In this document: positions 1 through 64,000 of the stretch, piece by piece | Numbering within the stretch: position 1 is the stretch's first letter | How the letters are laid out: each line of letters starts with the position of its first letter | Position numbers and translations under genes: made by a program | Origin: Leeuwenhoekiella aestuarii | GTDB taxonomy: Bacteria; Bacteroidota; Bacteroidia; Flavobacteriales; Flavobacteriaceae | Length of the DNA: 64,000 nt | Assembly (NCBI RefSeq): GCF_004104055.1 | Contig: NZ_QOVJ01000002.1 | Span: forward strand, 558,001 to 622,000 | Direction of reading: 5' to 3' | The notes under the pieces: generated by a model | What the model was told of the DNA's origin: nothing | Database searches by the model: none | What the model saw: the letters and a program-made list of their open reading frames with translations, nothing else

Positions 1-482
1 AGATCTAAAGTTTTCAAGTAGTTTGCTGTTTCTGTCCTATAAAGAATAGGGAACTGATGAGATTTCAGTTTATTTAATTTAAAACGCAACGCGTCTTTAG
101 CATTGGGACCTATAAGCTTATCAATCCAACTTCCGGTTAGTTCAGGTCTGTAGAAGTAGAACTTGTAAACCATTTCTAGATGAATGGTCTTTTTTAAAGT
201 AAGATCTTTAACTATAAAATCGAGCTCGCCCAGCGTTTGTTTTTTGGCAATAACCTGAAGATTTTTTGATAAAATCTGATATCTGTGAGAACTTAATGCC
301 GCTTCCATCAAAACTTCCATACGCTGACCCAGTCGAATAGAGTCTGGCATTTTAAAATCTTTTGGAAGATTTTCTTTTACTTCAGTTAGTTGAAAATTTG
401 AATACGGAAATTCATCCGGGTTAAACAGTAACTGCGGAGTGTTTAAAAATCCTATATATTGTTGTTGCAGAGAACTGATCAA
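1..482 (-). CDS. DUF1853 family protein (N-terminal part, runs off the window)
   Basis: I read this frame directly; the 160 codons up to the left edge are open. The product begins M-I-S-S-L-Q-Q-Q and contains an L-G-E-L-D-F-I-V stretch, an H-L-E-M-V-Y-K-F-Y segment, a G-P-N-A-K-D element and a K-S-H-Q-F-P motif, which I recognise as the DUF1853 pattern. The function of that family is not established. The likely start is TTG at 482-480. It overlaps the cysM stop codon (TTGA), which suggests translational coupling as the third gene of a cysE-cysM transcript. The C-terminal part is missing because the window ends. Family assignment is from memory of the motif spacing. Confidence 0.7.
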   Translation of the reverse strand, partial: MISSLQQQYIGFLNTPQLLFNPDEFPYSNFQLTEVKENLPKDFKMPDSIRLGQRMEVLMEAALSSHRYQILSKNLQVIAKKQTLGELDFIVKDLTLKKTIHLEMVYKFYFYRPELTGSWIDKLIGPNAKDALRFKLNKLKSHQFPILYRTETANYLKTLD

Positions 483-1363
483 TCAAAAAGATCTGAAGAT
501 AAATAGCGATCTCCGCGATCACAAATAATCGAGACGACAATACCTTCTTCTAGCTGTTCACAAAGGCGTAAAGCTGCTACAGTAGCCCCACCGCTGCTCA
601 TTCCACTAAAAATGCCTTCTTCTTTAGCCAGTCGCTTAGCCATCTCACGAGCATCTGCTTCACTAACTTCAATAACCTGATCTACTTTTTCAGCATCAAA
701 TATCTTTGGTAAATATTCTTGAGGCCATTTACGAATACCGGGAATGCTGGACTCATCGGTAGGTTGTACGCCTACAATTTGTATGAATTCGTTTTGTTCT
801 TTCAAATAAGTAGAAGTCCCCATAATTGTTCCTGTAGTCCCCATAGAAGAAACAAAATGTGTTACTTTCCCTTCGGTATCATTCCAGATTTCAGGACCAG
901 TTGTTTTATAATGTGCTTTCCAATTATCAGGATTCGAAAACTGATTGAACATAAAATAGCCTTCATTTTTTACTTTTGCTTCTGCGAAATCCCGTGCTCC
1001 TTCAATACCCACATCTTTTGGAGTTAAAATCACCGTTGCACCATAAGCACGCATCGTCTGTACGCGTTCTTTAGTTGCATTTTCGGGCATTACAATCTCA
1101 AGATCTAAACCATACATAGCGGCGATCATTGCCAGAGCAATTCCCGTATTTCCACTTGTGGCTTCTATAAGTTTAGTCTCCTTATTAATTTCTCCGCGTT
1201 CCATTGCAGCGGTTATCATATTAAATGCCGCGCGGTCCTTTACGCTACCACCGGGATTTTGACCTTCTAGTTTAAATAATAGTTTAACTTTTGGGTTGGT
1301 CTGTAAGACTTTAGATTCAACTAAAGGTGTATTGCCAATAAGGCGTTCTATAGAATAGTTCAT
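479..1363 (-). CDS. cysM: Cysteine synthase B (O-acetylserine sulfhydrylase, CysM-type)
   Basis: This PLP enzyme makes L-cysteine from O-acetylserine and sulfide (or thiosulfate) in the cytoplasm. The 294-residue length is normal for CysM. The PLP lysine is K42 in the P-G-G-S-V-K-D-R motif. The substrate loop T-S-G-N-T-G-I-A lies near residue 70 and the phosphate-binding glycine stretch G-T-T-G-T near residue 175. The start is ATG at 1363, 21 bases after the cysE stop, so it is very probably co-transcribed with cysE, which makes its substrate. CysM versus CysK is judged from the short length and the overall pattern, so the isozyme letter is less certain than the reaction. Confidence 0.93.
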   Translation of the reverse strand: MNYSIERLIGNTPLVESKVLQTNPKVKLLFKLEGQNPGGSVKDRAAFNMITAAMERGEINKETKLIEATSGNTGIALAMIAAMYGLDLEIVMPENATKERVQTMRAYGATVILTPKDVGIEGARDFAEAKVKNEGYFMFNQFSNPDNWKAHYKTTGPEIWNDTEGKVTHFVSSMGTTGTIMGTSTYLKEQNEFIQIVGVQPTDESSIPGIRKWPQEYLPKIFDAEKVDQVIEVSEADAREMAKRLAKEEGIFSGMSSGGATVAALRLCEQLEEGIVVSIICDRGDRYLSSDLFD

Positions 1364-1384
1364 GAAATTTAATTTAAAAGACCC

Positions 1385-2197
1385 CTATTTTTTTTCCAGT
1401 TCTCTAATAAGAATTTCGGGTTTGTGAGAAACCAGAGAGTAGGGCGGTACCGATTTAGTAAGCCAGACATTACCACCTATTAAACTGTTTGCTCCTATAA
1501 CGGTGTCTCCGCCAAGAATAGTAGCGTTTGCATAGATTGTTACGTGATCTTCAATGGTAGGATGACGCTTAATAGCCTGCAAGTCTTTTGCAACACTTAA
1601 TGCGCCTAAAGTCACCCCTTGGTATAATTTCACGTGATCTTTTATGATAGCAGTTTCACCAATTACTATTCCGGTTGCGTGATCCATAAAAAAGTGTTCT
1701 CCAATTACCGCTCCCGGATTGATGTCTACACCGGTAACGTGATGTGCATATTCGGTCATAAGACGGGGAACTATAGGGAAGCCTTTTTTATACAACGCGT
1801 GGCTCAATCTGTAAATAGCAATCGCGTAAAAACCAGGATAGGCCAAATAAACTTCTTCAATGGTAGTTGCAGCAGGGTCGTTTTTATAGATAGCTTCTGC
1901 ATCGAGATTCAGTTTTCTTAGTATTTCAGGGAGCTGAGCAACATAATCATCCCAGACTTTACTGCATTTTTTATCGAGTTCCCAGCAAGCAAGCTCTACA
2001 AGATTTTCAAACAAACGCTCCAGCCGATCCAGATCTTCTTCCAATTCGTTAGGAAAATTAAAAAGCGTTGCAAATAATTCTTTGGTAAAGCGGTGTGTAT
2101 CTTCCTTTAATCTGAAATTGAGATTTGCATTTTGCTTATGTGCCCGTATCTGATTTACGATTTCAATCTTATTCACCATATCTTCTAAGTTAAGCAC
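1385..2197 (-). CDS. cysE: Serine O-acetyltransferase
   Basis: CysE transfers acetyl from acetyl-CoA to L-serine, the first committed step of cysteine synthesis. The 270-residue protein has a helical N-terminal domain (about residues 1-140) and then a left-handed beta-helix of hexapeptide repeats, visible as G-E-H-F-F, G-I-V-I-G-E and Y-A-N-A-T-I-L-G-G-D-T-V-I-G. The catalytic histidine region is D-H-A-T-G-I-V-I near residue 172. It is the first gene of the cysE-cysM unit. Upstream on the minus strand a TAAATTTG box (complement of 2269-2276) could be the -7 element of a Bacteroidota promoter, but its -33 partner is poorly spaced. Confidence 0.95.
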   Translation of the reverse strand: MLNLEDMVNKIEIVNQIRAHKQNANLNFRLKEDTHRFTKELFATLFNFPNELEEDLDRLERLFENLVELACWELDKKCSKVWDDYVAQLPEILRKLNLDAEAIYKNDPAATTIEEVYLAYPGFYAIAIYRLSHALYKKGFPIVPRLMTEYAHHVTGVDINPGAVIGEHFFMDHATGIVIGETAIIKDHVKLYQGVTLGALSVAKDLQAIKRHPTIEDHVTIYANATILGGDTVIGANSLIGGNVWLTKSVPPYSLVSHKPEILIRELEKK

Positions 2198-2370
2198 TGA
2201 TTGAGCATTAATCTACTCAGCTTTTAGTTTCAATTAGTAATACTATAAAACCATTCTGGTCTTAGTTTCAAATTTATAGAATAGTATTTGTACAAAAGCC
2301 CCTTCCGCGGGGGAATTTTTCCCTTTTTAAACTCAAAAGTCATTCGCTTGAATAATCTTATTTTTGAAAT

Positions 2371-3153
2371 ATGTTTAGAAAAGAATTTTACTATTTACTC
2401 AAAATACAATATCTGGGTTTCAGATATCATGGTTGGCAAAAACAACCTGATTTGCTCACGGTCGAACGCATGATGCAGCGTACTTTAAAGTATGTACTGG
2501 GTCGTAATAATTTTAAATTCATTGCAGCCGGACGTACAGATTCCAAAGTTTCGGTAAATGAAACCTATGTTGAGCTCATTCTTAGAGAGGAAGCATTAAT
2601 TATGGAAAATTTTTTTGATGCGTTTAATGATAACCTTCCGCAGGATATTCGATTACTTGAGATAACGCCTAAAAAAGAGCTTACTCATATTATACAAGCT
2701 CCCAAGCTTAAAGAATATATCTATCTGTTTTCTTTTGGAACTAAAAATCATCCATTTTGTGCGCCATTTATGATAAATTATAAGCATAATCTTGATATCG
2801 AACTCATGCAAAAAGGGGCTGAGCTGATGATTGGCTCACACGATTACCGCAATTATGCTTATAAAGCTTCGCCTGAAGCGCAAACGCTAATGCATATTGA
2901 AAACTGTGTCATTGAGGTCAATGCACTTTATACCGCTAATTTCTTCCCGAAAACTTCTTATGTTTTTCGGGTAGTGGGGGCTGGTTTCAAAAGACATCAA
3001 GTACGTTTGATGATGGGAGCACTTTTTGATCTGGGAAGCGGGGAAATGTCTTTAAGTAATTTTAAAAAAAGTCTTGACGGTTCTATACCTTATCAATTAA
3101 CTCATGTTGCACAAGCGTCTGGCTTGATCCTTCAAAATGTAACTTTAGATTGA
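2371..3153 (+). CDS. truA: Divergent TruA-family tRNA pseudouridine synthase
   Basis: TruA converts uridines 38-40 of tRNA anticodon arms to pseudouridine. The 260-residue length fits. The N-terminal Y-L-G-F-R-Y-H-G-W-Q matches the usual Y-x-G-x-x-Y-x-G-W-Q motif, and the catalytic-aspartate motif is seen as G-R-T-D-S. A late G-A-G-F-K-R-H-Q-V-R-L matches the family's F-x-x-x-M-V-R region. The segment after the catalytic Asp reads S-K-V-S-V-N rather than the common A-G-V-H-A, so this may be a paralogue with altered specificity rather than the housekeeping TruA. The ATG start lies five bases downstream of a TATTTTTG box (2359-2366), so the transcript may be nearly leaderless. Confidence 0.75.
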   Translation: MFRKEFYYLLKIQYLGFRYHGWQKQPDLLTVERMMQRTLKYVLGRNNFKFIAAGRTDSKVSVNETYVELILREEALIMENFFDAFNDNLPQDIRLLEITPKKELTHIIQAPKLKEYIYLFSFGTKNHPFCAPFMINYKHNLDIELMQKGAELMIGSHDYRNYAYKASPEAQTLMHIENCVIEVNALYTANFFPKTSYVFRVVGAGFKRHQVRLMMGALFDLGSGEMSLSNFKKSLDGSIPYQLTHVAQASGLILQNVTLD

Positions 3154-3304
3154 TCCCTTTTTATAATTTAAGTTAAACCGTCTAATCCTTAACAAAGCTT
3201 AACCTTGTAAATAAAAGCTTTAACCCGGCATTAACCCCATAAGATGGTGTTGCGCCATACCTTTGGATTGAACTAAAATTTTAACCAACAAAATATATAT
3301 AACT

Positions 3305-3850
3305 ATGAAAAAGGTAGCCATATTAGCAACAAACGGATTTGAAGAAGTAGAATTAACTTCTCCGTTAGAAGCGATGAAAAAAGAAGGATTTGAAGTACAT
3401 ATAGTGAGTGAAGAATCAGGTAAAATTAAGGCTTGGGCTTCAACAGATTGGGGAAAAGAATATACTGTAGATAAAACCTTATCTGAAGTTTCTGCTAAAG
3501 ATTATAATGCTTTAGTATTACCAGGCGGAGTAATAAATCCAGATAAATTGCGTCGTAATGAGGATGCACTAGTGTTTATTAGAGATTTCTTCAAGCAACA
3601 CAAACCGGTAGCAGCTATTTGCCACGCGCCACAATTACTAATCAGTGCAGATGTTGTAGCGGGCAGAACATTAACTTCTTTCAACTCTATTAAGAAAGAC
3701 TTGCAAAATGCAGGAGCATTATGGGTTGATAAAGAGGTGGTTGTAGATGAAGCATTAGTGACTAGTAGAAATCCAGATGATTTACCCGCATTTAATGCAA
3801 AAGTAATTGAAGAAATCAACGAAGGTAAGCACGACTTACAACACGCATAA
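3305..3850 (+). CDS. DJ-1/PfpI family protein (type 1 glutamine amidotransferase fold)
   Basis: A 181-residue single-domain protein of the DJ-1/PfpI superfamily. The family includes proteins described as intracellular proteases, chaperones, glyoxalases or deglycases. The nucleophile elbow A-I-C-H-A-P places the reactive cysteine at C106, and an N-terminal acidic motif G-F-E-E-V-E-L supplies the usual glutamate. The length matches the YhbO/PfpI subgroup. It stands alone between a 150-base upstream gap and a strong terminator, so it is probably monocistronic. A stress role is plausible from the family; the exact activity cannot be read from sequence. Confidence 0.88.
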   Translation: MKKVAILATNGFEEVELTSPLEAMKKEGFEVHIVSEESGKIKAWASTDWGKEYTVDKTLSEVSAKDYNALVLPGGVINPDKLRRNEDALVFIRDFFKQHKPVAAICHAPQLLISADVVAGRTLTSFNSIKKDLQNAGALWVDKEVVVDEALVTSRNPDDLPAFNAKVIEEINEGKHDLQHA

Positions 3851-3872
3851 TTTCTGAATATATAGAATATTT

Positions 3873-3902
3873 AAAGTCCGTCATTCGACGGACTTTTTCT
3901 AT
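3873..3902 (+). terminator. Intrinsic terminator after the PfpI gene
   Basis: A perfect 10-bp stem (3873-3882 with 3887-3896) closes a 4-base loop and is followed by a T-rich run. It lies 22 bases after the stop codon and just before corA, so it separates the two genes. Confidence 0.9.
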
Positions 3903-3915
3903 TTTTAGTCATTAA

Positions 3916-5031
3916 ATGAAAGCTATGAATAAGCGTTTAAAGATCAAGAAGCCTAGAATTCCAAAACTTCCCAAAATTAAAAGAGCACATAAGATCATTC
4001 AGAACGATGTGCCGGGTACGTTAACCTATACAGGATTTAAAGAACAGAAACACGTTAGTGTTGAGCTTATAGATTATTCTCCCAATACGTATACTGCGAT
4101 TACAGTTGATGATGTTTCAAAAGCTTTTAACAAGCAGTTGCCCGGTGATATATCGTGGATCAATGTAAATGGTCTGAGTCAAATTGATCAGATTGAAAAA
4201 TTAGGCCAACATTATAATTTACACCCGCTTATTCTCGAAGATATCGTTGATACCAATCAACGGCCTAAGATAGATGAATACCCAGACTACCTTTTTATCG
4301 TTTTTAAAATGCTGTATTATGATGAGCACGGTACGTTTATGAACGAGCACATCAGTTTGGTTTTAGGAGAAAACTTTCTGATAACCTTTCAGGAGGCAGA
4401 TGGTGATGTTTTTGATTCCTTGCGGCAGCGTATTGCAAATTCTAAAGGCCGTGTTCGAAATGCCGGTTCTGATTATCTGATGTTTGCAATTATGGATGCG
4501 GTAGTTGACCACTATTTTACATTGATAGAGGCGATGAGCGATCGCATAGAATCTCTCGAAGATATTCTTTTTGCAAATACTGCAGAACAAGACATCACAC
4601 AAGATATTCAGGAGTTAAAGCGCGAAGTTTTGCGGTTGAGAAAAGCTGTATTTCCTTTTAGGGAAGTGGTAAACAGACTCGAGAAGATAGACAGTACGTT
4701 AATAGATGAAAAAACGATCACGTATATTCGGGATTTATACGATCACGTAACGCAAGTAACGGATAGTATTGATATTTACCGGGAGATGACCTGGGGGCTT
4801 ATGGATATGTATATGACCACCATAAGTAATAAAATGAACGAAGTGATGAAGGTGCTGACCATTATGGCTAGTATTTTTATCCCCCTAACGTTTATGGCCG
4901 GTATTTACGGGATGAATTTTGATTACATTCCAGAACTCCATTTTAAATATGGTTATTTCTATTTATGGGGAGCTATGATCACTGTATTTATAGGATTACT
5001 TTATTATTTTAAACGAAAAAAATGGCTATAA
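3916..5031 (+). CDS. corA: Magnesium/cobalt transporter CorA
   Basis: CorA is a pentameric inner-membrane channel for Mg2+ and other divalent cations. The 371-residue protein has a long soluble N-terminal domain and two C-terminal membrane segments. The signature Y-G-M-N-F sits at the end of the first helix near residue 330, and the protein ends with a positively charged tail (F-K-R-K-K-W-L), typical of the family. Two ATG codons, 3916 and 3925, are possible starts; both give a lysine-rich N-terminus. A terminator lies directly upstream, so its promoter must sit within a very short interval. Confidence 0.94.
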   Translation: MKAMNKRLKIKKPRIPKLPKIKRAHKIIQNDVPGTLTYTGFKEQKHVSVELIDYSPNTYTAITVDDVSKAFNKQLPGDISWINVNGLSQIDQIEKLGQHYNLHPLILEDIVDTNQRPKIDEYPDYLFIVFKMLYYDEHGTFMNEHISLVLGENFLITFQEADGDVFDSLRQRIANSKGRVRNAGSDYLMFAIMDAVVDHYFTLIEAMSDRIESLEDILFANTAEQDITQDIQELKREVLRLRKAVFPFREVVNRLEKIDSTLIDEKTITYIRDLYDHVTQVTDSIDIYREMTWGLMDMYMTTISNKMNEVMKVLTIMASIFIPLTFMAGIYGMNFDYIPELHFKYGYFYLWGAMITVFIGLLYYFKRKKWL

Positions 5032-5057
5032 TGAACATGGGTGGTTCACTTGAAATT

Positions 5058-5489
5058 CTAATTTAAATATCCTTTTTCAGCACTCTTTTTACTGAAAAAA
5101 TAGAGGTAAACGGCAATGATAATTACCATTAGAGGCATTACAAGCCCCTGAACAACACCATAAACCTGAAGCGCTTCAGTAGCAAAAAAGGAATACACCA
5201 TTTGTATTAAAACCCCAATAACTGAAATGAAAAATAGGGTAGTAGCAGACTTTTTTCTAAGCATGAGGAGTAAACTTCCTATCAACCCCGTTACTGTTGC
5301 AATGGCAAAAATACCAGTCAGCCACTGCGGTGTACTTCTAATAAGTTCAGCTTGCTCAGCGGGTAATTCTGCAAGCATAGCGCTGCTCATAAAGGCTTGA
5401 CTCATAAAAGCAAAAATGCCCATTAGATTCCATATGACAGCAATTACGGAAACGATCCAGAAGCTTTTAGAAGGTTTAATTGTGGTCAT
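5058..5489 (-). CDS. Small four-helix membrane protein of unknown function
   Basis: A 143-residue protein with four hydrophobic segments (about residues 9-33, 55-77, 83-103 and 109-132) separated by short polar loops, ending K-K-S-A-E-K-G-Y. No catalytic motif is visible. Similar four-segment proteins occur in flavobacteria, sometimes under the unhelpful name sugar transporter; I do not adopt that name. It is convergent with corA (27 bases between stops), with no good terminator between them. Confidence 0.75.
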   Translation of the reverse strand: MTTIKPSKSFWIVSVIAVIWNLMGIFAFMSQAFMSSAMLAELPAEQAELIRSTPQWLTGIFAIATVTGLIGSLLLMLRKKSATTLFFISVIGVLIQMVYSFFATEALQVYGVVQGLVMPLMVIIIAVYLYFFSKKSAEKGYLN

Positions 5490-5598
5490 AATAGTTTATT
5501 TTTGGTTGATTCTACTAAGCTAATAAAAATATTTCAGTTGTAAATTATCGCAAAACAACCTCAATTTATTAAAATAGCATCTTAATTTATATTCAGAT

Positions 5599-6276
5599 AT
5601 GTCTGTACAAATTCCAAAAGCGTATTTTCCTTTTTTAAAAGAATTGAAAGAAAACAATCATAAAGATTGGATGGATGCTCACAAAAATGTGTATAAAAAT
5701 CTTGAAAGTGATTTTAAAACTTTTTGCAAAGCAACAGTTGATGAGCTGAATACTTTTGATCAGATAGCGCGTGTAAAAGTGTTTAGAATCAATAGAGATG
5801 TGCGTTTCAGTAAAAATAAAATGCCCTATAAAACCACACGTAGTGCAATTTTCTCAAGAGAAGGTGTACACCGTAGAGGTAGTTATTATTTTCAGATAGC
5901 GCCGGGGGCCAGTTTTGTAGGTGGGGGTTTTTTTAAGCCGGAGCCTGTAGATTTGTTACGCATTAGAAAAGAGTTTGAACTCGATTCAGAACCCATTCGC
6001 GAGATACTTAGTGAGGCTAAATTTAAAAAGGCTTATGGAGGGTTCAATACCGAGAGTCAGGTAAAGACCGCTCCTAAGGGTTTCAGTAAAGAGGATGCTA
6101 ATATAGATTTGATTCGTAATAAAAACTTCTTTGTTAGACACGCCTTTACCGATGAAGAAGTACTGGCTGATGACTTTCAAGAACGCCTAGTAGCACACTT
6201 TAAACTTTTACTTCCGTTTTTTGATTATATGAGCGAGGTTTTAACTACAGATTTAAACGGCGAAAGTATCCTCTAA
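5599..6276 (+). CDS. DUF2461 domain-containing protein
   Basis: A 225-residue cytoplasmic protein matching the DUF2461/TIGR02453 pattern. It has an N-terminal F-L-K-E-L-K-E-N-N-H-K-D-W-M motif, a central R-V-F-R-I-N-R-D-V-R-F-S-K-N-K motif with P-Y-K-T, and a G-G-G-F-F-K-P-E segment. The family is widespread in Bacteroidota but its biochemical role is unknown. The gene stands alone; 109 bases divergent from the membrane protein at 5489 and 115 bases before parE. Confidence 0.88.
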   Translation: MSVQIPKAYFPFLKELKENNHKDWMDAHKNVYKNLESDFKTFCKATVDELNTFDQIARVKVFRINRDVRFSKNKMPYKTTRSAIFSREGVHRRGSYYFQIAPGASFVGGGFFKPEPVDLLRIRKEFELDSEPIREILSEAKFKKAYGGFNTESQVKTAPKGFSKEDANIDLIRNKNFFVRHAFTDEEVLADDFQERLVAHFKLLLPFFDYMSEVLTTDLNGESIL

Positions 6277-6391
6277 TATTCAGCAACTTAAGGTTTCATT
6301 TTTTTATATTGAAAACTTTGTTAATTACTTTGACTTTTTCGGCTTTTATAAACGTTTATGAAGTCCTATATTAGCGTACATCCCTTTATTT

Positions 6392-8248
6392 ATGGCAGAA
6401 GAAACAAAATACACCGAGGATAATATTAGATCTCTTGACTGGAAGGAGCATATACGTATGCGACCCGGTATGTACATTGGTAAACTGGGAGACGGTACGA
6501 GTGCAGATGACGGTATATATATCTTATTGAAAGAGGTTTTAGACAACTCTATTGATGAGTTTGTGATGGGATCTGGTAAGACCATAGAGGTTAGTATACA
6601 GGGAACTCGCGTTATTGTACGGGATTATGGTCGTGGTATCCCGCTGGGGAAAGTTGTAGATGTAGTATCTAAAATGAATACCGGTGGTAAATACGATTCC
6701 CGGGCATTTAAAAAATCTGTAGGTCTAAACGGGGTAGGTACCAAAGCGGTTAATGCTTTATCAGAATATTTTAGAGTAGAATCCAGTCGTGACGGGAAAT
6801 CTGCCGCAGCAGAGTTTGAACGCGGAAATCTAAAGGATGAAGAGTTTTTAGAAGAAACCTCACGAAGAAAAGGTACTAAAATTACTTTTATTCCGGATGA
6901 GGCGATTTTTAAAAATTACAAGTTTAGAAATGAATATGTAGCCCGAATGCTTAAAAACTACGTTTATCTCAATCCGGGATTGACGATTGTTTTTAATGGG
7001 GAAAAATTTTATTCAGAAAACGGTCTAAAAGATTTATTGGGCGATCGTATCGCTGAGACCGATATTTTATATCCTATCATTCACTTACGCGGTGACGACA
7101 TTGAGGTTGCGCTTACACACAGCAGAACCCAGTACTCAGAAGAATATCACTCGTTTGTAAATGGTCAAAACACCACTCAGGGTGGTACGCATTTAGCAGC
7201 CTTTCGTGAAGCGGTGGTAAAAACGGTACGGGAATTCTACAATAAAAATTATGATGCTTCAGATATTAGAAAATCTATTGTTTCGGCAATAAGTATCAAA
7301 GTAATGGAGCCGGTTTTTGAATCTCAGACTAAAACTAAACTGGGTTCTACAGATATGGGTGGTGATCTGCCTACCGTAAGGACTTATATAAATGATTTTC
7401 TAAAAACCAAACTTGATAATTACCTGCATAAAAATCCGGAGACGGCAGAAAAGCTGCAACGTAAGATTTTACAGGCAGAGCGGGAACGTACTGAACTTAG
7501 CGGCATTAGAAAACTGGCTAAAGAACGTGCTAAAAAAGCAAGTCTTCACAATAAAAAATTGCGGGACTGCCGTATTCATTTGACCGACAGTAAAAAAGAG
7601 CGAAATTTAGAAAGTACCTTATTTATTACTGAGGGAGATTCGGCTTCTGGGTCTATAACCAAATCCCGAGATGTGAATACACAGGCGGTTTTTAGTTTGC
7701 GCGGTAAACCGCTCAACTCCTATAATATGAGTAAGAAGATCGTATATGAGAATGAAGAATTCAACCTCTTACAATCTGCCCTCAACATTGAAGAATCTAT
7801 GGGTGATTTGCGCTACAATAATATTGTGATCGCAACAGATGCCGATGTTGATGGAATGCATATTCGATTACTTTTAATTACTTTTTTCCTGCAGTTTTTC
7901 CCGGAATTGATCAAAGAAGGACATCTATATATTTTAGAAACGCCACTTTTTAGAGTGCGTAACAAGAAGAAAACCATATACTGCTACAGTGAGCAGGAAC
8001 GTAGAAATGCTATTGAAGAATTAACCGGTAAACCAGAAATCACCCGATTTAAAGGTTTGGGTGAAATCTCGCCGGACGAATTCAAACATTTTATAGGTGA
8101 TAGCATACGCTTAGCACCTATTATGCTTGATGAGGCCATATCAATCGAAGAAATTTTGCAGTTTTATATGGGTAAAAATACCCCAGACAGACAAAAATTT
8201 ATCATCAATAACCTGAAAGTAGAATTAGATCCCGTTTTAGAAAACTAA
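6392..8248 (+). CDS. parE: DNA topoisomerase IV subunit B
   Basis: The ATPase subunit of topoisomerase IV, which decatenates daughter chromosomes. The 618-residue protein carries the GHKL ATPase motifs [14 protein letters not shown] and G-L-N-G-V-G-T-K-A, then the transducer, then a TOPRIM domain with E414 in E-G-D-S-A-S-G and the D-A-D-V-D-G-M-H metal motif. ParE rather than GyrB is inferred from the short length and from the parC partner 42 bases downstream. The two genes form an operon that probably continues into mscL. Confidence 0.94.
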
Positions 8249-8290
8249 AACGCTAAAAATCCCCATATTTATCTACCCGGATAAACAGCT

Positions 8291-10918
8291 ATGAGCGAAA
8301 ATTACGAAGATCCAAATTTAGACAATCCAGAAGAAGAACATTCAGGCGAAACCATTACCCGGGTAACGGGTATGTTTAAAGACTGGTTTCTTGACTACGC
8401 CTCGTATGTAATCTTAGAGCGCGCAGTTCCTGCAATAGAAGACGGCTTTAAGCCCGTGCAACGTCGTATCATGCATTCCATGAAAGATCTTGACGATGGG
8501 CGTTACAATAAAGTGGCCAATATTGTAGGGCACACCATGCAGTATCACCCCCACGGAGATGCAAGTATTGCTGATGCAATGGTACAAATGGGGCAAAAAG
8601 ATTTGCTTATAGATACGCAGGGAAACTGGGGAAACACCTTAACCGGTGATAGCGCTGCAGCATCAAGGTACATTGAAGCCAGGCTTTCAAAATTTGCGCT
8701 TGAAGTATTATTTAGTCCAAAAATTACGGAATGGCAATCCTCGTATGATGGGCGTCGCAAAGAACCTATAAATCTTCCGGTGAAGTTCCCGTTGCTTTTA
8801 GCTCAGGGAGCCGAAGGTATTGCGGTAGGTTTAAGCACAAAAGTTTTACCGCATAATTTCAACGAACTTATTGACGGTTCTATAAAACATCTTCAGGGGA
8901 AAAAATTTACACTTTTACCTGATTTTCCTTCTGCAGGAGAAGCAGATTTTAGTGATTATAAAGATGGAAAGCGCGGCGGAAGAGTTCGGGTTAGAGCTAA
9001 AATCAGTCAGCTTGATAAGAACACTTTAGTCATAACAGAAATCCCTTTTAGCACAACCACTACGTCGCTGATCGATAGTATTTTAAAGGCTAATGATAAA
9101 GGAAAGATTAAAGTAAAAAAAATAGAGGATAACACCTCTTCAGAAGTTGAGATACTGGTTCATTTGCCTGCAGGTCTTTCTCCAGACAAAACAATTGGAG
9201 CACTTTATGCCTTTACCAATTGTGAAGTTTCTATTTCGCCTTTAGGTTGTGTTATTGAAGATAATAAACCGCTCTTTGTAGGTGTTACCGAAATGCTTCG
9301 AATATCTACAGATCGTACTAAAGATCTTTTACGCCAAGAACTAGAAATTCAACTTCAGGAATTAGAAAATCAATGGCATTATGCTTCTTTAGAACGCATA
9401 TTTATAGAAAATAGAATTTACCGGGATATTGAAGAAGAAACAACCTGGGAAGGTGTGTTGAATGCAATAGATGAAGGGTTAAAGCCGCACATAGCGCATT
9501 TAAAAAGACCGGTGATCGAAGAAGATCTGGTACGCCTAACCGAGATACGAATCAAGCGAATTTCAAAATTTGATATTGATAAGGCCCAGCAAAAAATAGA
9601 AGCCTTAGAAGATGAGATTGCAGCGGTTAAGCATCATTTAGCAAATCTTACTGATTTTGCCATCGCATATTTCAAAAGACTTAAAAAAGAATATGGAGCA
9701 GGAAGGGAGCGTAAAACAGAGATCAAGCTTTTTGATGATATTGAAGCTTCAAAAGTAATTATTCGTAACACCAAGCTGTATGTAAACCGTAAAGAAGGTT
9801 TTATAGGTACCTCGCTTAAAAAAGATGAGTACGTTACAGATTGTGCAGATATTGATGATATCATTGTTTTTACCAAAGAAGGTAATATGATGGTAACCAA
9901 AGTGGATAGTAAAACTTTTATAGGGAAAGATATTATTCATGTAGCAGTATATAAGAAGAAAGACAAGCGCACCATCTATAATATGATTTATAGAGACGGA
10001 AAAGGAGGAGCTACTTATGTGAAGCGTTTTAATGTTACCAGCACCACACGTGACCGGGAATATCCGATGACTAAAGGGAAAAAGGGTTCTCAGGTCTTAT
10101 ATTTTTCTGCAAATCCTAATGGTGAAGCTGAAGTGGTTTCGGTGTATTTACGATCTGTAGGAAACGTGAAGAAACTGAAGTTTGATCTTGATTTTTCAGA
10201 TATTTTAATAAAAGGTCGAAATGCCAACGGAAACCTGGTTACTAAGCATTCTGTAAAAACTATCGATCTAAAAGAGAAAGGAGTTTCCACACTTAAACCT
10301 CGTAAAATTTGGTTTGATGATACGGTTCAACGTCTAAATGTTGATGGTCGCGGGGAGCTGCTTGGTGAATTTAAAGGAGAAGACCGATTGCTTATCATAA
10401 CGCAAGAAGGAATTGCAAAAACAATAACTCCGGAATTGACCACCCGTTTTGACGATAAAATGATCGTTCTTGAGAAATGGATTCCAGAGAAGCCAATATC
10501 AGCAATTTACTGGGACGGGAACAGAGCGCGTTATTACGTTAAACGTTTTCTTATTGAAAATCCTGAGAAAGAAGAATTCTTTGTTTCTGATCACGCTGAC
10601 ACGCAATTGGAGCTTATTTCAACTCAATACAGACCTGTGGTAGAAATGGTGTTTTACAAAGAACGAAATAAAGATCAAAAACCTAATGAACCTGTTGATA
10701 TCGAAGAGTTTATTGCAGTTAAAGGAATCAATGCATTAGGAAATCAATTTTATACAGAAAAACTTAAACAAATAAATTTACTTGACCCGCTGCCTTACCA
10801 AGAGGAAGTTCCTGAAGAATCAGAAACTACCGATGAATCAACTTCACATTCTGAAAGCTCATCTAGTCACGATACCGATGAAGATACAGGAGACGCTACT
10901 CAAGGGTCATTATTTTAA
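8291..10918 (+). CDS. parC: DNA topoisomerase IV subunit A
   Basis: The DNA-breaking subunit of topoisomerase IV. The catalytic tyrosine is Y127 in A-A-A-S-R-Y-I-E. The QRDR-equivalent stretch around residues 80-95 includes H-P-H-G-D-A-S-I. The N-terminal breakage-reunion domain is followed by a coiled coil (about residues 400-450) and a diverged beta-pinwheel C-terminal domain. The last 40 residues are acidic and serine-rich, a low-complexity tail. The length of 875 residues is normal for Bacteroidota ParC. It follows parE directly and ends three bases before mscL. Confidence 0.95.
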   Translation: MSENYEDPNLDNPEEEHSGETITRVTGMFKDWFLDYASYVILERAVPAIEDGFKPVQRRIMHSMKDLDDGRYNKVANIVGHTMQYHPHGDASIADAMVQMGQKDLLIDTQGNWGNTLTGDSAAASRYIEARLSKFALEVLFSPKITEWQSSYDGRRKEPINLPVKFPLLLAQGAEGIAVGLSTKVLPHNFNELIDGSIKHLQGKKFTLLPDFPSAGEADFSDYKDGKRGGRVRVRAKISQLDKNTLVITEIPFSTTTTSLIDSILKANDKGKIKVKKIEDNTSSEVEILVHLPAGLSPDKTIGALYAFTNCEVSISPLGCVIEDNKPLFVGVTEMLRISTDRTKDLLRQELEIQLQELENQWHYASLERIFIENRIYRDIEEETTWEGVLNAIDEGLKPHIAHLKRPVIEEDLVRLTEIRIKRISKFDIDKAQQKIEALEDEIAAVKHHLANLTDFAIAYFKRLKKEYGAGRERKTEIKLFDDIEASKVIIRNTKLYVNRKEGFIGTSLKKDEYVTDCADIDDIIVFTKEGNMMVTKVDSKTFIGKDIIHVAVYKKKDKRTIYNMIYRDGKGGATYVKRFNVTSTTRDREYPMTKGKKGSQVLYFSANPNGEAEVVSVYLRSVGNVKKLKFDLDFSDILIKGRNANGNLVTKHSVKTIDLKEKGVSTLKPRKIWFDDTVQRLNVDGRGELLGEFKGEDRLLIITQEGIAKTITPELTTRFDDKMIVLEKWIPEKPISAIYWDGNRARYYVKRFLIENPEKEEFFVSDHADTQLELISTQYRPVVEMVFYKERNKDQKPNEPVDIEEFIAVKGINALGNQFYTEKLKQINLLDPLPYQEEVPEESETTDESTSHSESSSSHDTDEDTGDATQGSLF

Positions 10919-10921
10919 GAT

Positions 10922-11368
10922 ATGGGTTTAATACAAGAGTTTAAAAATTTTGCCGTAAAAGGCAATATGGTTGATATCGCCGTAGGTGTCATAATTGGAG
11001 CGGCTTTTCAAAAAGTTATAGATGTTTTAGTCAAGCAGGTTATGATGCCGCCTTTAACATTGCTTACCGACGGAGTTAATTTTGCAAACAAGCAACTGAT
11101 TTTAAGGGAGGCCTATACAAAAACTGATGGGTCTGAAGTTGAGCAAGTTGCAATAGGATACGGAGAATTAATCACGGTTTTTATAGATTTTTTCATCATT
11201 TCATTAGTCGTTTTTACTATAGTTAAGCTTATGAATAGCTTACGAGCTAAGAGTGAAGATGAGAAAAATCCAACTGTAGAAACACCTAAAAACATTCAAT
11301 TACTTGCTAAGATGAATGAGCTTCTTGAGGAGCAAAATAGAATTCTTACGAAGAATAATTCTAAATAG
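10922..11368 (+). CDS. mscL: Large-conductance mechanosensitive channel
   Basis: MscL is a homopentameric inner-membrane channel that opens under hypo-osmotic tension. The 148-residue protein begins with the family's amphipathic N-terminus (E-F-K-N-F-A-V-K-G-N), followed by TM1 with D-I-A-V-G-V-I-I-G-A-A-F. A periplasmic loop of about 50 residues precedes TM2 (residues 80-102), and the C-terminal helix is charged. It starts three bases after the parC stop, so translation is probably coupled to the topoisomerase operon. I see no functional link to topoisomerase IV beyond this placement. Confidence 0.95.
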   Translation: MGLIQEFKNFAVKGNMVDIAVGVIIGAAFQKVIDVLVKQVMMPPLTLLTDGVNFANKQLILREAYTKTDGSEVEQVAIGYGELITVFIDFFIISLVVFTIVKLMNSLRAKSEDEKNPTVETPKNIQLLAKMNELLEEQNRILTKNNSK

Positions 11369-11481
11369 AAGATGTGTTTTAAGTCTTAAAAAATCAAATC
11401 GATTAATGTTCCTTTTTCTTTGCTGAACTACATAATATTTCAGTATTTTAGTTTTAATTAACAGAAAGTACAGGGGATATA

Positions 11482-13539
11482 ATGATCAAAAAAATAGCAA
11501 CGAAACACTATTGGATTTCCCTCCTCTGTTTTTTGGTACCGGCAGGCCTGTGTATTTCTATTTATATGAATTTTAAGGCAGATCTACCGCAACACCTTTC
11601 TGATCAAATACAACTTACAGGGAGCCTTGCGGCTCAAGATTTTAAACGTACGGTTCGAAACAATGTACAGGCCATTCATAATCTGGCAGAACGTATACAA
11701 GAAACCGATGGTGAATATTATGACTTTTGGAAACAAGATGCAAAGCGCTTACTTAGACAAAATGAGTCTCTCACTTTTGTAGAGTTAATCTCTGAAGAAG
11801 GTATTGTTAAGGACATTTATCCAAGAGTGAAAAATCAATCTGCAATAGGTCTTGATATCACTAAGCTAGACTATAGGTATTCAGATTGGAAAACAAAATC
11901 TAAAAAAGGAATTACCAATATTACGCAATGGCTACAGCTATCACAGGGGGGTAATTCTTTTCTTATTGATGTGCCTGTTTACTTTGATGACACTTTTGAT
12001 GGAACTGTAACTGGTGGAATGAATTTTAATGCAGAATTTGATCGTTTGAGCTATTACTTAGAGGATTTTGCTATTAAAATTGAAGATGAAGAGGGAACGG
12101 CTTTTTATAGCTTTAATAACTTTGATGCCGCTCAAAATGATCCTCAATATATTTTTGATACCTCGATGGTTATGGATTCTGACATCGAAGAATCTTGGCA
12201 TTTTCAATTAACATTTGCAGATCCTACTATTTTTGCAGACAAGCTTAAGGTTGCTAATTTGGCACTTGGATTTGGCTTGTTACTATCATTATGCATAGGG
12301 CTGTTACAATTCTTCAATAGCAATTCACGCATTGCAACTAAAGAGGCCCTGGAAACCAACAAAAAACTACAGTTGGTTAACACAGCTTTAGAACAACAAA
12401 CTGAAAACGCAAAGTTAGCATCTGTCGCCAAGTCAGAATTTCTATCTAACATGAGTCATGAAATACGAACACCACTCCATGCAATTGTGGGTATTACAGA
12501 CCTTATAGACTCTGGGAATACTAATTTTGAAGAAGAACATTATTTAGAACTTTTAAAAAAGTCTTCTAAAACCTTACTCAATTTAATCAATGATATTTTA
12601 CGCTTAGACAGGATTGAGTCTGGTTTTGTAGATGTTGCTCATATAGAATTCAGTCCCGCCTCTGTATTAGAAAGTATAGTCTCTTTTCACAATCAAATAA
12701 TAGAACATAAAGGTCTTGATCTGTCTTTGAAAGTCAATTCTTCAAAAAGTAAAACTGCTTTGGGGGATCGTGCTAAGTTTGAACAGATTATCACCAATAT
12801 CCTTAGCAATGCTATTAAGTTTACCAATTCAGGAAGTATTCTCGTTATATATGATGAAAAGGAGGTTAATGAGCAAATAGATCTTAAAATAACCATAAAA
12901 GATACGGGTATAGGGATACCTAAAGAAAAAATAAGTCAGATATTTGAACGCTTTATACAACTCGATACCGGCACTCGTAAAAAACACTCTGGAGGGGGAT
13001 TAGGTTTAGCGATCGCTCAACATCTTACTCAACTTCTTAATGGAAACATAGAAGTCACTAGTGAAGAAGGTAAAGGATCAGAGTTTATAATCAATCTTAA
13101 ATTTGATTGTTTGCAAGCACCAACTGAAAAAAGAGAGGAGCACTTCAAAAGAGCGTTGCCAGAGCTAAACATTTTAGCTGTAGACGATAATAAATTGAAT
13201 GTTGTGATTTTATCTCAACTTCTCAAAAAGATAGGCTTATGTACAGATATAGCTTATAATGGAACTGAAGCCGTAGAGAAAGCCAAAGCTAAAAATTATG
13301 ATTTGATTTTTATGGATATACATATGCCAGATATTGATGGTTTTGAGGCTACCCGGCAAATAAAAAGCACTCAAAAAAACACTATAGTAATGGGGCTTTC
13401 TGCTGACACTACTTTAAATTCAATCAATGAAGGTATGAGCTGCGGAATGAGTACTTATCTAACTAAACCTATAGATAAAAACAAGCTAATCGCTGTTATT
13501 GAAGATTATTTTGGTTCCACTTCAAGAAATGTAGTATAA
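11482..13539 (+). CDS. Hybrid sensor histidine kinase / response regulator
   Basis: A 685-residue membrane kinase. An N-terminal membrane helix (about residues 10-30) is followed by an extracytoplasmic sensor domain of some 220 residues (CHASE-like length, not assigned further) and a second helix (about 258-280). Then come a coiled linker, a HisKA domain with H326 in M-S-H-E-I-R-T-P, and a HATPase domain with N-I-L-S-N-A-I-K-F-T and G-G-G-L-G-L-A-I. The C-terminal receiver domain has a predicted phospho-acceptor D612 in F-M-D-I-H-M-P. No separate output domain or partner gene lies beside it, so the signal and target are unknown. Confidence 0.92.
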   Translation: MIKKIATKHYWISLLCFLVPAGLCISIYMNFKADLPQHLSDQIQLTGSLAAQDFKRTVRNNVQAIHNLAERIQETDGEYYDFWKQDAKRLLRQNESLTFVELISEEGIVKDIYPRVKNQSAIGLDITKLDYRYSDWKTKSKKGITNITQWLQLSQGGNSFLIDVPVYFDDTFDGTVTGGMNFNAEFDRLSYYLEDFAIKIEDEEGTAFYSFNNFDAAQNDPQYIFDTSMVMDSDIEESWHFQLTFADPTIFADKLKVANLALGFGLLLSLCIGLLQFFNSNSRIATKEALETNKKLQLVNTALEQQTENAKLASVAKSEFLSNMSHEIRTPLHAIVGITDLIDSGNTNFEEEHYLELLKKSSKTLLNLINDILRLDRIESGFVDVAHIEFSPASVLESIVSFHNQIIEHKGLDLSLKVNSSKSKTALGDRAKFEQIITNILSNAIKFTNSGSILVIYDEKEVNEQIDLKITIKDTGIGIPKEKISQIFERFIQLDTGTRKKHSGGGLGLAIAQHLTQLLNGNIEVTSEEGKGSEFIINLKFDCLQAPTEKREEHFKRALPELNILAVDDNKLNVVILSQLLKKIGLCTDIAYNGTEAVEKAKAKNYDLIFMDIHMPDIDGFEATRQIKSTQKNTIVMGLSADTTLNSINEGMSCGMSTYLTKPIDKNKLIAVIEDYFGSTSRNVV

Positions 13540-13576
13540 CCGCTTATAGTATTTCAAAACACCCTAGCTACAGAAG

Positions 13577-13954
13577 CTATTCAATTTTTGTTACCGTACC
13601 TTTTTGTTTTTTGGTTTCACCTACAAGTGCATATTCAAACGTATAGGTGTTTTCTTTGGTAGTTAATATTTTAAAGTGGATCGCTTTGTGATCTATCATA
13701 GAGCTGGGGTTGATCTTTTCTGCTATGTATTCACAATCATTAATCCATCTAATATTTGAAGAATCTGCCTGGCCTTGGTAAAAATCAATTTCAAGGGTAT
13801 CATTGCGCGTAAAAGTAGTCTTGACTACTTCCCCATTCAAATACGTTTCAAACTCAAACTTACCCGTTTTAAAATCAGTACAATTTCTTTCCTGATCGTA
13901 GCAACCCACTAAGGTTGCCAGGGCTATAAGTAGTAAAATAAATCTCTTAATCAT
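13577..13954 (-). CDS. Small predicted lipoprotein
   Basis: I place the start at the ATG at 13954 rather than upstream at 14002. From 13954 the protein begins M-I-K-R-F-I-L-L-L-I-A-L, with a lipobox L-V-G-C, a standard type II signal; the longer reading would bury it. The mature part (about 107 residues) starts Y-D-Q-E-R-N-C-T-D-F-K-T-G and is rich in beta-strand-like segments. I recall related flavobacterial proteins beside topoisomerase IV genes, sometimes mislabelled as topoisomerase; there is no topoisomerase motif here. It is convergent with the histidine kinase. Function unknown. Confidence 0.75.
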   Translation of the reverse strand: MIKRFILLLIALATLVGCYDQERNCTDFKTGKFEFETYLNGEVVKTTFTRNDTLEIDFYQGQADSSNIRWINDCEYIAEKINPSSMIDHKAIHFKILTTKENTYTFEYALVGETKKQKGTVTKIE

Positions 13955-14008
13955 AGTGCTGTAAAAATACGGCTTAATGATCAAGATCTGATAATTATAC
14001 ACTAGAGA

Positions 14009-14446
14009 TTAGGGTAAGAAATTTTTAAAGGTTCCATCTTTATAGAATATAACAATTCGTTCTATTTCAGAATTTGAGTCAGTTCTTAATTCAGGCTGAT
14101 TTTGATATTCCTGAGGTGTTTGGTACTTAGTTTCTTTTTGCTCAGATTCTTTTTGCTCTTCAAAATTTGCTTCTAATTGATTCGCGCTGTTTTTCCCAGG
14201 AGGGATAGTTACAGCAGATTTTTTAGGAAAACTTCCTTTACCATTCAATAACCAATACAATTCAACTTCAGGAAAAGCTGCAATGATCTTCATGACAAAT
14301 TCCAAGCTTGGTTTGTTGCGACCAGAAATAATATGCGATATAGAAGAACGGCCTACATCTATTGCATCTGCAAATGATGTAGCATTTAAATCATACTCGT
14401 CCATCACTTTTTGCAGTCGCTTACTAAATTGATCACTGTTTACCAT
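14009..14446 (-). CDS. XRE-family helix-turn-helix transcriptional regulator
   Basis: A 145-residue DNA-binding protein. Residues about 8-62 form an XRE/Cro-type HTH (F-S-K-R-L-Q-K-V-M-D, T-S-F-A-D-A-I-D-V-G-R-S-S-I-S-H-I), followed by a Y-W-L-L-N-G-K-G-S-F element common in Bacteroidota XRE proteins. The C-terminal half is polar and E/Q-rich and ends in a short beta-like segment. It is transcribed away from an M14 carboxypeptidase. The interval between them holds five palindromes TTACAnnTGTAA, which are the obvious candidate operators. Autorepression together with control of the divergent gene is an inference. Confidence 0.88.
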   Translation of the reverse strand: MVNSDQFSKRLQKVMDEYDLNATSFADAIDVGRSSISHIISGRNKPSLEFVMKIIAAFPEVELYWLLNGKGSFPKKSAVTIPPGKNSANQLEANFEEQKESEQKETKYQTPQEYQNQPELRTDSNSEIERIVIFYKDGTFKNFLP

Positions 14447-14473
14447 TGTAAAATAGGTATTGCTTTTTAAGTG

Positions 14474-14724
14474 TTACAAATGTAAAATAAATAATTCCAT
14501 TTGACACGTTACATTTGTGAACTACAAGTTTATACATTGAATTAATACATCAATTAGTGCTGATTAATATCCTTAAAACAAATCAATTAAGATGCATATT
14601 TGTAGCTTAAGGAATATTTCCGATATTATGCATAAACACCTGCTCGCAATCATTTACAGTTGTAAACAAAGAGCTTGAACCACGTTGTTTACAATTGTAA
14701 ATAATTGAATGTTTACATTTGTAA
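14474..14724. promoter_or_regulatory. Five-copy palindromic operator cluster TTACAnnTGTAA
   Basis: Five near-identical 12-bp palindromes lie between the divergent XRE gene and the M14 peptidase gene: 14474-14485 (AA centre), 14509-14520 (TT centre, one mismatch TGTGA), 14654-14665 (GT centre), 14689-14700 (AT centre, perfect) and 14713-14724 (TT centre). Two sites sit close to the XRE start and three just upstream of the peptidase start. The TT-centred sites also contain TACATTTG, which fits the Bacteroidota -7 consensus TAnnTTTG, so a bound repressor could block the promoter directly. Which protein binds is not shown; XRE is first choice and the Lrp protein at 15969 the alternative. Confidence 0.75.
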
Positions 14725-14734
14725 TTCAATTTTT

Positions 14735-15913
14735 ATGATGAATTATTCTGCTTTAAAAGATTGGCATAACAGCCATAAAGAGTCTGCCCTTATTGGGAGG
14801 TATATTACACTCCATAACATTCAACCTTTAATAGACAAGCTATCTGGCTTATTCTCTGTAGCAGTTTTAGGATATTCTGTTGAAAACAGACCTATTTCTA
14901 AAGTCACATTTGGTACAGGGCCAATAAATATCCTAGGATGGTCTCAGATGCACGGTAACGAGAGTACAACTACCAAGGCGCTCTTTGATCTTTTTCACTG
15001 GTTTGATAGTAATAAAGAAGAATCTACGGTTAATAGGCTTCTAACTGAATTTACGTTCACGATGGTCCCTATGCTGAATCCTGACGGAGCTGAGGCTTAT
15101 ACACGCATCAATGCAAATAAAGTTGATCTTAACCGGGATGCGCAAGATTGCACACAACCAGAAAGCCTTATTCTTAAAGAGCTTTACACCTCCTTAAAAC
15201 CTGATTACTGTCTCAACCTACACGGGCAGCGTACAATATTTGGAGTTGGCAAGCCTCCCAAGAGTGCAATAGTTTCCTTTTTGTCACCTTCTCAGGATGC
15301 ACTGCGTACTGTAACCCATTCTCGAAAGAAGGGTATGGCTATAATTTCCGATTTAAACGAAATGCTTCAGGAGTTTATACCTGATTCTGTAGGGCGGTAT
15401 GATGATGGTTTTAATATCAATTGCGTGGGCGATACGCTTCAACATAAAAATATACCCACTATACTTTTTGAAGCGGGTCATTTTCCGGGAGATTATGACC
15501 GAGAAACGACCCGAGTTTTTATGTTTTTATCATTAATTCGCGTTTTTGAGTCGGTTTTATTGCTTAAATCTGAAGAAACGCCCTCCTCAAATTCCTATTT
15601 TTCTATTCCTGAGAACAAAAAATGCTTTTTTGACTACATCATTCGCAATATAGATTTACCCGAAATAGGAGTGACAGATATAGCCATTCAATTTGAAGAA
15701 AAACTAGTTGGAGATCAGCTGAATTTCATCCCTAAAATTGCGCAAATAGCTGAATTGGTTGACTTTATTGGTCATTTAGAAATTGACTTAGCCTCTAAAA
15801 AACCACGTGTTCCAGCTGATTTTAGTTTTGAAATCGGAAATATTATTGAAGAAATTCAAGTAAATGGCAAATTACCTACAACGTTTTCGGTAAAAAGCAA
15901 CAATATATTGTGA
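14735..15913 (+). CDS. M14-family zinc carboxypeptidase
   Basis: A cytoplasmic-looking metallopeptidase of the M14 fold. Zinc ligands H73 and E76 are seen in M-H-G-N-E. Further family motifs are N-P-D-G-A-E-A-Y, V-D-L-N-R-D-A, a third-ligand histidine in N-L-H-G-Q-R, and the catalytic glutamate region L-F-E-A-G-H-F-P-G. I see no signal peptide. I use the ATG at 14735 (a second ATG is at 14738); an in-frame TTG at 14705 would put the last operator inside the gene. The protein is then 392 residues. The substrate is unknown; many flavobacteria carry such a protein upstream of an Lrp/AsnC gene. Confidence 0.85.
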   Translation: MMNYSALKDWHNSHKESALIGRYITLHNIQPLIDKLSGLFSVAVLGYSVENRPISKVTFGTGPINILGWSQMHGNESTTTKALFDLFHWFDSNKEESTVNRLLTEFTFTMVPMLNPDGAEAYTRINANKVDLNRDAQDCTQPESLILKELYTSLKPDYCLNLHGQRTIFGVGKPPKSAIVSFLSPSQDALRTVTHSRKKGMAIISDLNEMLQEFIPDSVGRYDDGFNINCVGDTLQHKNIPTILFEAGHFPGDYDRETTRVFMFLSLIRVFESVLLLKSEETPSSNSYFSIPENKKCFFDYIIRNIDLPEIGVTDIAIQFEEKLVGDQLNFIPKIAQIAELVDFIGHLEIDLASKKPRVPADFSFEIGNIIEEIQVNGKLPTTFSVKSNNIL

Positions 15914-15968
15914 ATTGTTCAGTGATTTTGTGTTATTTTTGATTTATATATAATTTAATCAATTAATA

Positions 15969-16448
15969 ATGGCAAAATTCAAATTAGACGAGGTTGATCA
16001 TCAGATCTTAGATATGTTGATAGAGAATACCAGAACACCTTTTACAGATATAGCTAAAAAGTTATTAATCTCTGCAGGTACGGTTCACGTACGTGTAAAA
16101 AAAATGGAAGAAGCTGGTATCATTGTAGGATCATCGTTAACGCTTGACTATGCTAAACTAGGTTATTCTTTTATCGCTTATGTAGGCATATACATCAATA
16201 AAACAAGTCAAACTACATTTGTTTTGGAGCGTATTAATCAAATTCCTTATGTTACGGTAGCACATGTTACTACCGGGAAGTTCAATATTTTCTGTAAAGT
16301 ACGTGCTAAGAATACTGAGCATGCTAAAAACATTATCTTTATGTTAGATGATATTGAGGGTGTTTATCGTACCGAAACGATGATATCTCTTGATGAAAGC
16401 ATCAATGATAAAAAGCGCTTAATGCACAGTATTTTTCAAGACCTTTAA
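15969..16448 (+). CDS. Lrp/AsnC-family transcriptional regulator
   Basis: A 159-residue regulator. The N-terminal winged HTH (residues about 5-55) has D-H-Q-I-L-D-M-L-I-E-N-T-R and A-K-K-L-L-I-S-A-G-T-V-H-V-R-V. The rest is a RAM/AsnC ligand-binding domain with the typical V-T-T-G-x-F-N-I stretch. Lrp proteins usually sense amino acids. Its position 55 bases after the M14 carboxypeptidase suggests it could respond to peptide-derived amino acids; that is inference. A TATTTTTG box at 15934-15941 with a TTG 16 bases upstream may be its own promoter. A terminator follows. Confidence 0.92.
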   Translation: MAKFKLDEVDHQILDMLIENTRTPFTDIAKKLLISAGTVHVRVKKMEEAGIIVGSSLTLDYAKLGYSFIAYVGIYINKTSQTTFVLERINQIPYVTVAHVTTGKFNIFCKVRAKNTEHAKNIIFMLDDIEGVYRTETMISLDESINDKKRLMHSIFQDL

Positions 16449-16478
16449 AGTAAACCAAAGAATATTTTAATATAATAT

Positions 16479-16510
16479 ACCCTTTGGCTTTACTGGCAAA
16501 GGGTTTTTTA
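16479..16510 (+). terminator. Intrinsic terminator after the Lrp gene
   Basis: An 8-bp stem (16479-16486 with 16497-16504) around a 10-base loop is followed by a T run (16504-16509). It isolates the Lrp gene from ppc. Confidence 0.85.
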
Positions 16511-16535
16511 TTTACTATAAATCAGAAACTAACTT

Positions 16536-19121
16536 ATGTCAAGACAACCAAAACTAGAACGTTTTAATAACCAGGTAAAATCCAAGTACCAGGTTTACAA
16601 CAGTTTATTTATGACTCTTCCGTTTCACGGAATTACAGATACAGGGGTGTTGTTACCTCTTTTTGACAGAATCTGTACTCGGGGTTATGATAACAAATAC
16701 AATCCAGAAAAAATTGTAAACTATTTCTTTGAAAAGTATCAACGTGATGTATCTGAAGAAGACCGCTATGATTTATTGTTTAGATTCATTCAGTATATAG
16801 AAAGACAAGTCGTGCTTTTTGATGCTATTGAAGATTCTGCCTACCGCACTGTAAACAATATGGACGGTCGCGGAACCCTGCGTAACATTAAAGAAGAGGC
16901 AGAGGCGCAGTCTAAAACCGAAGATCTAAAAGCATATCTTCAAGATTTTAAAATTCGTCCTGTATTAACAGCGCATCCCACGCAATTTTATCCTGGGGCA
17001 GTTCTTGGGATCATCAATGATCTGAGTGCTGCTATTAGTGAGAACAATCTTGAGATGATCAAGAAGTTATTATCTCAGTTGGGTAAAACGCCGTTTTTCA
17101 AAAAAGAAAAACCTACACCTTATGATGAGGCTGTAAGTCTTATCTGGTATTTGGAGAATGTTTTTTATAAAGCTTCAAGCCACATTTATAACTACCTGCA
17201 TCAAAATGTCTTCAAAGGAGAATTTTTTGATAACGAAGTGATCGACCTTGGTTTCTGGCCGGGGGGTGACCGCGACGGTAATCCATTTGTAACTACAGAG
17301 ATCACACTTAAAGTCGCTTCTCGTTTGCGTAGTACTATTATTAAAAATTACTATAGAGATGTGCGTAAGTTGCGTCGTCGCATCACATTTAATGGAACCG
17401 AAGAGCCGCTTGCTGATTTAGAGCGCAGACTGTTTGATAGTATTGCTGTCAAAGATGCAGAGGTAAAAGTTTCATTAGAAGAATTGCAAGCTACCCTTAA
17501 ACGAATCAGAAAACTGGTTATTGATCGTCATGAAAGTTTATTCTTAGAAGAAATTGACGATCTACTCAATAAAATAACCATGTTTGGTTATCATTTTGCT
17601 GTTTTAGATATCCGTCAGGATAGTAGAGTGCATATGCACGTGATGGAAGAAATTGTAAAACAATGTGCTAAAGATAACCTGGGTATTTTCCCTGATAATT
17701 ATCTAGAGCTTGATGAAGCTCAGCAAATTGAAGTTTTACAAAATGTTAAGGGTGAAGTAGATCCGGCAACTTTAGAAGATGATATTGCTCGTAAAACTTT
17801 AGAGAGTGTGTATGCTGTGCGTGAAATTCAAGCGCAAAACGGGGAGCGCAGTTGTAACCGTTATATAATAAGTAACAATCAGACTGGTCTTAACGTCATG
17901 CAGGCCTTTTCTATGTTTCATCTTACCGGTTGGGAGAACCCTACAGTAGATATTGTTCCTTTATTTGAAACAGTACCAGATCTAAAAATTGCGCATGAAG
18001 TGATGCGTAAGTTGTATACCAATCCTGCATATGCTGCACACCTTAAAGAGCGCGGTATGAAGCAAACCATTATGCTTGGTTTTAGTGATGGTACTAAAGA
18101 TGGTGGGTATTTGATGGCTAACTGGAGTATTTTTAAAGCTAAAGAAGCGCTTACAAAAGTGTCTCGTGAGTTTGGGATCAAAGTAATATTCTTTGATGGT
18201 AGAGGTGGACCTCCAGCACGTGGTGGGGGTAAAACACATCAATTCTATGCTTCTTTAGGTGAAACTATTGAAGATGAGGAAATTCAATTAACCGTACAAG
18301 GACAAACCATTAGTTCTAATTTTGGTACGCCAGATTCCTGTCAATACAACTTAGAGCAGTTGTTGAGTTCTGGTATTTTCAATGGAGTATTCTTCCAAAA
18401 AACAAAAGCTTTCCCGGATGCAGATCGCAAAACCATGGAAGAGCTTGCTGAAATTAGTTATAAGACCTATTCAGACTTTAAAGCTCATCCTAAATTCTTA
18501 GGATATTTAGAGCGTATGAGTACGTTGAAATATTATGCTAAAACCAATATAGGTAGTAGACCCAGTAAACGTGGTCAAAGCGATAAATTAGATTTTTCAG
18601 ATTTGCGTGCTATTCCTTTTGTAGGGTCCTGGTCGCAGCTTAAGCAGAACGTTCCTGGTTTCTTTGGTGTTGGTACTGCTATTGAAGCATTTGAAGAAAG
18701 AGGTGAATTCGAAAGGGTTAAGTCTTTGTATAAGAACAGTTTGTTCTTTAAAACTTTGTTGGAAAATAGTATGATGAGTTTGACTAAATCATTCTTTGGT
18801 CTTACGGCTTATATGCAAGATGACCCGGAGTTTGGAGCGTTTTGGGATTTGATTCACGATGAGTTTGAGCGTACAAAACGTGTATTATTAAAGCTTACCG
18901 GGTATAGTGAATTGATGGAGGAAGAGCAAGCTGGTAAAGCTTCAATTCAAGAGCGAGAGCGCATTGTACTTCCGTTATTGACAATCCAACAGTTTGCGTT
19001 GAAAAAAATTCAGGAAATGAGCAGGGAAGAAAATCCTGATCAGAAAAAGCTGGATATGTTTGAAAAAATGGTGACGCGTTCTTTATTTGGTAATATTAAC
19101 GCAAGTCGTAATTCGGCATAA
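16536..19121 (+). CDS. ppc: Phosphoenolpyruvate carboxylase
   Basis: Carboxylates PEP with bicarbonate to oxaloacetate, an anaplerotic feed of the TCA cycle. The 861-residue protein has the first catalytic motif L-T-A-H-P-T-Q with H147, the G-G-D-R-D-G-N-P motif, a G-F-S-D-G-T-K-D-G-G-Y motif and the glycine loop F-F-D-G-R-G-G-P-P-A-R-G-G-G. The C-terminus R-S-L-F-G-N-I-N-A-S-R-N ends near the expected N-x-G tail but is a variant of it. ATG start. The gene is followed after two bases by a DinB-like gene, suggesting one transcript. Confidence 0.95.
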   Translation: MSRQPKLERFNNQVKSKYQVYNSLFMTLPFHGITDTGVLLPLFDRICTRGYDNKYNPEKIVNYFFEKYQRDVSEEDRYDLLFRFIQYIERQVVLFDAIEDSAYRTVNNMDGRGTLRNIKEEAEAQSKTEDLKAYLQDFKIRPVLTAHPTQFYPGAVLGIINDLSAAISENNLEMIKKLLSQLGKTPFFKKEKPTPYDEAVSLIWYLENVFYKASSHIYNYLHQNVFKGEFFDNEVIDLGFWPGGDRDGNPFVTTEITLKVASRLRSTIIKNYYRDVRKLRRRITFNGTEEPLADLERRLFDSIAVKDAEVKVSLEELQATLKRIRKLVIDRHESLFLEEIDDLLNKITMFGYHFAVLDIRQDSRVHMHVMEEIVKQCAKDNLGIFPDNYLELDEAQQIEVLQNVKGEVDPATLEDDIARKTLESVYAVREIQAQNGERSCNRYIISNNQTGLNVMQAFSMFHLTGWENPTVDIVPLFETVPDLKIAHEVMRKLYTNPAYAAHLKERGMKQTIMLGFSDGTKDGGYLMANWSIFKAKEALTKVSREFGIKVIFFDGRGGPPARGGGKTHQFYASLGETIEDEEIQLTVQGQTISSNFGTPDSCQYNLEQLLSSGIFNGVFFQKTKAFPDADRKTMEELAEISYKTYSDFKAHPKFLGYLERMSTLKYYAKTNIGSRPSKRGQSDKLDFSDLRAIPFVGSWSQLKQNVPGFFGVGTAIEAFEERGEFERVKSLYKNSLFFKTLLENSMMSLTKSFFGLTAYMQDDPEFGAFWDLIHDEFERTKRVLLKLTGYSELMEEEQAGKASIQERERIVLPLLTIQQFALKKIQEMSREENPDQKKLDMFEKMVTRSLFGNINASRNSA

Positions 19122-19123
19122 GT

Positions 19124-19648
19124 ATGACCCTAAAAGATTTAGATCACAGCGAGTATAATGCGTTTTATAGAAACTATATAGAATTAGTTAGGAACGATAT
19201 GCATTTACTTGATGCCCTTGTACAAGGTAAAGAGAAGAATATCGCTTTTTATGATGAAATCCCTGAAGAAAAATGGCATTTTGCCTATGAGTCCGGAAAA
19301 TGGACGATTCTGGAGGTCCTTCAGCACATCATAGATACGGAGCGCATCTTCAGTTACCGGGCATTGCGTATTGGCAGGGGAGATAAAACTCCGCTTGCAG
19401 GTTTTGAGCAGGATGACTATATCAAGCCATCTCGGGCTCATGAGCGTAGTATGCAGGATTTGATTGCAGAATATAGTTTGGTTAGAGATTGTACTATAAA
19501 TCTGTTTAAAGGCTTTAATGAAGAAGCTTTAGCACAAGCCGGTACTTCTAGCGAAGCTACACTATCCACTCGAGCTGCGGGTTTTATCATTTGTGGCCAC
19601 GAGGTGCATCACGCTAATATTATACGTGCACGATATCTAAATGCTTAG
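19124..19648 (+). CDS. DinB-family (four-helix, putative metal-binding) protein
   Basis: A 174-residue protein of the DinB/YfiT-like four-helix bundle family. Predicted metal ligands are histidines in L-Q-H-I-I-D-T-E (about residue 71) and in H-E-V-H-H near residue 160. The pattern W-T-I-L-E-V-L-Q-H-I-I-D-T-E-R-I-F is characteristic. Members act as thiol-dependent transferases or remain uncharacterised. It begins two bases after the ppc stop, probably co-translated, and ends before a strong terminator. No functional link to ppc is evident. Confidence 0.88.
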   Translation: MTLKDLDHSEYNAFYRNYIELVRNDMHLLDALVQGKEKNIAFYDEIPEEKWHFAYESGKWTILEVLQHIIDTERIFSYRALRIGRGDKTPLAGFEQDDYIKPSRAHERSMQDLIAEYSLVRDCTINLFKGFNEEALAQAGTSSEATLSTRAAGFIICGHEVHHANIIRARYLNA

Positions 19649-19670
19649 CGCATTTTTATATTTAAATTTT

Positions 19671-19705
19671 AAAGGCTGTAATTGTAAAATTACAGCCTTT
19701 TCTTT
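19671..19705 (+). terminator. Intrinsic terminator after the ppc-DinB unit
   Basis: A 12-bp stem (19671-19682 with 19689-19700) closes a 6-base loop and runs into a T-rich tail. It ends the ppc transcript. Confidence 0.92.
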
Positions 19706-19780
19706 TAGTTTTATAGCTACTTTTAGCTTCCGGCAGGTCTTAAGCAATTCAGTCTTTAATTATCGCGTAATTTTTTTAAA

Positions 19781-20203
19781 ATGAGATTTGATACAGTGCA
19801 TAAAATACTTCGGGTGGATGATAAGCAAAAGTTAAACAATCAGTTTACAGGGCTCATCTTGAGTTTAAGTTTATTGAGCTCTTTGCTTAATCTTTTGAAT
19901 AACTACATGGAAGGAATTTCAATGAGTAACGTTATTTCTACTGTTTTGGTCGTAATTTCAACATGGTTGATTTTCTATTTATGGAAGAAAAAAACTTCAA
20001 GAACAACTATTGACTTAAATGAAATTGAATGCTTGGCTGAAATATCATTTTTTAAGAAGTCTTATTTTTATCTCAAACTTACTGATGGTAAAATCCGCGA
20101 ATTGGAATCTCCTCAAACCCGTACAGGAATCAGGGATTTTAAGAATCAGTTTCTAGAACAACATATTGCAATTAAGAAAATGTATTTTTTCAACCTGATT
20201 TAA
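19781..20203 (+). CDS. Hypothetical protein with two membrane segments
   Basis: A 140-residue protein I do not recognise. Two hydrophobic stretches (about residues 24-42 and 49-68) form a hairpin. They are followed by K-K-K and a C-terminal cytosolic segment of about 70 residues with alternating beta-like and basic patches (F-F-K-K-S-Y-F-Y-L-K-L). The layout resembles small bacterial PH-like membrane proteins, but I cannot support a family name. The stop is one base before the pyrophosphatase start, so the two genes are very likely co-transcribed. Confidence 0.7.
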   Translation: MRFDTVHKILRVDDKQKLNNQFTGLILSLSLLSSLLNLLNNYMEGISMSNVISTVLVVISTWLIFYLWKKKTSRTTIDLNEIECLAEISFFKKSYFYLKLTDGKIRELESPQTRTGIRDFKNQFLEQHIAIKKMYFFNLI

Positions 20204-20204
20204 T

Positions 20205-20870
20205 ATGGGCTACCGTATAGCATTCATGCTGAGTTTGCTGGTTCTTGCTTATTCTTGTAAGCAAGGAAATGGCGATCAAAACCCAACTAGCACCCAAAAA
20301 GAAGCGAAAGAACCCAGGGTTAAAAATTTATTAAAAGACTTTTCTGCACTTGACGAATCAGGCTATGTACATGCAGTAATTGAAATTCCTGCTGGAACTA
20401 TTGCAAAATGGGAGCTCAATAAAACATCAGGAAAAGTGGAGTGGGAAGCGGTAGACGGTACACCCAGAATTGTAAATTACATCGGTTATCCGGGTAATTA
20501 CGGTATGATTCCACGTACGTTACTTGATAAAGCTCATGGAGGAGATGGTGATCCGCTAGATATTTTAGTATTAGGTGCACCTGCTGAACGAGGAAGCGTT
20601 ATCAGCTGCAAGCTTATTGGCGTTTTGTATTTAAAAGACCGTGGGGAGCAAGATGATAAACTGATAGCTGTAGCTGCAAATTCTCCATTTGAAAACCTGC
20701 AAAGTATGGAAGAATTAGATGCAAATTTTCAAGGCGTTTCAAAAATAATCTCAATTTGGTTCAGTAATTATAAAGGGCCTGATATGATGCAAGCTTCAGG
20801 ATTTGGTAATGCTCGAGAAGCTAAACAGCTATTAGATCAAGCTATTGAGGAATACCGATCAAAGCATTAA
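20205..20870 (+). CDS. ppa: Family I inorganic pyrophosphatase with a lipoprotein signal
   Basis: Hydrolyses pyrophosphate to phosphate. The family I signature D-G-D-P-L-D-I-L is present, with upstream V-E-I-P-A-G and Y-P-x-N-Y-G-M-I-P elements. What is unusual is the N-terminus: M-G-Y-R-I-A-F-M-L-S-L-L-V-L-A-Y-S-C is a type II signal with cysteine at residue 18, then a polar spacer of about 25 residues before the catalytic domain. This predicts an enzyme anchored outside the cytoplasm. At 221 residues it is longer than the common cytosolic enzyme by about the length of the signal and spacer. A terminator follows the stop. Confidence 0.88.
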   Translation: MGYRIAFMLSLLVLAYSCKQGNGDQNPTSTQKEAKEPRVKNLLKDFSALDESGYVHAVIEIPAGTIAKWELNKTSGKVEWEAVDGTPRIVNYIGYPGNYGMIPRTLLDKAHGGDGDPLDILVLGAPAERGSVISCKLIGVLYLKDRGEQDDKLIAVAANSPFENLQSMEELDANFQGVSKIISIWFSNYKGPDMMQASGFGNAREAKQLLDQAIEEYRSKH

Positions 20871-20906
20871 AAAAGCATCCCGTTTAAATAACCTGATGCT
20901 TTTCTA
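20871..20906. terminator. Terminator between convergent ppa and kdsC
   Basis: A 9-bp stem (20871-20879 with 20895-20903) with a 15-base loop has A-rich and T-rich flanks, so it could act in both directions between the convergent genes. Confidence 0.7.
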
Positions 20907-20924
20907 ATGATTTTTATATTCAAA

Positions 20925-21461
20925 TTAGTTTTGAACAGGGCCGGCATTAAAGTAATCCATCCAATGATCCTGAACTTTTAAAACTTGCTCAATTACATCA
21001 CGCACACAACCTTTACCTCCTTTTTTGTGCGAAACATACTTCGCAACTTCTTTGATCTCTTTTACAGCATCTTGCGGGCAACACGGTAAACCAACCTCCT
21101 GCATAACATGGTAATCCGGGATGTCATCACCCATATATAAAACGTTTTCCGGCCTGATGTTGTTTGCTGTAATATACTCGGTATACTGTTTCATTTTGGC
21201 GTGAGCACCCAGATGTATATCAGTAACGCCTAGTGCTGCCAGTCTGCTACGCACACCTTCATTGGTACCACCGCTAATTATGCAGATCTTATAGCCTTTA
21301 TCTAAAGCGCATTTGATGGCATAACCGTCCTTTACGTTCATCGTGCGCAACATACCGCCCTCTGAATCTATGATCAATGATCCGTCAGTCATCACACCGT
21401 CTACATCAAAAATGAAGGTGGTAATATTCCTTAAGTATTCTTTATAACTTTTATCGCTCAT
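20925..21461 (-). CDS. kdsC: KDO 8-phosphate phosphatase (KdsC-type HAD hydrolase)
   Basis: Removes phosphate from 3-deoxy-D-manno-octulosonate 8-phosphate in lipopolysaccharide core synthesis. The 178-residue capless HAD protein has the nucleophile motif F-D-V-D-G-V-M-T-D-G (D19, D21), motif II I-S-G-G, a lysine region H-A-K-M-K, and M-G-D-D-I-P-D. The length and the G-G-K-G-C-V-R-D tail match KdsC of the tetrameric C0 type. It overlaps the stop region of the upstream DUF2520 gene by 11 bases, so the two are translationally coupled. Confidence 0.92.
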   Translation of the reverse strand: MSDKSYKEYLRNITTFIFDVDGVMTDGSLIIDSEGGMLRTMNVKDGYAIKCALDKGYKICIISGGTNEGVRSRLAALGVTDIHLGAHAKMKQYTEYITANNIRPENVLYMGDDIPDYHVMQEVGLPCCPQDAVKEIKEVAKYVSHKKGGKGCVRDVIEQVLKVQDHWMDYFNAGPVQN

Positions 21462-22233
21462 AATGGTTTTGAATTGCTTGTGTTAGTAGCGCGTATAGTT
21501 CTTTTTGTTCAGCGCTTTTTAATGCTGAAAGCTGTTTGTTAATAGTAGGTGTATCCTTTCGTTTTGCAGGACCGGTTTGTGAATTTTCAGGTCCTATGCT
21601 AAATGCTTTTTGAACTGTTTCCAACATTAGCGGTTTTAATAATTCAAACGAAACCTTATGGTCATTACAAAGCTGTTTGGCTTCGGTCAAAATATGATTT
21701 GTAAAATTATTACTAAAAACTGCCGCGAGGTGTAAAGCAGCCCGATCTTTAGAATTTACCGTAAAATAGCTCGCAGAAAGACTTTTAGTCAGGTCTTTTA
21801 AAATCATCAGATCGCCTTGAAGTTTTGCTTCAATTAAGAACGGTATTTCTTTATATACCAGTTCTTTTTCTTTAGAAAAACTTTGTAAGGGGTAGAAGAC
21901 TCCACAATGTTTATTTTGATCTAAAATTTCTATAGCTGCACTTCCGGAAGTGTGTACGATTAACGCTTTAGATTCAATCAATTTTTGGGAAACAGCAGCG
22001 ATTGAAGCATCACTAACCGCAATTAAGATCACATCAGAATAAAATGTTTCTTCAAGTTCTTTATTCAGATCTAGCGTGGTGGTAAATCCTTCAAATGTTC
22101 TTAGTTTTTCTGAATCTCTTCCTGCAACAAATTGCAGCTTAACACCTTGTGCCTGGCTAAACGCTTTAGCAAGATGAAACGCAACATTCCCGGTACCGAT
22201 TATTGAAAGCTTTACCACGCACCAAAAGTACAC
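21451..22233 (-). CDS. Rossmann-fold / DUF2520 oxidoreductase-like protein
   Basis: A 260-residue protein with an N-terminal nucleotide-binding motif I-G-T-G-N-V-A-F-H-L-A (near residue 12) and a C-terminal DUF2520 helical domain. The pattern resembles F420/NADP-dependent or ketopantoate-like dehydrogenases, but no substrate is assigned to the family. The start is a GTG at 22233; an internal GTG at 22218 would give V-K-L-S-I-I-G-T-G and is equally good, since the extra five residues look non-conserved. It is coupled to kdsC, a pairing I recall in other flavobacteria. Confidence 0.85.
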   Translation of the reverse strand: MYFWCVVKLSIIGTGNVAFHLAKAFSQAQGVKLQFVAGRDSEKLRTFEGFTTTLDLNKELEETFYSDVILIAVSDASIAAVSQKLIESKALIVHTSGSAAIEILDQNKHCGVFYPLQSFSKEKELVYKEIPFLIEAKLQGDLMILKDLTKSLSASYFTVNSKDRAALHLAAVFSNNFTNHILTEAKQLCNDHKVSFELLKPLMLETVQKAFSIGPENSQTGPAKRKDTPTINKQLSALKSAEQKELYALLTQAIQNHYER

Positions 22234-22330
22234 AAATAAGACTTAATTAATAAGGAATAGGCCGCGTTAAAGCTTTATTAATGCTCTTTTGTTTCGTAAC
22301 TTCGCGCAATCTAAAAATTGCACATTTATC

Positions 22331-25300
22331 ATGCAAAAACGTATTGCAGATTTCCTGTTTTCTACCCGTTTAATGGCCGTTTTATTTATTGTTTATGCTG
22401 TAGCACTAGCTACAGGAACCATTCTTGATGCCGGTCAGGAAACTTCACCCACTCCTTATACTCGCGAACTCGTTTATGAAACCTGGTGGTTTGAGTTGAT
22501 TCATATAATTTTCATCGTTAACTTTTTAGGTAACATTTGGCGTTTTAAGCTTTGGCGAAAAGAAAAGTGGTCTACGTTGGTTTTTCACCTGTCCTTTATC
22601 CTTATCATCTTTGGAGCAGCTTGGACGCGCTATGTGGGTTATGAAGGTGTTATGCCTATTAGAGAGGGAGAAACTCAGAATACTTTTTTAAGCGAAAAAA
22701 CCTATTTGCAGGTCTTTATAGATGGAGAAAAAGACGGCGCCCCTATGCGGAGGGTTTTAGATCCTAAGCGTTTGAATCTTTCAACAAGGCTGGATAATAA
22801 TTTTGATTGGCAAACTGATTTTGCAAGTAAACCGGTAACTATTTCCTATTCTAATTTTATAGATGGAGCTGAAGAAGGCTTGATCGAAGACCCTGATGGT
22901 TTAGCCCAGCTTAAAATAGTAGAGGCTGGTGATGGTCAGCGCCACGAGCATTACTTAGAAGAAGGGCAGGTTGCGAGTATTCACAATATGTTATTTGCTT
23001 TAAACAAGCCTACAGAAGGTGCGATTAACATTGGGTATGATGGGGATAATTATACGCTAGACACTCCGTTTGAAGGAAGTACCCGTGTTATGGCAACTCA
23101 AACGGATTACGAGGTCGCAAAAGACAGTGTTCAGGAATTGAAGCTGAGAGCACTATATCAATTAGGGGGTATGCAGTTTGTAATCCCAGATCCGGTGATG
23201 AAAGGTAAAAATGGTATTGTTGAAGCATTCCCAAAACAGAAAGGCCAGGCTGATGCGTTATTTGTAACCGTAAAAACGGAAGACGGACAGGAAGAAATAG
23301 GTTTATTAGGAGGTAAAGGCTTTAGCAATGAAATGGTTTCTACAAAAATCGGAGATCTTACTTTTCATATGGCCTACGGAAGCAAAGCGGTGGAATTACC
23401 ATTCTCAATTAGACTCAATGATTTTATTGCAGAACGCTATCCAGGTACTACTAATGCATATTCTTCATACAAAAGTGAAGTGACGGTTATTGACGGGCCA
23501 CAAACCAGTTTTGACTATGATATTTTTATGAATCATGTTTTGGATCACAAAGGGTATCGCTTTTTTCAGGCGAGTTTTGATCCTGATGAGTTGGGTACGG
23601 TACTTTCAGTAAATCATGATATGGTGGGGACATGGATTACGTATATCGGTTATTTTCTCTTGTATTTAGGTTTGATGATTATTTTGTTTGATAAAGGAAG
23701 TCGTTTTGGAGACCTAAAAATAAGATTGGATAAAGTAAAAGCTAAAAAGGTGAAGCTAACCGTAATCGTTATTCTTTTCGCCCTTTGCGGAACTAAAACT
23801 TTTGCACAGGAAGAGCAGGTAATAGTAGAAAACGGAAATACCAAAGTCGTTGAGCAAAAACCTGAAGATATAATTCCGGGTACTGCGACACTAGAACAAG
23901 AACAACACACAGCTCCTACGAAAACCCAGGTAGACTCGATGCTGATGGCTAATAAAGTACCTGCAGAAGAAGCAGCGAAGTTTGGCAAGTTGGTTATACA
24001 AGACGATGGCGGACGTATGATGCCGGTTAATACTTTCTCGAGTAAGTTGCTGCGTAAATTGAGCCGAAGCGACAGATATGAAGGGCTTACGGCAGATCAG
24101 GTTTTCTTATCTATGGTTGAAACTCCGTTTTTTTGGTATAATGTAGATTTTATTTATATCAAAAAGGCAAATGACAGTTTGCGCGGAATCATCGGTGTTC
24201 CTAAAGGTCAGGAGTTTGTGAGTGCTATAGATTTTATAGACAATATGGGGCGTAATAAACTCGATCCCTATATCACCAGCGCGTATCAAGCTGAAGTGAA
24301 AAACAATTTTGATAAAGACTTTATAGATATTGCAGAGCGTCTGGGGTTATTGAATCGTGCCGTGAGTGGTGAGATCTTAAAGATATTCCCTCTTGTGGAT
24401 GATGAAAATAACAAATGGGTTTCGTATCCAGAACTGAATGAATCTGGTTATAAAGGGATGGACTCTCTATATACCAAACAGATTCTTCCGCTCTATTTTT
24501 CAGCTTTAAAAGAAGGAAATGAAACCGGAGATTATTCGAAGGCAGATACTTTTTTAAAGAGTATTAAAAGTTTTCAGGAAAAATATGGTAGTTCGGTAAT
24601 GCCTTCTCAGGACAAAGTAGATGCTGAAGTCTTTTACAACAAGCATGATATTTTCACAAAACTCTATTGGATGTATTTGCTGGCGAGTATCGTTATGTTT
24701 GTTTTTGTGATCATTCGCATCTTTAAAGACAATACGTTCATTAAAACGATGGTTCGTATATCTGGTGGAGCAGTAGTATTACTTTTTGCGCTACACACCT
24801 TAGGCTTGATCTGGCGTTGGTATATATCTGGTCACGCACCATGGAGTGATGCCTATGAGTCTATTTTATACGTAGGTTGGGCAACTATGTTTTTTGGATT
24901 GGCCTTTGGCCGAAAGAGTTCGCTCACTATTGCCAGTACTGCGTTTGTTGCGGCGTTAATTCTTTGGGGGGCAAGTATGAACTGGTTAAACCCTGCAATT
25001 TCAAATTTACAACCGGTTTTAGACAGTTATTGGTTGATGATACACGTTGCGGTTATCGTTGCCAGTTATGGTCCTTTTACGTTAGGAATGATCTTAGGTC
25101 TGGTTTCGCTTCTTTTAATGTTGCTGACTAATTCTAAGAATAAAACTAAAATGGAACTCAATATCAAAGAGCTCACAATCATCAATGAGATGGCGTTGAC
25201 GGTAGGTCTGGTGATGCTTACTATAGGTAACTTCTTAGGAGGGCAATGGGCCAATGAAAGTTGGGGACGTTACTGGGGCTGGGATCCTAAAGAGACCTGG

Positions 25301-25573
25301 GCATTGATCAGTATTATGGTTTATGCATTTGTGATACATATGCGTTTAGTTCCCGGTTTACGCGGCAGGTGGTTTTTCAATCTTATGGCAATATTAGCTT
25401 ATGGAAGTATTATGATGACCTATTTTGGAGTGAATTTCTGGTTGTCTGGTTTGCACAGTTATGCAAGTGGGGATAATATATTAAACCTTAATAGAGCTAT
25501 CGGTATTTTTATAGGTGTAGTTGTGTTTGCTCTGTTAGCGTATCCTAAATACAAGAAGTTTTACAAAAAATAA
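22331..25573 (+). CDS. ccsA: ResB-CcsA fusion, system II cytochrome c heme lyase
   Basis: One polypeptide combining both halves of system II cytochrome c maturation, which exports heme and attaches it to apocytochrome on the outside of the membrane. From the ATG at 22331 it is 1080 residues. The N-terminal half has ResB-like membrane helices and a large extracytoplasmic part. The C-terminal half (from about residue 770) is multi-spanning CcsA, with a tryptophan-rich heme-handling WWD motif near residue 974 (W-G-R-Y-W-G-W-D-P-K-E-T-W) and flanking histidines. The TTG at 22289 adds 14 unlikely residues and was rejected. Such fusions are normal in Bacteroidota. Confidence 0.93.
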   Translation: MQKRIADFLFSTRLMAVLFIVYAVALATGTILDAGQETSPTPYTRELVYETWWFELIHIIFIVNFLGNIWRFKLWRKEKWSTLVFHLSFILIIFGAAWTRYVGYEGVMPIREGETQNTFLSEKTYLQVFIDGEKDGAPMRRVLDPKRLNLSTRLDNNFDWQTDFASKPVTISYSNFIDGAEEGLIEDPDGLAQLKIVEAGDGQRHEHYLEEGQVASIHNMLFALNKPTEGAINIGYDGDNYTLDTPFEGSTRVMATQTDYEVAKDSVQELKLRALYQLGGMQFVIPDPVMKGKNGIVEAFPKQKGQADALFVTVKTEDGQEEIGLLGGKGFSNEMVSTKIGDLTFHMAYGSKAVELPFSIRLNDFIAERYPGTTNAYSSYKSEVTVIDGPQTSFDYDIFMNHVLDHKGYRFFQASFDPDELGTVLSVNHDMVGTWITYIGYFLLYLGLMIILFDKGSRFGDLKIRLDKVKAKKVKLTVIVILFALCGTKTFAQEEQVIVENGNTKVVEQKPEDIIPGTATLEQEQHTAPTKTQVDSMLMANKVPAEEAAKFGKLVIQDDGGRMMPVNTFSSKLLRKLSRSDRYEGLTADQVFLSMVETPFFWYNVDFIYIKKANDSLRGIIGVPKGQEFVSAIDFIDNMGRNKLDPYITSAYQAEVKNNFDKDFIDIAERLGLLNRAVSGEILKIFPLVDDENNKWVSYPELNESGYKGMDSLYTKQILPLYFSALKEGNETGDYSKADTFLKSIKSFQEKYGSSVMPSQDKVDAEVFYNKHDIFTKLYWMYLLASIVMFVFVIIRIFKDNTFIKTMVRISGGAVVLLFALHTLGLIWRWYISGHAPWSDAYESILYVGWATMFFGLAFGRKSSLTIASTAFVAALILWGASMNWLNPAISNLQPVLDSYWLMIHVAVIVASYGPFTLGMILGLVSLLLMLLTNSKNKTKMELNIKELTIINEMALTVGLVMLTIGNFLGGQWANESWGRYWGWDPKETWALISIMVYAFVIHMRLVPGLRGRWFFNLMAILAYGSIMMTYFGVNFWLSGLHSYASGDNILNLNRAIGIFIGVVVFALLAYPKYKKFYKK

Positions 25574-25587
25574 GATTGCTCAATAGG

Positions 25588-26349
25588 TTATAAAAAGTTT
25601 TGGTCTGCACTTAGTTGAATTGGCTTTTTGCATATCAAAACTTTTTCATTTGGACTCAATCCATATGTATTGGTATAATCTGATGTAAACTCATTGACAT
25701 CAACACAGAATCCAGCTTGTTCTAATCTTTTTTGAAGTCCATCAACAGCATAAATCCTCACATGATCCGATTGCCCAAAATGCTGTTTTCGATCTTCAGG
25801 TGCTGTTATTGTAGAATCTTCATAAGTGTCACCTTCTTTAAAAGGCGTTTGTATGATGCAGGTGCCTCCAAATTTGAGAACCCGAAATAATTCTTGCATA
25901 GCTTTTTTATCCTCTTCAATATGTTCTAGAATATGATAACCTATTATTAGATCAAAGCTCTCGTCAACTGAATCAATTTTGGTGATATCAAAAGAAACAT
26001 CAGACCAGAAGTTTTCTGATAAATCAGAGCTTAAATAATGGGGTTGTTTTTTCAATACTCTGTAAATACTTCTTGAAGGTGAGCAGTGCAGTATTTCAGT
26101 TTCCGGATTAAGAAATCCATCATTCACTATTTGGTAAAGTCTTCTGGTTCGTTGAAGGCTTCCGCATCGCGGACATAATCTTTCGTTTTTAAGCGATACA
26201 AAATTGGATAATCCTTTTCTGCAGAGATTGCATTGGTATTTAGTTCCTTTATAAAAAAGATAATAGAAATACCGAAGTGCATACTCATATCTAAACAATA
26301 AACGCCTGGGGACAATTTTTAAAATAAAGCTCTTAATGCTTGTATACAT
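25588..26349 (-). CDS. Class I SAM-dependent methyltransferase with N-terminal zinc-ribbon-like motif
   Basis: A 253-residue protein. Near residues 39-64 two cysteine pairs (C-N-L-C and C-P-R-C) look like a small zinc ribbon. After it comes a methyltransferase type 11 core with D-L-I-I-G-Y-H-I-L-E-H-I (motif II region) and F-R-V-L-K-F-G-G-T-C-I-I-Q (motif III). The N-terminus is basic and amphipathic. Similar proteins occur in surface polysaccharide loci, but no such neighbours are present. The substrate is unknown. It is convergent with ccsA, 14 bases away. Confidence 0.85.
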   Translation of the reverse strand: MYTSIKSFILKIVPRRLLFRYEYALRYFYYLFYKGTKYQCNLCRKGLSNFVSLKNERLCPRCGSLQRTRRLYQIVNDGFLNPETEILHCSPSRSIYRVLKKQPHYLSSDLSENFWSDVSFDITKIDSVDESFDLIIGYHILEHIEEDKKAMQELFRVLKFGGTCIIQTPFKEGDTYEDSTITAPEDRKQHFGQSDHVRIYAVDGLQKRLEQAGFCVDVNEFTSDYTNTYGLSPNEKVLICKKPIQLSADQNFL

Positions 26350-26383
26350 AAATTAGAAAAGTTGCGTTATATGAACTTTTATT

Positions 26384-26478
26384 GGCGCCGCCAAAGGGTT
26401 TAATACCCCGAGGCTTGCCTCGAAATTGAAAATTTGTTGCTAACGAATGCCTCGTGGGCTTGCCCCGAGATAGTTTAC
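26384..26478. repeat. 95-bp GGCGCC hairpin element, copy 1
   Basis: It begins GGCGCCGCCAAAGGGTTTAA and ends TAGTTTAC. Inside are CGAGGC-TT-GCCTCG, a perfect 6-bp hairpin, and a second imperfect hairpin around GGGC-TT-GCCC. A second copy of the same 95-bp length lies at 49616-49710, where comparison with a duplicated neighbour shows it as an insertion. REP-like or MITE-like mobility is inferred; there is no coding capacity. Confidence 0.8.
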
Positions 26479-26561
26479 TCGATAATCGAGATTTAAACTT
26501 CAGAAGCGTACTTATAAAGTGATCTGCTGAAATGTATCACAATATAAAACTTTAGATAAAC

Positions 26562-26600
26562 AAAAAAATGGCCGTCTATACAGACAGCCATTTTTATTAG
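26562..26600. terminator. Terminator downstream of fumC
   Basis: A-tract, 9-bp outer stem (26564-26572 with 26587-26595) with an inner GTCT/AGAC stem, then a T-tract. The symmetry makes it usable on both strands; on the minus strand it ends fumC. Confidence 0.85.
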
Positions 26601-26623
26601 TGATTAACCTTCTTAAAGCCCAA

Positions 26624-28018
26624 TTAAAGTTCGCCAACCATATCTTCTGGTTTCACCCACTCGTCAAATTCTTCCTCAGTAACATAACCCAGATTTACAG
26701 CTTCTTCACGCAGCGTTGTTCCGTTTTCGTGAGCTGTGTTTGCGATTTCAGCAGCTTTATAGTATCCTATTTTTGTGTTCAGCGCAGTAACCAGCATTAG
26801 CGAATTTTCTAACATGGTTTTAATACGGGGATGATTGGGTTCAATACCCGCAGCACAATGCTCTTCAAAAGAAGTACACGCATCACCTATTAACTGGGCG
26901 CTGTGTAAAAAGTTTGCTGCCATTACCGGTTTAAAAACATTGAGCTCATACTGTCCTTGCATTCCGCCAACAGCGATAGCCATATCATTACCGATTACCT
27001 GAGCACAAACCATGGTAAGCGCCTCACATTGCGTAGGGTTCACTTTCCCTGGCATAATAGAAGATCCCGGCTCATTTGCAGGAATTGTGATCTCCCCGAT
27101 ACCGGAACGTGGTCCACTCGCTAAAAGACGAATATCATTGGCGATTTTATTCAAAGAAACTGCAAGTTGCTTCAAGGCTCCATGAGATTCTACGATCGCG
27201 TCATGAGCAGCAAGCGCTTCAAATTTATTGTCTGCAGTTTTAAAAGGCTGTTCTGTAAATTTTGCAATATAATCTGCAACTAATTTTGCATAACCTTTAG
27301 GCGTGTTTAATCCGGTTCCTACTGCGGTTCCACCAAGAGCCAGTTCAGATAAATGATCTAGAGTATGCTCAAGCGCTTTGATCCCGTGATCCAGTTGAGA
27401 AACATAACCTGAAAATTCCTGACCAAGGGTTAGGGGAGTAGCGTCCATTAAATGCGTGCGTCCAATTTTTACTACCTCCCGGAACTCGTCAGATTTCTTT
27501 TTAAGTGTATTCCTCAATTTGATAACGCCCGGCAGGGTAACTTCCATTACTTTTTTATAAGCAGCAATGTGCATCCCGGTTGGGAACGTATCGTTTGAAG
27601 ATTGCGATTTATTGACATCATCATTAGGTTGAAGTGTTTTATCACCTTCTCCTAATTTTTTTCCGGCTAGCAGATGTGCGCGGTTTGCGATCACTTCATT
27701 CACATTCATATTACTCTGGGTACCTGAGCCGGTTTGCCAGATTACAAGCGGAAACTGGTCGTCGTGTTTTCCTTCTAAAATCTCATCACAAACTTGAGCG
27801 ATCAGATCTCTTTTTTCTTCAGAAAGCACTCCCAACTCTGCATTGGTATAAGCAGCAGCTTTTTTAAGGTAAGCAAAACCGTAAACGATCTCTAAAGGCA
27901 TGGAAGCCGGGTTGCCAATTTTAAAATTATTGCGAGAACGCTCGGTCTGAGCCCCCCAGATTTTATCTGCCGGAACTTTAACTTCACCCAGCGTATCTTT
28001 CTCTATTCTGTATTCCAT
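26624..28018 (-). CDS. fumC: Fumarate hydratase, class II
   Basis: Iron-independent fumarase interconverting fumarate and malate in the TCA cycle. The 464-residue length is exact for the family. The signature [11 protein letters not shown] is present, along with the [10 protein letters not shown] and [10 protein letters not shown] substrate motifs and the catalytic H-D-A-I-V-E-S-H region. ATG start, monocistronic, with a terminator downstream. Aspartate ammonia-lyase is excluded by the tighter match to fumarase motifs. Confidence 0.95.
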
Positions 28019-28113
28019 TTTGGTATTTTTAGTGGTCTAACAAAAATAAAGGTTTGTCGTTAATTTTTACTGTTTAGGATGGTTATAAATCTGTTTATAA
28101 ATTAAAAAATGAG

Positions 28114-28145
28114 TTGTGTTTTTTACAAGATAAATACTAAATTTG
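28114..28145 (+). promoter_or_regulatory. Bacteroidota-type promoter upstream of the small membrane protein
   Basis: TTG at 28114-28116 and TAAATTTG at 28138-28145 are 21 bases apart, matching the Bacteroidota -33 / -7 (TAnnTTTG) arrangement. A start point about 7 bases later would leave a leader of roughly 15 bases before the ATG at 28167. Confidence 0.6.
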
Positions 28146-28166
28146 CCACAAGACAAAAACCATATT

Positions 28167-28340
28167 ATGTTTGAATTTGATCAATACTTAGGCTTCTTAG
28201 CGTTTTTAACCATTTTAACCATCGGGTTTTGGTTAATGATATTTTTAGTTTCTATTCTTCCTTATTGGATTGGTGGTGCGTTTGTAGAACGTATGAAGGA
28301 AATCCGTGAGAAGAAAAAATTAGAAAGAGGAAATTCGTAA
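28167..28340 (+). CDS. 57-residue membrane protein of unknown function
   Basis: I choose the ATG at 28167, not the upstream TTG at 28143, because the promoter -7 box overlaps that TTG. The protein starts M-F-E-F-D-Q-Y-L, has one long hydrophobic segment or a tight hairpin (about residues 8-40), and ends in a highly charged helix (M-K-E-I-R-E-K-K-K-L-E-R). No family is recognised. A clear promoter in front and a strong terminator behind make this a convincing small monocistronic gene. Confidence 0.75.
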   Translation: MFEFDQYLGFLAFLTILTIGFWLMIFLVSILPYWIGGAFVERMKEIREKKKLERGNS

Positions 28341-28370
28341 GTATTCTTACTATATACTTTTAAGTGAATA

Positions 28371-28403
28371 GTCCTGCTCAATATGAGCAGGACTTTTTTT
28401 TTT
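28371..28403 (+). terminator. Intrinsic terminator after the 57-residue gene
   Basis: A perfect 10-bp stem (28371-28380 with 28384-28393) and 3-base loop are followed by nine or more T residues. Confidence 0.95.
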
Positions 28404-28452
28404 GATAGGAACTAAACTCCTATTATTTGCTATTCAAAATTGTATTGAAAAT

Positions 28453-28482
28453 AAAAAGCCTTCTCAACTGAGAAGGCTTTTT
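28453..28482 (-). terminator. Terminator downstream of the outer-membrane receptor gene
   Basis: A 13-bp stem (28453-28465 with 28470-28482) closes a 4-base loop. Read on the minus strand it ends in a T run, 28 bases past the receptor stop codon. Confidence 0.93.
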
Positions 28483-28510
28483 TGAATTAGGGAATGAAAG
28501 GGTATTGCGG

Positions 28511-31021
28511 TTAACCTTGGTAATCGCCTTCATCATCGTCACCACCTGTTTGGCGATTTCTCTGGCTTTCGTTTTTACGCTGATTGAAGCGGTACACAAA
28601 TGATAAATTAATCTGACGTTGTCTCCACTGAAACTCACTATCTCTAGTAAATAAATCATTTGTGGTAATTTGACTTCTTTTTCTTCCGTTTAGCAAGTCA
28701 CTTACATTCATAGAAATCGTACCATTATCACCTAGAACATCTTTACTCAATGCAAGATCAATAGATAATATACCGTCTGTATCAGACTGTGCATTTTGTG
28801 AAGCACCTCTGTAAAAAGCATTGGTTTGCCAGTCTATATCTAGCGGAAGTGAAACCTTTGAACTAAAACGTGCAAAGTAACTGGTGTTTTTAGCACTATA
28901 GTCTACATTATTAAAGAATCCTTCTGTGTTGAATTGAAAGAAGTTAAAGCTACCATTCAATCTTAACCATTTTACCGGATTGTATAAAACACCCAATTCT
29001 GCACCTAAACGTTCGTTACTTGAAAGGTTTACAGGAATACTTCTGATTACCGTATTTCCATTGGTGTTGCTTCCTTGTCCCTGTAGCTCAATAATCTCTT
29101 GTACAACTTCAAAAGATTCGGTTTCACGCTGAAAATAAACCGAAGAGGTAAGGGTTAATTTATCCCATCTCTTTAAATAGCCTAAGTCATAAGCATTTGC
29201 AAATGCAGGCTGTAAATTAGGATTTCCCTGAAAGACGTTATTCCGGCTACTTCTATCCGGAAACGGATTTAAGAACCATCCTCTTGGGCGGTTGATACGG
29301 CGGTTATAACCCAATGTGATATTCTCCCGATCATTGAGTTCATAGGTTACATTAAGCGTAGGGAAGAGGCCTAAATAATTGTTGTCAAAATCAGTATTGA
29401 TCTCAAAACCATAGATATCCTGTAGTTCTGCTTCCGTTAGTGCAGAACCTATTTTTCCTTTAAGTTGTGTGTTTTCTAAACGCAAGCCTGCTAAAACAGA
29501 AAAGTCCCCAAATTTACTTCCTAACTGTGTATACGCAGCATTTACATTTTCGGTGTAGTCAAAGAGGTTGGTTAAGGTATCATTCTGAACAAAGTTGTTG
29601 GAATTGGCAATCTGCTCTTGATTTACACGATAGTCTGTAACTTCATTTTCAAAATTACCTCGGTAACCTGCTTCAAATTGAGAACCTTCACCAAATGGAA
29701 GCACATAATCTGCCTGAATCAAATATTCGTTTTGCTTTTCGTTAGTCAATAAACGTTCTGCTATAATAGGGGTGGTATCTTCCGTGTCAAAAGTGATATC
29801 TTCATTGATAAATGTATTTTGAATCTCTTTACTGGTCGCATATTGAACATCTGCAGTTAATTGATGTCCTTCGTCATTAAAGCGGTTGATGTAATTTAGA
29901 GAGAATTGGTACCGATCATCTTTTTCTTTTTGACGTTCTATACGTGTCGTCTCAAGAACTTTAGAAGCATCCCTAAAGCTTTCAGTAAGGTTTGTTGTTT
30001 CGTCAACATCATTACCATTTCGGTAGAAAACAGTACCGGTAATAGAAGATTTATCAGATATATAATATTCTAATCCAAGGTTGGTATTGAAACCCCGGTT
30101 TAGACGCTGAATATCGCGATCTTCAATAATACGATCGTAAGTAGGAGTTACCTCATTTGTCGTATTGTATTGTGTATCAAAATATCCGTTACCCGGAGAA
30201 CTTGAATAGCGGTACCCCGTAGTGTTGAAAATATTGAATTTATCTGTGCGTAAATTTAGATTTGCTGAAATACTAGCCAAGTCAGGGTTACCCACACTTG
30301 TATTTAAGGACCCGTTAAAACCTAATGTTTTCTCTTTACGTAAAATGATATTCAAAATACCGGCTGTACCTTCTGCGTCATATCTTGCAGAAGGAGAGGT
30401 GATCACCTCTACACGCTCTATGGCATCTGCCGGAAGTTGTCTCAAAACATCAGTAGAACCATAACCAGCAATCGCTGAAGGTTTCCCATTAATGAGTATG
30501 CGTACATTGTCGTTACCTCGTAGACTGATGCTTCCTTCTACGTCTACAGAAACCGAAGGAACGTTATTTAAAGCGTCACTTACCGTACCACCAGCTGTAG
30601 TTAAATCTTTACCAATGTTGTAGATTTTTTTATCCAATCTGATATCTACCGTAGTGGTTTCGGCAACCACAGTAACTTCATCCAGATCAGAGGCAGCAAA
30701 TTCTAATTGCGTTGTCCCGAGGTTTAGATCTCCAGATATCTTTTTAGTAAGAATAATGGGCTGAAAAGAAATGTACTCGATTTTGATCGTGTACTCTCCT
30801 GCAGGAACTTCAATAGTAAAATTACCGGAAGTGTCTGTAATACCCCCTTCCACATCCTCAGCATTATTAACATCTGTGACGGTAATTGTAGCATATTCTA
30901 AGGGGATACCTGCATCTTTATCAACCACTTTACCTGTGATTGAGTACGTTGAAGATTGAGCGTATGTCAGGGTTGTAAATACTAAAAGTAACCCCAACAG
31001 GAAAATATTTTTCATAGTCAT
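28511..31021 (-). CDS. Outer-membrane beta-barrel receptor with carboxypeptidase-regulatory-like N-domain
   Basis: An 836-residue exported protein. A signal peptide (residues 1-21, ending T-Y-A-Q) is followed by a CarboxypepD-reg-like beta-sandwich (about 25-110: G-K-V-V-D-K-D-A-G-I-P-L). Then comes a TonB-dependent-receptor-type plug (L-N-N-V-P-S-V-S-V-D, L-R-G-N-D-N-V-R-I-L-I-N-G-K-P) and a large beta-barrel of the OMP_b-brl_3 type. The C-terminus is acidic (D-D-D-E-G-D-Y) instead of ending in an aromatic residue. No SusD partner is adjacent, so it is not a classic SusCD pair. The ligand is unknown. The start could be M1 or M3, only six bases apart. Confidence 0.88.
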   Translation of the reverse strand: MTMKNIFLLGLLLVFTTLTYAQSSTYSITGKVVDKDAGIPLEYATITVTDVNNAEDVEGGITDTSGNFTIEVPAGEYTIKIEYISFQPIILTKKISGDLNLGTTQLEFAASDLDEVTVVAETTTVDIRLDKKIYNIGKDLTTAGGTVSDALNNVPSVSVDVEGSISLRGNDNVRILINGKPSAIAGYGSTDVLRQLPADAIERVEVITSPSARYDAEGTAGILNIILRKEKTLGFNGSLNTSVGNPDLASISANLNLRTDKFNIFNTTGYRYSSSPGNGYFDTQYNTTNEVTPTYDRIIEDRDIQRLNRGFNTNLGLEYYISDKSSITGTVFYRNGNDVDETTNLTESFRDASKVLETTRIERQKEKDDRYQFSLNYINRFNDEGHQLTADVQYATSKEIQNTFINEDITFDTEDTTPIIAERLLTNEKQNEYLIQADYVLPFGEGSQFEAGYRGNFENEVTDYRVNQEQIANSNNFVQNDTLTNLFDYTENVNAAYTQLGSKFGDFSVLAGLRLENTQLKGKIGSALTEAELQDIYGFEINTDFDNNYLGLFPTLNVTYELNDRENITLGYNRRINRPRGWFLNPFPDRSSRNNVFQGNPNLQPAFANAYDLGYLKRWDKLTLTSSVYFQRETESFEVVQEIIELQGQGSNTNGNTVIRSIPVNLSSNERLGAELGVLYNPVKWLRLNGSFNFFQFNTEGFFNNVDYSAKNTSYFARFSSKVSLPLDIDWQTNAFYRGASQNAQSDTDGILSIDLALSKDVLGDNGTISMNVSDLLNGRKRSQITTNDLFTRDSEFQWRQRQINLSFVYRFNQRKNESQRNRQTGGDDDEGDYQG

Positions 31022-31101
31022 TTTTTGGTTTCAATACTTAGACTAAGAAAATAAGAGAGGTTTAATTACAATTGGTTAAAATTCTGTTAAGATAAATCGA
31101 T

Positions 31102-31446
31102 TTAGCTTAAGAGCTTCTTAATGTTTTCGGGAGGTCTACCCACAACGGCTTCATTGTCAAGAATTACGATAGGACGTTCTATTAACTTCGGGTTTTCGAC
31201 CATAGCCTGAATAAGCTCTTTATCAGACATATTCTTTCCCTTAAACTGCTCTTTCCAGATAGCTTCATTCTTTCTAACGAGTTCAATTGGAGCAATTTTT
31301 AGTTTTCCTATAATTGCAGCTAACTCAATATACGAAGGAGGTGTGTCTAAATATTTGACGATATCAAATTCTTTACCAGACTCTTCTAATAGAGCTAAGC
31401 CTTCCCGGCTTTTGCTACAACGTGGATTGTGATATATTTTTAACAT
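31102..31446 (-). CDS. arsC: Arsenate reductase (glutaredoxin-type), ArsC family
   Basis: A 114-residue thioredoxin-fold protein with the active cysteine C10 in H-N-P-R-C-S-K-S-R and a late R-P-I-V-I-L motif including the conserved arginine. Family members reduce arsenate with glutathione/glutaredoxin; many chromosomal copies (YffB-like) have no proven arsenate role. It starts two bases after the prfB stop, an operon pairing with no ars regulator, ArsB or Acr3 nearby, so arsenic detoxification is not supported by context. Confidence 0.85.
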   Translation of the reverse strand: MLKIYHNPRCSKSREGLALLEESGKEFDIVKYLDTPPSYIELAAIIGKLKIAPIELVRKNEAIWKEQFKGKNMSDKELIQAMVENPKLIERPIVILDNEAVVGRPPENIKKLLS

Positions 31447-31448
31447 AA

Positions 31449-32555
31449 TTACAGTTCGTTACTGGTTTCTTTTTGGCCGGTCATCATCAAATACGCTTTA
31501 AGAAAAGCATCGATATCACCGTCTAGAACGGCATCAGTGTTCCCGGTTTCTTCACCGGTGCGAACATCTTTAATCAATTTGTAAGGGTGTAATACATAAT
31601 TACGTATTTGCGATCCCCATTCAATACTTTTCTTTTCAGCTTCTATCTCATCACGAGCAGCCTGACGTTTTTTTAGTTCGATCTCATAAAGTTGAGACTT
31701 TAGCATTTGCATAGCCTTTTCTCTATTCTCCAACTGAGATCGTGTTTCACTGTTGTGTATGACAATACCGGTAGGGTGGTGGGTTAAAATCGCTTTGGTT
31801 TCTACCTTGTTCACATTTTGACCACCAGCACCAGATGAGCGGGCAAAATCCCAATTTATATCTGCCGGATTGATCTCTATTTCAATACTGTCATCTGCAA
31901 GCGGATACACATAGACCGAAGCAAATGAAGTGTGTCTTTTAGCGTTGCTGTCAAAGGGGGAAATACGCACCAATCTATGAACGCCATTTTCACTCTTCAA
32001 CCAACCAAACGCATAGGGTCCATCAATTTCTAAAGTAACGGTTTTTATACCGGCAACATCACCTTCCTGATAATTGAGTTCTTTAATCTTAAAACCATTT
32101 TTTTCGCTCCACATCAGATACATACGCATCAGCATTGAAGCCCAATCGCAACTTTCAGTACCTCCGGCTCCAGCAGTAATTTGCAAAACAGCGCTTAAAT
32201 CATCGCCTTCTTCAGAAAGCATATTTTTAAACTCCATCCCTTCAATAAGCTTCTCAGCTTTGTCGTATTGCTTAATTACTTCGTCTTCAGTGGCGTCACC
32301 TTCTTTATGAAATTCTAACAGAACCTCCAGATCTTCGGTAAGTATAATGGATTGTTCAAAATCTTTAACCCAATTCTTTTTTTCACGGAGATTCCGCATA
32401 AAAGCCTCGGCTTCTTTTGGGTCATTCCAAAAGTTAGGGTCAAAGGTTTTTTCTTCTTCGTTTTGTATTTCTATTCGTTTCTGATCTATACCTAAATGCG
32501 TTTTGAGCGCATCAATGCGCTGCACAAGATCTTTGATCTGATCGCTCGTTATCAT
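31449..32555 (-). CDS. prfB: Peptide chain release factor 2, encoded without a frameshift
   Basis: RF2 recognises UGA and UAA and releases the peptide. The 368-residue protein has the codon-recognition S-P-F tripeptide (R-I-S-P-F-D-S) and the catalytic G-G-Q in S-G-A-G-G-Q-N-V-N-K. In many bacteria prfB needs a +1 frameshift at an in-frame UGA near codon 25. Here the matching region (A-L-K-T-H-L-G-I-D-Q) is read straight through, so that autoregulatory switch is absent. ATG start at 32555. Followed directly by arsC. Confidence 0.95.
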   Translation of the reverse strand: MITSDQIKDLVQRIDALKTHLGIDQKRIEIQNEEEKTFDPNFWNDPKEAEAFMRNLREKKNWVKDFEQSIILTEDLEVLLEFHKEGDATEDEVIKQYDKAEKLIEGMEFKNMLSEEGDDLSAVLQITAGAGGTESCDWASMLMRMYLMWSEKNGFKIKELNYQEGDVAGIKTVTLEIDGPYAFGWLKSENGVHRLVRISPFDSNAKRHTSFASVYVYPLADDSIEIEINPADINWDFARSSGAGGQNVNKVETKAILTHHPTGIVIHNSETRSQLENREKAMQMLKSQLYEIELKKRQAARDEIEAEKKSIEWGSQIRNYVLHPYKLIKDVRTGEETGNTDAVLDGDIDAFLKAYLMMTGQKETSNEL

Positions 32556-32695
32556 GCTTAACCGGTTTGTACGAAAGTTACTCTTTTAAAAATAGATCAC
32601 CGCAGATCCAACCACTTAGTGATTGCTGGTTCTCTTTTTAAAACTAAAGCAAACCTAAGAAAATTAAACGCTATACTATAGATAATAACAGGCTT

Positions 32696-33694
32696 TTAAA
32701 GCGCTGTATTCTCATTGTTGTCCAGTTGCTGTCTAAGTTGCTGTTGCTGTTGGTATTGCTGATTTTGCCATTGTGATTGAAAAGCCAACTGTTGTTTAAA
32801 CGGAAGCGGCTCAAACAATTGATTTTCAGAAAATACATCAGGATCGCTTTCTGCCCGCGCATTTACTTCAACGGTATACGAAGTTTTATTTGCCGCAGAA
32901 TTGCTGTAAATAATCCCCTTAATAGGTGCGCAGTCTCCGTAATCTTGTCCGTGAGCCACTTTTATATGGTTTTCAAGAGCAATCAAATTATTAGCAGGAT
33001 CAAAACCTAACCATCCTTTTTCAGGAATGTAACATTCTGCCCAGGCGTGCATTTGAGAGTCACCTTGAAAACCATTGCCCTGATGCAAATACCCGGAAGT
33101 ATATCGTGCAGGGATGTTATTAAGACGTGCAATAGCTAAGAATAAATGTGTGAAATCCTGACATACACCAGCTCCTTTTTCAAGAAACTGAACAGGAGTT
33201 GTTTTAACGTCCGTTACACTGGTTTTAAAGGTAAAGGTTTTGTAAACCCACTCATTCAATTCTGTCAGGTTATCAAAAATAGAACGCTCCTCAGAGAACT
33301 TAACGGGTAACTGTGTTTTTTCTAACTGTGTAAGCGGCGTTATGCTGAGAAAACGCTCATAATCAATCTTAAAGTTAAGGCTTTTGATCAACGCATAATG
33401 CTCAGGATTAGCAACACTGTCTAATGCCGAAAATGGATTAATTACTTCTTTACTCATGATGTAACTCGCCTCAAAACTTATAGTATCAAAAGGTTTTTTG
33501 GGGTGTACTCGACAAATAGGAAATCCAAATGTATTTGTAGAAGTTTCGATGCCTGTGTTTAGCGAATTTGTGAATTTAGAAATTCTTACGTGCTGGGTTT
33601 TATTTTCTTCAGGTCTTAGAAGAAATTGCCAGAAAGCTTCATCAACCGTAGACTCGTACGTGTTAACAGCTTTGTATTTAATTGTATATTCCAA
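32696..33694 (-). CDS. Transglutaminase-like cysteine peptidase-fold protein
   Basis: A 332-residue protein. The transglutaminase-like core has the triad C178 (G-V-C-Q-D-F-T-H), H216 (M-H-A-W-A-E) and D232 (G-F-D-P-A-N-N), with an N-terminal beta-rich domain before it. The C-terminal 35 residues are glutamine-rich low complexity. There is no signal peptide. It is the third gene of a conserved trio with the alpha-E and ATP-grasp proteins, which suggests a peptide-modifying or peptide-cleaving step in an unknown pathway. The ATG at 33694 gives M-E-Y-T-I-K-Y-K, a typical start. Confidence 0.88.
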   Translation of the reverse strand: MEYTIKYKAVNTYESTVDEAFWQFLLRPEENKTQHVRISKFTNSLNTGIETSTNTFGFPICRVHPKKPFDTISFEASYIMSKEVINPFSALDSVANPEHYALIKSLNFKIDYERFLSITPLTQLEKTQLPVKFSEERSIFDNLTELNEWVYKTFTFKTSVTDVKTTPVQFLEKGAGVCQDFTHLFLAIARLNNIPARYTSGYLHQGNGFQGDSQMHAWAECYIPEKGWLGFDPANNLIALENHIKVAHGQDYGDCAPIKGIIYSNSAANKTSYTVEVNARAESDPDVFSENQLFEPLPFKQQLAFQSQWQNQQYQQQQQLRQQLDNNENTAL

Positions 33695-33750
33695 GATATA
33701 GGGGGTTTAACCTGACAAAAGTACTATTTAAACCCGTAGTATTTAAATAT

Positions 33751-34695
33751 TTAATACTTGAAGTATTCCTTCTCTATTTTATTTGCGATATCAATAAGCG
33801 TATCCTGGATCTCTTCTATGAAGTGCTCAATGTTGCCTTCTATAGTATCTACGGTCTTGTAGCGGTATTCTGCATGGGTTTTTCCTATTAAAAAAGCGGC
33901 TGAATCCTTCTCCGGATATTTATCTTCATTCAATACATTGATGTGATTTTTTACCTGTACTAAACTATTCATTACCGAGCGTGGACACTCCGGATTGAGT
34001 ATCAAGAACTCTAAAGTGCTTAAACTTGTAGGTGTTTTTTTATAATGCCTGCGCATCATATCATACGCTTCAATACACTTTAAAAGTGTCGTCCACTCAT
34101 AACTTTTACTGAATTTCTTATCGTATCCCCCCTGCGCTTTTAGCGCGTCATAATATTTAGCCTGAATAATGCGTACTATCTGCGTTGCCCGCTCAATATT
34201 AACGCCTAGCATGATGATCGCATACACTTCATCGTGCAGCAACGTTCCTCGTATTTTTGCTCGTATAATAGAGGTGGATTCTGCGATCTGTGTGGTAAAA
34301 TCAAACAGGCCTTTACTTACAAAAAAGTCGGCATCATAATTTAAAACAAAATGGTAAAACTTATTTATAGACTCATAGAGTTCTGTTGATATGAGATCTC
34401 GCGCACCGTTTGCATTTTCCCGGGCATACTTGATACAGTTTAAAACCGAAAAAGATTCTTCAGGGTTTAAGCCTATATCGTAGAATGCATTTTTTTCAGT
34501 AAGTTCATAACCCTCTTCAACAGGACCGTTAGCCATAAAGAGCAAGGAGTGGAGGACGTGATCTCTGGATTGTGACTTTTCATTAGGAGCATCTAGTGAA
34601 GAAAAATAATTAACATTGAGGTATCTGGCAACATGTTCCGCGCGTTCAATATAACGGCCCATCCAGAATAAATTATTCGCTACTCGTGCAAGCAT
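33751..34695 (-). CDS. Alpha-E domain protein (DUF403)
   Basis: A 314-residue all-helical protein with the family's N-terminal signature L-A-R-V-A-N-N-L-F-W-M-G-R-Y-I-E-R-A-E. Alpha-E proteins have no known catalytic activity and are almost always encoded beside a circularly permuted ATP-grasp and a transglutaminase-like protein, as here. A role as a partner in making or modifying a peptide has been proposed from gene neighbourhood, not from biochemistry. Gaps are 46 bases to the upstream ATP-grasp gene and 56 bases to the downstream transglutaminase gene. Confidence 0.9.
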   Translation of the reverse strand: MLARVANNLFWMGRYIERAEHVARYLNVNYFSSLDAPNEKSQSRDHVLHSLLFMANGPVEEGYELTEKNAFYDIGLNPEESFSVLNCIKYARENANGARDLISTELYESINKFYHFVLNYDADFFVSKGLFDFTTQIAESTSIIRAKIRGTLLHDEVYAIIMLGVNIERATQIVRIIQAKYYDALKAQGGYDKKFSKSYEWTTLLKCIEAYDMMRRHYKKTPTSLSTLEFLILNPECPRSVMNSLVQVKNHINVLNEDKYPEKDSAAFLIGKTHAEYRYKTVDTIEGNIEHFIEEIQDTLIDIANKIEKEYFKY

Positions 34696-34741
34696 AAATT
34701 TGTTTTTACTTTATAATTTGAAGTTAAGTTGCGTCAAAAAT

Positions 34742-36205
34742 TTATTTTTTTAAGACCCATGTATCTTTAGAACCACCTCCCTGAGAAGAGTTTACGATAA
34801 GATTTCCTTTTTTAAGTGCTACTCGGGTAAGACCTCCTTTGAGTACGAAATCTTTATCTGCTCCCTGTAAACAAAATGTTCTAAGATCTACGTGGCGCGA
34901 CTCAAAAGATTCACTTTCTTCAATATATGTGGCGTGAACAGAAAGACTCATTATAGGTTGCGCAATATATTTTCTTGGACTCGCCTGTATGGTTTTCTTA
35001 ACCTTTTCGATTTCTTCTTGTGTAAGCCGATTCCCTATTGAAATCCCATAACCACCGGCTTCATCAACAGGTTTGATAACCAGCTTGTCTACATTTTCTA
35101 AAACATATTTTAATTCGTCTGGTCTGCTACAGTGGTAGGTATGTACATTATTAAGAATAGGTTCTTCCCCTAAATAATATTTGATGATCTCAGGCATATA
35201 GGTGTAAACCGCTTTATCGTCTGCAAAACCTGTCCCCGGGGCATTTACAAGACATACATTTCCTTTTTTATAGGCTGAAAATAAACCCGGAACTCCTAAA
35301 GCAGAATCTGGTCTAAACTCTAAAGGATCTAAAAATGCATCATCTATTCTGCGGTAAATCACGTCTACCCGTTCTGGACCTTTAATGGTCTGCATATAAA
35401 CAAAGTCATTTTCTACAAAGAGATCCCGACCTTCTACAAGTTCGACTCCCATTGACTTGGCGAGATACGAATGCTCGTAGTAAGCAGAATTGTAAACTCC
35501 CGGAGTGATCACGACACAATTAGGTTCATCTACACCGCGTGGTTTTACAGACTCCATAATTTCCAGAAGGTTCTGAGCGTAATCTGTTACTGTGTGTGCA
35601 TTATAATGATTGAAAACTCCAAACAAAGCTCTTTTTAATGCGGTACGGTTACAGATAACATAACTCACCCCAGAGGGGCAGCGGATGTTATCTTCTAAAA
35701 CGTAATACTTACCATCTGAATGTTTAATCAGGTCAGTTCCTGAAATATGATTGTAAATTCCTCCCGGCGGATCAACTCCTATCATCTGGTGTAAATAATT
35801 AGCAGATGAAGTAATCAAATCCAAAGGCACAATACCTTGCTTGATGATTTTCTTATCGTGATAAATGTCCCAAATAAAATGGTTTAATGCTTTGCTACGT
35901 TGTAAAACGCCTCGCTCAATAGTATCCCATTCTTTCTGATCGATTATTCTGGGGAATAAATCAAAAGGAAAAATCTTTTCTTTGGCCTCTTGATCTGTAT
36001 AAACCTGAAAGGTGATCCCCTGATTGAAAAAGGAGGCTTTAGCCTTATCATTCAATTTGGCAAAATCCTGACTTGAATGACCGCTGTAAAGATCAAAAAG
36101 TGTCTGATAAACTTTTTTTACATTTCCTTTTTCATCAAATATCTCATCATAAAATTTAGGATCTTTATCATAAGAAGCAAAGATTGATTGTTGGGTCGTA
36201 GCCAT
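34742..36205 (-). CDS. Circularly permuted type 2 ATP-grasp protein
   Basis: A 487-residue enzyme-like protein of the DUF404/DUF407 (CP_ATPgrasp) group. It has R-P-D-x-x-L-G-V-P-G-L and N-A-P-G-T-G-F-A-D-D-K stretches, a V-I-K-P-V-D-E-A-G-G-Y-G lysine motif near residue 383, and R-H-V-D-L-R-T-F metal-ligand-like residues near 440. ATP-grasp enzymes ligate carboxylates to amines, so a peptide-bond-forming role is expected. It is the first gene of the trio; promoter region at 36206-36396 without an obvious consensus. Confidence 0.9.
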   Translation of the reverse strand: MATTQQSIFASYDKDPKFYDEIFDEKGNVKKVYQTLFDLYSGHSSQDFAKLNDKAKASFFNQGITFQVYTDQEAKEKIFPFDLFPRIIDQKEWDTIERGVLQRSKALNHFIWDIYHDKKIIKQGIVPLDLITSSANYLHQMIGVDPPGGIYNHISGTDLIKHSDGKYYVLEDNIRCPSGVSYVICNRTALKRALFGVFNHYNAHTVTDYAQNLLEIMESVKPRGVDEPNCVVITPGVYNSAYYEHSYLAKSMGVELVEGRDLFVENDFVYMQTIKGPERVDVIYRRIDDAFLDPLEFRPDSALGVPGLFSAYKKGNVCLVNAPGTGFADDKAVYTYMPEIIKYYLGEEPILNNVHTYHCSRPDELKYVLENVDKLVIKPVDEAGGYGISIGNRLTQEEIEKVKKTIQASPRKYIAQPIMSLSVHATYIEESESFESRHVDLRTFCLQGADKDFVLKGGLTRVALKKGNLIVNSSQGGGSKDTWVLKK

Positions 36206-36396
36206 TGGTGATTAGTTTTAGTTAAATTAATGATTTATCAACTAAAAGCGCATAATAAATCATTAATTATCCAAAATATAACTGCGTTATCAGCATTTTA
36301 ATCAGCCTAAACTGAAAATCTTTTAATAATTAACAATAACTTTTCAAATTTGTTCCTTTTTAACTAACTAGCTATTCTCAAAAACAGACTTTATAG

Positions 36397-38799
36397 ATGA
36401 AGAATAAAATTACGATCGCCTTCCTTTTATTAGCTTCAGTGGTTTCTGCTCAATTTTTAGATAAAAAGGAAAACCTTAAAACTCAAAAGGGGTTTTTTTC
36501 CTTTCATTATAGTGAAAAGGATGATGCAATTTACCTTGAGGTCAAGGATCTCGATTCAGAATTTCTATACGTACATGCTTTAAAAAGTGGTTTGGGTTCT
36601 AATGATATAGGGTTAGATCGTGGGCAACTAGGTGGTACAGCTTTGGTAAAGTTCATAAAAGCAGGCAACAAATTACTTTTAGTACAACCCAATCAGGATT
36701 ATCGCGCCCTAACTGATAATGTTGCGGAAAAAGAATCGGTACAGGAGGCTTTTGCAAAATCTGTTTTATACGGGTTTGAGATCAAAGAAACTAAAGATGC
36801 TACTTATGTGATTGACCTAACTCCTTTTTTGATGGAAGATACCCATGATGTGGCTCAACGATTGAAATCTAATAAAGAAGGTACTTATAAAGTTGATCAA
36901 TCCAAAAGTGCATTAGCATTAGCGCATACTAAAGCTTTTCCTAAAAATGTAGAGTTTGAAGCCTTACTAACATTCGCCGGCACTCCTGAAGGACGTAATT
37001 TAAGATCTGTAGCTCCAGATGCCTCTTCGGTTTCTGTAGTACAGCATCACTCGTTTGTAGCATTGCCTGATGATGAATATGAGCCGCGTGCTTTTGACCC
37101 ACGTTCTGGTGCTATATATAGACACTATAAAGACTATGCTAGTCCGGTACAAGATCCTATAGATAAACGTATTATTATAAGACACCGCCTTCAAAAGAAA
37201 AATCCTGAGCTTGCCGTTAGTGAACCCATTGAACCTATTGTTTATTATTTAGATCCGGGAACTCCGGAGCCTGTTCGTTCTGCATTGTTAGCCGGTGCCC
37301 GCTGGTGGAATCAAGCCTATGAAAGTATAGGATATAAAAATGCCTTTCAGGTCAAAATGCTGCCGGAAGGCGCAGATCCTTTAGATTTGCGTTATAACGT
37401 GATTCAATGGGTGCATCGCAGTACAAGAGGATGGAGTTATGGAGCCAGTGTTGTAGACCCTCGTACCGGTGAAATCTTAAAAGGTCACGTAAGTTTAGGT
37501 AGTCTGCGAATCCGTCAGGATTTTATGATCGCTCAGGCGCTGATGAATAAACCCTTTGCAGTGAGCGATGCTGATTATGAACCGATGTTAGCACTGGCTC
37601 TTGCACGCATCAGACAACTATCAGCTCACGAAGTAGGGCATACCCTAGGTTTTGCTCATAATTTTGCGGCAAGTGTTGCAGATCGCGCTTCGGTTATGGA
37701 TTATCCACATCCTACAATCCGTCTGAAGAATGGTACAATTGATTTTAGCGATGCGTATGCAGTAGGAATAGGCGATTGGGATAAGGTTACTGTAGCTTAT
37801 AGTTATGGGGATGTGCCTAAAGGGATGACTGAGTCCTGGTACCTCAACGAAGTACTGGAAAAAGCTGAAGCAAAAGGGTTGCGTTTTATTACAGATAGTG
37901 ATGCTCGTTCCTCAACCGGTTCTCACCCTGATGCCCATTTGTGGGATAACGGTGCACACGCAGCAGATGAACTGAATGCTGTTTTAGCACTTCGGAAACA
38001 AGCGATTGAGAATTTTTCAATAGATAATATTCGCACAGGTGAGAGCTATAGCACTTTAGAGGATGTATTTGTTCCATTGTATTTTTACCACAGGTATCAA
38101 GCCGAAGCTGCTATCAAAAGCATTGGCGGTTTACGCTACAATTATGCGGTAAAAGGTGATGACAAGCAGCAGGTTGTAGCGACTGTTTCCGAACACGAAC
38201 AATTAAACGCATTACATTCGGTACTGAAAACATTAGATGCTGCATATTTAGCAATTCCTAAAGATAAACTGAGCTTATTTCCGCCCAGAGCATTTGGTTA
38301 CAACCGAACGAGAGAAAGCTTTAAAGGAAATACCGGGATAACTTTTGATCCACTAGGTGCGCCTGAAACTGCAGCATCCATGACCTTAGGTTTTCTATTG
38401 AATGCAGAACGGGCTAATCGAATTGTTGCACAACATGCCTGGGATGCTAAACTTCCCTCATTTGATAAAGTGCTGAACATTCTCTTAGAACAAACACTTT
38501 ACAAAGCGCAAAAAGACACTTATTTAGCTGAAGTTCAAAAAACTATTAACTACAGGGTGTTAGCGCATTTAAAACAACTTGCTGTAAATAGTAAAGCAAT
38601 TCCACAGGTTAAGGCTATAACCTATTCAAAATTCTTAGATTTGACCATGAAACTGGCACTGTCTCAAGATGCAAATGACCGGTACATCGCTCAGGAATTA
38701 GGTAGATTTATCAAAGATCCTGATGAATTTAAACCTGTTCCTGCGCCTGAGATTCCAGATGGTTCGCCTATTGGAAGTTTTCAATGCCTTAATAACTAA
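36397..38799 (+). CDS. Secreted zinc-dependent metalloprotease (DUF5117/DUF4953-like)
   Basis: An 800-residue exported protein. Residues 1-19 are a signal peptide (ending V-V-S-A-Q). The zinc motif is H411-E-V-G-H-T-L-G-F-A-H, the extended H-E-x-x-H-x-x-G-x-x-H of metzincins, followed by V-M-D-Y-P as a possible Met-turn. Upstream domains match the DUF5117 pattern common in Bacteroidota. It probably acts in the periplasm or outside the cell; the substrate is unknown. Only three bases separate its stop from the next start, so it may be read into the fatty-acid-like cassette. Confidence 0.88.
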   Translation: MKNKITIAFLLLASVVSAQFLDKKENLKTQKGFFSFHYSEKDDAIYLEVKDLDSEFLYVHALKSGLGSNDIGLDRGQLGGTALVKFIKAGNKLLLVQPNQDYRALTDNVAEKESVQEAFAKSVLYGFEIKETKDATYVIDLTPFLMEDTHDVAQRLKSNKEGTYKVDQSKSALALAHTKAFPKNVEFEALLTFAGTPEGRNLRSVAPDASSVSVVQHHSFVALPDDEYEPRAFDPRSGAIYRHYKDYASPVQDPIDKRIIIRHRLQKKNPELAVSEPIEPIVYYLDPGTPEPVRSALLAGARWWNQAYESIGYKNAFQVKMLPEGADPLDLRYNVIQWVHRSTRGWSYGASVVDPRTGEILKGHVSLGSLRIRQDFMIAQALMNKPFAVSDADYEPMLALALARIRQLSAHEVGHTLGFAHNFAASVADRASVMDYPHPTIRLKNGTIDFSDAYAVGIGDWDKVTVAYSYGDVPKGMTESWYLNEVLEKAEAKGLRFITDSDARSSTGSHPDAHLWDNGAHAADELNAVLALRKQAIENFSIDNIRTGESYSTLEDVFVPLYFYHRYQAEAAIKSIGGLRYNYAVKGDDKQQVVATVSEHEQLNALHSVLKTLDAAYLAIPKDKLSLFPPRAFGYNRTRESFKGNTGITFDPLGAPETAASMTLGFLLNAERANRIVAQHAWDAKLPSFDKVLNILLEQTLYKAQKDTYLAEVQKTINYRVLAHLKQLAVNSKAIPQVKAITYSKFLDLTMKLALSQDANDRYIAQELGRFIKDPDEFKPVPAPEIPDGSPIGSFQCLNN

Positions 38800-38802
38800 A
38801 CC

Positions 38803-39258
38803 GTGACCAAAGAAGAAATTGTAAGTAAACTACCTTACACAGACCCCTTTTTATTTGTAGATAAAATAACAAAGGTTACACAGACCCATATAACAGGAGA
38901 ATATACCTTTGATGAAAACCATGATTTTTACAAAGGTCACTTTGTGAATTTTCCAATTACACCTGGAGTTATTTTGCTTGAATGTATGCAACAGATAGGT
39001 CTGGTGAGTTTGGGAATCTATTTATTACGGGATAAAGATTTTGATTTAAAATCGAATTCAACTGTAGCGATGGTAGAAAATGAAGCCCGTTTTTACAAGC
39101 CGGTTTTTCCAAATGAAAAAGTAACAGTACTATCTGATTTAGAATACTTTAGATTCTTTAAATTGAAGTCAAAAGTTAAGATGTTGAACGATGCGGGAGA
39201 AACCGTTTGTAATGGTGTTTTTTCAGGTATTTTAAAACCGGGCGATGCAAAATCATAG
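38803..39258 (+). CDS. FabZ-like hotdog dehydratase/thioesterase
   Basis: A 151-residue single hotdog protein. The start is GTG at 38803. The FabZ-type active site is visible: P-F-L-F-V-D near residue 15, catalytic histidine in F-Y-K-G-H-F near residue 46, and the glutamate in L-L-E-C-M-Q-Q near residue 62. The family dehydrates 3-hydroxyacyl-ACP. Its gene overlaps the ketosynthase by 14 bases and is followed by a private carrier protein, so it likely works on a specialised acyl chain rather than in housekeeping fatty acid synthesis. Confidence 0.85.
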   Translation: MTKEEIVSKLPYTDPFLFVDKITKVTQTHITGEYTFDENHDFYKGHFVNFPITPGVILLECMQQIGLVSLGIYLLRDKDFDLKSNSTVAMVENEARFYKPVFPNEKVTVLSDLEYFRFFKLKSKVKMLNDAGETVCNGVFSGILKPGDAKS

Positions 39259-40513
39259 AGTAGTAGTTACCGGTCTCGGGGTTTGCTCCCCTAATGGTGT
39301 TGGTGTGCCTGCGTTTAAAGAAGCGCTAGAAAATGGTAAAAGTGGAATCCGTTTTTACAGGGAACTTGAAAAGCTCAAGTTTTCGTGCCAAATAGGAGGG
39401 ATGCCCCTCATTTCTGAAGCTGTAAAAGCTAAATACTTTACGCCACTCCAATTACGTAATTTCAATGCAGCCGGAATTCTTTATGGAGTTGCAGCAGGTG
39501 TGGAAGCCTGGCAAGATGCAGGTCTAGCAGTTGATGACGAACAGTGTGATTTTGAAAGCGGAACCATTTTTGGTGTGGGCACACTGGGTGTAGACAAATA
39601 CCGCGAAAGTATTTATAAAGTTGACGAAGGGAATACCCGCCGTTTAGGGAGCACCAGCGTGCAACAGACTATGAGTAGTGGTGTAAGTGCCTATCTCGGC
39701 GGAATGCTGGGTTTAGGGAATCTTGTAACCACAAACTCTTCTGCGTGCACCACAGGAACTGAAGCTATTTTTATGGCTTATGAGCGTATTAAAGCAGGTA
39801 AAGCAACCCGTATGCTTGCAGGAAGTACCAGCGATGGCGGGCCTTATGTATGGTGTGGCTTTGATGCCTTGCGCATACTCCCTTCAAAATATAATGATAA
39901 TCCAACTCAGGCTTCAAGACCTATGGATGCTCATGCTTCTGGTTTTGTACCCGGTTGTGGAGCAGGAGCCCTTGTTTTAGAAACTTTAGAAAGTGCTCAA
40001 AAGCGCGGCGCTACGATTTATGCAGAAATTTTAGGAGGTCACAGCAATAGCGGCGGCCAGCGTCAAGAAGGTTCGATGACGGCACCTAACCCCGTAGCGG
40101 TAAAGCGTTGTATAACAGCAGCTCTATCTGATTCAGGAATAGCTGCTTCCCAAATCGATGTGATCAACGGTCACCTCACCGCCACTGCAAAAGATGATTT
40201 AGAAATTCAGAATTGGAGTGAAGCCCTGGGGAGATCTGGAGTCGATTTTCCCTATATCAATTCGTTAAAAGGCATGACCGGTCATTGCCTGGCAGCTTCC
40301 GGTAGTATTGAGTGCGTGGCTTCAGTCTTAGAATTGAAGCATCAATTTTTATTTCCGAATATCAATTTACAAAACGTTCATCCTGAGATCGAAAAAGTAA
40401 TTTCGACCTCCAGAATTCCTACCCAAAAAACAGATTTAAACTTTAATATACTTGCAAAAGCGAGTTTTGGTTTTGGGGATGTTAACTGTTGTCTTATTTT
40501 TAGCAAAATTTAA
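39245..40513 (+). CDS. Beta-ketoacyl-ACP synthase (FabF-like)
   Basis: A 422-residue condensing enzyme. The catalytic triad is C168 (S-S-A-C-T-T-G), H310 (N-G-H-L-T-A-T) and H347 (M-T-G-H-C-L-A-A-S-G), the Cys-His-His set of elongating ketosynthases. The motif around the first histidine, H-L-T-A-T-A-K-D-D, departs from the common H-G-T-G-T-P-x-N-D, suggesting a specialised clade. Overlap with the dehydratase gene and the ACP gene 27 bases downstream point to a small dedicated acyl-building unit. Resemblance to aryl polyene/flexirubin ketosynthases is possible, but none of the other genes of such clusters are here. Confidence 0.88.
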   Translation: MQNHRVVVTGLGVCSPNGVGVPAFKEALENGKSGIRFYRELEKLKFSCQIGGMPLISEAVKAKYFTPLQLRNFNAAGILYGVAAGVEAWQDAGLAVDDEQCDFESGTIFGVGTLGVDKYRESIYKVDEGNTRRLGSTSVQQTMSSGVSAYLGGMLGLGNLVTTNSSACTTGTEAIFMAYERIKAGKATRMLAGSTSDGGPYVWCGFDALRILPSKYNDNPTQASRPMDAHASGFVPGCGAGALVLETLESAQKRGATIYAEILGGHSNSGGQRQEGSMTAPNPVAVKRCITAALSDSGIAASQIDVINGHLTATAKDDLEIQNWSEALGRSGVDFPYINSLKGMTGHCLAASGSIECVASVLELKHQFLFPNINLQNVHPEIEKVISTSRIPTQKTDLNFNILAKASFGFGDVNCCLIFSKI

Positions 40514-40540
40514 TTTCGCAAACGCGAAAAAACTACATGT

Positions 40541-40792
40541 ATGAGTCAGGATATATACCCAAAACTTAAAGAGATCATTAAGCCTTATTTACCGGAAGAC
40601 GTTAATCCTGATGCCATTTCTCCAGAGAGTCATTTGGTAACCGATCTCAACATAAACTCTACACACCTTGTTGATATCGTCTTAGATGTAGAGGATGCGT
40701 TTGACATCACCATTGAAGATGATGAGCTGGACAATATGGAAACGGTAACTGCTTCTATTGCCTTAATTGAGCAAAAGTTAGCAACACGTTAA
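40541..40792 (+). CDS. Acyl carrier protein
   Basis: An 83-residue acidic protein with the four-helix carrier layout. The phosphopantetheine site is probably S40 in L-N-I-N-S-T-H-L, where the common motif would be G-x-D-S-L; the Asp and Leu around the serine are replaced by Asn and Thr. The rest (L-D-V-E-D-A-F-D-I-T-I-E-D-D-E-L) is typical. It sits directly behind the ketosynthase and is presumably its dedicated carrier. Confidence 0.9.
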   Translation: MSQDIYPKLKEIIKPYLPEDVNPDAISPESHLVTDLNINSTHLVDIVLDVEDAFDITIEDDELDNMETVTASIALIEQKLATR

Positions 40793-40874
40793 AATCTTAT
40801 TTCTGATACGTTAAGGGTCGTTAAAGTCATTTCTAAACAGTGCTTATTCTGCTATATTTCTTGTAAAAACTATT

Positions 40875-41471
40875 ATGCAAGAAATCACAAAAATTACCCC
40901 TACCGATTATGATGTTATAGATGTTATCAAAACACGCTGGAGTCCACGTGCTTTTGACGATGTGCCTGTTTCTGAATCTGAAGTTAAACAACTTTTAGAA
41001 GCCGGTAGGTGGGCCTCTAGTTCTTATAATCAGCAACCTTGGCGTATTATTTATGGGATTAAAGGAGACGCGGTTTATGACCGTATACTATCATGTTTAA
41101 TTCCATTTAATCAAGATTGGGCCAAGCATGCTCAAGTCTTGATGGTTACTGCTTATAAAAAGACAAATTTTGATGGAGACGCATATTTTCACGCACTGCA
41201 TGATTTAGGTCTTTTTATGGGGAATCTTGTGATTCAAGCCAATCATAACGGTATTGCTGTGCATCAAATGGGCGGTATAGATCAAGAAAAAGCACATCAA
41301 GAGTTTGAGTTCACTTCAGATTTTGGGGTCGCTACTGCTGTAGCTATTGGTCGTTATGGCGGAGATCCGGATCAATTATCTGACGATTTAAAAGAACAGG
41401 AAGTTGAAAAAATGCGTGAGCGTAAACCGGTTGATGCGTTTGCATTTAATGGTAATTTTCAATCTAAATAA
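40875..41471 (+). CDS. Nitroreductase-family FMN oxidoreductase
   Basis: A 198-residue flavoprotein. FMN-binding motifs include K-T-R-W-S-P-R-A-F near residue 20 and R-W-A-S-S-S-Y-N-Q-Q-P-W-R, plus the C-terminal I-G-R-Y-G-G-D-P. The family reduces quinones, nitro groups or enones using NAD(P)H. It follows the ACP by 82 bases and is eight bases before a small secreted protein. A role in reducing a product of the acyl cassette is possible but unproven. Confidence 0.88.
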   Translation: MQEITKITPTDYDVIDVIKTRWSPRAFDDVPVSESEVKQLLEAGRWASSSYNQQPWRIIYGIKGDAVYDRILSCLIPFNQDWAKHAQVLMVTAYKKTNFDGDAYFHALHDLGLFMGNLVIQANHNGIAVHQMGGIDQEKAHQEFEFTSDFGVATAVAIGRYGGDPDQLSDDLKEQEVEKMRERKPVDAFAFNGNFQSK

Positions 41472-41479
41472 TTAAGACT

Positions 41480-41848
41480 ATGTTACGTACTCTATGTATT
41501 TCGGTATTGATTTTTGCAGGAGTAGCGGCTCAGGCTCAAATTCAATATTTAGAACAAAAGCCCGCACATATCGAGAAAACTGCAGATTCTTTGACTGAAA
41601 TTTATTCTAACAAGTTGGGGATGACGCCAAAGCAAGATCTGTTGTTCAAGACGAATGTTGCCGACTATTTATTGATGCGTGAACAGGTAGCCAAAGAATA
41701 CACGGGAAAACAAAAACTGGACGAACTTTACAAAGCCAGTCTTGAAGAAAGTGGTGCTATGAGTGAAGTATTGACCGAGTACCAATTTGAGTTGTATGAG
41801 AAAATAAAACCCTCTATTCAACCCATTGCTGTAGTGGAAAAAGATTGA
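41480..41848 (+). CDS. Small exported helical protein of unknown function
   Basis: A 122-residue protein with a signal peptide (residues 1-19, ending A-Q-A-Q). The mature part is charged and helical, with a conserved-looking K-L-G-M-T-P-K-Q segment that resembles the motif of small Spy-like or DUF4168-type periplasmic helical proteins in Bacteroidota. I cannot name a family. It follows the nitroreductase by eight bases and ends at a strong terminator, so it closes that transcript. Confidence 0.75.
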   Translation: MLRTLCISVLIFAGVAAQAQIQYLEQKPAHIEKTADSLTEIYSNKLGMTPKQDLLFKTNVADYLLMREQVAKEYTGKQKLDELYKASLEESGAMSEVLTEYQFELYEKIKPSIQPIAVVEKD

Positions 41849-41871
41849 TCGTAAATCAATTACACTTCATA

Positions 41872-41906
41872 AAAAAAGCGGATCATTAACAATGATCCGC
41901 TTTTTT
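41872..41906. terminator. Bidirectional terminator between convergent genes
   Basis: A 16-bp stem (41872-41887 with 41891-41906) including A-tract and T-tract arms closes a 3-base loop. It lies between the convergent small exported protein and the ArsC-like gene and works on either strand. Confidence 0.93.
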
Positions 41907-41921
41907 AGGCTTAAACATGTA

Positions 41922-42404
41922 TTAGTTGTGATCGCCTTCATCGGGCTTGTCAATAAAGCGTTCTTTCTTTGTCGTGCTGCTGATCGTAGGATCTTCGTGC
42001 ATCATTTTTTTATCTAAACCGGCACTGTCAACACCCAAAAACTCCTGAGCCTGGGTAGGATTAGTAACCTGTTTCACATCGTCTTGATGGATGATAATGG
42101 GATGTGCAAAAAGCTCCGGACGATTTTTGATGATATTGATATAATCATTTTCATCATAATCTGCTGTTTTCAATTCGTCATCATCACTAACATCTTCAAA
42201 ACTAAACAGCTCTTTAAGCGGCTTATTCAATTCATCAGCTAATTCTGCCCATTGCGTCCCGGTAAGGGGTGTTTTTGCAATATCTATAGTCTGTAACTCT
42301 TTATCTTTTACAGCAGATATATGTGCGTTTGTGCGTTCACCTGTACGGGTGGTGCTGCTGTAAATGAGCGTGATCTGATTTTCGTCTCTTGCTATACTTT
42401 TCAT
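41922..42404 (-). CDS. ArsC/Spx-like thioredoxin-fold protein without cysteines
   Basis: A 160-residue protein. Its layout follows ArsC: an N-terminal beta strand ending I-Y-S-S-T-T-R, D-I-A-K-T-P-L-T, then E-L-A-D-E-L-N-K-P-L, and I-K-N-R-P-E-L-F-A-H-P-I-I-I. It aligns well with the true ArsC at 31102. However the active-site cysteine position is a serine and there is no cysteine in the whole protein, so it cannot be an arsenate reductase. An acidic C-terminal tail is added. It lies nine bases downstream of a ribosome hibernation factor, suggesting a stress-related binding role. Confidence 0.75.
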   Translation of the reverse strand: MKSIARDENQITLIYSSTTRTGERTNAHISAVKDKELQTIDIAKTPLTGTQWAELADELNKPLKELFSFEDVSDDDELKTADYDENDYINIIKNRPELFAHPIIIHQDDVKQVTNPTQAQEFLGVDSAGLDKKMMHEDPTISSTTKKERFIDKPDEGDHN

Positions 42405-42413
42405 ATCTAAATT

Positions 42414-42716
42414 TTAGTGAGACTTCATTTTAGCTTTTCGTTTTTGCAGCTGAATGTTGAGTTCCCGGGTAGCTTCTTTTACTGACTCATGAAAATTCTT
42501 AGCGCTGTGATCGGCAAATAATCTGGGGCCCGGCGCACTCAGTCTGATTCCGGCAATTTTGCCCGTTTCATCACTAGAAGTATTTTCGGTCTTAAAGAAA
42601 ATATCTGCGCGTACGATAAAGTCGTATTTGCTGGCTAATTTATCCAATTGCTCTTTTGTAAATTCCTCTAATGCAGCACTTGCAGCTACATCATGATATT
42701 CAAAATTATAGTTCAT
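42414..42716 (-). CDS. hpf: Ribosome hibernation promoting factor (HPF/RaiA family)
   Basis: A 100-residue short-form hibernation factor, which binds the 30S decoding region and stabilises idle ribosomes in stationary phase. Family features are the beta-alpha-beta-beta-beta-alpha layout, L-D-K-L-A-S-K-Y-D-F near residue 25, F-A-D-H-S-A-K-N-F-H-E-S-V near 67, and a basic C-terminus (Q-K-R-K-A-K-M-K). It lacks the long dimerising C-terminal domain. It heads a two-gene unit with the ArsC-like protein. Confidence 0.88.
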   Translation of the reverse strand: MNYNFEYHDVAASAALEEFTKEQLDKLASKYDFIVRADIFFKTENTSSDETGKIAGIRLSAPGPRLFADHSAKNFHESVKEATRELNIQLQKRKAKMKSH

Positions 42717-42818
42717 AAAAGTTTCTTTTTAATGTATCCTTAAAGTTAACGAAAGCCTGAAGCCTTTCAATACATTTTAGGCTTTCTTTGACACCTTTAC
42801 GTTAATGAAACTTAAATT

Positions 42819-43796
42819 CTAAGGTAGTTCTTCTGCTTTACCGGTTGCTTCCTCAGGTTCTTGACCTCCTTTTAGGTAACGAGAAGCCAAAATACCGCCC
42901 ACAAGCGATACAATAATAACCGCAAGCGAAAGCCATTCTGGGATTTCAATCACATGCGAGAAGATCATTTTTAATCCTACAAATGCGAGAATTACAACGA
43001 GACTGTAATGAATGTATTTAAACTTCTGAAGCATTCTGGATATCAAGAAATACATAGAACGCAACCCTAATATCGCGAGAATATTAGAAGTAAATACTAA
43101 AAATGGATCTGCTGTGATCGCCAAGATAGCCGGAATGCTGTCTAATGCAAACAAAATGTCTGTCAATTCGATAACGATCAGGGCTAAAAACAGGGGAGTG
43201 GCTGCTTTTTTTCCTTGCTCTTTGATGAAAAAGTCGTGACCTTCCATCCTGGTGGTAACCGGAAACAGCTTTTTTACCGCTTTATAGACTGTAGAATCCT
43301 GTGGATCGTAGTCGCTATCATCAGACTTGAGCATTCGGTATGCCGTAAAAAGTAAGAACCCTCCAAAAACGTAAATGATCCATTCAAATTTATTGATGAG
43401 TGCTACACCAAAAACGATCATGAGTGCTCTAAAAATAATAGCCCCCAGAATTCCCCAGAACAACACGCGGTGCTGGTATTTAGGTGGAATTTTAAAGGAG
43501 GAAAAGATCACAGCAATCACAAATACGTTGTCTATACTGAGGGATAATTCGATCAGGTAACCGGTGATGTATTTCAACACGGCACTATCCGGACTCAAAC
43601 CTGTTGGGTTTTCTACCAATTCAGCATTAAAAAGCCAGTAGATCACGCCACTAAAAGCCATTGCAATCGTAAACCAGATCGCTGTCCAGATACCCGCTTC
43701 TTTACTTTTTATAACATGGTCATTTTTATTAAAAACCCCCAAATCGAGTGCAAGGCAAATTAAAATGAAAGCGATAAAAAGTCCCCAGACGAGCAT
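42819..43796 (-). CDS. TerC/Alx-family membrane protein
   Basis: A multi-spanning inner-membrane protein of the TerC/Alx family, linked to manganese or metal homeostasis in other bacteria. From the ATG at 43796 it is 325 residues with about eight or nine helices. The conserved acidic membrane motifs are E-L-S-L-S-I-D-N-V-F-V and I-E-L-T-D-I-L-F-A-L-D-S-I-P-A. I reject the TTG at 43835, which overlaps a promoter box. The C-terminus is short and acidic. A manganese-related role is known for relatives only. Confidence 0.9.
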   Translation of the reverse strand: MLVWGLFIAFILICLALDLGVFNKNDHVIKSKEAGIWTAIWFTIAMAFSGVIYWLFNAELVENPTGLSPDSAVLKYITGYLIELSLSIDNVFVIAVIFSSFKIPPKYQHRVLFWGILGAIIFRALMIVFGVALINKFEWIIYVFGGFLLFTAYRMLKSDDSDYDPQDSTVYKAVKKLFPVTTRMEGHDFFIKEQGKKAATPLFLALIVIELTDILFALDSIPAILAITADPFLVFTSNILAILGLRSMYFLISRMLQKFKYIHYSLVVILAFVGLKMIFSHVIEIPEWLSLAVIIVSLVGGILASRYLKGGQEPEEATGKAEELP

Positions 43797-43832
43797 ATAT
43801 AATTGAATTAGTTGAGCTAATTTATTTTTGAA

Positions 43833-43861
43833 CAAAGTTACTACAGTTCACGGGCCTTCAA
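43833..43861 (-). promoter_or_regulatory. Bacteroidota-type promoter for the TerC gene
   Basis: On the minus strand TTG (complement of 43859-43861) is followed after 18 bases by TAACTTTG (complement of 43833-43840), matching -33 / TAnnTTTG. The predicted start point lies about 30 bases before the ATG at 43796, which also decides against the TTG start inside the box. Confidence 0.6.
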
Positions 43862-43943
43862 GTGGTTTAGGTTCTAAATTGCTGTTAAATAATTGTGTGT
43901 TCCTGATACTCTCAATAATTTAATAGGAATCAGAAAAACTACT

Positions 43944-45911
43944 ATGAAACCACTCAATGTTACTCAAAAACTCATCAACAACCATCTTGTAGAAGGGAAA
44001 CTCATTCCCGGAAAAGAAATCGGTCTTAAAATTGATCAGGCACTCTTACAGGATGCTACCGGAACGCTGGTGCAGCTCGAACTAGAAGCCATGAACTTAG
44101 ACCGTGCAAAAACCGAGGTTGCGGTACAATATGTAGATCATAATTTGTTACAAACCGATTTTAAAAATGCCGATGATCACGCGTTTTTGCACAGTGCGGC
44201 TCAAAAATTCGGACTCTGGTTTAGTCGGCCGGGGAATGGCGTTAGTCATCCGGTGCATATGGAGCGCTTTGGCAAACCCGGAAAAACGCTGGTTGGTAGT
44301 GATAGTCACAGCTGTGCTGCCGGCTCATTGGGCATGCTCGCAATCGGTACGGGGGGGCTAGATGTCGCGGCCGCTATTGCCGGACAACCGTATTTTGTAA
44401 AAATGCCGAAAGTAATGGGCGTGAAGCTCACCGGTAAATTACCGGATTGGTTGAGTGCCAAAGATGTAATTTTAGAAATGCTGCGCCGTCATGACGTTAA
44501 AGGGGGTGTTGGTAAAATCATCGAGTACTACGGAGAAGGACTGCAGCACCTTAGTGCTATGGATCGTCACGTGATCGCCAATATGGGCGCTGAGTTGGGC
44601 GCTACAACTACGGTTTTTCCAAGTGATCAGGAAACCAAACACTTTTTAAGATCTCAGGATCGTGAAGCAGACTGGATTGAATTGGTGGCTGATGCAGGTT
44701 GTGAATACGATCTACACGAACATATAGAATTGGATAAACTGGTACCACTCATTGCCTTACCTACGAGCCCCGGAAACGTGGTGCCTGTAAGTGAAGTTGC
44801 CGGCAAGCCGATTTCTCAGGTAGTGATTGGTTCGTCTGCAAATCCCGGTTTACGCGACTTTTGGATTGCCGGAGCGATTGTAAAAGGAAAATCAGTTAAC
44901 CCGGATGTTTCTTTTGATGTCAATCCTACCAGCCGCCAGATCATACAGAATATGATAGATACCAAAGCCTTTGCCAATCTGATTACGGCAGGAGCGCGTT
45001 TTCACCAGAGTGGGTGTATGGGCTGTATCGGGATGGGACAGGCTCCTGCCAGCGGTACCATCAGTTTACGTACAATGCCGCGTAATTTTCCCGATCGTTC
45101 CGGTACTAAAGACGATCAGGTGCATTTGTGCAGCCCCGAGACCGCTGCGGCGTCGGCATTAACCGGTAAAATTACCGATCCGAGGGATCTAGCCGATCTG
45201 TATGCTATGAGCTATCCGCAATATGAAGATCCCGAATTGCACATTATTAATAGGGATATGCTGGTTGCTCCGGCAGAAGATGGCAGTAAAGTGGAACTCA
45301 AAAAAGGTCCGAATATCAAGTCCTTACCCCATATTGATGCGCTTCAGGATCGTTATGAGATTCCGGTTTTATTGAAAATGGGAGATAACATTTCTACCGA
45401 TGAGATCTTAAAAGCCGGAGCCGAAGTACTTCCGTTTCGCTCGAATCTTCCCGAAATTAGTAAATACAGCTATACGGTAATTGACGAGACTTTTTATGAC
45501 CGGGCGATGGAGACCAAACAGCAGGAGGGAGGCCATATCGTGGTTGCGGGAGAAAACTATGCCCAGGGAAGCAGTCGTGAGCATGCTGCTTTAGCACCGA
45601 AATATTTAGGACAGGTTGCAGTAATCGCCAAAAGTTATGCGCGAATTGCGTGGCAAAATCTGGTGAATTTTGGTATTCTTCCGCTGGAATTTGAAAATCC
45701 TGATGATCTGGAAAAAATAGAACAGGATGATACGATTCAGTTTAAAAACCTGCGCGATTTGGTTGAAAACCGAAATACAATAGAAGTGCTTATCAAAAAA
45801 GAAACCGGCACAATTTCCATACCTACCAAACATACCCTGAGTGACAGACAAATCCGTGTATTGTTAAAAGGAGGGATCATCAATGATTTTAAAGAAAAAC
45901 TATCTGCCTGA
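43944..45911 (+). CDS. acnA: Aconitate hydratase
   Basis: Isomerises citrate and isocitrate through a 4Fe-4S cluster. The 655-residue protein has the N-terminal cluster region with V-G-S-D-S-H-S-C-A-A-G, the second cysteine motif S-G-C-M-G-C-I-G-M-G, and the C-terminal swivel domain with A-G-E-N-Y-A-Q-G-S-S-R-E-H-A-A. It belongs to the short aconitase clade, closer to mitochondrial/archaeal-like forms than the 890-residue AcnA. I use the ATG at 43944; the TTG at 43893 adds 17 unsupported residues. The gene is visibly richer in G+C than its neighbours. Confidence 0.9.
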   Translation: MKPLNVTQKLINNHLVEGKLIPGKEIGLKIDQALLQDATGTLVQLELEAMNLDRAKTEVAVQYVDHNLLQTDFKNADDHAFLHSAAQKFGLWFSRPGNGVSHPVHMERFGKPGKTLVGSDSHSCAAGSLGMLAIGTGGLDVAAAIAGQPYFVKMPKVMGVKLTGKLPDWLSAKDVILEMLRRHDVKGGVGKIIEYYGEGLQHLSAMDRHVIANMGAELGATTTVFPSDQETKHFLRSQDREADWIELVADAGCEYDLHEHIELDKLVPLIALPTSPGNVVPVSEVAGKPISQVVIGSSANPGLRDFWIAGAIVKGKSVNPDVSFDVNPTSRQIIQNMIDTKAFANLITAGARFHQSGCMGCIGMGQAPASGTISLRTMPRNFPDRSGTKDDQVHLCSPETAAASALTGKITDPRDLADLYAMSYPQYEDPELHIINRDMLVAPAEDGSKVELKKGPNIKSLPHIDALQDRYEIPVLLKMGDNISTDEILKAGAEVLPFRSNLPEISKYSYTVIDETFYDRAMETKQQEGGHIVVAGENYAQGSSREHAALAPKYLGQVAVIAKSYARIAWQNLVNFGILPLEFENPDDLEKIEQDDTIQFKNLRDLVENRNTIEVLIKKETGTISIPTKHTLSDRQIRVLLKGGIINDFKEKLSA

Positions 45912-46094
45912 TCATTTATAAAAGGATCTTGCTCAAAAAATAGATATTCTTTTTCAGAACCCTGTTTTTATTCCTGTAAATCCGTAAGGTTTGTGGTAGT
46001 AGTAGTGTCTATGATATTCTTATAAATGCGTTAATCCCTCATCGTTATTGGTTTATCAATAGTACATTTGACAGCTGTTTATTAGCAACAGGAT

Positions 46095-46403
46095 ATGGAA
46101 GAAAATTTACATAAAGAATTCTTGCTACGTGCCATTGCGTGTGCTTATAAAGGTAAAGAGACCCAAGGAGGCGTCGCTTTTGGCGCGGTTATCGTAAACG
46201 ATACGCTCCTAATTGCAGCAGGTCCTAATCGGGTAGGAGTTCCTACAGATTGTACACAGCACGCAGAATTGGCGAGAATTCAGCAAGCTGGTAAGCCGTT
46301 AAATTCTAAGTGTTTATCAGGCTGTTCACATACCAGAAAAAGCCATGCAGTATTTAATTTAAAACAAGTACTGCGTGATGAAGCCCTTGCAGTCTGGAAC
46401 TAA
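46095..46403 (+). pseudogene. Decayed nucleoside (guanine-type) deaminase
   Basis: The first 58 residues match the cytidine/guanine deaminase fold: G-G-V-A-F-G-A-V-I-V, then T-Q-H-A-E with H56 and E58 as zinc ligand and catalytic acid. The P-C-x-x-C zinc motif that should follow near residue 85 is absent. In another frame CCATGC (Pro-Cys) appears at 46343-46348 just before a stop, as if a frameshift and 3' loss had occurred. The reading frame ends at 102 residues against about 156 in the intact paralogue at 61856. It is probably inactive; a TACATTTG box at 46063 could still drive transcription into the next gene. Confidence 0.7.
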
Positions 46404-46407
46404 AATT

Positions 46408-47253
46408 ATGAGCGAAGAAGAAGTTAAACAACAGAATATAGATCAGGAACTTGAGAAATCTGAAGTTTCTGAAGAATCTCAGGCAAAAAGTCACGGGGAG
46501 ATTTTAAAAGAGCAAATCTGCGAAGGAAGAAAAATTTATACATTAAGCACCAGCAGTGTTTTGATGAGTTCTTTTACAGCGGGATTAGAACTGGGGTTCA
46601 GTTATATGATGCTGTGTAGTATGTTCTACTTTTTTTCAGATTATCTCCCGGAAACCAGTTTGTTCAAGATCATAGCTTTGGTCTATCCGTTAGGATTTAT
46701 TCTGGTTGTTTTAGGTCAATCTATATTATTTACGGAACAAACTTCCTTACTGACATTACCGGTTTTAAACCGAAAACACGGACTCGGCAGTCTGTTGAGA
46801 ATTTGGGGGCTGGTTATTTTAGGAAATTTAATAGGCGGGTGGCTCATCGCCTTTGTCATGCTCTGGTTAGGGCCTCAGCTTCATATTTTTGATACGGAGA
46901 CTATTGTGAAAATCGGTAATCACGTTGCTGACTTTTCGTTACCGACCATCCTGGTAAGCGCAATACTTGCAGGGTGGATGATGGGATTACTCTCGTGGTT
47001 GGTTACTTCTTCAAAAGATACGGTAAGCCGCATCATTATTATATTTCTCATCACAGCTACGATGGCATTTGCCGGTTTACATCACAGTATCATCGGTAAT
47101 ATAGAAGTCTTTAGCGCTTACCTTTTAGGCCCTGAAATTACCTTGGGAAGGTACCTTTGGGTTCAATCTACCGCATTATTAGGGAATGCAGTAGGTGGAG
47201 CATTCTTTGTTGCGTTACTGAAATACAGGGCTTTTGTAAATAATGTGAGTTAA
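46408..47253 (+). CDS. Formate/nitrite transporter (FNT) family channel
   Basis: A 281-residue inner-membrane protein from the ATG at 46408. A charged N-terminal tail of about 30 residues (E/K/Q-rich) precedes six hydrophobic helices. Family features are the A-G-L-E-L-G-F-S-Y segment in TM1, the N-L-I-G-G-W-L-I-A loop and the late H-S-I-I-G-N stretch with a central histidine. FNT channels carry formate, nitrite or similar small anions. The tail and overall pattern match the YfdC-like branch, whose substrate is unknown. An ATG at 46375, inside the preceding pseudogene, is less likely. Confidence 0.85.
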   Translation: MSEEEVKQQNIDQELEKSEVSEESQAKSHGEILKEQICEGRKIYTLSTSSVLMSSFTAGLELGFSYMMLCSMFYFFSDYLPETSLFKIIALVYPLGFILVVLGQSILFTEQTSLLTLPVLNRKHGLGSLLRIWGLVILGNLIGGWLIAFVMLWLGPQLHIFDTETIVKIGNHVADFSLPTILVSAILAGWMMGLLSWLVTSSKDTVSRIIIIFLITATMAFAGLHHSIIGNIEVFSAYLLGPEITLGRYLWVQSTALLGNAVGGAFFVALLKYRAFVNNVS

Positions 47254-47299
47254 AAATCTTAAATTAAGGGAGTTGTAGTTACTCAAACAAACATCGATT

Positions 47300-47857
47300 A
47301 TGAAACCAGGAATAGGATTATTAGTTGTACTGATTTTGGTCTCTTGTGGAAGTTCTAAAAACAGGGATGCCACGACCAACGAACATTTGAATCAATGGAT
47401 AGCAGACCGGTCTTTTGAAATCGAATCTAATTTTGCCATGCCTATGAATACGGTAGCGGTAAGTGCCGTGCTCAACAGTAATATATTAGGTCCCGGAAAC
47501 AATTCAGGGCAAATAAATCTTATCGGAAATCCAAACTATCTTCGGATCAAAGGCGATAGTATTTATGCAGAATTACCCTTTTTCGGAGAACGAAGAATGG
47601 GGGGCGGTTACAATAACAGAGACACCGGTATCAATATCGAAGATATTGCCAAAGATTATACGGTAACTACCAAGCGTGGCATGTATATCATTACCTTTTC
47701 CGCCAAAGACAAACAAGGTAATGAAGCTTATAATTTTATCCTCAATTTAAGTCCGAATCTTAATGCTAATTTTTCAGTAAACAGTACGCAGCGTACAGTA
47801 ATGCAGTTTCGTGGTGCTGTAGCTGAACTTCAAGAAAAAGAGGAAGATTCAGAATAA
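47300..47857 (+). CDS. DUF4251 lipoprotein
   Basis: A 185-residue predicted lipoprotein: the signal M-K-P-G-I-G-L-L-V-V-L-I-L-V-S-C puts the lipid cysteine at residue 16. The mature part matches DUF4251, with G-N-P-N-Y-L-R-I-K-G-D-S-I-Y-A-E-L-P-F-F-G and a beta-rich C-terminal half ending F-R-G. DUF4251 proteins are found in Bacteroidota and have no known function. It lies 46 bases after the FNT channel gene. Confidence 0.87.
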   Translation: MKPGIGLLVVLILVSCGSSKNRDATTNEHLNQWIADRSFEIESNFAMPMNTVAVSAVLNSNILGPGNNSGQINLIGNPNYLRIKGDSIYAELPFFGERRMGGGYNNRDTGINIEDIAKDYTVTTKRGMYIITFSAKDKQGNEAYNFILNLSPNLNANFSVNSTQRTVMQFRGAVAELQEKEEDSE

Positions 47858-47876
47858 AAAACGATACGTTTTTAAA

Positions 47877-48056
47877 CTAACGCTTTTTGGTCACAAAGGG
47901 AACCAATAAAGAAGCAATAGCGCCAACAACAACACCGCCAATAACACCAAGTTTTAGAGAATTTACGAGTTTGTGAGAATCCAAATAGTAAAAACCGAAT
48001 ACGAAGATCAAGACAGCGATAAATGTAATTACGAAGATTTTGATACGTGAGCTCAT
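47877..48056 (-). CDS. 59-residue two-helix membrane protein
   Basis: Read by eye on the minus strand: ATG at 48056-48054, stop TAG at 47879-47877. The protein starts M-S-S-R-I-K-I-F-V-I-T-F and has two hydrophobic segments (about residues 6-23 and 34-54, the second glycine/valine-rich). It ends F-V-T-K-K-R, giving a positive-inside hairpin. Hydrophobicity and charge placement are typical of a genuine small membrane protein. It is convergent with the DUF4251 gene (19 bases). No family recognised. Confidence 0.7.
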   Translation of the reverse strand: MSSRIKIFVITFIAVLIFVFGFYYLDSHKLVNSLKLGVIGGVVVGAIASLLVPFVTKKR

Positions 48057-48636
48057 AATACTGAAATTTGTTCCTATTAAATTACAAAAGCTCCATCAGC
48101 TATTTTTAGAATTGATCAGGTATCAATTAATTTTAAGAATAAAATAGCATAAGCCTTAGCTCAACGTTAAAACAATTAATAAATAGTGGAGTACGAACAC
48201 TCGCAGTATTATTCAAAAAGATATATTGAATAATTCTATTTTACATAATGTAAATTATAGAACAAAAGTGTAATTGTAATAATAGGTATTAGCCAACGTT
48301 ATCCTTAACTGGTTTTAGGATCGCATCAAACTGTCGCATATTACTAGTAAGTCATAGTGTTGTCATTTAATTCACTCCAAGTGCGGTTCTATTAATTATT
48401 ATCGTGAAATAATCTTTGAGTGACTGTTGCGATCTCTCAGGTGTTAAAAAGCTGCTTTGAACTGACTGCTCAAAATTTACGTATTCGGTACCAACGACCC
48501 GGAAATTTTCAAATACGCGATTCTCAGCGATTGGGAATTTACGTCATATTGAGTTCGTCGACGTGCAGTCGATATGTCACCATGACTTTTAATTTACTCC
48601 AGTTGCGGTTCTGCTTCTCTGAAAAATACTGAGCAT
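48057..48636. other. Gene-free AT-rich stretch with degenerate repeat fragments
   Basis: I see no credible gene. Degraded pieces of repeats found elsewhere are visible: near 48296-48340 a decayed form of the ATCCTGAA...TTCAGGAT hairpin also present at 61189, and 48477-48545 a piece matching 57500-57570 (shared core TTTTCAAATACGCGATTCTC). Confidence 0.7.
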
Positions 48637-48649
48637 GAATTGTGTTTCT

Positions 48650-48880
48650 GTTCATTTTTTACTCAGGAGTATTTATCGGACGGGACTTCGTGAATCTGCG
48701 ATTTCCATTGATGAAAAAACGAACCAAAAAAATCTAGGCTTACAGAAGCTTCTCTAAATTTTATGTTCGCTTCGCTGCATGCGCTTAACTCGGCCGATGG
48801 CCTCAAACAGAACCGCCTGCGACGCTACGCTACGCTCACTGCAAATTTGACGAGAAGCTTCTGGTATGCCGGTACTTACT
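48650..48880 (+). repeat. Composite repeat unit (variant head plus long-stem body)
   Basis: The unit starts with the long head GTTCATTTTTTACTCAGGAG, continues to GAAAAAACGAACC, and is followed by a body bounded by the 12-bp perfect inverted repeat CAGAAGCTTCTC (48743-48754) and GAGAAGCTTCTG (48852-48863). Between the arms is a GGCC-GAT-GGCC mini-hairpin. The same modules recur near 56.5-58.3 and 62.4-63.9 kb, always in this orientation. The short reading frames it contains are accidental. Confidence 0.8.
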
Positions 48881-48883
48881 TTT

Positions 48884-49155
48884 GAATAAACTTGAATTTC
48901 TAGTTGTGTTCTTGTTCTTTTGCCTTGATGCCAAAGAACCAAAAGATCAAGGCTGCAGTATACTTTGGAAACTATCACGGCTCACTCGCTATATTCTGGA
49001 AAGGAGGCTTACACCTTAAAATGCTTTGAATAAGTTTTAATAATTTATGTAACCAATAAGCCTTACTACTTCTACTCCAGAATATAAACGCTCCTCTCAC
49101 CTATAGTTTTAACCAAAGTCTACTGAGGCCATTTGCACATAAATTCATGTTTTAT
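48884..49155 (+). repeat. Direct duplication of about 270 bp, copy A
   Basis: This stretch recurs almost unchanged at 49342-49614. It includes a TTCTTTTGCCTTGATGCC head module and then TACTTTGGAAACTATCACGG and following sequence not seen elsewhere in the window. The offset is 458-459 bases. Copy A continues as ATTTTTCTTTAGACAGGA, the uninterrupted version of a site that carries an insertion in copy B. Confidence 0.85.
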
Positions 49156-49341
49156 TTTTCTTTAGACAGGAATAAATTCAATAGACACCTTACAGGACTT
49201 ATGTTATATGAACTCTTATTTATTGAAGGAATTATGATCTTTTGGTATAGCATAACACGGCAATGCGAGGTGTAATTGCTTAAAAATCGTGATGGCAGGT
49301 ACCAACACGCGATGCAATCGCGCGGAAACGGGGACATGTTT
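49156..49341. other. Spacer between the two duplicated copies
   Basis: No gene. It contains GTTATATGAACTCTTATT (49203-49220), which resembles the flank of the 95-bp element at 26384 but lacks the element. It also has an ACGCGATGCAATCGCG hairpin (near 49306-49321) related to one near 59679. Confidence 0.6.
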
Positions 49342-49614
49342 TGAATAAGTTGAATTTCTAGTTGTGTTTTTGTTCTTTTGCCTTGATGCCAAAGAACCAA
49401 AAGATCAAGGCTGCAGTATACTTTGGAAACTATCACGGCTCACTCGCTATTTTCTGGAAAGGAGGCTTACACCTTAAAATGCTTTGAATAAGTTTTAATA
49501 ATTTAAGTAACCAATAAAACCTTACTACTTCTACTCCAGAATATAAACGCTCCTCTCACCTATAGTTTTAACCAAAGTCTACTGAGGCCGTTTGCACATA
49601 AATTCATGTTTTAT
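49342..49614 (+). repeat. Direct duplication of about 270 bp, copy B
   Basis: Nearly identical to 48884-49155 with one length difference. The two copies share the head module, the CTCCAGAATATAAACGCTCC segment and the end CATAAATTCATGTTTTATT. Copy B is then broken by the 95-bp GGCGCC element and resumes with TTTTCTTAGACAGGA. Confidence 0.85.
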
Positions 49615-49615
49615 T

Positions 49616-49710
49616 GGCGCCGCCAAAGGGTTTAATACACCGAGGCTTGCCTCGAAATTGAAAATTTCTTTCTAATGAATGCCTCGTGGGCTTGCCCCGA
49701 GGTAGTTTAC
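49616..49710. mobile_element. 95-bp GGCGCC hairpin element, copy 2 (inserted)
   Basis: Same length and near-identical sequence to 26384-26478. Here it interrupts copy B of the local duplication: copy A reads GTTTTATTTTTCTTTAGACAGG without it, copy B reads GTTTTATT, the element, then TTTTCTTAGACAGG. This pair is a filled and an empty site, the best evidence in the window that the element has moved. No transposase or clear terminal inverted repeat is seen, so it would depend on an enzyme elsewhere. Confidence 0.7.
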
Positions 49711-49999
49711 TTTTCTTAGACAGGACTATTCTTTAAGGCTCTGCCGTAAATTTAACGAGAAGCTTCTGGTATGCCAGTACTGGCGTTTTAATGCGTATTC
49801 TGTTAAACTTGTAAATCACTCTTGACTATCTAATGCATTTCTCATTCGCTGAAAAAGCTCCATCGAAATGACTACTAGTACATAACATTATAACTAAAAA
49901 TTTAGTTTAATGAATAAGTACCTTATTATATAATGACTTTTTCTTATTACTGCGGAAAGGTATATATTCCCGATCACTCAGAACTTTGTAGTATATCTC
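49711..49999. other. Gene-free stretch downstream of the S41 peptidase
   Basis: It contains a fragment of the repeat body end (AAATTTAACGAGAAGCTTCTG near 49752) and, at about 49808-49870, a sequence related to 61443-61508 (CTTGTAAATCAC...CGAAATGAC). Otherwise AT-rich with no reading frame that looks genuine and no clear terminator for the peptidase gene. Confidence 0.6.
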
Positions 50000-51646
50000 C
50001 TAAATTTCGGCTAGAAGTTCTTGAGCCGCTACCCCTACTCCATCAGGATCTAAGGCTATAGCCTTGTGGAGTACTTGTTTAGCTTCCTTCTCATTACCAA
50101 TGGCGATATAGGATTCGCCGAGGTGTTTATAGGCGTTTGCAGAATCTGGAAAGAGGTTTAAAACCGTTGAAAATACCTGTATTGCTGCCTGAATTTGCGG
50201 TCCCCGCCCACTTTGCAGTAAAAGGTTTCCCTGTTTAAGGAGTTCGTTCTCAAAATCACAAAACGCATACAAAGGATCCTGAATCATTCTAGGAAGTTCT
50301 TCCGCTAATTTCTGGGTTTGTCCCGAGAAATACAGTTCTTTTACGTAATCCATGGGTCTCGGTTTGAAATTGGGTTCGTCAAAGGCTAATGCGGCTTCTA
50401 ATACCGGATCCTGGTTGGTGCGGTAGTCCTCAAAAGTCATCGCAACCGGAAGATTCGGAGCCATCCATTCGGCATTTTCTAAAGCCGGTTTATCCTGCCA
50501 CCATAGATAGGATACCGCGATCGAAACACCACTATTGGGCAGGGTTAGCGGACGATTATCGCCCCAAAAATTGAGGTTTTCTGCAGTAGGTTCTCCCACA
50601 AAAATAACATTCGTATAATTGTCGAGTTCGTTTACCAGATTTTGGCAGGCAGAAAAGGTGCGCTTGCCAATGATCACAAACAGTTTTCCTATCTGATCGA
50701 TGTGTTCCGTTTGAAGAAGTTCTTTGATAACGTCTTTGTTCAGGTAATTGTTTCCGCCACCGTTTAACCGTAAATCGATGATCAGTTTTTCGGCATCCTT
50801 CGCTACAACTTCCTCTAAAACACGCGTATAAAAATCTTTAGTAGACTCTCCAGGTTCATCCTGAATTCTGCTGTGCCTAACGTACATCGCCTGCTCATCG
50901 GCTAAAAATTCTTCAACATACACCTTATCCAGCTGCTGTAAATACAAGGGTGTGGTTTCCTGATCTCTTGCCGATAACCAATTGGCATCCGGAGTGACAA
51001 AACCCCGCTCTGTAGGTATGCTTTTTCCTTTTGGCAAGGCTGTAAAGGTCTGGTTAAAAACCCTGCCGTTTTTTTCCAGCTTAAGCGTTACGGTATGTTG
51101 AAGGCTTTGGGTTAGCTGCTGTGCGTGTAAAATTTCCGGATAGCGCAGGTTGTTGATCCCGTAGGCTTTAAAATACTGTGCATTTTCTGCCGGGACTGTG
51201 GGTTCAATGGCTTGTAGCGCTTCAGCAATGGGTGTGCCTGCTACGGCCAGCACCTTCGCTCCTATTGCTTCTGGATAATCTTTGTGCGTGCCCTCAATAT
51301 AAATTCCGTCCTCAAATGCATATAAATTGTACGGAAACTGCGCAAATTCTACCGGTTTTTGCCAAAAACTCAGGTGCGTATGACCGTATTTGAAGGATGC
51401 AACCAATCGGGAGATACCCACGATGATTTCGTGTTCCTGTAAATTCGGGATTTCCGCGTATAGGGCTTCCACTTCCCGGTCAAATGCTTCCGGGCTTGTT
51501 TTTACAAACAGCAAGGGATAGTCCCTGTGAATGGTATTCTGAAAAAACCGAAGGTCTTCCTGCCACTGCGTAGCACTATCGTTTTCCTGTGCAAACCCCT
51601 GAAGGGCCAGTAGTAGATTGAGTATAAAGAGCATTAATTTAACCAT
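50000..51646 (-). CDS. Exported S41-family peptidase with C-terminal TPR-like repeats
   Basis: From the ATG at 51646 the protein is 548 residues and begins with a clean signal peptide (ending F-A-Q, residue 20); the longer reading from 51736 hides it. The S41 (tail-specific protease) core has D-L-R-L-N-G-G-G near residue 291 and the predicted nucleophile S332 in R-T-F-S-A-C-Q. A GEPTAEN segment follows. No clear PDZ domain is seen. The last 60 residues hold a tetratricopeptide-like helix pair (A-Y-K-H-L-G-E-S-Y-I-A-I-G-N). It is divergent from a LuxR-type regulator across two matching palindromes, so probably controlled by it. Confidence 0.85.
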   Translation of the reverse strand: MVKLMLFILNLLLALQGFAQENDSATQWQEDLRFFQNTIHRDYPLLFVKTSPEAFDREVEALYAEIPNLQEHEIIVGISRLVASFKYGHTHLSFWQKPVEFAQFPYNLYAFEDGIYIEGTHKDYPEAIGAKVLAVAGTPIAEALQAIEPTVPAENAQYFKAYGINNLRYPEILHAQQLTQSLQHTVTLKLEKNGRVFNQTFTALPKGKSIPTERGFVTPDANWLSARDQETTPLYLQQLDKVYVEEFLADEQAMYVRHSRIQDEPGESTKDFYTRVLEEVVAKDAEKLIIDLRLNGGGNNYLNKDVIKELLQTEHIDQIGKLFVIIGKRTFSACQNLVNELDNYTNVIFVGEPTAENLNFWGDNRPLTLPNSGVSIAVSYLWWQDKPALENAEWMAPNLPVAMTFEDYRTNQDPVLEAALAFDEPNFKPRPMDYVKELYFSGQTQKLAEELPRMIQDPLYAFCDFENELLKQGNLLLQSGRGPQIQAAIQVFSTVLNLFPDSANAYKHLGESYIAIGNEKEAKQVLHKAIALDPDGVGVAAQELLAEI

Positions 51647-51796
51647 CGTTATTTGGATTGATGAATGTAACGTAAAATTGCCAAGGGGTAATCCCAAAAA
51701 GATATTAAAAGGAAACCGCTTTTGATCCCTCAGCAAGTCTGACCGTATTGAAATCTCGATTATGGGGTAAAGTTATGATTATCAATAGCTTATTTT

Positions 51797-51876
51797 ACTA
51801 CCCGCACGAGTAGTTTTTAAAAATAACCGGTTGTATCCGAAACAGTTAGATCGTTAAAACTACCCTCAGGAGTAGT
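51797..51876. promoter_or_regulatory. Pair of 18-bp palindromic sites ACTACCCnnnnGAGTAGT
   Basis: ACTACCCGCACGAGTAGT (51797-51814) and ACTACCCTCAGGAGTAGT (51859-51876) are identical outside the four central bases. The arms are self-complementary at six of seven positions. Their centres are 62 bases apart, about six helical turns. They lie between the divergent S41 peptidase (start 51646) and LuxR regulator (start 51902), the second site ending 26 bases before the regulator start. Binding by the adjacent LuxR-type protein is the simplest reading. Confidence 0.7.
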
Positions 51877-51901
51877 GTGTAGAAAACTTATATTTGTTAG
51901 T

Positions 51902-52660
51902 ATGGCAGATATTCCTTCTTTTTTCTCGCTTAAAAACAGCATCAACACGCTAACGGATACCGATAAACGGCAAACCGAAAATTATCTTGAGGTCGTAGAA
52001 GCCTTTGCCAGAACCACCTATCAAAGTGTTTATGTGATTGATTATGCGCAAAAAGGATTTGAATATGTATCGGATAATCCGTTGTTTTTATGCGGAAATA
52101 CAGCAGCGGAAGTCCGGGAAATGGGGTATGATTTTTATTTTAAGTACGTGCCCGAAGCCGATCTCGAACTGCTCTTAAAAATAAATACTGTTGGGTTTGA
52201 TTTTTACGAAACCAAGCCTGTTGCAGAACGGAAGGACTACAGCATTTCGTATGATTTTCATTTAAAAACGGAAGCCAGAAAAACCCTGTTAATCAACCAA
52301 AACCTCACGCCCCTCTTTTTAACCGAAAGCGGAAAAATCTGGAAAGCCATTTGTTTTGTCTCCCTGTCTACGCAACAGCAGGCCGGTAATATCACGATTA
52401 CCCAAAAAGGCAGTTCTGAAAAACTAATCTATGATCTAGCAACGGATTGCTGGAAGGCAGTCCAAAAGATAGAACTCACCCAACGGGAACAGGAAATCCT
52501 GCACTACGCGATGAGAGGCTACGCGATTACTGAAATTGCAGAACAGCTTTATATTTCATCCAATACGGTAAAATTTCACCGTAAAAAGTTGTTTGAAAAG
52601 TTGGGTGTGGCGACGATCTATGAAGCGATTTCGTATGCTACGGTTAATAAATTGATTTGA
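51902..52660 (+). CDS. LuxR-type HTH regulator with PAS-like sensor domain
   Basis: From the ATG at 51902 the protein is 252 residues. The C-terminal HTH (about residues 186-250) shows L-T-Q-R-E-Q-E-I-L, I-T-E-I-A-E-Q-L-Y-I-S-S-N-T-V-K-F-H and L-F-E-K-L-G-V, the classic GerE/LuxR fold. The N-terminal 150 residues (Y-V-I-D-Y, F-E-Y-V-S-D-N-P-L-F-L-C-G) look PAS-like. There is no receiver domain, so it is not a two-component regulator. A GTG at 51875 is possible but overlaps the second palindrome. A TATATTTG box ends six bases before the ATG, too close for a normal leader. A decayed copy of its 3' end lies at 61029. Confidence 0.88.
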   Translation: MADIPSFFSLKNSINTLTDTDKRQTENYLEVVEAFARTTYQSVYVIDYAQKGFEYVSDNPLFLCGNTAAEVREMGYDFYFKYVPEADLELLLKINTVGFDFYETKPVAERKDYSISYDFHLKTEARKTLLINQNLTPLFLTESGKIWKAICFVSLSTQQQAGNITITQKGSSEKLIYDLATDCWKAVQKIELTQREQEILHYAMRGYAITEIAEQLYISSNTVKFHRKKLFEKLGVATIYEAISYATVNKLI

Positions 52661-52809
52661 GTTTGGAGCTCAGCAGATTCTTGAAAAATTGCTATATCAA
52701 TCGTTTCTATATTTAGCTATAATATTAAGCCTTTATAATTCCTATATAAATATCAACTTAAGTATTTCTCAAGATTTAATAGTGTATGAATCAGATTTTA
52801 AGAATCTGT

Positions 52810-55800
52810 TTACTCTTCAGCTTTAGCTTTTGGTTTCTGTAATTTGGTATTGTCAAAAATATTTTCAATAATATGTTTATCAATTGCTTCAACATTCAAC
52901 TTCAGGTTAAACATTTCTGATAAATCTTGATTGTATTTTCCCTGTGAAGCATTAATGATTTGAATGATTTTATCATCATAGGTTTCAATTATCTGATGAA
53001 ATTTTTCACTATCATCATTTAGATGGAGAATTATTTTTCTACATACGCTATCTGCTTTGGTCATAGTTATGGTCGAATATTCAAATATGCCAAGTGCAAA
53101 GAACTTTATTTGCTCTATGCTCAATTCTGGGTAGTCTATTAGTAAATCCAAAATATCGTCAAAAATCCTACTTAACTTTCTCTTATCTAAATAATCTTCG
53201 TTAAGTAAATGATTCCAAAAATCTTCATTTTCTGGAATAGCTACTTCATTTTTAGCTATTGAAGTAAAATATTCATCATATGCTTCCATGAAAATTTTAC
53301 TTCTTGTAATTTTCTTTTCTAATAAATCATTCTCAATTAGCCCAGAAAAAGCAAAATTAAAATTAGACTCAGTATTAAAATTCTCTAACCAAACATCTTT
53401 ACTACTCTCTTTAAATTGAATAATTAATAAGTCATAAATAAATCTTATTGAGAAAAACTTAAGATTCTCTTCATCAAAAGTTTCCTTCAAAATATCAATA
53501 CTTAAATTTAAAACGGGAGATATTTCTTCAACTTTAAAATGCTCTTTCCATCTATCAAATTGAGTTAAAAAAACTTTGAAATCATCTTTAAATAATTGTG
53601 ACTTTACTTTATCCAAGTTCTCAAATACCCATTTATAAGTAATAGATTGATTAAACCCGAAATAATCTGTAGTAAGAATCTTAATGACTTCATTTACTAA
53701 AGGATAAGCCCTACCCTTATCAATTCGGATTTTTAATAAATCACCATAGTCAACATAGTGCTGTATGATTTCAGCAACATTAGAAGCATTATCAATTTTA
53801 TTAAGTTCTTTTGTTAATGTAGGGCTTTGTGGTGCATTATTCATCAAATGGGCTATCTGATTAGCTACAATGTCAAAATAAGGATTATCGGTTTTAGCTC
53901 CATTGCTATTTAGAAAATTATTGCCTATCGCTTGAGGTATTAATTTAAATTTACTCTTACCATTAAGAACTTTATTAATCTCGATTAATTTTGATATTTT
54001 TTTTACATCAGTATATCCAACCGCCTTTAATTGAGCATCAATTGTTTCTTGAATTTTATTAAACTTAAAAGATTTATCTGTATAAATTAAATATTCTATT
54101 ACGTGTATATAAGTATACAATTCTTCTACTACGCCATTTTTATGATTAATAAAATATTCATTAAGCTCATCTGAATCAGCAAATATTTTCATATCAACAT
54201 ATGTACAATCTCCTTTTTTAAATAATCTATTTAAATCATCTAAATACTCCACAAAGTCTTTTGGAGAAAACTTCACTTTATTTATTGTAGGTTTAAATTT
54301 TTTAGATTCGCTGTTTAAAAATTTAATTAACTTATAAATTGTATCATAATATTTACTGCTATCTGATGATTTTATGAACTCATTTTGAGACTCATTAACA
54401 ATTTTGTCTGCTAGTCTTTTTGCCGTATTTCTTGAAGTGTTTATAATTATACTTCTATGCCAATCTAAAAGTTTTACAAATTCTCCTTTAGGTCTTTTGT
54501 CAATATTATTAGCAAATCTTTCCCAATATGATTTTAGTGCTTGTGCAGATACAACATCTTTAACTTCTTCAAATATTTTGGCTGTGTTTTCAGGTCGTGA
54601 ATTTGAAAAACTAAACTTGTTGACTGTATTTTCAAAATAAGTTTTAAACTCACTATGTTTTTTTACATCTTTTAGAGCTTCGAAATTGGCTTTAAAGAAT
54701 ATGTCATCAATGCTATTTGTTAATAGCACTTCACTTGATTTTTCTTTATCAACATTATAAACTATAGCCGCTAAATTTTCTTCTAGTTCAGATTCAGCTT
54801 GAAACATATGTTTCTCTTCCTTTAAAAAATGTTTGCCCGCAATAGAAATCAATGGATTATTTAAAATTTCTTTTTTTCTTAAACTAAATAAGGCCAAATA
54901 CTTTATATCAATTGAGCTATTATGTTGTAAGTATAAAGAGACGAGATTGTTGATGAATATTATTATATCACGCGGTCTTTTAGTATTTATGTCCGTGATA
55001 AGTTCATATAAAGAAGAAATAAATTCTATATCATTATCATTAATAATGTCATGAAAAGCTTCTTTAAATTTTAATTCAAAGAACTTCTTCCAATCTGATA
55101 AAACAGGGGGGGAAATTCTAAAAATTGTTGAAAACGTTTTTCCTATAAAATTATCCACTTTATTATCATCACTTGCATCAAAATGTTTAGATAAATGTTC
55201 TTTGTCATAAGGGATTATTACCCAAACATTATCAATTTTTTCTTCAGCAAAAAAAGTGTGTATTGATGACCAAAGGGATAAAACTTTATCACTCTTTGAT
55301 AATCTATCCATATTATCAAACACAATTATTAAACCATCTGATTCTAAATCATCTGTAATATTTTCAAAATATTCTTTAAAACTCTTTACAGATGGTTCAT
55401 CTTCAAGTGTATGTTCTAGTTCTTCTGTTTCTAGATCTGAACCACTAAAAATATACAAGAGCCTTTTAAGCCTTTCTTTATAATCAAAATCCTTAGTTTC
55501 TGGATTACCATCAAAAGCTTGATATTCTTTTCTCAATTCCACCAAACCCCAAACAAAAACAATGGTTGGCAATAGGTACTTTGATAAAAATAATTTTAAG
55601 TAGTGTAAGTTGTATTTTGGAACAAAATTGCTACTAATTAAAAAATCATCGTAGAGTATATTCAAAAATGAAAACATTAAAATAGAAGCCATTATTAGAA
55701 TCCAATAAAACTTGATTTTTGGAAATTTAGTTGTGTTCTTTGTAGCTTTTTTTGCGAGTAGTTTGTTTAACTCTTTTGTCCAATCTACATTACCTTTAAA

Positions 55801-56121
55801 CTTTTTTCCTCTTTTTAATGAAGAAATTAATTCTTCTAAAAAGGTGCGCCTCGTTAAATCTTCTTGATGACCCCATGCATCATAAGTAAAAAAGAAATAG
55901 TCTGAACTTATTTCATTAAATTTTTTGTTTATAATACTTACAACATTGGATTTTCCTGAACCCCATTTTCCTTCAATACCAACAACATTATTGGGTAAGG
56001 ATTTTTCTTTAATTAATTCGAAAATTGTGTTAGAAATCTTTTCATGAGATTTGCCTTCAAATAAATCTTTTCCAGATGGAGAGCTAGAAATGTAGTTTGG
56101 TTTTTTGGATGGTTCACTCAT
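52810..56121 (-). CDS. KAP-type P-loop NTPase with membrane segments
   Basis: A 1103-residue protein from the ATG at 56121 (the TTG at 56136 is not needed). Walker A is G-I-E-G-K-W-G-S-G-K-S with K57, and Walker B lies in L-I-I-V-F-D-N-M-D-R-L (D269, D272). Two hydrophobic segments (about residues 138-157 and 176-196) are inserted between them, the hallmark of KAP NTPases, which are membrane-associated STAND-like ATPases. The long C-terminal part is helical and unassigned. Base composition is far more AT-rich than the flanks and the gene sits alone between repeat blocks, so recent acquisition is likely. Relatives occur in phage-defence contexts; that role here is inference. Confidence 0.88.
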   Translation of the reverse strand: MSEPSKKPNYISSSPSGKDLFEGKSHEKISNTIFELIKEKSLPNNVVGIEGKWGSGKSNVVSIINKKFNEISSDYFFFTYDAWGHQEDLTRRTFLEELISSLKRGKKFKGNVDWTKELNKLLAKKATKNTTKFPKIKFYWILIMASILMFSFLNILYDDFLISSNFVPKYNLHYLKLFLSKYLLPTIVFVWGLVELRKEYQAFDGNPETKDFDYKERLKRLLYIFSGSDLETEELEHTLEDEPSVKSFKEYFENITDDLESDGLIIVFDNMDRLSKSDKVLSLWSSIHTFFAEEKIDNVWVIIPYDKEHLSKHFDASDDNKVDNFIGKTFSTIFRISPPVLSDWKKFFELKFKEAFHDIINDNDIEFISSLYELITDINTKRPRDIIIFINNLVSLYLQHNSSIDIKYLALFSLRKKEILNNPLISIAGKHFLKEEKHMFQAESELEENLAAIVYNVDKEKSSEVLLTNSIDDIFFKANFEALKDVKKHSEFKTYFENTVNKFSFSNSRPENTAKIFEEVKDVVSAQALKSYWERFANNIDKRPKGEFVKLLDWHRSIIINTSRNTAKRLADKIVNESQNEFIKSSDSSKYYDTIYKLIKFLNSESKKFKPTINKVKFSPKDFVEYLDDLNRLFKKGDCTYVDMKIFADSDELNEYFINHKNGVVEELYTYIHVIEYLIYTDKSFKFNKIQETIDAQLKAVGYTDVKKISKLIEINKVLNGKSKFKLIPQAIGNNFLNSNGAKTDNPYFDIVANQIAHLMNNAPQSPTLTKELNKIDNASNVAEIIQHYVDYGDLLKIRIDKGRAYPLVNEVIKILTTDYFGFNQSITYKWVFENLDKVKSQLFKDDFKVFLTQFDRWKEHFKVEEISPVLNLSIDILKETFDEENLKFFSIRFIYDLLIIQFKESSKDVWLENFNTESNFNFAFSGLIENDLLEKKITRSKIFMEAYDEYFTSIAKNEVAIPENEDFWNHLLNEDYLDKRKLSRIFDDILDLLIDYPELSIEQIKFFALGIFEYSTITMTKADSVCRKIILHLNDDSEKFHQIIETYDDKIIQIINASQGKYNQDLSEMFNLKLNVEAIDKHIIENIFDNTKLQKPKAKAEE

Positions 56122-56376
56122 AAAATTTAATTTCAAAACGTTAAGATTTTATTAAACCAAGAGTTGTACCATTTTATAAATTCCTTTTTTTTAAATAGAT
56201 AACTGACAGGTTTAGTAAAGAAAAGTGTAAATATGACAATAGGTCACTTTGCTAATCAAGCCACGCACATTACTCTTCAATTCTACTTCGTCGTTTAGAA
56301 AGTATTCTATATGCATTGTAGTAAAAGCTTCTTGAAATATTTGTTTAAAGAAAATTTAGCGGTAATATTCGTTCCG
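56122..56376. other. Upstream region of the KAP NTPase
   Basis: AT-rich, no gene seen. It presumably carries the promoter of the NTPase gene, but no convincing TTG/TAnnTTTG pair was found. Confidence 0.5.
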
Positions 56377-56442
56377 CTAATACTCCCTCCTATCCTCCTT
56401 TTCCGTCCATTGGTTAAAAGCTTTGATGACGGTTTGTGGAGT
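56377..56442 (-). pseudogene. Duplicated 3' fragment of guaD
   Basis: On the minus strand this reads P-Q-T-V-I-K-A-F-N-Q-W-T-E-K-E-D-R-R-E-Y-stop. The intact guanine deaminase at 61856-62326 ends P-E-I-A-I-K-A-F-K-E-W-T-E-K-E-D-R-R-E-Y-stop. About 66 bases match, with substitutions, then similarity ends. There is no start or catalytic part, so it is a remnant of a duplication or of a recombination that removed the rest. Confidence 0.85.
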
Positions 56443-56532
56443 AAAGATAGGTGTTAACTGGGAGATTGTGAGACTTGAGATATTAGATAGATGTTATATT
56501 ATATCTGAAAAATACGGACCATGAATTGTGTT

Positions 56533-57440
56533 TCTGTTCTTTTGCCTTGATGCTAAAGAACCAAAAAATCAAGGCTTACAGCAGCTTCTCTAAATTTTAT
56601 GTTCGCTTCGCTGCATGCGCTTAACTCGGCCACGGGCCTCAAACAGAACCGCCTGCTACGCTACGCTCCCTGTAAATTTAACGAGAACCTGCTGATAGGC
56701 CGGTGCTGGTGTACGGATGCGATCCTGAAACAAGTTCAGGATGACTTATACCTGCGGAGTTTTTCTAGTTCTTCAGTATAGCTAGAAACACCCGTTAAAA
56801 TTTTCGAAGTATTCAAAATTTGAAATGCTTTTGATAGTTCTGTTCTTTTGCCTTGATGCTAAAGAACCAAAAGATCAAGGCTTACAGTAGCTTCTCTAAA
56901 TTTTATGCTCACTTCGCTGCATGCGCTTAACTCGGCCACGGGCCTCAAACAGAACCGCCTGCTACGCTACGCTCCCTGTAAATTTAACGAGAACCTGCTG
57001 ATAGGCCGGTGCTGGTGTACGGATGCGATCCTGAAACAAGTTCAGGATGACTTATACCTGCGGAGTTTTTCTAGTTCTTCAGTATAGCTAGAAACACCCG
57101 TTAAAATTTTCGAAGTATTCAAAATTTGAAATGCTTTTGATAGTTCTGTTCTTTTGCCTTGATGCTAAAGAACCAAAAGATCAAGGCTTACAGTAGCTTC
57201 TCTAAATTTTATGCTCACTTCGCTGCATGCGCTTAACTCGGCCACGGGCCTCAAACAGAACCGCCTGCTACGCTACGCTCCCTGTAAATTTAACGAGAAC
57301 CTGCTGATAGGCCGGTGCTGGTGTACGGATGCGATCCTGAAACAAGTTCAGGATGACTTATACCTGCGGAGTTTTTCTAGTTCTTCAGTATAGCATGAAG
57401 TACCTGTTAAGAATTTTTGAAGTATTCAAAATTTGAAGTG
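56533..57440 (+). repeat. Nearly three tandem copies of a 306-bp composite repeat
   Basis: The period is exactly 306 bases (for example CAGtAGCTTCTC arms at 56579, 56885 and 57191). Each unit has a GTTCTTTTGCCTTGATGC head, a body bounded by inverted arms (left 56579-56590, right 56683-56694 and equivalents), an ATCCTGAA-ACAAG-TTCAGGAT hairpin, and an AATTTTCGAA...TTCAAAATT hairpin. Units two and three look identical until about 57390, indicating recent amplification. The 60-codon reading frame repeated in each unit is not credible as a gene. Confidence 0.9.
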
Positions 57441-57454
57441 CTTTTAATATTTCT

Positions 57455-58330
57455 GTTCTTTTGCCTTGATGCCAAAGAACCAAAAGATCAAGGCTGCTTA
57501 TAATTTGCGTATTCCGTACAATGGGCCCGGAATTTTTCAAATACGCGATTCTCAGCGATTGGGATTTATCGGTTTTTGTCTCTAGCCTTAAGCTATTAAT
57601 AAATGAGAAACTTAAACTTCTATTGATTGTAATGTTCATTTTTTACTCAGGAGTATTTATTGGACGGGACTTCGTGAATCTGCGATTTCCATCGATGAAA
57701 AAACGAACCAAAAAAACTAGGCTTATTTTTACATCCTTGAAAACTACGCAAAGCCTTTATCGTGGGGATGGCAAACCGCTGCGCTAGGCCATCCTCCACT
57801 GCCCCACGCTGCAGGCTTCGCTTGTTTTACTACGGATCTAAAAAGTAGGCCGTTACTGACGTTTTAATTAGCATTCTTTAAATTTTATTCTTTGGTCTTC
57901 TTTTTCTTCAGTATAGCAATAAGTACCCGTTAAGAATTTTTCGAAGTATTCAAAATTTGAAGTGCTATTTATACTTCTGTTCATTTTTTCCATTGATGAT
58001 AAAACGAACCAAAAAAATCTAGGCTTATTTTTACATCCTTGAAAACTACGCAAAGCCTTTATCGTGCGGATGGCAAACCGCTGCGCTAGGCCATCCTCCA
58101 CTGACCCGCGCTGCAGGCTTCGCTTGTTTTACTACGGATCTAAAAAGTAGGCCGTTACTGACGTTTTAATTAGCATTCTTCAAATTTTATTCTTTGGTCT
58201 TCTTTTTTTTCAGTATAGCATTAAGTACCTGTTAAAAATTTTCGAAGTATTCAAAATTTGAAGTGCTTTCAATATTTCTGTTCTTTTGCCTTGATGCTAA
58301 AGAACCAAAAAATCAAGGCTGCTTATAATT
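57455..58330 (+). repeat. Second block of composite repeats with an alternative body
   Basis: Two further units with a spacing of about 303 bases. They use the other body module, starting near TACATCCTTGAAAACTACGC (57731 and 58033) and ending GGATCTAAAAAGTAGGCCGT. The first has the long head (with ACTCAGGAGTATTTATTGGA), the second a short form of the same head lacking that insert (57980-58025). A third head of the TTCTTTTGCC kind starts near 58280. This shows heads and bodies combining freely. Confidence 0.85.
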
Positions 58331-58647
58331 TTGGAAACAATTAACGGCTCGCTCCACTACATTTAGGGGATTTACTCAAAAAATTGATATTGATTGAATT
58401 ATCGAGTATTATCGAACCAAACATAGCGTTTTGGAGCATTTGGTTCGTGTATCTGGGGAGCGGTATGCCTGACGTATCATGGAGGTGTCATGGGCTTTGC
58501 ATGGGCGTATCCCCGGGTGAAGGTCGGGTGAACCGTGGGTAAACCTCGGGTTAACTACGGGTGAACCCTATGGATTACAGGATATTCTTGAGAATATATT
58601 TAGCTGTTCTTAGACAAGCCTGATACAGCCGCCGCTTTATGAAGCAC
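58331..58647. other. Gene-free stretch with imperfect short tandem repeats
   Basis: No gene. The right half (58513-58572) has five imperfect copies of a GGGTGAACC-like word at 10-12 base spacing. It lies just past the 3' end of the orphan gene at 58648-59487. Confidence 0.65.
58513..58572. repeat. Imperfect 10-12 bp tandem repeat (GGGTGAACC-like)
   Basis: Successive words CGGGTGAAGGT, CGGGTGAACCGT, GGGTAAACCT, CGGGTTAACTAC, GGGTGAACCCT. The copies vary in the second half but keep GGGT-x-AA. Each word is partly self-complementary (GGGT / ACCC), so adjacent copies could pair. Too degenerate for a CRISPR or a standard satellite. Confidence 0.65.
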
Positions 58648-59487
58648 TTAGTAGATCGCGAGGCATTGCATCGCATTATGTGCCGGGAACGCTTCTAATA
58701 CACCATTGTTTTCCTGACCAAAACGAATGCCCAACCATACGGTATGCGCTGTTTTTTTGGCCACGGTTTTCATCGAAAACATAGGATTTGGAGCTTCCAG
58801 ATAGGCCCAAGAATATTGATACATACTGTAAAAGGTTAGATTATATTCTATGGGTTGTGGAATGTTATCAATAGCTATAGGCAGTGTGGGCATACGTAAT
58901 ACTTCCAGCGCTTCAGGATCTAATTCTGAAGTGTATTGCTGCTGCTTCCGGTCATAGGTAAACGGCATCAAATTGTAGCGGATCATCAACAATTCAAAAT
59001 GTGTAGCGTGCTCGGGTGCTACTATATGCTCTTTTTTTAGACCGGAAAAATCAACCAACACGCTTCTGGCATTTTTATTTAGTTTGGGTTGAAAACGCAG
59101 TCTATCGCTTAATGTATTGTTTTCATTCAATTCTAAACCTACCAGTTTTTCCGGGGCATTACAGGCATTGATACTACGCTCACCCTTAACTCCCCTACCC
59201 GCTTTTACCAATTGCAAACACCGACTTGTGAGTCGGCTATTGAAGCTATGATCTTTAAATTCGTGTACGTACGGCAACAGCCCCATACGAATGGCTTTGG
59301 CATAGGAAGAAGCCCCCCCGAATTCTTGATTGTTTTTACGAACCGCCTTGTAGCGCGGGTCGTTGTTGATACGTTCTTTGTTGGGCGGCGTCGCTTTTCT
59401 ACATACCCATTTTCCATTGAGGGTGTAATAGGTAATCCCGTCAATCGTTCCTTTAAATGCGCCGATGTTGTTTGTTGGTTTTGCCAT
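58648..59487 (-). CDS. Conserved-looking protein of unknown function, 279 residues
   Basis: I do not recognise a named family. The N-terminus M-A-K-P-T-N-N-I-G-A-F-K-G-T-I-D-G-I-T-Y-Y resembles a type of orphan protein I associate with several Bacteroidota, but I cannot confirm it. It is basic in the first 100 residues (N-K-E-R-I-N-N-D-P-R-Y, R-L-T-S-R-C) and more mixed after, with no signal peptide, membrane helix or catalytic motif. G+C is higher than in the KAP gene. It stands alone next to a repeat block and an unusual short-repeat tract. Confidence 0.7.
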   Translation of the reverse strand: MAKPTNNIGAFKGTIDGITYYTLNGKWVCRKATPPNKERINNDPRYKAVRKNNQEFGGASSYAKAIRMGLLPYVHEFKDHSFNSRLTSRCLQLVKAGRGVKGERSINACNAPEKLVGLELNENNTLSDRLRFQPKLNKNARSVLVDFSGLKKEHIVAPEHATHFELLMIRYNLMPFTYDRKQQQYTSELDPEALEVLRMPTLPIAIDNIPQPIEYNLTFYSMYQYSWAYLEAPNPMFSMKTVAKKTAHTVWLGIRFGQENNGVLEAFPAHNAMQCLAIY

Positions 59488-59849
59488 GACCTTTTGTTTT
59501 AAAGCGCTAAGATATCGTCAAATACGGCAAAAGTCAAGTGTAATGCATTGAACTTAAGTTCGTTATCGACATTTTTAGGAATTTAGCAATAGGAATGCCA
59601 AAACTTTTGAGAAGATGTGATTTATACTTGGGTTAAATTATTGATACTGTATTTGTTGTATATGTTATTGTTGGCACACGCGATACAATCGCGGAGCAAA
59701 AAGAGTACTGATTCTTATTCACAAACGGATGCAAATTCTATATTCACGGAGCTGGCAAAGCGGGAACATAGGCTTCTATTTTATTTACTTTTTTTAAGCA
59801 AAAAGGCTCCGTTTTGATGCGGAGCCTTTTTCAAGTAAACGATCTCGGG
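59488..59849. other. Gene-free interval
   Basis: Contains the upstream region of the 279-residue gene, a CACGCGATACAATCGCGG hairpin-forming piece near 59679 related to one near 49306, and a terminator at the right. A 66-codon plus-strand frame (59617-59817) ends inside the terminator stem and is not accepted as a gene. Confidence 0.6.
59800..59833. terminator. Terminator downstream of the PEGA lipoprotein gene
   Basis: A 12-bp stem (59800-59811 with 59820-59831) with 8-base loop, A-tract and T-tract arms; usable on both strands. It lies 18 bases beyond the PEGA gene stop on the minus strand. Confidence 0.88.
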
Positions 59850-60317
59850 TTAAGGTTTGCGTTGCAGCTGCCCTACCTGTTCCCAGTTGGGATCTACTTC
59901 CATACTGATGGTAAGGTAAAGTGTACCGTTATCCATCCTATAGGAAGTTCCTTCTTTAGGCTGTCTGTCAATTTCTTCAGGTTTTAGCTGATACATTGCC
60001 CCGGTAATCGGGTCTACCACCAAACCAATAAGACCACCGATCAACACGTTTCCCAAATACCAGGCGTTGAACTTCTTTTTTAGGGTCGTGGTATACGGCT
60101 CATAGCCTTCCAACTCCAAAAGCAGCGTGTATTCCTGATTGCGTTTCAGCTTTTGTTGAAGGGGTGTGGGCCCCATATCAATCTCGTTGATCGCTACTCG
60201 GGCTTCTTTGGGGTACGAATTGATGTGAACATCCTGTCTGGATCCGGAAATGATGGTTGCGCAACCGCTAAGCGCTAAGGCTAAGCCTAAGGTTGCTGTT
60301 TTTAAATGGGTATTCAA
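59850..60317 (-). CDS. PEGA-domain lipoprotein
   Basis: A 155-residue predicted lipoprotein with lipobox L-S-G-C at residue 19. A PEGA-type beta domain follows (V-H-I-N-S-Y-P-K-E-A-R-V-A-I-N, M-G-P-T-P-L, Y-T-L-L-L-E-L-E-G-Y-E-P-Y), and then a glycine-rich hydrophobic segment (about residues 89-108) that could be a membrane hairpin. PEGA domains are surface-layer-type beta structures of unclear role. It is the second gene of a pair with the lipoprotein at 60325; seven bases separate them. Confidence 0.85.
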   Translation of the reverse strand: MNTHLKTATLGLALALSGCATIISGSRQDVHINSYPKEARVAINEIDMGPTPLQQKLKRNQEYTLLLELEGYEPYTTTLKKKFNAWYLGNVLIGGLIGLVVDPITGAMYQLKPEEIDRQPKEGTSYRMDNGTLYLTISMEVDPNWEQVGQLQRKP

Positions 60318-60324
60318 GGTTTAA

Positions 60325-60717
60325 TCAATCTAGTTTTAGTTCGTACTGTTTGAGTTTAGCAACATCGCCGTTATAGCGGTAGAGGTCTATTTGGAGTCGG
60401 TAACACGAACTCCATAGATCCGGTTTTTTGGTATCGGTTACTTTTACGATGTTGGCTCCGTTTTTTCTAGCCTCGATCCGGGCTTTGTTCAACAAGCTAT
60501 TGAAGCTGCAATCTGTAGAAAAACCGGAATCCTGAAAGCGCAAGCTGCCGACTTTAATAAGGTCGTCCGGCAGCTCGTGTTCCACGTCTAAAAAGGCTAC
60601 AGGTTCATCAGAGGTTAAGGTGGTTAGTGGATTAGACACGTGGGAAGCCAGTTTTGGACTACACCCGGTGATCCCGAATGTAATTACCACACTAAAAAAT
60701 AGAAAAGCATACCGCAT
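60325..60717 (-). CDS. Small lipoprotein, first gene of a two-gene unit
   Basis: A 130-residue predicted lipoprotein. The signal has a lipobox I-T-G-C with cysteine at residue 19. The mature part includes G-S-L-R-F-Q-D-S-G-F-S-T-D-C and a helix-beta segment A-R-I-E-A-R-K-N-G-A-N-I-V-K-V, the pattern of small outer-membrane lipoproteins related to DUF4156/RcsF-like folds; that comparison is tentative. Two cysteines (in T-D-C and S-S-C) could form a disulfide. Co-transcribed with the PEGA lipoprotein. Confidence 0.78.
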   Translation of the reverse strand: MRYAFLFFSVVITFGITGCSPKLASHVSNPLTTLTSDEPVAFLDVEHELPDDLIKVGSLRFQDSGFSTDCSFNSLLNKARIEARKNGANIVKVTDTKKPDLWSSCYRLQIDLYRYNGDVAKLKQYELKLD

Positions 60718-61028
60718 AAAGGATGTTGTTAAGGTATTGATTTACAGAAACGTGACCGCTGTTTAGGAGGTCCTATTTGCGGACGAATATATATAATAAT
60801 CCAATTCGTTTTTGAAAAAAATATGACGGTAATAAAAAAATAATAACCGAATAACCGTTAGATTATCAGGTATTTATACATTTTAAAGAAAAAATGTTCC
60901 ACACCTCAAGTAGTATGAGGGCTTTTGTGGATGTCAGAAGGGAGCCATTAGAAGTATTCTCCTCATCTCCAGCCCTTCTCCCAAACTCCTTCCTTAAGTA
61001 AGGGGTGGAAGTTGGTTATTTAACTGTA
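60718..61028. other. Gene-free upstream region
   Basis: Very AT-rich near 60790-60890 and then a mixed stretch. It should hold the promoter of the two lipoprotein genes. I see a short CCTTCCTTAAGTAAGGGG inverted segment near 60989 but nothing I can assign. Confidence 0.5.
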
Positions 61029-61139
61029 CTATATAGTACTAATACGTTGAAATTTCACCGTTACAAACTCTTTGAAAAGTTGGGCGTTGCGACGATATCT
61101 GAAGCGATTTTGAATGCTAGGGTGGATAAATTGATTTGA
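61029..61139 (+). pseudogene. Duplicated 3' fragment of the LuxR-type regulator
   Basis: The frame reads L-Y-S-T-N-T-L-K-F-H-R-Y-K-L-F-E-K-L-G-V-stop-free through to V-D-K-L-I-stop, closely matching the HTH end of the intact regulator at 51902-52660. Similarity continues some 35 bases past the stop codon (GTTTaaAGgTCAGCtGATTC), so it is a DNA duplication and not convergence. Everything upstream of the recognition helix is missing. Confidence 0.88.
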
Positions 61140-61423
61140 GTTTAAAGGTCAGCTGATTCTAAAAATTGGCTATTAATGGCTTTAGGTTATCCTGAACTGG
61201 TTTCAGGATCACACCAAATTGTGGAGAAGAGAACTTAAAAAAACAGCAAATGAAACTATTGCTTTTACCAAAGCAAAGTAACAAAATGCTGACCATTATG
61301 GAACAAAAGTGTTATTAGGAAAATAGGCGCTGCCGTAACTTTTCGATACAAATTATATTGCGTTAGCACTTCGTAAAATTCACTCAAAGTATGTCTCTGT
61401 TTTAATCTAACGTCATTTCAACC
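61140..61423. other. Gene-free interval with a palindromic hairpin
   Basis: Contains ATCCTGAA-CTGG-TTTCAGGAT (61189-61209), the same hairpin type found in each 306-bp unit. No credible gene. Similar to 48296-48340. Confidence 0.6.
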
Positions 61424-61849
61424 TTAGGGATAAATCACATACGCTTGTAAATCACGCTTGACTGTCTGATGCGATTTCTCAGTCGTTGAAAAAATTCCTT
61501 CGAAATGACTGATATCAATTTCAAAATACCAGGCTACAAACGACAGTATTAAGAAAATAATTGGGAGTAAACTGATCGTCGTCCAAAGCAGGTTTTTTCT
61601 CCAGTTGGTTTCCTCTCCAACAATCAAAACCGAATTCAATAAAGACCCTAAAAATAATCCGAAATAGAAAATAATCGATAAAAACTGGCCGTATTGATAA
61701 ATCCACCTTAGGTTTTGGTTTAATCTAAAGCCTTCTGTTATTAGGTCTAATAAGAAACTAGAGAAAAAAAGAATACAAATTAGAATAGCAAATCTTTTAG
61801 TCCAATTTAATTGCTTTAAAAACGCAGCTACATTTTTTAACGTAATCAT
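61424..61849 (-). CDS. Membrane protein whose 3' end lies in a dispersed repeat
   Basis: A 141-residue protein with three or four hydrophobic segments (about residues 19-38, 52-72, 88-108). No family recognised. The last 25 codons (61424-61508) overlap sequence related to the non-coding repeat at 49808-49870, so the original C-terminus was probably replaced or truncated by it. It begins six bases after the guaD stop, so it may be transcribed with guaD. Confidence 0.6.
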   Translation of the reverse strand: MITLKNVAAFLKQLNWTKRFAILICILFFSSFLLDLITEGFRLNQNLRWIYQYGQFLSIIFYFGLFLGSLLNSVLIVGEETNWRKNLLWTTISLLPIIFLILSFVAWYFEIDISHFEGIFSTTEKSHQTVKRDLQAYVIYP

Positions 61850-61855
61850 CCTATC

Positions 61856-62326
61856 CTAATACTCCCTCCTATCCTCCTTTTCCGTCCATTCTTTAAAAGC
61901 TTTGATGGCGATTTCGGGAGCGAGTTGTTCAAAGGGGATGCTGCGTTCGGCATAGGGCAACGGGATTTCTTTATAGATAAAGGCATCGTCAAAACCAATG
62001 TTTGCGGCATCGGTCTGCGTACTGCCGTAATAGACCTTATCGAGACGGGCCCAGTAGATCGCGCCCAGGCACATCGGGCAGGGTTCGCAGGAGGTATAAA
62101 TGGTACAACCGGTTAATTGAAACGAATCGAGATTTTTACAGGCATCGCGTATGGCCGTGACTTCGGCGTGCGCCGTGGGATCATTGGTCGAGGTTACTTT
62201 GTTGTTGCCTTTGCCTATGATCTTTCCGTCCTTCACGATCACACAGCCAAAGGGTCCGCCCTCGTTGTTTTGCATTCCGTTTAATGCTGTGTTTACGGCT
62301 TCCTGCATAAAGTTTTTATGATCCAT
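61856..62326 (-). CDS. guaD: Guanine deaminase (GuaD-type nucleoside deaminase)
   Basis: Converts guanine to xanthine in purine catabolism. The 156-residue length equals the known short GuaD enzymes. Zinc and catalytic residues are H53 and E55 (T-A-H-A-E) and C83, C86 (E-P-C-P-M-C). The C-terminal part G-F-D-D-A-F-I-Y-K-E-I and E-R-S-I-P-F-E-Q matches GuaD rather than tRNA adenosine deaminase. Two degraded relatives lie in this window (46095 and 56377). The gene is flanked by repeats on its upstream side. Confidence 0.9.
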   Translation of the reverse strand: MDHKNFMQEAVNTALNGMQNNEGGPFGCVIVKDGKIIGKGNNKVTSTNDPTAHAEVTAIRDACKNLDSFQLTGCTIYTSCEPCPMCLGAIYWARLDKVYYGSTQTDAANIGFDDAFIYKEIPLPYAERSIPFEQLAPEIAIKAFKEWTEKEDRREY

Positions 62327-62374
62327 TTTTAATATTGTTTTGAGTAAATATACAGGTAAATTGAAGATTGTAAG

Positions 62375-63880
62375 TTCTATTGATGCTTCTGTTCATTTTT
62401 TACTCAGGAATATCTATTAAACGGGACTTCGTGAATCTGCGATTTCCATTGATGAAAAAACGAACCAAAAAAATCTAGGCTTACAGAAGCTTCTCTAAAT
62501 TTTTTGTTCACTACGCTGCATGCGCTTAACTCGGCCGCTGGCCTCAGACAGAACCGCCTGCTACGCTACGTTCACTGCAAATTTAACGAGAACCTTCTGA
62601 TAGGCCGGTGCTGACGTTTGAACAGGCATTCTTTAAAATAGATAAATTCGGTTTTATATATATTCCTGGTTGTTGTGAGTTTTTATTCTTTGGTCTTCTT
62701 TTTCTTCAGTATAGCAAGAAGTACCCGTTAAGAATTTTCGAAGTATTCAAAATTTGAAATGCTATTGATATTTCCGTTCTTTTGCCTTGATGCCAAAGAA
62801 CCAAAAGATCAAGGCTTACAGAAGCTTCTCTAAATTTTTTGTTCACTCCGCTGCATGCGCTTAACTCGGCCGCTGGTCTCAGACAGAACCGCCTGCTACA
62901 CTACGTTCACTGTAAATTTGACGAGAACCTTCTGATATGCCGGTACTGAAGTTTGAACAGGCTTTTTTTCAAATAGATAAATTCGGTTTTATATATATTC
63001 CTGGTTGTTGTGAGTTTTAATATTTAGTCTTCTTTTTCTTCAGTATAGCAAGGAGTACCCGTTAAGAATTTTCGAAGTATTCAAAATTTGAAATGCTATT
63101 GATATTTCCGTTCTTTTGCCTTGATGCCAAAGAACCAAAAGATCAAGGCTTACAGAATGTTCTCTAAATTTTTTATTCACTCCGCTGCATGCGTTTAACT
63201 CGGCCCCTGGCCTCAAACAGAACCGCCTGCTACGCTACGTTCACTGCAAATTTAACGCGAACCTTCTGATAGGCCGTTACTGGCGTTTGAACAGGCGTTC
63301 TTCGAATAGATAAATTCGGTTTTATATATATTCCTGGTTATTATGAGTTTTAATATTTAGTCTTCTTTTTCTTCAGTATAGCAAGAAGTACCCGTTAAGA
63401 ATTTTCGAAGTATTCAAAATTTGACGAGAAGCTTCTGATATGCCGTTACTGACATTTGAACAGGCATTCTTTAAAATAGATAAATTCGGTTTTATATATA
63501 TTCCTGGTTGTTGTGAGTTTTAATATTTAGTCTTCTTTTTCCTCAGTATAGCAAGAAGTACCCATTAAAAATTTTCGAAGTATTCAAAATTTGAAATGCT
63601 ATTGATACTTCCGTTCATTTTTTACTCAGGAATATCTATTAAACGGGACTTCGTGAATCTGCGATTTCCATTGATGAAAAAACGAACCAAAAAAATCTAG
63701 GCTTTTTTTTACATCCTTGAAAACTACGCAAAGCCTTTATCGTGCGGATGGCAAACCGCTGCGTCTGTGCATTCCTCTCGTTCCACTCGTCGGATGCAGG
63801 CCTCCTCTACCCCGCGCTGCAGACTTCACATGTTTTACTACGGATCTAAAAAGTATGCCGTTACTGACGTTTGAATAAGC
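62375..63880 (+). repeat. Third block of composite repeats
   Basis: At least four units. Heads: long form at 62387 and 63614, TTCTTTTGCC form at 62777 and 63111 (333 bases apart). Bodies: inverted-arm type with arms 62484-62495/62588-62599, 62819-62830/62933-62944 and 63153-63164/63257-63268; the alternative TACATCC body at about 63710. A tail TTCTTCAGTATAGCAAGAAG with AATTTTCGAA...TTCAAAATT is repeated near 62706, 63040, 63373 and 63543; near 63420 a unit has lost head and left arm. All are in the plus orientation. Confidence 0.85.
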
Positions 63881-63887
63881 ATTCGCC

Positions 63888-64000
63888 TTAATAATACATT
63901 CTAAAATCTAAGACTTTACATGCGGTATAGTGCTTTTGATGCAGCTCTTCTACCACCTGAAACAGATCGTCATCTTCATTAAACAGGTGAAAGAAAACTT
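63888..64000 (-). CDS. C-terminal end of a gene running off the right edge
   Basis: On the minus strand an open frame enters at the window edge and ends with TAA at 63890-63888. The last 36 residues read V-F-F-H-L-F-N-E-D-D-D-L-F-Q-V-V-E-E and then H-Q-K-H-Y-T-A-C-K-V-L-D-F-R-M-Y-Y. The composition looks like a real protein end. Too short to assign. Confidence 0.6.
   Translation of the reverse strand, partial: VFFHLFNEDDDLFQVVEELHQKHYTACKVLDFRMYY

Follow-up and report, generated by a model that had tools for sequence, protein, structure and literature searches.

The modular repeats found in the window (the whole analyzed stretch of 64,000 nucleotides from Leeuwenhoekiella aestuarii) are, on balance, probably copies of a non-autonomous, structure-forming DNA element widespread in Bacteroidota. 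Nearly all copies that were evaluated lie between genes; relatives lack several of the arrays at the orthologous sites, and the arrays grow in tandem. Moreover, in the genus of the window the element usually forms an inverted unit of two arms together with a second family, here called family II.

Repeat units in the window

Unit coordinates were obtained by direct reading and a repeat search, and the positions of heads, body starts and body ends were re-checked by a script. As had been predicted, the units (300-335 bp) form three blocks, all on the plus strand, with 14 family I heads in that orientation. Three head forms are present, again in line with the earlier description: the short form of 40 nt (9 of 14 heads), the long form with an insert, and a long-type head without the insert. 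The bodies are more diverse than the two types initially distinguished: A and B are as described, B being an inverted repeat like A, and types C and D have been added, making four. Tails were detected in blocks 2 and 3, and none in block 1.

Block 1 opens with a long head with insert (48650-48739) and the inverted-arm body A (48737-48870), GGC being common to head and body. Two short heads (48914-48953, with the pseudoknot motif described below, and 49372-49411) are followed by body C; its first copy (48951-49130) is a long hairpin GGCTGCAG...CTGAGGCC, as predicted from the folding of homologous bodies, and the second (49409-49589) is 98% identical to it over the matched stretches (repeat search). 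A 3' fragment of body A lies at 49746-49782.

Block 2 starts with three units consisting of a short head, body A and a tail (56536-56575, 56573-56701 and 56769-56836; 56842-56881, 56879-57007 and 57075-57142; 57148-57187, 57185-57313 and 57381-57453). The neighbors of the first unit share 99% and 91% identity with it (repeat search) and are thus tandem duplicates, so that the common orientation is not independent evidence. Next come a short head with body D (57455-57494 and 57492-57567; repeat-search family D14, repeated at 48466-48539), a long head with insert, the inverted-arm body B and a tail (57634-57722, 57720-57851 and 57893-57969), the long-type head without insert, also with body B and a tail (57979-58024, 58022-58153 and 58195-58267), and a short head starting a decayed C-type unit (58280-58319).

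Block 3 comprises a long head with insert, body A and a tail (62391-62480, 62478-62606 and 62691-62774), two units with a short head, body A and a tail (62776-62815, 62813-62941 and 63027-63108; 63110-63149, 63147-63275 and 63360-63424), a 3' fragment of body A joined to a tail (63417-63452), a further tail (63530-63607), and a long head with insert followed by body B with a short internal expansion (63613-63702 and 63700-63859).

Judged from the sequences, the similarity of the units is far beyond chance. Copies elsewhere in the same genome match a block 3 unit with E-values down to 1e-136 (the query's own place left aside) and occur in both orientations. Among 40 family I heads from 13 of the 17 stretches fetched from this genome, the short head is combined with bodies A (11), C (2) and D (1), the long head with insert with A (2) and B (2), and the long head without insert with A (4) and B (10), no body being assigned to the remaining 8. 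The genome contains at least seven head-body combinations, which bears out the predicted interchange of modules.

The family I head

The 40-nt head is nearly the same across classes; among the Bacteroidota genomes, its short form was found in 124 of 392, representing 58 out of 179 genera, and the exact pattern in 64 stretches (Leeuwenhoekiella, Parabacteroides, Cytophaga, Elizabethkingia, Taibaiella and others). The first letters are GTTC, TTTC, GTAC, TTAC, ATTC or CTTC. The layout comprises a hairpin S1 (GTTCTTTTG/CAAAAGAAC), an A-rich linker, and a second pairing S2 between the hairpin loop CCTTGAT and ATCAAGG.

Paired changes support the folding of the short head as an H-type pseudoknot. 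The main alignment contains 62 distinct heads; of its 930 cells, 98.8% are paired and 66 are changed on both sides. The covariation score is 0.209, compared to 0.039 in shuffled alignments (0 of 500 reach 0.209) and at most 0.042 when slid. The numbers of changed pairs and of pair types, being the measures least inflated by shared ancestry, are no higher than in shuffles in this alignment (222/500 and 313/500, respectively) and above shuffles in an alignment of 12 rows (1/500 each). All covariation is carried by four pairs. The heads of the window itself fold weakly, with z-scores of -2.22 for the short head and 0.04 to 0.58 for the long heads.

RNA pseudoknots typically have an A-B-A'-B' layout and an A-rich linker. 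The presence of this layout in the head, as well as the covariation of S2, would agree with transcription of the repeats into a structured RNA (as a small RNA, or as a SINE-like element that is copied via RNA), with the pseudoknot acting in RNA, a reading that we consider quite improbable. In particular, a one-sided (U-G) change is observed in only one of the 930 head cells, which fits DNA better than RNA.

The head is present in none of 50,697 phage records and in one of 72,556 plasmid records (the Bacteroidota share of the records was not counted). Since it is preserved nearly letter for letter over many families and is almost absent from such records, a recognizer seems to be needed.

Body folding

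The bodies, mostly 125-180 nt in length, form long hairpins with imperfect pairing, and GGC/GCC or GAC/GTC closes them. In comparison with shuffles, 31 body cluster representatives have the mean z-score of -4.6 on the plus strand and -4.5 on the minus strand, with values below -2 in 28 and 29 of them, respectively, and ordered internal-loop motifs occur in 8 of the 31, versus 0 in each of 200 shuffles. The window's own bodies fold weakly (0.05 and -1.96 for A, -1.79 for B). The lengths of the 31 bodies seem to cluster near 125-136, 146-148, 155-164 and 172-180.

The minus strand folds better in 27 of the 31 bodies and has more G-U pairs (126/1549 versus 81/1478 on the plus strand), and single mismatches on the plus strand are more often A-C than G-T (7 versus 1, uncontrolled); these features speak for the transcribed RNA. 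However, base composition accounts for most of the strand difference in folding (5.6 kcal/mol observed, 4.8 in shuffles), and the idea of an RNA strand derived from minus-strand folding was dropped.

Family II and the tail

In the genus of the window, the family II head adjoins family I, and all 81 I-II neighbor pairs are inverted (the loci partly overlap). Heads of the two families have common GTTC(A)TTTT-like starts and about 20 nt upstream. Outside the genus, family I is mostly solitary, one II-like head having been found with a narrow pattern in 95 loci with 121 family I heads; the two heads of this sole pair have the same orientation.

The element resembles MITEs in being non-coding and in its lineage-specific arrays, and the inversion of I and II in the genus may correspond to the inverted ends of MITEs. 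The inverted arrangement and similar starts would be consistent with families I and II being the two ends of a TIR transposon, and the repeats being its decayed ends or MITEs (internal-deletion derivatives). We regard this origin as distinctly unlikely, given that outside the genus the inverted partner is mostly missing and that neither a coding version of the element nor a parent transposon was seen. The largest shared-gene cluster near the heads, among the 30 clusters listed, is an HTH family at 7 of 112 loci, and a shared neighbor gene was rejected. Target duplication was not found either: for family I alone, matches of at least 5 nt were observed in 2 of 115 cases, versus about 4 expected from shuffled flanks, the right end being taken at GGCC, so that the test would miss the ends of the composite. 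Exact insertion ends were not seen.

The tail matches the inner part of 3 of 14 family II bodies (scores 103, 98 and 48, the maximum for letter shuffles being 38 for the best match), and has no match in the other 11; in the window, the tail at 56769-56836 is of this kind, and the one at 62691-62774 lies inside a stretch aligned to family II bodies. Because of this match to some family II bodies, blocks 2 and 3 seem to be made of composite units in which the II arm is truncated, duplicated in tandem. Both the usual inverted partner in the genus and the relation of the tail to family II are invisible from the window.

Genomic context

According to crude ORF calls, the copies are mostly intergenic, with 59 loci having two callable flanking genes and one further locus overlapping an ORF of at least 200 aa. 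By this count the repeats are not coding debris, which upholds the earlier view, as does the covariation of the head. By the same crude calls, the flanking gene on the 5' side of the element is on the same strand in 22 cases and on the opposite strand in 37 (p=0.07), and on the 3' side in 29 and 30 cases, respectively. A role as a 3'-UTR, terminator or riboswitch was rejected, as there is no clear link between orientation and flanking genes, which also counts against the transcribed RNA.

In 10 single-contig genomes, with dnaA taken as the origin and five genome lengths rounded, collapsed sites are oriented with the replication fork in 39 cases and against it in 30 (p=0.34); the uncollapsed ratio, 62:40 (p=0.04), is inflated by arrays. 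Replication-strand insertion was rejected, since the bias is not significant after collapsing. The non-random orientation put forward in the original prediction is thus not clear at the genome scale, the copies in the window being partly tandem duplicates; of its overall interpretation, the real modules, their combinations and the non-coding nature have stood, and the orientation argument has not.

Block 1 is absent from L. marinoflava. A region of about 1.47 kb with four heads in genome G107 corresponds to 35-170 bp in 14 relatives among the matches listed (11 read directly). At one site, two pairs of genomes (the window's with G007, and G002 with G005) differ in almost all of their intergenic content, the flanks being 93-97% identical; G004 and G006 have part of the intergenic DNA at this site in common. 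Tandem copies, whole intergenic replacement and paired changes of the Watson-Crick type only would fit template switching between arms, and thus an explanation with no dedicated enzyme, where the structures do no more than induce slippage in replication, switching of templates and recombination, with passive spread of the copies; the same has been proposed for intrastrand-triplex repeats (PMC4666352). This explanation seems unlikely, as a structure-only process would hardly preserve the same 40 nt across classes, and the arrival at new sites is left unexplained.

Candidate enzymes and RNA families

No mobilizing enzyme was found. Y1_Tnp has no match in 6 of 13 genomes of the genus (the window's genome, G002, G003, G008, G010 and G011), several of them element-rich, and the family I head is present in 0 of 8 fetched Y1 contexts. 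In two Y1 contexts read directly, the Y1 gene is surrounded by a different, GCGATGCAATCGC-like repeat; context L180 has a family II head and a tail about 1 kb off. Reverse transcriptase RVT_1 is absent from the window's genome and, in all, from 9 of the 13 genomes, being present in 4. Linkage to either enzyme was rejected, the window's genome having neither and the fetched Y1 contexts no family I head. In the reverse transcriptase context L186, element fragments are located about 2 kb from the gene.

No Rfam model matches the window at the gathering score or positions 48000-64000 at E<=1, and the heads of 7 other loci have no match either; this, as well as the distribution of RVT_1, argues against the transcribed RNA. 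Searches with element sequence strings and keywords revealed no prior description, within the open-access papers and terms used (for RepRanger, see PMC12306157).

Comparison with known repeats

The closest known kinds are REP/BIME and intrastrand-triplex repeats. The element resembles REP, BIME and REPIN elements with TnpA-REP (PMC6006769, PMC3116915) in being a small folded intergenic repeat with inverted pairs, mosaics and high copy number, and a Bacteroidetes TnpA-REP subclass (2.6) with atypical structures has been reported (PMC6006769). Still, a REP/REPIN-like nature, with mobilization by a Y1 (TnpA-REP) transposase, is very unlikely: the element is larger and modular, the Y1 searches point away from this enzyme, the fork bias is not significant after collapsing, and the family I head hairpin has no GTAG/GGAG or CGTC foot.

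The intrastrand triplex repeats PIT and TM_ECO (Holder et al. 2015, PMC4666352) are described as short motifs of a Y-arm, loop, R-arm and second R-tract, intergenic and without strand bias; in E. coli, close inverted pairs are always of type A with type B, and strains differ to an unusual degree in the adjacent intergenic DNA. Flexibacter litoralis is mentioned there as rich in A/T triplexes, and the main text contains no words beginning with 'Bacteroid' or 'Flavobacter'. Our element is similar in that family I is intergenic and without strand bias, inverted pairs of two types occur (in the genus only), and the neighboring DNA is variable. Unlike it, TM_ECO is G/C-rich and proteobacterial, and family I has in addition the S2 pairing and the body. 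In our re-implementation of the published ITxF criteria for two triplex classes (three blocks, stem of 6-15 nt with 1 mismatch if longer than 7, loops of 1-6 nt), which found the positive control, 0 of 4 family I head variants fit with loops up to 6, and one (stem 6) with loops up to 9. All 3 family II head variants fit by sequence pattern (a stem of 9 nt including one mismatch, and two loops of 6 nt).

Discussion

If the repeats are indeed a non-autonomous structure-forming element, the recognized form would be a folded single strand, exposed in replication, repair or transcription, and a widespread protein encoded outside the element would recognize the near-invariant head. The bodies could then drift so long as folding persists. 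Copies would spread to intergenic chromosome sites, and tandem duplication would multiply them; blocks 2 and 3 would be such multiplications of composites, with the II arm cut down to the tail, and block 1, with its C bodies and no tail, possibly a related but different array.

A tentative, and so far doubtful, extension is that a protein encoded on the chromosome and present throughout the phylum Bacteroidota targets the 40-nt head, binding or cutting the single strand folded into the pseudoknot, the repeats being an undescribed system of mobility or chromosome organization. If true, such a system would combine a fixed head with hairpin bodies that evolve freely; in one genus, a partner head in inverted position would be added. 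The repeats mark spots of intergenic DNA exchange between close species, as well as the ends of draft contigs, and the question is made testable by the covariance model, the copy lists and the clear compensatory positions.

Repeat units and modules

The repeat units that the original prediction placed in three blocks of the window (near 48.6-49.8, 56.5-58.3 and 62.4-63.9 kb) were confirmed by direct reading, a repeat search and a scripted position check. The 14 heads (short, long, and long without insert) are all on the + strand, with the unit spacing being mostly 300-335 bp. Body types A and B are as predicted, but there are four types, not two: reading and the position check added body C, 3' of the heads at 48914 and 49372 (+ strand), and body D, 3' of the head at 57455 (+ strand). 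In bodies A, B and C, which start inside the final GGC of the head, the arms are complementary and the closing sequence is GGCC or TGCC.

In the source genome (4.43 Mb, 30 contigs) both orientations occur, the copies being grouped in several clusters on C1, C2, C4 and C8. The proposed exchange of modules is real, since the 40 family I heads (the head type of the window) from 13 of the 17 stretches fetched from this genome show seven head/body combinations, 8 heads having no assigned body. Body B contains both the end of C4 (G000 C4:350977-351052) and the start of C8 (C8:4-132), and thus these contigs may adjoin each other through an array.

Other repeats occur in the blocks. Block 1 contains, at 49609-49712, a different one (about 105 bp) that recurs at 86-96% identity in many places of the genus genomes searched, and a GATCCTGAAACAAGTTCAGGATGAC palindrome, presumably another dispersed repeat, lies 3' of every block 2 body A (56721, 57027, 57333).

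Structure of heads and bodies

The head has the layout A-B-A'-linker-B', with a hairpin stem (S1) and a pairing of the hairpin loop with a downstream stretch (S2; together a putative H-type pseudoknot). In 62 distinct heads (150 of 166 matches aligned, the alignment being fitted to S1, not S2) 98.8% of cells are paired; both sides have changed in 66 cells, and one side in one. The covariation score is 0.209, compared with 0.039 in shuffled and at most 0.042 in slid alignments. Four pairs hold the changes: 1-26 (GC, UA, CG, AU), 3-24 and 9-18 of S1, and 16-33 (UA, AU, CG) of S2. With these 62 heads, two stricter measures are no higher than in shuffles (222 and 313 of 500), but they do exceed them on a 12-row alignment (1 of 500 each). 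G-U steps are scarce, which points to maintenance of the structure at the DNA level, through selection or arm-to-arm copying. Rfam gave no match at the repeat places examined.

The closing pair of the bodies varies too, being GGC/GCC in most and GAC/GTC in some. The 115 unique bodies form 32 clusters, and 31 representatives (at most 205 nt, right ends picked by script) have a mean folding z near -4.5 on either strand (30 shuffles each). The ordered loop motifs CTAAA..AACTYG..CTCARAC/TCGGACA..ACG are present in 8 of the 31 and in none of 200 shuffles. The window's own modules fold weakly, both bodies (z 0.05 and -1.96 for A, -1.79 for B) and heads (-2.22 for the short form, 0.04 to 0.58 for the long).

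Inverted partner

In Leeuwenhoekiella, family I adjoins a second head type, family II (GTTCATTTTCTTTG...CAAAGAAAACGAACCAAAAGAAA). All 81 I-II neighbour pairs within 700 bp are inverted (20 from the source genome, 21 from orthologous sites, 40 from named loci), these pairs being not fully independent, as loci overlap between and within the three sets. Within the same distance in the genus, I-I neighbours have the same orientation in 23 pairs and the opposite one in 9, while all 7 II-II pairs have the same. The tail of block 2 and 3 units aligns with inner family II bodies in 3 of 14 copies (scores 103, 98 and 48; letter-shuffle maxima 38, 37 and 32) and has no match in the remaining 11; hence the unit may consist of a I arm and a truncated II arm. 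Outside the genus, a narrow pattern found one II-like head among 95 loci with 121 I heads, in the same orientation as its neighbour.

Distribution

The 40-nt head pattern matches 64 stretches of the genome collection, from Leeuwenhoekiella, Elizabethkingia, Parabacteroides, Flavobacterium, Cytophaga, Taibaiella, Niabella, Balneolaceae and others, and also one Calditrichaceae MAG (possibly misbinned). A covariance model built from 12 head variants identified the head in 124 of 392 Bacteroidota genomes (58 of 179 genera), copy numbers being lower bounds, as 16 candidates per genome were scored. The head occurs in one of 72,556 plasmid records and none of 50,697 phage records, and an exact scan of viral contigs yielded two stretches. 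An IMG/VR contig (L190) carries two heads 2.5 kb apart (4505-4541, 6980-7016), with nearby ORFs phage-like by eye.

Turnover and multiplication

At one intergenic site the flanks are 97% and 93% identical between the source genome and G007, and 93-94% between G002 and G005, while in both comparisons the intervening DNA is hardly common; in all four genomes I and II heads point outward there. In G004 and G006 the DNA at this site is partly common to both. Block 1 is absent from L. marinoflava. In another genus, a 1.47-kb stretch of G107 with four heads corresponds to 35-170 bp in at least 14 relatives among the matches listed. A one-head site of that genus (687 bp) measures 59, 59, 86 and 279 bp without the head in four relatives, and 0.8-2 kb in four more, known by length only (again among the matches listed). 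Flank matches of at least 5 nt, such as a target duplication would leave, occur in 2 of 115 cases, with about 4 in shuffles, when family I is taken alone and GGCC as its right end. At position -1 the base is T in 77% of cases, while G rounds to none. Since the G107 arrays repeat the element together with its spacer, multiplication is largely tandem.

The flanks of window positions ~52665-61458 (8.8 kb) are only 68 bp apart in G010. The segment carries block 2 and a KAP NTPase gene, whose PADLOC matches to QatA and PifA are partial, and given its closely joined flanks in G010 it is possibly an island.

Candidate mechanisms and known repeats

Y1_Tnp was not found in the source genome; a match at E<=0.001 is present in 7 of the 13 genus genomes, in 6 of them above cut-off, and the family I head is seen in none of the eight Y1 contexts fetched. 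In the two contexts read (G005, G007), GCGATGCAATCGC-like repeats surround the gene instead of I heads. A GCGATGCAATCGC palindrome also lies at 49309-49321 of the window, and this repeat is perhaps the REP of that Y1 enzyme. RVT_1 occurs in 4 of 13 genus genomes, and the two proteins read presumably resemble the group II intron type.

The predicted non-random orientation was not clearly supported relative to replication (fork direction 39:30 with arrays collapsed, 62:40 uncollapsed). Flanking genes of 59 loci are tandem in 42 cases, divergent in 12 and convergent in 5; the gene on the 5' side is on the same strand in 22 and on the opposite one in 37 (p=0.07). A related XRE-type HTH gene (domain named by eye) is seen in seven loci of several genera (L048, L062, L068, L076, L079, L106, L107), and the window has two cytidine/deoxycytidylate deaminase-family genes (46095-46403, apparently truncated, and 61856-62326).

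Membership in the REP/TnpA-REP class fails on both the foot and the enzyme. Holder et al. 2015 (PMC4666352) describe intrastrand-triplex repeats that are intergenic, lack strand bias, form inverted A/B pairs and have variable neighbourhoods, and these are the closest in behaviour. By their criteria, re-implemented for two triplex classes, family II fits the triplex pattern and family I does not. Given this, the failure of REP/TnpA-REP, the lack of an Rfam match and the likeness to triplex repeats, the repeats are filed as a variant of structure-forming intergenic repeats.
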